From positions 46,876 to 69,200 of IMG/VR virus record IMGVR_UViG_3300001460_000019: 22,325 nt of DNA; one strand, written 5' to 3'. The notes beneath the pieces are model-generated. The model had not been told where the DNA came from and searched no databases. It saw nothing but the letters and a program-made list of their open reading frames with translations. The stretch is from a virus. Position numbers and translations under genes: made by a program. Shown in pieces: positions 1 to 22,325 of this stretch (position 1 is its first letter; every line of letters starts with the position of its first letter).

Positions 1-1
1 T

Positions 2-157
2 GACGCTGTTGGAGATAAACTTCAAGGTACACCACAGATCATCACTGCGGCCCTACTGCAACATCACGTGGAGGACATTGTGAATGGCGAGTGGATAGTG
101 CGTGGTGCCTTATGGATAACATGTAACAGAGTAGAGACATACTCGAGAATATTCTGA
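2..157 (+). CDS. 3' end of an unidentified gene entering from the left
   Basis: A reading frame is open from the left edge for 51 codons and stops at TGA 155-157. The residues visible (DAVGDKLQGTPQIITAALLQ, then HHVEDIVNGEWIVRGALWIT and CNRVETYSRIF) look like ordinary protein with mixed hydrophobic and charged positions, not a low-complexity shadow. I do not recognise the family. A competing minus-strand frame at 64-288 has no ribosome binding site and an odd composition. The following 205 bases contain no convincing gene. The call rests only on an open frame at a window edge, so it is tentative. Confidence 0.35.
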   Translation, partial: DAVGDKLQGTPQIITAALLQHHVEDIVNGEWIVRGALWITCNRVETYSRIF

Positions 158-337
158 CTCGATGGATGTGGCAAACTAATCTGAATTGAGCGGTTCTGAC
201 GGTAGTTTGTATTGAGTCCTAGAGTTGAATTAGGCATGTGACCTATTAGAGTTGAACATGTGCTACAGAGTGATCTATACGCATACATATTGGTTGACGA
301 TGCTCTACTACTTCTGCATAGCCGCCGAGGGGCCTAA

Positions 338-355
338 ATGCGGATAAATCCGCAA
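338..355. terminator. Small hairpin downstream of the sulfotransferase gene
   Basis: GCGGA (340-344), loop TAAA, TCCGC (349-353) form a perfect 5-bp stem, extended by T339-A354. On the minus strand a GCCT/AGGC pair can close around it. It lies about 10 bases after the stop of the minus-strand sulfotransferase gene. There is no T-tract, so a terminator or mRNA 3'-end role is only possible. Confidence 0.3.
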
Positions 356-362
356 GTAAAGG

Positions 363-1031
363 CTACGCCTTGTGTTTTTGGTATAGCTGTTCTAGTTCGG
401 CAATATTGCTGACTGTGATGGACTTGTCTGGAAACTTGTATTGGTCCATGTGTGCAGGAAACACGATGTCTTCGTAATAGATGAACTGATGGAAACGCAA
501 TTTGTGTTTGTGTAGTTCTTGCTTTCTGTGTGATACTTTAGCAAGGTGATCTAGGAAAAATTCTGGTGCAATCGTTTTAGGGACCATATGATCTCCAAGT
601 GATTCGTCTATGTGATATATGCCTGTGAGTTTGGCCAAACAACGACTTAATACCTGTTGAAATAGATTTCTTCTTGATAGTCCTACTTTGTATGCAGGTA
701 ATTGCCATAGCCTTTGTTGATCGCGAAGTGAATAGTCCTGCATGTCTACTAGATGATTTTTGATAACTTTTGATTGTTGTAGGTTGTGGTTGATGTATCC
801 ACAAAGTCCAGATACATTGTTGTGAGCTAGTTCAAGCTGTTCATTTTTGTTTAGCCTATTGGGTATTGTATTTTTGTGTTCTGCAGAGTTCTGATGCCAA
901 AACTTTACCGAAAGTTCTTTGTTTTGTACGGTATTGTGTTTGAGACACCAATACAATGAATTACTGCCCGACCTAGGTTCCGATATGATGTGTACAAGAG
1001 GTTTAGATCTTAGGTGTTTTATGATATCCAT
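363..1031 (-). CDS. Stf0-like sulfotransferase, 222 aa
   Basis: Likely a PAPS-dependent sulfotransferase moving a sulfuryl group to a sugar or other hydroxyl acceptor. Residues 15-25 (IISEPRSGSNS) match the 5'-phosphosulfate-binding loop of this family. Residues 119-137 (SRRNLFQQVLSRCLAKLTG) match the second PAPS-binding motif of the Stf0 group, where an RR-x-x-x-x-Q-x-x-S pattern is followed by a TG. A late YYED motif is also typical. The frame runs 37 codons further upstream, but that stretch would overlap the plus-strand promoter at 1075-1082; the ATG at 1029-1031 sits five bases after a TAAATA promoter and gives a normal N-terminus, so I chose it. Acceptor unknown; in phages such enzymes could modify a surface glycan or a lipid. 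Family fairly sure, substrate not. Confidence 0.72.
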   Translation of the reverse strand: MDIIKHLRSKPLVHIISEPRSGSNSLYWCLKHNTVQNKELSVKFWHQNSAEHKNTIPNRLNKNEQLELAHNNVSGLCGYINHNLQQSKVIKNHLVDMQDYSLRDQQRLWQLPAYKVGLSRRNLFQQVLSRCLAKLTGIYHIDESLGDHMVPKTIAPEFFLDHLAKVSHRKQELHKHKLRFHQFIYYEDIVFPAHMDQYKFPDKSITVSNIAELEQLYQKHKA

Positions 1032-1036
1032 ACTGT

Positions 1037-1044
1037 TATTTACT
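1037..1044 (-). promoter_or_regulatory. T4-type late promoter (AGTAAATA) for the sulfotransferase
   Basis: Minus strand reads AGTAAATA, then ACAGT, then the ATG. By T4 late-promoter geometry (+1 about 6 bases after the final A) transcription would begin at the start codon. No Shine-Dalgarno fits in the 5-base gap. Confidence 0.55.
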
Positions 1045-1074
1045 TGGTTGACAAATATATAATATGTGCTATTA

Positions 1075-1082
1075 TATAAATA
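1075..1082 (+). promoter_or_regulatory. T4-type late promoter (exact TATAAATA)
   Basis: An exact match to the T4 late consensus, 48 bases upstream of the ATG at 1130. The predicted +1 is near 1088, where a small hairpin begins (TGAGC 1087-1091, loop of 6, GCTCA 1098-1102). Confidence 0.75.
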
Positions 1083-1129
1083 TAGTTGAGCAATGAAGCT
1101 CATATTAACATAAACCACAGGAGGTAAAC

Positions 1130-1360
1130 ATGTTAGCAACAATAGTGTATGGGATCAACCCAAAACAATCAAATCCAGTAGAAGGCTTTACTTCATTTTC
1201 ACCCAATGAAAACAATGCAATAAAGAGAAAGCAAACTCTTGAAACTGATATCAAAACAGGTGCATGGGAAAAATGGACCGGTGAAGCTCGTAGACATTTT
1301 ATAAAAAGATGTAAAGAAAAGAACTGGGAAATTAAAATAAAACTTTGTATGATTAGCTAA
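1130..1360 (+). CDS. Unknown small protein, 76 aa
   Basis: A short plus-strand gene between two minus-strand genes. It has the best translation signal in the window: AGGAGG at 1119-1124, 5 bases before the ATG, behind an exact late promoter. The first half holds a GINPKQSNPVEGFTSFSPNE stretch; the second half is rich in Lys, Arg and Trp (EKWTGEARRHFIKRCKEKNW), suggesting a basic helix. No signal peptide, membrane segment or known motif. The sequence is unfamiliar to me. The stop codon lies inside a 20-bp palindrome that probably ends transcription. The strong promoter and RBS make a real, well-expressed protein likely. Confidence 0.75.
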   Translation: MLATIVYGINPKQSNPVEGFTSFSPNENNAIKRKQTLETDIKTGAWEKWTGEARRHFIKRCKEKNWEIKIKLCMIS

Positions 1361-1366
1361 TCATAC
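1347..1366. terminator. Bidirectional terminator, perfect 20-bp palindrome
   Basis: Bases 1347-1366 are a perfect inverted repeat, GTATGATT-AGCT-AATCATAC as a hairpin, spanning the stop codon of the 76-aa gene and lying 14 bases from the end of the converging phoH gene. On the plus strand TTTATC follows; on the minus strand AAAGTTTTATTTT follows. This fits a shared terminator for convergent genes. Confidence 0.6.
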
Positions 1367-1379
1367 TTTATCGAGCGCC

Positions 1380-2096
1380 TTACTTGTAGATGTCAAGCAC
1401 TTGGCTCACTACAGGGTGGCGTTCGATGTGTTCTTGTCCAAAGTTGACTGTGTTTACTAGATTGTAACGTTGTGGATCTTGGTCGTATCGTTCTATAAAT
1501 TCTTGTAGACCATTTTTTTCATAACCTCGGTCATGTTGTTGTAAGTCACCAGTCACCACCAAACGTGAGTTGTCACCTATTCTTGTGAGCAACATCTTCA
1601 TTTGTTCTGGAGTAGCATTCTGCATTTCATCAGCGATGATCCAACAGTTCTTGAAAGTCCTGCCTCGCATGTATGCCAATGGTGCAATTTCTATCTTCTC
1701 CTGCTTCATGAAGTATTCCGTTTGGCGTGGTGACCAGTGTTCTCTAAATATGTCTACTATAGGTCTTATCCATGGCGCCATCTTTTCCACCAAACCACCA
1801 GGTAGAAATCCATGTTTTTCATCCACACTCACAGCAGGTCTTGTGATAACAATGCGTTCAATGTCTTTGGCTTTGAACGATTCCACTGCTTCCTGTACTG
1901 CCAGATATGTCTTACCAGTTCCTGCAGGGCCAAGGGCGATCAATATGACCTTGCTCCAGTCGTTCAAGTATCTGTGGTACAGACGTTGCTGTTCATTTCG
2001 AGGTTGGATCTGTTTGTATGTTGATTTATAAACTTCATCGTGTGTGAAGTCTATGTTGTCACGGTATTTCTTTGATCGTTTGTTTTTTCGTGCCAT
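1380..2096 (-). CDS. phoH: PhoH-like P-loop ATPase, 238 aa
   Basis: Cytoplasmic ATPase of the PhoH family, which is very common in marine phages; its role there is unsettled (RNA helicase/nuclease-related and phosphate-stress ideas exist). Walker A is GPAGTGKT at residues 56-63. The family blocks RGRTF (144-148), DEMQN (Walker B, 156-160), TRIG (171-174) and TGD (182-184) are all in order. The first 15 residues are basic (MARKNKRSKKYR). An in-frame ATG ten codons further up exists, but the late promoter (2114-2121) overlaps that region, so the ATG at 2094-2096 is preferred. Length is normal for phage PhoH. It has its own promoter, so it is not in an operon with the next gene. Confidence 0.93.
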   Translation of the reverse strand: MARKNKRSKKYRDNIDFTHDEVYKSTYKQIQPRNEQQRLYHRYLNDWSKVILIALGPAGTGKTYLAVQEAVESFKAKDIERIVITRPAVSVDEKHGFLPGGLVEKMAPWIRPIVDIFREHWSPRQTEYFMKQEKIEIAPLAYMRGRTFKNCWIIADEMQNATPEQMKMLLTRIGDNSRLVVTGDLQQHDRGYEKNGLQEFIERYDQDPQRYNLVNTVNFGQEHIERHPVVSQVLDIYK

Positions 2097-2113
2097 GTTT
2101 AAGCCTACACTAA

Positions 2114-2121
2114 TATTTAAG
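2114..2121 (-). promoter_or_regulatory. Late promoter (CTTAAATA) for phoH
   Basis: Minus strand CTTAAATA, 17 bases before the chosen ATG. The predicted leader is about 12 bases and contains TAGG as a weak ribosome binding site. One mismatch at the third position relative to TATAAATA. Confidence 0.5.
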
Positions 2122-2149
2122 TGCATAGGTAATGGAGTAAACTCATGTG

Positions 2150-2473
2150 TTATTTGCCAGTAAAGACACCTTTAGCAATCTCATACCAGTAGATGCCGGA
2201 TTCACGTAGTAATTCATTTTTTGTTCTTAGTTTTTCCATCTTGCGTTTGACTTTAGTAAATTTACTTGCTTTGATATTTGGATCTGAACTTAAATCATCT
2301 AGCACACTATCAATGATTGGGCAAGTGTATTCTGGAACTTTGGGTGCTTTTCTTTTTAATGTTGAAAACTTCTTGCGTTTGACTCGCGGCTTAACATCAT
2401 CATTGTTATATGATTGTAACGTTTTTGCTTCGTACCATTTGTATGCATCTTTAAAAAAGATTCTAAACAACAT
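2150..2473 (-). CDS. Small unknown phage protein with C-terminal coiled coil, 107 aa
   Basis: Residues 1-45 are basic. The middle has CPIIDSVLDDL, followed by a charged helix with KVKRKMEKLRTKNELLRESG and an aromatic IYWYE end. A C-P-x-I-D start followed by a Leu-Arg-Asn coiled coil ending in LRxxG is a pattern I associate with short phage proteins of unknown function; I cannot name one. No transmembrane segment. A GAGAGG ribosome-binding-like sequence lies about 12 bases upstream, and a CTTAAATA promoter lies at 2497-2504. The gene lies 53 bases upstream of phoH but is separated by phoH's own promoter. It is probably real. Confidence 0.7.
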   Translation of the reverse strand: MLFRIFFKDAYKWYEAKTLQSYNNDDVKPRVKRKKFSTLKRKAPKVPEYTCPIIDSVLDDLSSDPNIKASKFTKVKRKMEKLRTKNELLRESGIYWYEIAKGVFTGK

Positions 2474-2496
2474 AATGATTACCGCCTCTCTATAAC

Positions 2497-2504
2497 TATT
2501 TAAG
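2497..2504 (-). promoter_or_regulatory. Late promoter (CTTAAATA) for the 107-aa gene
   Basis: Same CTTAAATA variant as the phoH promoter, 23 bases before the ATG, giving a leader of roughly 18 bases that includes GAGAGG. Confidence 0.5.
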
Positions 2505-2615
2505 AGTATAGAGTCCAGTAGTTAAACTATGTTATTAATAAAAAGTAATACACTTTCAAAGTTACGCCAGTATATTGTATAAACTGTGCATAACACTATT
2601 GTGATTGCCAATGTT

Positions 2616-3281
2616 TTAAACATTATAATTTATTATCCAATGTGCATTGCCTTGGTTATGTGGCTTTGCAAAAGTTTGTATGTTATGTACGTCGACTTTT
2701 CCTTTTGTTAGTATCCTGTCGTGTCGGAATCCATGTGCTACACCATCAACAATTTTAGAAAATGTAACAATGTTGTTTGTGTTATTTTTAAAATTGTGTT
2801 GTTCAATAAGACTTTCAAAGTTTTTAGGAGTGTCAGGTTCATAATGTATGTCACCTACCATAAGGCAGTTGTCATGTTGAACTATGTTTTCAAAAATATA
2901 TTCAAAGTCATCGTAAGTCCATTGTCTACTGATGCTGTGGTCTTCAAATGCTATTTGAAAGTTTATTATCTGTAAGTCTTTTATAACTATAGACTGTGCC
3001 ATACTTCCTTGATTGGAGTCATATTTGTATATGTCAATGTGATTATAAGTAGGCAGTTCAAAATGTTTTTGATCAGATATTTCATAGTTTGAACCTATTA
3101 CCAAACTACGATCAGCACTGTGGCTAGTTTTAAAATAATTATTAAACTTGTTCATTGCAACATGAAGGAAACGATCTTTACATCTTTGCAATAAACATAA
3201 GTTACTATTTTCTAATGCTTGTTCTAGATATGCTTCGTCGAAGTTATCTTGACTGCTACAATTCCATTGTGTTATCTGCAT
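2616..3281 (-). CDS. Degenerate endonuclease/exonuclease/phosphatase-like protein, 221 aa
   Basis: The order of motifs follows the DNase I-like (EEP) fold: WNC at residues 6-8 (family TWNV), LLQR at 30-33 (family LQE, metal-binding Glu), MVGDIH at 141-146 (family GDFN), HDRIL at 187-191 (family RIDYI), and AHW at 213-215 (family SDH). The Asp of GD and the late Asp and His positions are kept. The metal-binding Glu appears as Arg and the SDH Asp as Ala, so catalysis may be lost or altered. It overlaps the end of the oxygenase gene by 26 bases and is probably translationally coupled to it. Fold assignment is by eye and moderate; a substrate cannot be given. Confidence 0.55.
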   Translation of the reverse strand: MQITQWNCSSQDNFDEAYLEQALENSNLCLLQRCKDRFLHVAMNKFNNYFKTSHSADRSLVIGSNYEISDQKHFELPTYNHIDIYKYDSNQGSMAQSIVIKDLQIINFQIAFEDHSISRQWTYDDFEYIFENIVQHDNCLMVGDIHYEPDTPKNFESLIEQHNFKNNTNNIVTFSKIVDGVAHGFRHDRILTKGKVDVHNIQTFAKPHNQGNAHWIINYNV

Positions 3282-4020
3282 TTAATTCTTTCATTAACAT
3301 ATCAAAACTTTCACAAAGTAATTCATTGTGATGATGATTTGGATTTCCATGTACAATCATATGTATTCTATCTTGTGAGCTATTATTTTTTACAGCATGT
3401 AGTCTACCAATATCAATAGCTCTAACGTCGCCTGGTTGCCACGGCACTAATCCTGCTTCTTCCATTGCAAAATCTACTCCTGGAGGATTTGTAACAGCAA
3501 AATTATATGCGGCAAGTCTTCTTGTATTGTAATCTTGATGTGGTTTAATATATCCGTCTGGCTTTAGTAACATAAATCTTACTCTATGAAATCTATGATA
3601 GTGCCAATTTGTTTTTAACCAATCGACAGTTGCAGGACATTTATCTGCTATTGAAGTCCAATCATACGGAGGACAATTTTCTAAAGTAAACTCTCCTTGC
3701 TCGATATAATATTCTTTTGGTTGTGTATGCGTAGAACTTTGTCCATGAAGTGTAATACTTTCCCATCCCGGGTGTGTGTTGCCTCTATGTTTAACAGAGT
3801 CAACAATAACTTCATTGGCTTCTTTAGCCATTTCTTCTAAATGCGGAACAGCTATATTCATTTTAAGGGTCGGAGCATTACTATTTTGCTCGATCCATTT
3901 AGCATACTTCCATGTTAGTTTTTCATCACCTTGCCAGTTATTAAACTCGTCTGGTTTAGTTTTGATGTGTTGATAATGAGAATGCTGTTTGCAATCTTTT
4001 ATAAAATCTTCAATGTTCAT
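3256..4020 (-). CDS. 2OG-Fe(II) oxygenase, aspartyl/asparaginyl beta-hydroxylase-like, 254 aa
   Basis: Probably a non-haem iron dioxygenase using 2-oxoglutarate and O2 to hydroxylate a protein or small substrate. The double-stranded beta-helix core is visible: PHQDY gives iron ligands His161 and Asp163, GRLHAVKN gives His208, and DRIHMIVHG gives the 2OG-binding Arg218. GLVPWQPGDVRAIDIG before the distal His is typical of the Asp/Asn beta-hydroxylase-like branch. Residues 1-110 are an unassigned N-terminal extension. A late promoter (4026-4033) ends exactly five bases before the ATG, with no Shine-Dalgarno. Such enzymes are common in marine T4-like phages, with unknown targets. Next gene downstream overlaps by 26 bases. 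Confidence 0.82.
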   Translation of the reverse strand: MNIEDFIKDCKQHSHYQHIKTKPDEFNNWQGDEKLTWKYAKWIEQNSNAPTLKMNIAVPHLEEMAKEANEVIVDSVKHRGNTHPGWESITLHGQSSTHTQPKEYYIEQGEFTLENCPPYDWTSIADKCPATVDWLKTNWHYHRFHRVRFMLLKPDGYIKPHQDYNTRRLAAYNFAVTNPPGVDFAMEEAGLVPWQPGDVRAIDIGRLHAVKNNSSQDRIHMIVHGNPNHHHNELLCESFDMLMKELNADNTMEL

Positions 4021-4025
4021 GCTAA

Positions 4026-4033
4026 TATTTATT
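4026..4033 (-). promoter_or_regulatory. Late promoter (AATAAATA) for the oxygenase
   Basis: Minus strand AATAAATA, then TTAGC, then ATG. It overlaps the stop codon (4029-4031) of the upstream 645-aa gene. The predicted +1 is at the start codon. Confidence 0.6.
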
Positions 4034-5966
4034 TGTACCAGTTTACAAATTTATTTAATCTATTTTCATATTTTTTAGAAAAGTTAATTGACTCTTCTAA
4101 TGATGTAACTGTTTTACCTTTTTGAATCCAAAATTTATTAGGTGCGCCTGTTTGTAAATTTAAAAGTAGCTTTCTATATAAATGTTCTCTTAATCTAAAA
4201 TTATAAACCCATGCTGTGTTATAGTAACTGTACACATTTGAAAAAAATAGTAAAACTCTATCTTTTGATTTAGTTCTGTTTAATAATCTTCTTGATATTC
4301 TTTCTACATCAAAAAAATCTTCATGCAACCAATTAATTTCTAACTGAGGTAAAATATTCTTAACATAATTTAATAAACCATCTCCCGCAAATGAGTTTAT
4401 AAGCTCTTGCATTTTATCTATATTGTCTTGTGATTGAAATATATCTACATCTGCTACTTGCCAACGTTCATCATCAGGTGCATAATCTAACATTGACTGC
4501 TTAAGATATTTGGTTATATTTGTAATATCAACTTTGTCAGATACTACATCATCAAATAGATCCTTAGAGTATTTTAATGCAAGGTGGCTAGTATCAACTA
4601 CAAGTATTTGACCTCCTGGTTTTAAATTTGATCTCCATGCACGAGTAATTGGAGTCAACCCACCGGCCGTACAAACTATTGAATCAAAGTCTCCTGCATG
4701 TTTTGAAATTGGCTTAGGGTCTTCAGTGTTAGCAATAAAATGAATATTTGTCTGTGTCATTCTATGTATAGATGATGTTATGTCATCATTGTTAAATAGA
4801 TTCTCTCTTGATATATTGTTTTTTAATTTATGTGGCCATTCTTTTGATAAATTCTCAATGTTTGGCTTACCTTGTTCATTCCACCATTCTAAGTTAATTA
4901 AAAATACATCATCATGTTGCCCAACAAAAGAAATACTATTATCAAAGAAGTTTTTTAATTCTGTAAAGAACTCTTGTCCTTTATATTTAAATGTATTCCC
5001 AATTGGTGCAACAAGTAAATATTTAAATTTATTTTCTATTGCCCAATCAAATAAGTCTCGAATTTTTTTTCTTATAGCAACAATTTCTTCATCAAGGCTA
5101 GGAGAGTAATCATTGCATATCTCTACTATCCAATGCTCCATAATATTTTTAGAAAATTGTAAAAGTATATCATCTTTAACGTCATCACTACAGTCATGAA
5201 CTCCAAAAGCTATTCCGTTAGATTTTAACCATTCGTATGAATATCCTAAGGTGTCTCCCCATTTTGTATTAAGTTTAAAATGTGATTGTTTATCTGATAT
5301 AACATCTGGATAGAAATATCTTTTTGATATTCTAAGATTTTTATTAAAACTGTTTATAGTGTATTCTGAGTCTAATGCTTTTGATATAATATTCCAACCA
5401 AATTTTAAATTTTTATGTTGTTCAGTACCATTATCTTTTTTAATCCAAAGGGGAGTGTAATCATCATGATGATTTTCTATACTTCTAATTACTTTAGGCA
5501 ATTCTTTTTGTTCAGCAGTTTTATTTCCTATGTCTGGACAGCCTTGTTCTTTCCACCATTTTATATTTACAATAAAAGTTTGATGATGTAACTGATAGAA
5601 CATATCTTTTTTATCTAATATATGTCCTAGTATTGCTATTTTACTAGTATCAATACTTTCAAAATACTTTTGCAACTCTAAAAAGAAATGTTTATCATTG
5701 TCTTGGAATGTAATACCTAATGCACCTACAACAATAAAGTTTAAGTCATTGTTTACTGCCCATGATAATAATTTGTTTGCATCTTTGTTTCTTTCTATTA
5801 AGGGTGTATGGAGTGTATTATTAAACCCGTTTATCCAAAAGTCTAAACAGTTGTCGCTAGAATTTTTTAATGTCTCATCTTTAATATTATCACTAATATC
5901 AAATATACCTATGCCAATCTTGTTTTCTTGCAACCACTTTGCACTACTATCAAATATATTGGTCAT
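4029..5966 (-). CDS. 645-aa protein: tandem duplicated domain plus methyltransferase-like C-terminal half
   Basis: Residues about 8-148 and 243-372 are two copies of one domain. They share (S/Y)xxWLxxxxIxxGxxDxSDxxKD near the start, (V/L)(V/L)xxxGxTF in the middle, and HxxxFxxNxxWWxEQGxPxI at the end. I do not recognise this domain with certainty; its setting in a glycan gene block suggests a sugar-related role. From about 400 the protein changes: FDSIVCTAGGL (427-437), then WRSNLKPGG (444-452) and QILVVDTS (453-460) resemble motifs IV-V of class I SAM methyltransferases, but no glycine-rich SAM motif I is evident. The remainder is helical and unassigned. The start overlaps the upstream SDR-like stop in an ATGA, so it is co-translated. 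G+C is very low here (14/60 at 4081-4140). Confidence 0.8.
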   Translation of the reverse strand: MTNIFDSSAKWLQENKIGIGIFDISDNIKDETLKNSSDNCLDFWINGFNNTLHTPLIERNKDANKLLSWAVNNDLNFIVVGALGITFQDNDKHFFLELQKYFESIDTSKIAILGHILDKKDMFYQLHHQTFIVNIKWWKEQGCPDIGNKTAEQKELPKVIRSIENHHDDYTPLWIKKDNGTEQHKNLKFGWNIISKALDSEYTINSFNKNLRISKRYFYPDVISDKQSHFKLNTKWGDTLGYSYEWLKSNGIAFGVHDCSDDVKDDILLQFSKNIMEHWIVEICNDYSPSLDEEIVAIRKKIRDLFDWAIENKFKYLLVAPIGNTFKYKGQEFFTELKNFFDNSISFVGQHDDVFLINLEWWNEQGKPNIENLSKEWPHKLKNNISRENLFNNDDITSSIHRMTQTNIHFIANTEDPKPISKHAGDFDSIVCTAGGLTPITRAWRSNLKPGGQILVVDTSHLALKYSKDLFDDVVSDKVDITNITKYLKQSMLDYAPDDERWQVADVDIFQSQDNIDKMQELINSFAGDGLLNYVKNILPQLEINWLHEDFFDVERISRRLLNRTKSKDRVLLFFSNVYSYYNTAWVYNFRLREHLYRKLLLNLQTGAPNKFWIQKGKTVTSLEESINFSKKYENRLNKFVNWYK

Positions 5967-6514
5967 TGTATTGGATCCATATGTAACTCATTAATATTAA
6001 TGTTTATAGGAGCATCAATAATCCATTTAATATATTCTGCCGCTTGAGTAACATTCATTAATTTTCTATCAGGATGTTTTTCATGTACTTTTTTAGTTTC
6101 AAGTGAACCAAATGAAATATAACTAACTCTAATACCACTGCCACCCCATATGCCTAACATAGCATACTGATGACTCATACTTTTTAATGCTTTCTTTTCT
6201 TGAGGATAAATCCACTCAGCACCTTTAGTTGAACGATCAACTGTTGATCCAATATTGATAATGTGTCCTTGCTTGTTATTTTCTTTCCACGTTTTCCAAA
6301 CTGTTTCTAAAACTAATGACTGATTAAATTGATATAATGCACTACCATTAATAAAAACATCATATCCTAAGCTGTCGTATGCAAGTCTAATGCGACTATC
6401 TTTATTACATAAGTCATAATTGTTTGTTCTACTTGCAAAGTCAGTGTTTGGACAAACTATTGAGAACTTTTCTGCTAACCCGTAGTTAGCATTTCCAGTC
6501 ATTAATATTTTCAT
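5963..6514 (-). CDS. Short-chain dehydrogenase/reductase-like protein, 183 aa
   Basis: NAD(P)-dependent oxidoreductase fold of the SDR type, shorter than the usual ~250 residues. Seen: TGNANYGL at 6-13 in place of TGxxxGxG, INGSA at 56-60 in the NNAG position, the catalytic-Ser strand INIGS (Ser90), and the YxxxK pair Tyr103/Lys107 (YPQEK). The beta-6 region GIRVSYISFGSLET is also SDR-like. The nucleotide-binding motif is altered and the early part is shortened, so cofactor binding may be unusual. It overlaps the genes on both sides by 4 bases (ATGA), so it sits in the middle of a translationally coupled operon with the glycosyltransferase-like and 645-aa genes. A role in sugar-nucleotide conversion is an inference from context. 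Confidence 0.72.
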   Translation of the reverse strand: MKILMTGNANYGLAEKFSIVCPNTDFASRTNNYDLCNKDSRIRLAYDSLGYDVFINGSALYQFNQSLVLETVWKTWKENNKQGHIINIGSTVDRSTKGAEWIYPQEKKALKSMSHQYAMLGIWGGSGIRVSYISFGSLETKKVHEKHPDRKLMNVTQAAEYIKWIIDAPINININELHMDPIQ

Positions 6515-7890
6515 TTAATTTCTTTCATAGTCTTAATAAGTTCTTTCCAGTACTCGGCATGACTATGATCTAATAACTTCTGTCTATTGTGTAATAACTT
6601 TGGCCATACACGTTTATACAAGCCGTGTAATTCTTCTTGTGGCATTGCAGAAACTCTAATAATGTTTTGCATAACGTTGTAAAAACGTTGAGGATGGTCT
6701 TGTATCTCATCATAGTGTTCATCAAATATTTCTGGAAATGTTTCATATCCATTTTCTTTTAGGTATGCAAGTAATCCCGGATGACCTAATAATATAAAAG
6801 GTTGTAAGTTCATTATTGGTTTATAAATCTTTTCTGTAACAAAGAAGCTTGGCTCTGCAGGCCAAGTTTCAGTAGTAACATTAAAGTAAGTATCGAGATA
6901 GTGCTGAGCTGTCATGCCTCTGTTATGCCAAGCATCTTGTGTAGCATCAACATCTAAATTCATTTCTTTAATTTTGTAATTTCTGTGGAAGTCAATCATA
7001 TCCATTAAACGTTGATCACCTTGTCCTTTTACAACAGGCTGGAAGCAAAATTGATCTGGCTCATACGGAATATCAAACTTATTAAGGTAACTTACTATAC
7101 TGTCTTTAAACAAATCATTACGAGCAAACTCTGTCATTAAAAATTTACGATGAGGTCTTCCTCCGCCGTTCAAACATAAAAACTTCTTAGGTCTTATTCT
7201 ATCTCTAGTTTCTTCAGTAGCTGGTACTAATTCTTTTGCTTCGTCTGGTTTACCTATAACTTGACTTTTAATATAATCTGAAAACTCCCAAGCAAAATGA
7301 TCAAATGTAAAAACATTCTGTAAGTAATACTCATAAAAAGGACCTTGTCCAGAGTTTATGTATTTGCCATAATTCTGATCAAATTTTTGATCTCCAAATA
7401 TTAATATGAAATTTTCTTTTGGTATCTTTAACCATCCTAAACTTCTTTCAATAATATTAATCCAATTAACTTGATTTACTGGGAAAGCTTCGTAGGCATA
7501 ATATAATACAAGTTTTACAGCACCACGTCTAATCATATCAAGTGTGTATTCGTTGATATTACCAAACATATTTTCTGTTAGTAATGATATGTCCATATGG
7601 TTTGGTTCCATTACATACCAATCTAACGTTCCTACTTCTTCAGCAATATCTTCTGGTGGTATGTTATGAACATGCACTCCTGCTTGAGCAGAGAGTAATG
7701 GAAAAAATCCCTTGTTGTATCTTTCTAGTGGTATAAATCTAGTAAGTACGTTGATATCATAACGATGCTTCCATTTTGTGTCCCATTCTTTGATATATTT
7801 TGGATGTAGACCATTAGGCATTGGAGTTCCATTGTCACTCCAGTTGTCCCAAACTAATCTTATTTTTATATTTTCATCAGAACCTAGCAT
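6511..7890 (-). CDS. Glycosyltransferase-like protein, 459 aa
   Basis: Large soluble protein. Two blocks stand out. NGGGRPHRKF (241-250) opens a Rossmann-like half. PSFFVTEKIYKPIMNLQPFI (347-366) is followed by GHPGLLAYLKENGYETF and DEHYDEI (390-396). The TEKxYKP block with a following hydrophobic strand is like the nucleotide-sugar-binding part of fucosyltransferase (GT10)-type enzymes; similar proteins are frequent in marine phages, usually unnamed. First gene of the minus-strand operon: exact TATAAATA at 7909-7916 and AAGG before the ATG. The two following genes overlap it serially by 4 bases. Acceptor and sugar unknown. Confidence in a real gene is very high, and in glycosyltransferase function moderate. 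Confidence 0.8.
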   Translation of the reverse strand: MLGSDENIKIRLVWDNWSDNGTPMPNGLHPKYIKEWDTKWKHRYDINVLTRFIPLERYNKGFFPLLSAQAGVHVHNIPPEDIAEEVGTLDWYVMEPNHMDISLLTENMFGNINEYTLDMIRRGAVKLVLYYAYEAFPVNQVNWINIIERSLGWLKIPKENFILIFGDQKFDQNYGKYINSGQGPFYEYYLQNVFTFDHFAWEFSDYIKSQVIGKPDEAKELVPATEETRDRIRPKKFLCLNGGGRPHRKFLMTEFARNDLFKDSIVSYLNKFDIPYEPDQFCFQPVVKGQGDQRLMDMIDFHRNYKIKEMNLDVDATQDAWHNRGMTAQHYLDTYFNVTTETWPAEPSFFVTEKIYKPIMNLQPFILLGHPGLLAYLKENGYETFPEIFDEHYDEIQDHPQRFYNVMQNIIRVSAMPQEELHGLYKRVWPKLLHNRQKLLDHSHAEYWKELIKTMKEIK

Positions 7891-7908
7891 TTTTTACCTT
7901 ATTTTATA

Positions 7909-7916
7909 TATTTATA
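7909..7916 (-). promoter_or_regulatory. T4-type late promoter (exact TATAAATA) for the glycan operon
   Basis: Minus strand TATAAATA, 18 bases before the glycosyltransferase-like ATG. The leader holds TAAGGT as ribosome binding site. Divergent from the promoter at 7962-7969. Confidence 0.75.
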
Positions 7917-7961
7917 CCATTAAAACTAGTTATATTATAATTTAATATGACCAAGAAAGCA

Positions 7962-7969
7962 AGTAAATA
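7962..7969 (+). promoter_or_regulatory. Late promoter (AGTAAATA) for the first virion gene
   Basis: AGTAAATA, with predicted +1 near 7975. A 7-bp hairpin starts at exactly that base. The leader to the ATG at 8060 is about 85 bases. Confidence 0.5.
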
Positions 7970-7974
7970 ATCAT

Positions 7975-8031
7975 GAAGAGGAAGAACGCGAGCCTCTTCT
8001 AAACAACAACGAAGCAATCTTTATAGGTTGC
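7975..8031 (+). promoter_or_regulatory. Structured 5' leader with two hairpins
   Basis: Hairpin 1: GAAGAGG 7975-7981 and CCTCTTC 7993-7999 with an 11-base loop. Hairpin 2: GCAATC 8014-8019 and GGTTGC 8026-8031 (one U-G pair), loop of 6. Neither is followed by a T-tract, so they are not terminators. They may stabilise the late mRNA or control translation; GGAG at 8047-8050 provides the ribosome binding site. Confidence 0.5.
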
Positions 8032-8059
8032 TAATATATCGATATAGGAGCAATTAACA

Positions 8060-8992
8060 ATGGCAAGTTATGCAATTCAAAGACGTAGAGGTACTGCGGC
8101 AGAGCATGGTTCGTTTACAGGTTTAGCAGGAGAATTAACTGTTAACACTACAAGAAATACGATCCACGTACATGATGGTTCTACAGCAGGTGGTCACGAG
8201 CTATCTACAATAGAACTTGATAACTTAGGTACAACGGCTATCAATGCACACTTATTAGTGGCAACTGATAACACAGTAGACTTAGGTTCTGGATCTGCAG
8301 GTTTAAGAAATGTATTCATTTCAGGAAACTTAACAGTATCAGGTACAACTACTACAATATCATCTACTAACACAGTAGTAAACGATTCGTTGATCGTATT
8401 AAACAACGGTACAACAGGTAACAACGCAAAAGACGTTGGTCACATCATCGAAAGAGGTGACTTGACTAATGTTGGTATGATTTGGGACGAATCAGAAGAT
8501 CAGTTTTCTTTTGTAAACACAACAGAAGACGGTACAACATCAGGTAACGTAACTATTGCCTCATACGCAAACATCAGAGCCGACGTTGCAACATTAACAG
8601 CAACAACGGCAAGATATGCGGATTTGGCTGAGAGATACGAAGCAGATGCACAATACGACGCAGGTACAGTAATGGTATTTGGTGGTGACAAAGAAGTTTC
8701 AATGTCAGCAACAGAATACGATCACAGAGTAGCAGGCGTTATTTCTTCAGCACCAGGTTACATGATGAACTCAGAAGCAGGCGATGACGCAACTCATCCA
8801 TACGTAGCACTTACAGGTAGAGTGCCATGTAAAGTAACAGGTTCGATCAAAAAAGGTGACTTACTAACTTCATCAGCAATGGCGGGACACGCTATGGCGG
8901 GCGAAGGTAAAGCAGGTCATATGATTGGTAAAGCAATGGAAGATTTTGACGGCGAAACAGGTGTTATTGAAGTATTAGTGAACTTAATGTAG
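8060..8992 (+). CDS. Fibre-like virion protein with C-terminal chaperone/protease-like domain, 310 aa
   Basis: Residues 5-47 (IQRRRGTAAEHGSFTGLAGE, then LTVNTTRNTIHVHDGSTAGG) match the short N-terminal domain found at the start of phage tropism/fibre proteins. A Ser/Thr/Gly/Asn-rich beta region follows (LRNVFISGNLTVSGTTTTIS). From about 187 the protein reads ADLAERYEADAQYDAGTVMV, then HRVAGVISSAPGYMMNSE and GRVPCKVTGSIKKGDLLTSS. This resembles the C-terminal G2-peptidase/intramolecular-chaperone-like domains that trimerise and sometimes self-cleave in phage spikes. Translated with the next gene from the same promoter; GGAG precedes the ATG. G+C is clearly higher than in the glycan block. It is probably a trimeric adhesin or baseplate/fibre component. 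Confidence 0.8.
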   Translation: MASYAIQRRRGTAAEHGSFTGLAGELTVNTTRNTIHVHDGSTAGGHELSTIELDNLGTTAINAHLLVATDNTVDLGSGSAGLRNVFISGNLTVSGTTTTISSTNTVVNDSLIVLNNGTTGNNAKDVGHIIERGDLTNVGMIWDESEDQFSFVNTTEDGTTSGNVTIASYANIRADVATLTATTARYADLAERYEADAQYDAGTVMVFGGDKEVSMSATEYDHRVAGVISSAPGYMMNSEAGDDATHPYVALTGRVPCKVTGSIKKGDLLTSSAMAGHAMAGEGKAGHMIGKAMEDFDGETGVIEVLVNLM

Positions 8993-9009
8993 TAGAGGAG
9001 ATATAAATT

Positions 9010-9285
9010 ATGGCAAACATGAGATATTTTAACCTTAAAACATTAGCGAATGTAAAGGTAAGAAACTTAGACGTTAATTCAAACGTTAGAAGAGTTTTTG
9101 ATCCTATGCACACTGATTTAAATAATTACGGTTTAGTAACTGAAGCAGATTCACTTTTCCCACAGCACAACTTAGGTGCAGGTGAGGCAGGTATGGGCTT
9201 TCTTCATAACTTTATGGATTACGGATCAGTAGCTGACGCAGTTGTTTCAAGTGGTGGTAATTACGACTACGGAACAATAGCTTAA
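9010..9285 (+). CDS. Small virion-associated unknown, 91 aa
   Basis: It follows the 310-aa fibre gene by 17 bases with GAGGAG at 8995-9000, so the two are co-transcribed, and a strong terminator follows it. The N-terminus (MANMRYFNLKTLANVKVRNL) is followed by an Asn/Asp/Gly-rich part and a C-terminus rich in Gly, Ser and Tyr (SSGGNYDYGTIA). Its MAN-x-x-x-F-x-L start resembles that of the 1135-aa fibre protein (MANIKNFGLAGI), hinting at a common virion-docking segment. No enzyme motif. Family not recognised; a minor structural or fibre-connecting protein is likely from position. Confidence 0.75.
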   Translation: MANMRYFNLKTLANVKVRNLDVNSNVRRVFDPMHTDLNNYGLVTEADSLFPQHNLGAGEAGMGFLHNFMDYGSVADAVVSSGGNYDYGTIA

Positions 9286-9306
9286 GACTTTTAAATAACG
9301 AAGTTT

Positions 9307-9338
9307 AAAAAGGGCTGTGGCAACATGGCCCTTTTTTT
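9307..9338 (+). terminator. Rho-independent terminator after the 91-aa gene
   Basis: AAAAAGGGC (9307-9315) pairs with GCCCTTTTT (9328-9336), a 9-bp stem with a 12-base loop and a run of seven T at 9332-9338. Confidence 0.9.
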
Positions 9339-9415
9339 ATGGCTTGAACACCAATTAGAATTTCTATTATGTTATAATAGTATTTAATATACGCATTTTA
9401 ATTGTTGTTCTATAT

Positions 9416-9423
9416 AATAAATA
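9416..9423 (+). promoter_or_regulatory. Late promoter (AATAAATA) for the long fibre gene
   Basis: AATAAATA about 100 bases before the ATG at 9523. Predicted +1 is near 9429, just before the hairpin CCACT 9431-9435 / AGTGG 9445-9449. GGGAG near 9509-9513 is the ribosome binding site. Confidence 0.6.
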
Positions 9424-9430
9424 TAACTAA

Positions 9431-9449
9431 CCACTCCGAACGAAAGTGG
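9431..9449 (+). promoter_or_regulatory. 5'-terminal hairpin in the leader of the fibre mRNA
   Basis: CCACT and AGTGG form a 5-bp stem with a 9-base loop (CCGAACGAA), starting two bases after the predicted transcription start. Confidence 0.4.
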
Positions 9450-9522
9450 ATTATATAACAATGAGGCAGACCCTCCCAAATACGTTAAAATATAATATAG
9501 CTTATTAAAGGGAGAATTTATA

Positions 9523-12500
9523 ATGGCTAACATTAAAAACTTCGGTTTAGCTGGTATTGGCTCAGACGTACAATTTGGTAAATCAGGTGGTAGATTGGTA
9601 TACGATTCATCATCAGCATTTTTCAAATTTACAACTGACGGCAGTACATTAACACAAATCAGAGCGGCTTCTCCATCAAACGCAACTGACGTAGCAACAA
9701 AATCTTATGTTGATGCTACTAAATCAGGCCTTGATGTAAAAGACTCTGTACGTGCGGCTACAACTGGCAACATAACTATCGCAACTGGCTTAAATGTAGG
9801 TGACGCAATCGACGGCGTAACACTTGCAGACGGTGATAGAGTACTAGTTAAGAACCAAACTACTGGTTCTGAAAACGGTATCTACACAGCAGGTGCATCT
9901 CCGGCAAGAGCAACTGATTTCGATGAGAACTCAGAAGTAACTGCTGGTGCTTTCTTCTTCGTAGAAGAAGGTTCAACTAACGCTGACTCTGGTTTCGTTA
10001 TCTCAACAGATGATGATATCACAGTTGGTTCAACATCAATTGCGTTTACTCAGTTCTCAGGTACAGGTCAAATTGTAGCTGGTAACGGTTTAGACAAAAC
10101 TGGTAACACACTGAGCGCCAATGTAGATGATTCATCACTTGAAATCAACTCAGACGCACTTAGAATTAAATCAACGTATGCAGGTCAAACATCACTTACA
10201 ACTTTAGGTACTATTTCAACTGGTACTTGGAATGCAACTGATATTGGCGTAGCACACGGTGGTACAGGCGCTTCATCAGCCGCTGATGCTAGAACTAACT
10301 TAGGTTTAGCAATCGGTTCTGACGTACAGGCGTTTGACGCACAATTGGCTGACATTGCTGGCTTAACTCCAACAGACGGAAACATCATCATTGGTGATGG
10401 TTCAAACTTTGTATTAGAGTCAGGCGCAACAGCAAGAGCATCATTAGGTTTAACTATTGGTACTCACGTACAGGCATTTGATGCACAGTTGGCTTCTATT
10501 GCAGGCTTGGCAGACACAGACGGTAAATTCATCGTAGGTTCAGCTTCAGGTTTCGTAGCAGAAGACGGCAACACAGCAAGAACATCACTAGGCTTAGGCA
10601 CTGGTGACACACCAACTTTCACAGGTGCGGCAATGGGTTCAGCGGCTATTACAGGCGTTGCAGATCCATCGAACGCTCAAGATGCGGCTACTAAGGCGTA
10701 TGTTGATGCCTCAATTGCTTCATCAAACGAAATCGGTGAATTATCTGACGTAAACATTACATCACCAGCAGACGGTTCTATGTTATTATATGACACAGGC
10801 AACTCTGTTTGGATTGATTCAGCTATGTCAGGTGACGCTACATTGGCAGACACAGGTGCAATTACACTTGCTAACTCTGATGCAACTAGAACAAACCTAG
10901 GTTTGGCTATTGGTACAAATGTTCAGGCATTTGACGCACAATTGGCTGATATCGCAGGTTTAACTCCAACTGATGGTAACATCATTATTGGTGACGGTTC
11001 AAACTTCGTATTAGAATCAGGTGCAACAGCAAGAACTTCTTTAGGTTTAGGCACAATTGCAACACAGGCGGCTAATAACGTAGCAGTAACAGGTGGTTCA
11101 ATCACTGGTGTTACTACTTTCTCAACTGGTACATTAGGTTCAACAGCAACTATTGATGGTTCAATGGCTATCACTGGTGACCTAGCAGTAACAGGTGACT
11201 TAACTGTTTCAGGTAACTCTATTACTTTAGACGTTGGAACAGTTACATCAGAAGACAAATACATGCAAGTAAACAGTGGTGCTACATCACAAGAAACTGG
11301 TTTAGCTGGTGGTATCGAGATCAAAAGATCAAATACTGCTGACACAGACCAATTTGCATTTGTTAACTTTGATGATTCAAATGACTCTTTCACATTCAAA
11401 ACTGGTTCAGCTAACCAGGCTTCAGTAGCAGACGCAACTATGCGTTTTGGTACAATTGCCGCTGGTACATGGAACGGTTCTGTAATAGGAAGAACATACG
11501 GTGGCTTTGGTACTTCAATCTCAGGTCACGGTACAAACTCACTTGTTGAAGCAGACGGCGGCGAAATCGGCGTAGGTTCAGCGGGTCAATACTTAAGATC
11601 AGACGGAACTAACTTCTCAGCTTCTGGATTAGCGGCATCAGATTTATCTGGTACTGTTGCGGCGGCAAACGGTGGTTTAGGTACAAACATCTCTTCTTTC
11701 TCACAAAGCTCTATCATCACTACAGACGGTGACGGTACAGTTTCAGAGTTAGGCAAAGGTGCAAACTCAACTGTTCTTAAAGTAAGTTCAGGTGGTTCTC
11801 TAGCATACGCAAAAGTTGATATGACAGCAGACATCACAGGAGCAACTCCAGTAGCAAACGGTGGTACAGGTTTAACAGCAGTTGGTACAGTAAACAAATA
11901 CTTAAGATCAACTGGTTCAGTTAACCAATACGACTATGTTACTGCATTAAGAGATGCGGCTGGTACATCAGCAATTGAAGTTTCAGGTACATTAACTGAT
12001 AACATCAAATTGGTAATGACTAATGCGGCAGACAAAGTAACATTACAAGCTACAGATCCAGATGACGGTGCGGCAAACATCGACCTAGTTCTTAAAGGAC
12101 AAGGCGACGGTGTTGTTGTAATTTCTGAATCTTCAGGTGGTAACTCACTTGTAATGGCTGATGATAACTTAGACTTAACAGTATCAGGTGGTGCGGCTTC
12201 AGGCGCGGCGGCTGGTGATGCAGTTATCAAAGGTGGTAACGGTACAGGTGCTCACGCATCAGGTGACGTTTTAATTAAAGGTGGTACTGGCGGTGCTTCA
12301 GAAGGTAAAGTAAAAGTACTTGACTCTTCTAACAATGAGATTGCTATTTTCGAAAGAACAGCTTCGGCTATCAACGAAATTTCAATCACTAACGCGGCGG
12401 CTTCAGGTGCTCCTTCAATTGCATCAACTGGTGGCGACACAAACATTTCATTAACACTATCTCCAAAAGGTACTGGTGTAATCACAACTTATGATGGTTA

Positions 12501-12930
12501 CGAAGCAAACGTATCTGGCGATGACGATCTTGTTACTAAGAAATGGGTTGAAGACAACGTTGTACAAACTGTTGATGATCTAACTATTAGAACAGCAGTA
12601 GGTACTGGCGCTTCTTCAGTAACAATTGGAACTATGCCAAACGCAGGTTCAACAACTTACTATGTATCAAAAGTAACTGTTCACGTAGCAACAGGCTTCT
12701 CAGGTGATTCAGTGGATCACATCACAGTTAGTGATGGTTCATTAGCACTTGTGGCTGACGCAGACGCGGACGTTTCAACTGCTGGTTCATACGTAGTTGA
12801 CCTTCCGTTTGCAACAGCAACGGCTGGTGGCGCAACAATTACATTAGCATTTTTAAAATCTAATGCTTCAGCGTCAACACCAACAGGTGGTTCTGCAGTA
12901 GTTACAGTTGAATATAAAGCATTAACATAA
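9523..12930 (+). CDS. Long repeat-rich tail fibre/structural protein, 1135 aa
   Basis: The largest gene of the window. The N-terminus (MANIKNFGLAGIGSDVQFGK, then GGRLVYDSSSAFF) leads into SYVDATKSGLDVKDSVRAAT and GDRVLVKNQTTGSENGIYTA, a module common in phage tail fibres. Then come three copies of a 48-residue repeat containing LGLAIGxxVQAFDAQLADIA. Later SGNLTV-like and GTWNGSVIG / GTWNATDIGVAHGGTGASS segments and Gly-rich strands recur. The C-terminus (TYYVSKVTVHVATGFSGDSV ... VVTVEYKALT) is a beta domain that could be the receptor-binding or trimerising tip. It is almost free of Cys and has few aromatics, as fibres are. It has its own promoter, a hairpin leader, and a strong terminator behind it. 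Fibre role is inferred from composition and repeats. Confidence 0.85.
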   Translation: MANIKNFGLAGIGSDVQFGKSGGRLVYDSSSAFFKFTTDGSTLTQIRAASPSNATDVATKSYVDATKSGLDVKDSVRAATTGNITIATGLNVGDAIDGVTLADGDRVLVKNQTTGSENGIYTAGASPARATDFDENSEVTAGAFFFVEEGSTNADSGFVISTDDDITVGSTSIAFTQFSGTGQIVAGNGLDKTGNTLSANVDDSSLEINSDALRIKSTYAGQTSLTTLGTISTGTWNATDIGVAHGGTGASSAADARTNLGLAIGSDVQAFDAQLADIAGLTPTDGNIIIGDGSNFVLESGATARASLGLTIGTHVQAFDAQLASIAGLADTDGKFIVGSASGFVAEDGNTARTSLGLGTGDTPTFTGAAMGSAAITGVADPSNAQDAATKAYVDASIASSNEIGELSDVNITSPADGSMLLYDTGNSVWIDSAMSGDATLADTGAITLANSDATRTNLGLAIGTNVQAFDAQLADIAGLTPTDGNIIIGDGSNFVLESGATARTSLGLGTIATQAANNVAVTGGSITGVTTFSTGTLGSTATIDGSMAITGDLAVTGDLTVSGNSITLDVGTVTSEDKYMQVNSGATSQETGLAGGIEIKRSNTADTDQFAFVNFDDSNDSFTFKTGSANQASVADATMRFGTIAAGTWNGSVIGRTYGGFGTSISGHGTNSLVEADGGEIGVGSAGQYLRSDGTNFSASGLAASDLSGTVAAANGGLGTNISSFSQSSIITTDGDGTVSELGKGANSTVLKVSSGGSLAYAKVDMTADITGATPVANGGTGLTAVGTVNKYLRSTGSVNQYDYVTALRDAAGTSAIEVSGTLTDNIKLVMTNAADKVTLQATDPDDGAANIDLVLKGQGDGVVVISESSGGNSLVMADDNLDLTVSGGAASGAAAGDAVIKGGNGTGAHASGDVLIKGGTGGASEGKVKVLDSSNNEIAIFERTASAINEISITNAAASGAPSIASTGGDTNISLTLSPKGTGVITTYDGYEANVSGDDDLVTKKWVEDNVVQTVDDLTIRTAVGTGASSVTIGTMPNAGSTTYYVSKVTVHVATGFSGDSVDHITVSDGSLALVADADADVSTAGSYVVDLPFATATAGGATITLAFLKSNASASTPTGGSAVVTVEYKALT
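10288..10431 (+). repeat. 48-aa fibre repeat, copy 1
   Basis: Encodes ARTNLGLAIGSDVQAF then DAQLADIAGLTPTDGN and IIIGDGSNFVLESGAT. Directly adjacent to copy 2. Confidence 0.85.
10432..10575 (+). repeat. 48-aa fibre repeat, copy 2 (divergent)
   Basis: Encodes ARASLGLTIGTHVQAF then DAQLASIAGLADTDGK and FIVGSASGFVAEDGNT. Protein identity to copy 1 is lower than that of copy 3. Confidence 0.8.
10885..11028 (+). repeat. 48-aa fibre repeat, copy 3
   Basis: Encodes nearly the same residues as copy 1 (the clear change is SDV to TNV) but with many different synonymous codons. Confidence 0.85.
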
Positions 12931-12985
12931 TAGGTTAGTTTAGGCTAACTTATTAGTTAGACAAACACTATTAATAATACTTTGG

Positions 12986-13016
12986 GCGGGGATTGGAAAC
13001 AGTCCCCGCTTTTTTT
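12986..13016 (+). terminator. Rho-independent terminator after the fibre gene
   Basis: GCGGGGA (12986-12992) and TCCCCGC (13003-13009) form a 7-bp GC-rich stem with a 10-base loop, followed by seven T (13010-13016). Confidence 0.92.
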
Positions 13017-13018
13017 AT

Positions 13019-13026
13019 GATAAATA
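13019..13026 (+). promoter_or_regulatory. Late promoter (GATAAATA) for the 55-aa gene
   Basis: GATAAATA begins two bases after the preceding terminator T-tract. Leader of about 20 bases with AAAGGAG at 13039-13045. Confidence 0.6.
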
Positions 13027-13051
13027 CTGTTCGTTTACAAAGGAGTAAATT

Positions 13052-13219
13052 ATGAAAATGTTTGATAAGATCAAAGGTTCAATTAAGACAGCTCAAGACA
13101 AGGCTAAAGCTATGGGCAGTTCTGCTAAAGCATCAATGAATAAAGCTAAAGACGGAACTAAAAACATGGGTTCAAAAGTTAGTTCATCAATAAAAAAATT
13201 AAACCCATTTAAAAAATAA
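13052..13219 (+). CDS. Lysine-rich 55-aa protein
   Basis: ATG at 13052 preceded by AAAGGAG (spacing 6) and a late promoter; stop TAA at 13217-13219. The sequence begins MKMFDKIKGSIKTAQDKAKA and ends SSSIKKLNPFKK. About 17 of 55 residues are Lys; there is no Cys, Arg or Trp. A K-x-x-x-K / AK spacing (AQDKAKAM, SSAKASM, NKAKDGT) predicts one long amphipathic helix with a strongly basic face. Candidate roles are an internal virion DNA-binding peptide, a membrane-active peptide, or a late histone-like protein; I cannot choose between them. Excellent signals make the gene itself likely although it is short. Confidence 0.8.
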   Translation: MKMFDKIKGSIKTAQDKAKAMGSSAKASMNKAKDGTKNMGSKVSSSIKKLNPFKK

Positions 13220-13246
13220 GTTGCTGTATAACTACACATAGAAACC

Positions 13247-13254
13247 TATAAATA
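13247..13254 (+). promoter_or_regulatory. T4-type late promoter (exact TATAAATA) at the tRNA
   Basis: Exact consensus ending 6 bases before the tRNA 5' end. The predicted +1 coincides with the first tRNA base. Confidence 0.65.
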
Positions 13255-13260
13255 ATAGTA

Positions 13261-13334
13261 TGCAGTGTAGTGTAGTGGTAACACGTTAGTCTCAGTAGCT
13301 AGAGTTATGAGTTCAATTCTCATCACTGCTACCA
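13261..13334 (+). tRNA. tRNA, anticodon reads CAG in the standard fold (identity uncertain)
   Basis: A full cloverleaf with an encoded CCA (13332-13334). Acceptor TGCAGTG (13261-13267) pairs with CACTGCT (13324-13330) except for a U-U at the first pair. T8-A9 follow. D arm GTGT/ACAC with loop AGTGGTA. Anticodon arm TTAGT/GCTAG with loop CTCAGTA (13291-13297), placing CAG at 34-36. Variable loop of 4. T arm ATGAG/CTCAT with loop TTCAATT, all five pairs intact. CAG would read Leu codon CUG, but a Leu tRNA should have a long variable arm, and a U at position 37 is very unusual. A shift of the anticodon arm by two bases would give CTC (Glu) with A37. The gene is clear; the amino acid is not. Confidence 0.82.
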
Positions 13335-13395
13335 AAATATTAATAGGGCTTTTAATATGAATATAATTTTACCTGTTAATATTTTTTGAGATACA

Positions 13396-13403
13396 TATAA
13401 ATA
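13396..13403 (+). promoter_or_regulatory. T4-type late promoter (exact TATAAATA) without an ORF behind it
   Basis: Exact consensus about 60 bases after the tRNA. Between here and the convergent gene end at 13507 there is no plus-strand start codon with a useful frame, but two strong hairpins. Confidence 0.6.
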
Positions 13404-13408
13404 TTTTT

Positions 13409-13516
13409 ATAGCACACCAAAGAGGGACTCGCGTTATATACTTTGGGTGCTGTCAATTATTTTCTATACACAAAAATTATATAAGAGTATAAGGGGTTTA
13501 ATCCTCTTATACTCTA
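13409..13516 (+). ncRNA. Candidate small RNA between tRNA and radical SAM operon
   Basis: Starts at the predicted +1 of the promoter at 13396-13403. First hairpin: AGCAC (13411-13415), bulged A, CCAAAG (13417-13422), an 18-base loop, CTTTGG (13441-13446) and GTGCT (13447-13451), 11 bp. Then an AT-rich linker and the 13-bp terminator hairpin at 13484-13515. A promoter, a stable hairpin and a terminator in about 110 bases are the parts of a small RNA. No family recognised. Confidence 0.4.
13484..13515. terminator. Bidirectional terminator between convergent units
   Basis: AGAGTATAAG plus GGG (13484-13496) pairs with CCTCTTATACTCT (13503-13515), including one G-U; 13 bp with loop TTTAAT. It contains the stop codon of the minus-strand radical SAM gene (13507-13509). 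On the minus strand TATATAATTTTTG follows; on the plus strand ACTATTAATTTTATT follows. Confidence 0.7.
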
Positions 13517-14715
13517 CTATTAATTTTATTATATATTGTACACATGTCTTTCGCTGAATAGTTTCTAATATGATCATAGTAGGATAAAAAGTTTTTTGTG
13601 TCTTTCCATGTTAAATGACTGTTTGCTTTTTCTATAATGCTTGTAAAACTTTTTACTTGCGGATATGTTTCAATGTAAGGTTGACATTCTTTTATTATTT
13701 GTGTTCTTATTTCTTTTGGAACAATACCAATATTAAGTGCTTCAGGCCACATAACTAGTACCGGTGAAAATTTAGTAAAGTTATATTCTTTACCATATTT
13801 TAATAAGTCTGGCAATTGATCTAAATTTAATAATTGTATTGCTGACGTTAGTGTTGACTTAATATTACTATATTGTTTAATAGTTTCATTAAATGATTGC
13901 TGTATTTGTTTTGTCTTTTCCCATTTACCAGGCCATCTAATATATTCAAATGTACTACCTATACCATCTGTAGACCAGTTTATATCTACAAGTTTAAACT
14001 TACTAAAAATAGGTATCCATTTAGTTACATCAGTTGTGCCATTTGTAACAATAATAACTTCTATGTTTTTAGCATATGATGTTTGTGAAAGTTTTTGTAT
14101 AAATTCTTTAAACCCATCTAATAATGTTGGTTCGCCACCTGTAAACTTTAATCTTAGTAAGTTTGGTGCCTGCTCTAATAACTCTTGTAAGTTATTTCTA
14201 TCAAAGTCATTGTCTTCACCGGTTGATACTATTAATTCTTTTAGATCATTAGGCACAGGGTATTTTTGCTTTTCTTTTGTATGTAAGGAAGAACTATGTC
14301 CATCACACATTACACACGCAAGATTACATTTGTTACCAAACTTTAGATCTAAAGTTCTAAGTGTTAAGCCACCTTGTTCTTTTATTTTTTGTACCGTTCC
14401 CGGAAATTTATTTTCTATTTCAATTGATTGATTAAGTCTTTTACTTAATGAATATGCTCCGTCTTTTTCATATTGATAACACCTACGACATTCTTTAATA
14501 GGTTTGTTACTTAACATTTTTTCTCTTATATTATTTAGAACGTTATTATTTTTCCATGTATCAATTATTTGATTATTGTACATGTCTGAATCTATTGTAT
14601 CTGAAAAACAACACAATTGCCCGTGTCCTTGTGCTGTATTACATATTTCTGTAAAAGGCAACACACAAAAAGAATTACCGTGTTCTTTAATAAACTTTTG
14701 ATAGTCTTTATGCAT
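13507..14715 (-). CDS. Radical SAM protein with N-terminal Cys-rich (twitch/SPASM-like) region, 402 aa
   Basis: Cytoplasmic iron-sulfur enzyme making a 5'-deoxyadenosyl radical. The 4Fe-4S site is C130-NLA-C134-VM-C137 (NKCNLACVMC), and the SAM-binding GGEP is at 193-196 (FTGGEP), followed by VTNGT. Ahead of the core, FCVLPFTEICNTAQGHGQLC (Cys7... in family terms, Cys35-Cys36) and CRRC (76-79) give a second Cys cluster. The layout Cys-rich N-terminus then core is shared with the gene at 15979-17127 and is typical of marine-phage twitch-domain radical SAM proteins of unknown substrate. AGGTGG lies 9 bases before the ATG, and its start overlaps the preceding gene by 8 bases. Last gene of a three-gene operon; its stop lies in the terminator hairpin. 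Confidence 0.85.
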   Translation of the reverse strand: MHKDYQKFIKEHGNSFCVLPFTEICNTAQGHGQLCCFSDTIDSDMYNNQIIDTWKNNNVLNNIREKMLSNKPIKECRRCYQYEKDGAYSLSKRLNQSIEIENKFPGTVQKIKEQGGLTLRTLDLKFGNKCNLACVMCDGHSSSLHTKEKQKYPVPNDLKELIVSTGEDNDFDRNNLQELLEQAPNLLRLKFTGGEPTLLDGFKEFIQKLSQTSYAKNIEVIIVTNGTTDVTKWIPIFSKFKLVDINWSTDGIGSTFEYIRWPGKWEKTKQIQQSFNETIKQYSNIKSTLTSAIQLLNLDQLPDLLKYGKEYNFTKFSPVLVMWPEALNIGIVPKEIRTQIIKECQPYIETYPQVKSFTSIIEKANSHLTWKDTKNFLSYYDHIRNYSAKDMCTIYNKINSRV

Positions 14716-15991
14716 TCAATGTACCACCTATTACAGGAGTAAGATTCTTTACTGATTTTTTAAACATTGCTTTAGTTATATCGTGATGCTGTGCTTTAGG
14801 TACGCACAAACCACAACCACAAACTTTGTTTGGACAAGTTATCACTGGCATAGTTCCGGTAGCAAACTGTTTTTCTAGTTTGTTTATTATTTGATCACAC
14901 TCAGTAATAGTTCCTATCTCTCCCTTCTTACCTCCAAAATTTGCTCTGCATGTTTGATGATGTAATATTTTATTATACTCTTGTTCAATGTGTAGCCAAT
15001 TCCAATTTATCATGCATGACCATTCTTTATATTCAGTTGAACACGCAAATACAGATTTTTTCCAATCATTAGTATCTAGCTTTACATTGTCTTTCTTATA
15101 TTGATCTTCATCTAGTGTATAAAAAGTTCTTTGCCCACAGCAAGGTCTTCCTAATGCTTTTCTTGTATTGACTTCTTTTGGTTTTGGTGATATTTCTTTT
15201 ACTACTTTTGGTTTTTCTTTTAGAGTATGTACAACTTGTTTTTGTTGTTGTACTTTCTTTTGATCATCTTTATATTCATACTCTGCATCTTTATTTGCAT
15301 CAGGCTTGTTTATTTTTTTGTTTTTATTTGTCCAATAGTTTCTAAACCATGCATGTTGTTCCGGAGTATATCGATGTACATACTTACTATCTTCATAGCT
15401 TTCACCAATGATACGAGGTACAAACTTTATATTATCGTCTGTAAACCTATCAACGAGCTTCATACATTCATCAAAGTATTCTGGTTTAGCATGTACCATC
15501 AAATTAACTTTATATTTGATTCCTGAGTTATGTAACTGATATATTCTTGCAACTACATTATCTTTTATCTTTTGTTTTGCTTCACAATGATAACTTACTG
15601 TAATAGAATCAACAGCTTCTATAAGTTTATCACAATACTTTTGGCTAAATGCTCCATTAGTAGTAACATCAACTAATACGTCTGGATCATTTTGTGCATG
15701 TATGTATTGACACATTTCTAAGAAGTTTGGATTGTTAGTTGGTTCCCCACCTGTAAAACCAATATTCCACTGTCTATCAAAAGTCATTTGTGATTGCATT
15801 AATTTTTTATACTCAAAAACAAATTTACTTGTTTTAATTAATGTTTCTAAACTTGCATGTGAAGAAGTATTGTTGTGTCTATGTGCAGGACAATAGGTAC
15901 AGTCGTAATTACATCTTAATCCTAAATCCCATGTAACTTCAAATGAATAAGGATTTTGTATATCGTTGTCTATTGCTATTACTTTGCCCAT
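14708..15991 (-). CDS. Radical SAM protein with charged linker and C-terminal Cys cluster, 427 aa
   Basis: The core begins at once: C27-NYD-C31-TY-C34 (LRCNYDCTYC) binds the radical 4Fe-4S cluster, and FTGGEP (79-84) and VTTNGAF follow. Residues about 225-278 are a charged, low-complexity Lys/Gln/Glu/Pro linker. Behind it is a second Cys-rich region: RPCCGQ near 284, CST near 318, SCM near 326, QTC near 348, and a dense TCPNKVCGCGLC near 386-397. That arrangement suggests additional Fe-S clusters or a SPASM-like substrate domain, or a zinc knuckle. It overlaps its neighbours by 13 and 8 bases, so the three are expressed together. The order (core first, Cys tail last) is the reverse of its two neighbours. 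Substrate unknown. Confidence 0.85.
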   Translation of the reverse strand: MGKVIAIDNDIQNPYSFEVTWDLGLRCNYDCTYCPAHRHNNTSSHASLETLIKTSKFVFEYKKLMQSQMTFDRQWNIGFTGGEPTNNPNFLEMCQYIHAQNDPDVLVDVTTNGAFSQKYCDKLIEAVDSITVSYHCEAKQKIKDNVVARIYQLHNSGIKYKVNLMVHAKPEYFDECMKLVDRFTDDNIKFVPRIIGESYEDSKYVHRYTPEQHAWFRNYWTNKNKKINKPDANKDAEYEYKDDQKKVQQQKQVVHTLKEKPKVVKEISPKPKEVNTRKALGRPCCGQRTFYTLDEDQYKKDNVKLDTNDWKKSVFACSTEYKEWSCMINWNWLHIEQEYNKILHHQTCRANFGGKKGEIGTITECDQIINKLEKQFATGTMPVITCPNKVCGCGLCVPKAQHHDITKAMFKKSVKNLTPVIGGTLNA

Positions 15992-17127
15992 GTTTCAATT
16001 TCTTTAAACCAAGATTCAAATTCTGGTCTTATGTTTAGTATGTTTGTGTTTCTCACTTTATCAAGTGCATTAATCCAGTTATAAAATTTATGTTGTAATT
16101 GTTTTTCTTTTTTAAAACCTGATTGTGGAATTTTAATATCTTTATTTGTTTCTAACATAGAGTCTGGCAATACCGATCTTACATCTAAGTGTCTTGGAGT
16201 ATATACATAGTTTACATTATGATATACATTATCAAGGTTTTGTTCTTTAATCCATTTTTTAGCTAGTTTAGATTGATCATACGTTGTACAATGTATTGTG
16301 TCTACTATACTTAATCTTGATGCTACTTTAGATAGTTGTTTGATATTTTCTTTTATTGTTTCTAAAGTATATATGCCTCCTCTTGAATATTGATAGACAT
16401 CTTGTTCCCAAGCATCAACACTACATAATAGGTCAACGTTTTTAAACTTTCTTAAAATAGTATCAATATTTTTATTATATAATGTAAGATTAGTAATGAT
16501 TGAAAGATTAATACTACTTCTTCCTATACTTAATAGAAACTCTAAAAATTCAAATAGCATAGGTTCATAAAAAGGTTCCCCGCCTGATATTTCAACTTTG
16601 GTTACTGACTCCCACCATTGTTTACTATTTCTTAACCACCACTTGTCTGGTAACTTATCATATGAACTTATTGCTTTTTTAGGAAACATACCAAGTTCAG
16701 AAAGTTTTTGCTCGTCTTTTACCCAACCGGTTGATCTTTTACTATTACACATTACGCATTTTAAATTACATTTGTTTGAAAAGTCAATTTTTAAAAAGAA
16801 AGGATTGTTATTCTGTTTTCCATGAGCTCCAATTACTGGATTAGAAAAGTGATTAATTTTATGTCTAACTGATCTAGATCTTTTATTTTCTGTTGTTGTT
16901 GCACTGTCTTGAGAAAGACACTGGTCGCATCTACCTTTAGGTAACGGACCGTTAGCTAATGGCTCAATTGCTTTAATGAATTCCGAAGACTGCATCTTTT
17001 TTAGAAAGTCTCCGTCCTTGTCTAGGTTAAATTCCATTGGTTCACCTAAGGCACAACATGGTGTTATTTTCCTGTCATGTCTAAGCCATATATGAGACGT
17101 TCCTGCGTTACACCATTTTTTTGTCAT
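15979..17127 (-). CDS. Radical SAM protein with N-terminal Cys-rich (twitch/SPASM-like) region, 382 aa
   Basis: First gene of the radical SAM operon. N-terminus: a Cys6 in KKWCNAGT, PCCALGEP (Cys24-Cys25) and CDQC (67-70). Core: C120-NLK-C124-VM-C127 (NKCNLKCVMC), ISGGEPFYEP with GGEP at 182-185, and SIITNLTLY. Similar in build to the third gene of the operon (both have IDFSNKCNLKC / LKFGNKCNLAC), which suggests duplication and divergence. Promoter AATAAATA at 17165-17172 with a leader of about 32 bases; AGAG is the weak ribosome binding site. The neighbouring HAD gene ends just upstream but has its own promoter. The family is clear; the product made is not. Confidence 0.86.
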   Translation of the reverse strand: MTKKWCNAGTSHIWLRHDRKITPCCALGEPMEFNLDKDGDFLKKMQSSEFIKAIEPLANGPLPKGRCDQCLSQDSATTTENKRSRSVRHKINHFSNPVIGAHGKQNNNPFFLKIDFSNKCNLKCVMCNSKRSTGWVKDEQKLSELGMFPKKAISSYDKLPDKWWLRNSKQWWESVTKVEISGGEPFYEPMLFEFLEFLLSIGRSSINLSIITNLTLYNKNIDTILRKFKNVDLLCSVDAWEQDVYQYSRGGIYTLETIKENIKQLSKVASRLSIVDTIHCTTYDQSKLAKKWIKEQNLDNVYHNVNYVYTPRHLDVRSVLPDSMLETNKDIKIPQSGFKKEKQLQHKFYNWINALDKVRNTNILNIRPEFESWFKEIETWAK

Positions 17128-17164
17128 AGTTTTTCTCTAGTATTGATATATCTATACGTAAATG

Positions 17165-17172
17165 TATTTATT
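17165..17172 (-). promoter_or_regulatory. Late promoter (AATAAATA) for the radical SAM operon
   Basis: Minus strand AATAAATA, 37 bases before the ATG at 17127. It overlaps the stop codon of the upstream HAD gene (17168-17170). Confidence 0.6.
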
Positions 17173-17764
17173 TGCTGTTTTTGTACGTCTGTGTAACGTA
17201 ATCGTAGATGTCTTTCCAGTTAGCAACCTGGTGTACATTTTTATTTGCGTAGTGAATATTGTAAGCATGTTTCATTAGTACAGGCTTTAATCCAACCTTT
17301 AATGCGTCTTCTAAGTTAGAAATTCTATCGTCAATGTATATTAATCCGCTGTTTTCAAAGTCCATCATAGCATCTAGTTTAGGTGCGCCAGCTGGTAAAC
17401 ATCTTACATCAACAAATACATCAGTGTCAAAGTAATCTTCAATGTTTAGGTAACGATAATATTGTGCAATCGGTTTATCACTTAATGATGTAATAGCAAT
17501 AAAATGATAACCTTCTTCGTGTAGCTTCTTAATATATTCTTCAGACTGTCTCATTGGTTCTAAAACAGAACAAGCCATAGAGGCATTGAACTCTTCTCTT
17601 TTCACAGTAGCTTCTTGTAAAGAAATACCAAACTCGTTTTGTATTTCTGCGTCATGATGTATAACTCCTGTAGAAGAATAGCCTTGCAATTCCATCCACT
17701 TTACGAATGCTGTATGCCAATCAAAGACAACTCCATCAATATCTGTTAAAATTATTTTGTCCAC
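17168..17764 (-). CDS. HAD-family phosphatase, 5'-nucleotidase-like, 198 aa
   Basis: Haloacid-dehalogenase fold phosphatase. Motif I is LTDIDGVVFDW with nucleophile Asp8 and acid Asp10; motif II is FIAITSLSD (Thr92/Ser93); Lys129 in PAGAPKLD fits motif III; motif IV is IYIDDRISN (Asp145, Asp146). The cap between motifs I and II is helical, and the size matches small 5'(3')-deoxyribonucleotidase-like or phage HAD hydrolases. The start codon is GTG (17762-17764) with GGGAGAG five bases before it; an ATG slightly upstream is out of frame. The leader starts with a hairpin at 17782-17801. A nucleotide or sugar-phosphate substrate is likely but unproven. Confidence 0.85.
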   Translation of the reverse strand: MDKIILTDIDGVVFDWHTAFVKWMELQGYSSTGVIHHDAEIQNEFGISLQEATVKREEFNASMACSVLEPMRQSEEYIKKLHEEGYHFIAITSLSDKPIAQYYRYLNIEDYFDTDVFVDVRCLPAGAPKLDAMMDFENSGLIYIDDRISNLEDALKVGLKPVLMKHAYNIHYANKNVHQVANWKDIYDYVTQTYKNSK

Positions 17765-17781
17765 TCTGCTCTCCCATTATT

Positions 17782-17801
17782 TGTAGATTGCTCAACCTAC
17801 A
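17782..17801 (-). promoter_or_regulatory. 5'-terminal hairpin in the HAD leader
   Basis: On the minus strand TGTAGGTT, loop GAGC, AATCTACA: 8 bp including one G-U. It starts at the predicted +1 (about 17800) of the promoter at 17806-17813. Confidence 0.45.
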
Positions 17802-17805
17802 TATA

Positions 17806-17813
17806 TATTTACT
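17806..17813 (-). promoter_or_regulatory. Late promoter (AGTAAATA) for the HAD gene
   Basis: Minus strand AGTAAATA, 41 bases before the GTG start. Confidence 0.5.
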
Positions 17814-17887
17814 GTAATTTAGTAGTAGTCAAACATACCACTTTAATTAATAAACTTCTGTTAATGGATTCTTGCACTAGTTTTAAT

Positions 17888-17895
17888 AATAAATA
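17888..17895 (+). promoter_or_regulatory. Late promoter (AATAAATA) for the PP-loop gene
   Basis: AATAAATA, 22 bases before the ATG at 17918. Leader about 17 bases with AAAAGG as ribosome binding site. Confidence 0.6.
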
Positions 17896-17917
17896 TGTAA
17901 AAGTAAAAAGGTAAAAA

Positions 17918-18577
17918 ATGATTGTAGAAACATCACAAGATACAATAGAAATAAACGTTGATTCAAACAAAAGAAACATTGGTATAAAGTTGAGCGGTGG
18001 ACTAGATTCATCCATTGTAGCCTATCTAATTTGCTTGTACATACGTGATCATCGACCAGACTGTACCATTGTACCATTTACAGTCATACATGGTTTAAAA
18101 CCTCATAATATATGGTATGCTTCTAAAGTTAAATGGTGGTTAAAAAGAGAGTTCCCTAATGTTAGATGGCATAAAGAACATTTTACAATACATTCAGACG
18201 GTAGTGATTATAACGAACGTATGGAAGAACTACAAAGTATCTTAACTAAAAACAAAATTATAGATTGTAAGTTTAGTGGTGTTACAGCTAACCCTCCAAT
18301 AGAAGTTTATAAACAGTGGTCACCTGATGACCCAAATGACGAACCATCTCCAGGTCGTGATAAAGAACAGAAAAGAAAAGACACAGCACATGGAAGAATA
18401 CTTGTTAATATTGATAAGAAAGGTGTTGCAGAACTTTATAAGAAGTATAACTTAATGGACACTTTATTTAATGTAACAAGGACATGTGAGGAAACAGAAT
18501 TAGATCCTTCAATTACTCCGCATTGTGGTAAATGCTGGTGGTGTGAAGAAAGACTATGGGGCTTTGGTAAACTGTAA
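17918..18577 (+). CDS. PP-loop ATPase with QueC-like zinc tail, 219 aa
   Basis: N-type ATP pyrophosphatase. SGGLDSS at 26-32 is the PP-loop that activates a carboxyl or carbonyl by adenylation. The C-terminus has Cys190, Cys203, Cys206 and Cys209 (HCGKCWWCEERLWGFG), close to the CxxCxxC-x-x-R-x-x-G-(F/L) zinc site of QueC (7-cyano-7-deazaguanine synthase). The middle (GVTANPPIEVYKQWSPDDPN and HGRILVNIDKKGVAELYKKY) fits a QueC/ExsB-like fold: the last part resembles the substrate loop that precedes the zinc site. QueC proper is about 230 residues, so the length fits. No QueD, FolE or clear QueE is in this window, so a 7-deazaguanine role is possible, not shown. It diverges from the HAD gene. 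Confidence 0.8.
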   Translation: MIVETSQDTIEINVDSNKRNIGIKLSGGLDSSIVAYLICLYIRDHRPDCTIVPFTVIHGLKPHNIWYASKVKWWLKREFPNVRWHKEHFTIHSDGSDYNERMEELQSILTKNKIIDCKFSGVTANPPIEVYKQWSPDDPNDEPSPGRDKEQKRKDTAHGRILVNIDKKGVAELYKKYNLMDTLFNVTRTCEETELDPSITPHCGKCWWCEERLWGFGKL

Positions 18578-18593
18578 ATCTTTTTTGAATTAA

Positions 18594-18611
18594 AACTCTA
18601 TATATAGAGTT
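18594..18611. terminator. Palindromic hairpin after the PP-loop gene
   Basis: AACTCTA, loop TATA, TAGAGTT: a perfect 18-base palindrome 17 bases after the stop codon. TTTTT follows only 9 bases later, so termination is likely but not classic. Confidence 0.45.
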
Positions 18612-18631
18612 CTAAGATGTTTTTATGTAGC

Positions 18632-18706
18632 CTACAAGGCGATAACTATTATTACTTGAGTAACAACAAAGACGAGGCATATAGCATAAGCTAACAGACG
18701 CCGTAG
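18632..18706 (+). ncRNA. Candidate structured RNA, three-way junction
   Basis: Closing stem: CTAC (18632-18635) with GTAG (18703-18706), a two-base bulge AA, then GGCG (18638-18641) with CGCC (18699-18702). Inside are two tetraloop hairpins: TTAC-TTGA-GTAA (18652-18663) and TAGC-ATAA-GCTA (18682-18693). The joining segments are A- and G-rich (ACAACAAAGACGAGGCA). The complementarity of all four helices was checked by eye. No known riboswitch or ribozyme consensus was recognised. Strand is assumed from the flanking plus-strand genes. Confidence 0.45.
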
Positions 18707-18890
18707 ATGTACTTTGTTTATTGAATAAACTTTGTTTATTCGTTTAGGTTATGTTTGGTAGTAAGCAACCCAAGAGCACTGCAAGGCAGTCAGGTTTAAA
18801 AAGGCTTTTAAATTTAAGCTACCGTTATAAACAATAATAACCTTAGAAGACTTTAGGTCTTCATTTGTGAAAAAATGTTTTTGATTTTTT

Positions 18891-18925
18891 CCCCGGCTGA
18901 TGCTTAATGCATCCTAAGTCCGGGG
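18891..18925 (+). other. GC-rich nested hairpin
   Basis: CCCCGG (18891-18896) pairs with CCGGGG (18920-18925); inside, GATGC (18899-18903) pairs with GCATC (18909-18913) around loop TTAAT. Six T precede it and only TTTATG follows, so on the plus strand it is a weak terminator candidate at best. It ends 20 bases before the late promoter at 18945 and may insulate that promoter from upstream transcription. Confidence 0.6.
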
Positions 18926-18944
18926 TTTATGCATTCTAGCACTC

Positions 18945-18952
18945 CATAAATA
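18945..18952 (+). promoter_or_regulatory. Late promoter (CATAAATA) for the fourth radical SAM gene
   Basis: CATAAATA, then GTTAT, then ATG: the same 5-base spacing as at 1037, 4026 and 20059. No Shine-Dalgarno in the gap. Confidence 0.6.
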
Positions 18953-18957
18953 GTTAT

Positions 18958-20058
18958 ATGTCTTGGGCACTTAAAACAGATCAAATTACACGTTTACAAA
19001 TAGAGCTTACAAATTATTGTAATGCTGGTTGTCCTCATTGTGCAAGAGTAAACTATTTAAATTCAGATTGGCTTAAAGGATACAAACAAGAATCACCATA
19101 CCCAGTCAGCATAAATTCAACACATTTAAATATAGACAGATACAAAAAAATGATTACAAATGATAAATGGGAAAGTCTACGTGAAATACACTATTGTGGA
19201 AACTATGACGAACCAACTGTACATCCAAAAATTATGCAATTTATTGATTATACTGTAGAATATCTACCACAAGCAAAGTCTATTAGTATTGCTACCAACG
19301 GTGGTACTAGAGATAGAGAATGGTGGAAACAATTAGGAGAAAAAAGCAATCAATTAAAACAAAAAAATATTGATTTAAGAGTTGTATGGGGTATAGATGG
19401 CCTAGAAGATACAAATCATATCTATCGCAAAGGTGTTAATTGGAATAAATTAAAAGAGAATTATACAGCATATAATCAAGCAGGTGGTAATTCAACATGG
19501 CAAATTATTGTATTTGATCATAATGAACATCAATTAAATGAAATTGAATCCAATTATAAAGCCTGGGGATTTAATTCTATTAAAATAATCAACAGCAACA
19601 GAAAAAATCCACAGATTAAAATTGATAAAAGCCCAAAGAAAAAATATATACAGCATGATACTAGCAATCAAATAAAAAATACACCAATTAATAAAAAAAT
19701 ACCACCATTTTCTATGCCCAAAACCACAGCAACAGTAAAAAAAGATACCATTTTTTGCAAGGCTTTAGAAAAAAATAGCATAATTAAACGAAGTCTTTTT
19801 ATCACAGCACATGGATTTATTACTCCTTGCTGTTGGATGGGGACTGATCGTAGCCTCAAAGAAGGTGCTTCATCATTTTCACAAGGACTTGATCCAGAAA
19901 TTCATTCAATTTATTCACAAGATTCAATAACAGATATATTAAATTCAAAGTATTTTTCTCAGCTACAGTCAGCATGGAACAATAGATCCTATATAACCTG
20001 TAATGAAAAATGTTCCACAGCACATAATCCTGATATAAAAAGCATAATTAAAAGGTAA
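18958..20058 (+). CDS. Radical SAM/SPASM-like protein, 366 aa
   Basis: Radical SAM iron-sulfur enzyme with the core at the N-terminus: C21-NAG-C25-PH-C28 (TNYCNAGCPHC). The usual GGEP is replaced: the equivalent position reads YCGNYDEPTVHP, so only the EP is kept. SIATNGG follows. Residues about 215-265 are a Lys/Asn/Pro-rich linker. The C-terminal part has FCKALEKN, FITAHGFITPCCWMG and CNEKCS, the pattern of a SPASM-type domain that holds auxiliary Fe-S clusters (in which a G-x-(I/V)-x-P-C-C strand is typical). It is alone in its transcription unit, with the ATG five bases after a late promoter. Related to, but distinct from, the three radical SAM genes at 13507-17127. Confidence 0.85.
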   Translation: MSWALKTDQITRLQIELTNYCNAGCPHCARVNYLNSDWLKGYKQESPYPVSINSTHLNIDRYKKMITNDKWESLREIHYCGNYDEPTVHPKIMQFIDYTVEYLPQAKSISIATNGGTRDREWWKQLGEKSNQLKQKNIDLRVVWGIDGLEDTNHIYRKGVNWNKLKENYTAYNQAGGNSTWQIIVFDHNEHQLNEIESNYKAWGFNSIKIINSNRKNPQIKIDKSPKKKYIQHDTSNQIKNTPINKKIPPFSMPKTTATVKKDTIFCKALEKNSIIKRSLFITAHGFITPCCWMGTDRSLKEGASSFSQGLDPEIHSIYSQDSITDILNSKYFSQLQSAWNNRSYITCNEKCSTAHNPDIKSIIKR

Positions 20059-20066
20059 TATAAATA
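20059..20066 (+). promoter_or_regulatory. T4-type late promoter (exact TATAAATA) for the nitroreductase-like gene
   Basis: Begins immediately after the stop codon of the radical SAM gene (20056-20058, TAA). CTTTT separates it from the ATG at 20072. AAAAGG lies upstream of the promoter and so would not be in this mRNA. Confidence 0.7.
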
Positions 20067-20071
20067 CTTTT

Positions 20072-20842
20072 ATGAGTATGGATAAAGAAAAAGAGTATAT
20101 TAATACTATTAAAAAGTGCCAACGCAATTGGGACCTAACAAAATCCATACCTCAAGAGCATATTGATCACTGGTTATGGATAGCTCAAAATGCCCCAAGC
20201 AAACAACATGAAGCATATTATGATGTTTATTTTATTCGCAAAGCTGAAGTAATCAAAGAAATGCTAGAATACACATGGGGTTTTACAGCCACAACAACAC
20301 CACCTAGCTGTTGGAGAAATCCACAAATGGGTGCTAATTTTTACATGTGTTTTGTAAGCAAGTATCCAGATACAATGCGTAACTATGAAGTAGATGGCGA
20401 AGGTCGTTCAGAAGAATATCAGGGCAGACGTGATAACTGTTTGGCTTCAATTGGACTGGCAATGGGCTTGATTGCACGTTCGGCCGCGGAAATGGGCTAT
20501 GCAACAGGCTTCAACAAGAACATGAGTTCACCTCCAGACAAGGAATATTGGTGGAAACGTTTGAACATATTGGATGGCGTAAATGATGGTACGAAAGCAC
20601 TGGAATATGGCATAGGCATTGGATATCCACAGCAGGATCTAGAACACACACAGTCAGATCAACATGAAGTATTGATAGGACAAGCCACTGGAGCATGGAC
20701 AGACAATCCGGGTAAAATAGTGGATATAAAACAGATATCCGCAGAAGACAACCAAGGTAACATACACTACCTACCCAAAGAAATTAAATTCCCATCATTT
20801 TCCAAAGAAAATCGCGACATTAAATGTATAGAGATCAAATAG
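20072..20842 (+). CDS. Nitroreductase-like flavoprotein, 256 aa
   Basis: Likely FMN-binding oxidoreductase. NWDLTKSIPQEHIDHWLWIA, then QNAPSKQHEAYYDVYFI, matches the family's N-terminal helix and A-PS-x-x-N/Q-x-x-P-like FMN region (Ala41-Pro42-Ser43). DNCLASIGLAMGLIARSAAE, then MGYATGFNKNM, matches the central helix and the G-(L/Y)-x-(S/T)-G-x-x motif. ALEYGIGIGYPQ fits the (I/L)xGYP block. Two in-frame ATGs exist (20072, 20078); the first is at the predicted mRNA 5' end. Base composition rises sharply inside the gene: 22/60 G+C at 20101-20160 and 31/60 at 20461-20520, back to 21/60 at 20761-20820. Reaction partner unknown; a role together with the radical SAM enzymes is an inference. Confidence 0.78.
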   Translation: MSMDKEKEYINTIKKCQRNWDLTKSIPQEHIDHWLWIAQNAPSKQHEAYYDVYFIRKAEVIKEMLEYTWGFTATTTPPSCWRNPQMGANFYMCFVSKYPDTMRNYEVDGEGRSEEYQGRRDNCLASIGLAMGLIARSAAEMGYATGFNKNMSSPPDKEYWWKRLNILDGVNDGTKALEYGIGIGYPQQDLEHTQSDQHEVLIGQATGAWTDNPGKIVDIKQISAEDNQGNIHYLPKEIKFPSFSKENRDIKCIEIK

Positions 20843-21342
20843 ATCACACACTTGAACAATTAAATCAATTGGAAATGGACCTAGAGCCCAGCTACAGTCG
20901 ATACGTCAGCTACTACGAACAAAACATCACACAGTACTATAAGAATCTGCTGTATCAAGGTTGTGCATGGGCAAACGTAGCCACACACAGCATAGAAGCA
21001 GTTGATTGGAGTCGCTATCATACCAACAAATATCGCAGTACCACAACAATGAAAACCCACACACAGATGCGTAACATACACAACACACACTATTGCGAGG
21101 ATGTATATTGGGCACCCGCTTGTATACTCTACAGCACACAGCCACATGACGGTTTGGCACTGTTGGAGTACATGCCTGAGATAGAACAGTGGTTCGAACA
21201 GCACAGCATGAGTGTGAACAAGCCTTGGAAAATGGCCACACTAGCAGGCTGTTGGATAGAACAAGGTCTCGGTAACAAGGATAAATTCACTGAATTATAT
21301 CATAGATTCACAGGCTATGATCTCAAGGACGTTAGGTTCTAA
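20824..21342 (+). CDS. Unknown protein, 172 aa
   Basis: It overlaps the end of the nitroreductase-like gene by 19 bases and ends overlapping the ATG of the next gene (TAATG), so these three genes are probably translated together from the promoter at 20059. No good Shine-Dalgarno, which fits coupling. Residues 1-25 are acidic and helical (DHTLEQLNQLEMDLEPS). The middle is rich in His, Tyr, Asn and Thr (SRYHTNKYRSTTTMKTHTQM then RNIHNTHYCEDVYWAPACIL). The C-terminal half has helices (YMPEIEQWFEQHSM, KMATLAGCWIEQGLGN). No membrane segment. I do not recognise the family. The His/Cys content (HYC, ACIL, AGC) could bind metal but no fixed motif is evident. Confidence 0.72.
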   Translation: MYRDQIDHTLEQLNQLEMDLEPSYSRYVSYYEQNITQYYKNLLYQGCAWANVATHSIEAVDWSRYHTNKYRSTTTMKTHTQMRNIHNTHYCEDVYWAPACILYSTQPHDGLALLEYMPEIEQWFEQHSMSVNKPWKMATLAGCWIEQGLGNKDKFTELYHRFTGYDLKDVRF

Positions 21343-21530
21343 TGCACTACTGTTTCGTATACGCATACAAAGGCAATATCGTATTAGAAGAATTCTGTGC
21401 ATACTCAACAAAGAAGCTGATACAAGAACGATTCGACGAACTACTAGGTGAAGATTACGACTGTATAGTAATAGACGATATCACAAAAGAACAGTACGAA
21501 GCACAGCATAACCCATTTGGCATAAGCTAG
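21342..21530 (+). CDS. Small acidic unknown protein, 62 aa
   Basis: The ATG overlaps the preceding stop codon (TAATG), indicating translational coupling. MHYCFVYAYKGNIVLEEFCA, then a helix KKLIQERFDELLGED, then a strand CIVIDDITKEQYEAQ: a small alpha/beta protein of phage type with no recognised family. Stop TAG at 21528-21530. Last gene before the long non-coding stretch. Confidence 0.7.
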   Translation: MHYCFVYAYKGNIVLEEFCAYSTKKLIQERFDELLGEDYDCIVIDDITKEQYEAQHNPFGIS

Positions 21531-21707
21531 TAGCACACATACACACACTTGATCACTACACTATTAGTCTAGAGTGACTGTAACACAGCATTAATGCATG
21601 ACACACAGTGAAGCAATGTGGATTGTGCATATATCCTTTCAGTATGAACTAAAAAGAAAGCTATTTTACAGGTACCGTACGAAGCGATTTTGGGGTATAA
21701 ACACTAC

Positions 21708-21725
21708 ACAGATTAGTCTGTTTTT
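21708..21725 (+). terminator. Weak rho-independent terminator
   Basis: ACAGA, loop TTAG, TCTGT, with T run 21721-21725. The stem is only 5 bp. Confidence 0.4.
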
Positions 21726-21942
21726 GTATACACAATGTGGATAGAAAGTTCCTACCCAAAAGGTAAAACCGTGTCTCTCATTACCCGTATCTGAAGACGA
21801 TAAAACCAATTTACCTACGCTATAACCATGGCCTCTTAACCATTATCAACCGTGTAACCACCATTGATCATCGCTTCCTGATAGTGGGGCAATCAGCTGT
21901 TGCTGTCTGAAATAGATCATTCTGATCTAGCCTCCGGCTTCA

Positions 21943-21991
21943 TATGTGCTCTTGTGCGTATCGTAAACTCATACGCACGGCGTAGCACATA
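21943..21991. other. 16-bp compound hairpin
   Basis: Outer stem TATGTGCT (21943-21950) with AGCACATA (21984-21991); internal loop CTT / GGCGT with partial asymmetry; inner stem GTGCGTAT (21954-21961) with ATACGCAC (21971-21978); 9-base loop CGTAAACTC. All 16 pairs are Watson-Crick. Present in either strand as RNA, or as a DNA cruciform. Confidence 0.75.
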
Positions 21992-22047
21992 CGATTGGGC
22001 CCCTGATCAATTGCCCCTATACTCACTATATACGCTGTAACCACTAT

Positions 22048-22102
22048 GACCCCGCTGTAGGGGTTGGCTATACCTGGGACCCCGCTGTAGCTTATACGGG
22101 GT
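22048..22102. repeat. Two copies of a 13-mer that form different hairpins
   Basis: GACCCCGCTGTAG occurs at 22048-22060 and 22078-22090. Copy 1 folds with GGGGT at 22060-22064; copy 2 with CGGGGT at 22097-22102. The period is 30 bases. Confidence 0.7.
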
Positions 22103-22106
22103 TTGA

Positions 22107-22227
22107 GGCCACCACAACATGTAGTCATGATTAAATGACCCCATTTAATTTGGCCACCACTATATCTAGTCTTGAGCATGCGGTCTATGCCTCATGGGCA
22201 GTGCTGTGGCCATCACTATATGTAGTA
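22107..22227. repeat. Three degenerate 20-base direct repeats
   Basis: Copies at 22107-22126, 22152-22171 and 22208-22227 share GGCCAYCAC, then ATRT or ATAT, then STAGT(C/A). Spacing 45 and 56 bases. Between copies 1 and 2 is a perfect 8-bp hairpin (22130-22149). Confidence 0.6.
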
Positions 22228-22271
22228 GAGGCCTCTTTGGGGTTGACAGTTGGCCTATATGAGTATATACT

Positions 22272-22279
22272 AGTAAATA
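22272..22279 (+). promoter_or_regulatory. Late promoter (AGTAAATA) near the right edge
   Basis: AGTAAATA, then ACAATAC, then ATG at 22287. Close to the 5-base arrangement seen at other genes. Confidence 0.35.
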
Positions 22280-22286
22280 ACAATAC

Positions 22287-22325
22287 ATGGGTGGCCTTTA
22301 CGGCGGGCATCGATCACTGCACGTA
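22287..22325 (+). CDS. Possible 5' end of a gene leaving the window
   Basis: ATG at 22287 opens 13 codons (MGGLYGGHRSLHV) to the edge, seven bases after a late-promoter-like site and without a Shine-Dalgarno. Too short to judge. Confidence 0.25.
   Translation, partial: MGGLYGGHRSLHV

Follow-up and report, generated by a model that had tools for sequence, protein, structure and literature searches.

T4-type late promoters whose TAAATA core stands five bases before the ATG, so that promoter and start codon are joined directly, are very probably what defines a sharp class of genes in the marine viral DNA analysed here. On the basis of sequence, the late mRNAs of these genes are strongly predicted to be leaderless. 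The case combines a sharply defined spacing that is conserved in divergent phages, an initiator signature, few Shine-Dalgarno sites, and a gene for a late sigma factor in one related contig (G002); from these we infer the actual 5' ends of the mRNAs and initiation on a 5'-terminal AUG. This leaderless variant of the T4-type late promoter is apparently undescribed; a search of open-access literature found no paper that describes late mRNAs of T4-like phages as leaderless. The DNA examined (the window, 22,325 nucleotides) comprises bases 46,876–69,200 of a 75,415-base viral record (IMG/VR; here G000), which is itself a fragment. The N-number denotes the count of bases between TAAATA and ATG.

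An earlier note had placed TAAATA-N5-ATG at four gene starts of the window, and we find the motif at each of them: 1042..1029 (−), 4031..4018 (−), 18947..18960 (+) and 20061..20074 (+). The promoters and their genes are as follows.

363..1031, − strand: gene, 222 aa, predicted leaderless start, sulfotransferase-like (PRSGS motif only)
1037..1042, − strand: late-promoter core TAAATA (box AGTAAATA), N5 spacer ACAGT, ATG at 1031–1029; the least certain of the four
3256..4020, − strand: oxygenase of the aspartyl/asparaginyl beta-hydroxylase family, 254 aa, leaderless start predicted (PF05118, E=2.4e-12)
4026..4031, − strand: late-promoter core TAAATA (box AATAAATA), N5 spacer TTAGC, ATG at 4020–4018
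18947..18952, + strand: late-promoter core TAAATA (box CATAAATA at 18945–18952), N5 spacer GTTAT, ATG at 18958
18958..20058, + strand: radical SAM/SPASM protein, 366 aa, leaderless start predicted (PF04055, PF13186)
20059..20066, + strand: perfect late promoter TATAAATA directly after the stop codon of the preceding gene, N5 spacer CTTTT, ATG at 20072
20072..20842, + strand: nitroreductase-like protein, 256 aa, leaderless start predicted (PF00881, E=4.7e-4, below the curated cut-off)

Among these four gene sites, only the box at 20059 is a perfect TATAAATA. The boxes at 18945 and 4026 each deviate from it by one mismatch, and the one at 1037, the weakest, by two. With single deviations allowed, the window sites thus carry the TATAAATA-like box of a T4-type late promoter. 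In-frame stops lie upstream of the oxygenase (−33), radical SAM (−21) and nitroreductase-like (−27) starts, and the first two genes have no other starts nearby; the 363..1031 gene has a second in-frame ATG 72 bases upstream. The name sulfotransferase, which the earlier note had given to this last gene, could not be upheld by any family match in Pfam, PHROGs or NCBIfam.

Including a fifth match at 13249..13262 (+), which overlaps the start of a tRNA gene, its ATG belonging to the tRNA, the window holds more copies of the motif than dinucleotide shuffles produce (0.9 expected; five reached in 0 of 100). For frames of at least 60 aa, four occur at N5 against a mean of 0.2 per other spacing, corresponding to about 0.004 after correction for 41 spacings. 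Outside the window, the 75-kb record has a further N5 gene as well as three genes at N6 and one at N8; N0–4, N7 and N9–10 are empty, and the leadered group follows at distances of about 14–40 bases.

To place these counts in a lineage, we assembled 11 whole marine phage records from IMG/VR: nine related contigs (one of them the 328 kb G002) retrieved with a large protein encoded at the record's left end, one record found through the oxygenase, and the window's own record. The oxygenase query of viral contigs returned only this one relative, whose orthologue is without an N5 box, and the radical SAM protein query returned no relatives. Start codons were called from open frames (at least 60 aa for Poisson tests, at least 80 codons for the lineage histogram). 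In this set 60 open frames begin at N5 compared to 3.9 at neutral spacing (Poisson 7.6e-49). The histogram contains 2, 2, 1, 1 and 1 genes at N0 to N4, 47 at N5, 16 at N6, 3 at N7, 17 at N8 and 1 at N9, and stays low until the leadered group. The comparison with N4 and N6 in relatives, suggested in the earlier note, gave a very strong preference for N5 (47 versus 1 versus 16). Other hexamers made of four A and two T have no N5 peak in these records, except for those that overlap the TAAATA motif. The N5, N6 and N8 genes represent 55 protein families, 39 of them with an N5 member. Shine-Dalgarno-like sites precede 7 of the 47 N5 genes as opposed to 103 of 181 leadered genes, which bears out the prediction that the N5 class has none to rely on.

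The spacer had been described as exactly five bases long and conserved in length but not in sequence. Its sequence is in fact constrained, since the base before the ATG in N5 genes of the relatives is T in about 83% of cases and C in the remainder. The strict length of five holds for SAR11-type phages, but in the window's lineage N6 and N8 occur as well. Lineage orthologues interchange N5, N6, N7 and N8, so that what they conserve is a predicted leader no longer than about three bases. The N8 class comprises 17 genes, found in G002, G003, G004, G005 and at G000:44126, and N7 is rare; three-base leaders seem to be favoured over two-base leaders.

The same class is present in other phages. In a second set of 80 marine T4-like contigs, retrieved with the major capsid protein, 57 open frames begin at N5 of TAAATA compared to 3.7 at neutral spacing, and for the longer motif ATAAATA the counts are 44 at N5 and zero at both N0–4 and N6. 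HTVC008M, a T4-like phage of Pelagibacter (SAR11), has 11 N5 genes; Mosig has six, Melnitz, the phage of a methylotroph, three, and P-SSM4 and PA5oct two each. The N5 ATG is the GenBank start codon in HTVC008M and in the Mosig genes that were checked. No N5 peak was found for GTG or TTG, so that the peak is confined to ATG. Upstream of gp2, the full TATAAATA-N5-ATG is retained in three phages, HTVC008M, Mosig and Melnitz, whose gp2 proteins share about 39% identity. Of 73 gp3 loci, 35 have the exact TAAATA-N5-ATG; there the flanks vary, but the box, the ATG and the base just ahead of it do not. At gp3 of Melnitz and of two contigs (L194, L234), AAAAGG and another ATG, out of frame with the first and matching the gp3 start, come after TATAAATA-N5-ATG; this may be an intermediate between the leaderless and leadered forms.

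The pelagimyophages HTVC008M and Mosig have this N5 class with the sharpest peak; the window's phage belongs to a separate lineage, which also uses N6 and N8. With T4-type late promoters (TATAAATA, gp55/gp33/gp45) the genes described here share the box, the predicted +1 six bases on and, in G002, a late sigma homologue. In T4 and KVP40, however, the box lies mainly 9–40 bases 5' of the ATG and never 5–8, whereas here a large class is fused to the start codon. T4, KVP40 and Syn9 have zero N5 gene starts, and their open frames taken together (3 at N5 versus 2.0 neutral) do not differ significantly from expectation. The NATAAATA late promoters of cyanophages (S-PM2, Syn9) are alike in the box, but N5 genes number none in Syn9 and two in P-SSM4, and the leadered class dominates. 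Known leaderless mRNAs, such as lambda cI or the TA-led genes of Actinobacteria and Deinococcus (PMC3160421), likewise start with AUG and have neither room for a leader nor a Shine-Dalgarno site. They differ from the present class, in which a phage late sigma system would be at work and which includes terminase and tail genes besides enzymes.

This gene content does not agree with the suggestion that N5 starts belong to accessory enzymes and leaders to virion genes. N5 genes of the relatives encode the large terminase, structural proteins, PhoH and several radical SAM proteins, and those of HTVC008M include gp2, gp3, gp4, gp48, gp53, a putative tape measure and a baseplate gene, so that we can exclude an enzyme-only class. 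The leadered genes are also mixed and include enzymes alongside portal, structural and tail genes; among them is a translation elongation factor-like protein at G002:266007–268076 (phrog_6880, E=1.7e-122). By simple tally, radical SAM genes are frequent in the N5 class, and in G002, G003 and G005 members of the family of the 18958..20058 protein start at N5 or N8. The window itself encodes four radical SAM proteins within 7 kb (13507–20058), two of them annotated as 'twitch domain' (NF033640), and more are found elsewhere in the record. The idea that N5 genes are stand-alone cassettes holds for some of them, such as gp3, which follows an apparent terminator; others lie within or head same-strand gene runs.

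Where transcription begins can be predicted from the leadered late promoters, which include these four sites of the window.

2497..2502, − strand: leadered late-promoter-like site (CTTAAATA), 23 bases 5' of the ATG of gene 2150–2473, with GAGAGG
7909..7916, − strand: leadered late promoter TATAAATA, 18 bases 5' of the ATG of gene 6511–7890, with AAGG
13021..13026, + strand: leadered late promoter (GATAAATA), 25 bases 5' of the ATG at 13052, with AGGAG
17890..17895, + strand: leadered late promoter (AATAAATA), 22 bases 5' of the ATG of gene 17918–18577

Across the lineage, leadered promoters (N15–40, n=110) have T at base 5 after the box in 65% and A at base 6 in 76%. Since the T4 late box is numbered from −13 (PMC2988020), +1 is predicted to fall on the sixth base after the box, and the T-A signature at bases 5 and 6, an independent indication, would place +1 on the A of the ATG in N5 genes. 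Fixed spacing and initiator signature thus back the earlier prediction that the start codon is the first codon of the transcript. In each of the 17 N8 genes base 6 is a purine, which would give a leader of three bases.

We propose that a gp55-family late sigma factor of the phage would guide the host's RNA polymerase to TAAATA (−11 to −6), and that transcription would begin at the sixth base after the box, on the T-A initiator. In N5 genes the initiator A would be the A of the AUG, so that the mRNA would lack a leader and ribosomes would have to initiate on its 5'-terminal AUG unaided by a Shine-Dalgarno sequence. For N6 and N8 genes the predicted leader is about 1 to 3 bases long, and ordinary leadered late genes with Shine-Dalgarno sites would coexist in the same genomes. 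Consistent with this scheme, G002 encodes a late sigma homologue of the gp55 family (phrog_12791, E=2.9e-81). It adjoins a gp47 homologue, and the order in HTVC008M is alike apart from one small gene. The 75-kb record of the window, being a fragment, contains no gp55 match, and the window's own phage presumably carries the gene elsewhere. A single-sequence query with HTVC008M gp45, run without a positive control, gave no sliding clamp match in the lineage. A crude test for leaderless use by the host, comparing TATAAT-N5-7-ATG with N10-12 on SAR11 chromosomes, gave no clear excess.

Could the N5 class have arisen by chance, because an AT-rich genome yields TAAATA and ATG often and the spacing was picked afterwards? 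The window counts are small, and TAAATA alone is not over-represented there (31 versus 42 expected). Yet the N5 peak recurs in three data sets (p < 1e-11 each) while hexamers of the same composition are flat. Given these hexamer controls, the contig histogram and the Poisson tests, we reject chance as the cause of the peak and consider it almost certainly wrong. It is highly improbable that no promoter is involved and that the TAA is an upstream stop codon in stop–start coupling, or the AT-rich box a standby or S1 site for the ribosome. TAA is indeed the upstream stop codon in 9 of 55 N5 sites of the lineage and in 4 of 17 in SAR11 phages, but most sites are without such an overlap and other TAA-containing hexamers have no N5 peak, which eliminates stop-codon coupling as a general cause. 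Also against it are gp3 promoters that stand after an apparent terminator, and an initiator signature that is present where the box lies 15–40 bases upstream.

Two further alternatives accept the box as a promoter. In one, the first AUG is unused and ribosomes begin at a downstream codon with a Shine-Dalgarno site. The gp3 genes with AAAAGG and an out-of-frame ATG resembling the true start would fit this model, as would the second ATG two codons inside the 20072 gene. On the other hand, the oxygenase and radical SAM genes have no start in the following 120 bases, GenBank starts match the N5 ATG, orthologous proteins align from it, and an open frame follows it far more commonly than at other spacings; we therefore judge a downstream start very unlikely. 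The other alternative is that primary transcripts at N5 are real but minor and that most protein comes from longer, leadered read-through mRNAs. Several N5 genes do lie close behind same-strand genes, for example the oxygenase after 4029–5966 (−), but in many contigs an apparent terminator stands ahead of gp3. Because N5 sites mostly have no Shine-Dalgarno sequence, read-through mRNAs would be poorly read as well, and we regard this explanation as unlikely. Direct fusion of late promoter and start codon is thus the reading that we retain.

Some gene junctions of this class are very compact. In the oxygenase promoter the TAA (4031–4029) is the stop codon of the upstream 645-aa gene, which puts stop codon, promoter and start codon within 14 bases. 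Late promoters also stand next to tRNA genes.

13247..13254, + strand: perfect TATAAATA, six bases 5' of the tRNA; same spacing before tRNA-Leu(CAG) in G002 (116329)
13261..13334, + strand: tRNA-Leu, 74 nt, with the CAG anticodon as called (ARAGORN)

The primary transcript of the 13247 promoter is predicted to start about one base 5' of the 5' end of this tRNA. For a leucine tRNA it would be short, and its first base pair appears to be U-U. A tRNA-Thr follows a late promoter by seven bases in G001 and G002.

Several phages with the N5 class also encode the ribosomal protein bS21, namely G002 (275501–275656), HTVC008M (91228–91431), Mosig (9932–10141), Melnitz and PA5oct. T4, KVP40 and Syn9 have neither, and P-SSM4 is an exception with two N5 genes and no bS21; this tabulation covers nine genomes, with host and base content as confounders. 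In freshwater phages that infect Bacteroidetes, late expression of phage bS21 has been reported (PMC9723584). If phage bS21 were swapped into the host's ribosomes at a late stage of infection, initiation on a 5'-AUG might be favoured, a tentative idea that we consider rather unlikely.

SAR11 are the most abundant bacteria in the ocean. The present results predict leaderless reading for a sizeable share of SAR11-phage late mRNAs, including those of structural genes, whereas T4 shows none. They also provide a simple rule by which late promoters and true start codons of pelagimyophages can be located; according to a published survey, cyanophage methods failed to detect late promoters in these phages (PMC7029224). 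Initiation on 5'-AUG in streamlined marine bacteria thereby becomes directly testable. As a minor observation, the right end of the window (21540–22325) has little coding signal and contains repeated short motifs (GACCCCGCTGTAG, GGCCACCAC).
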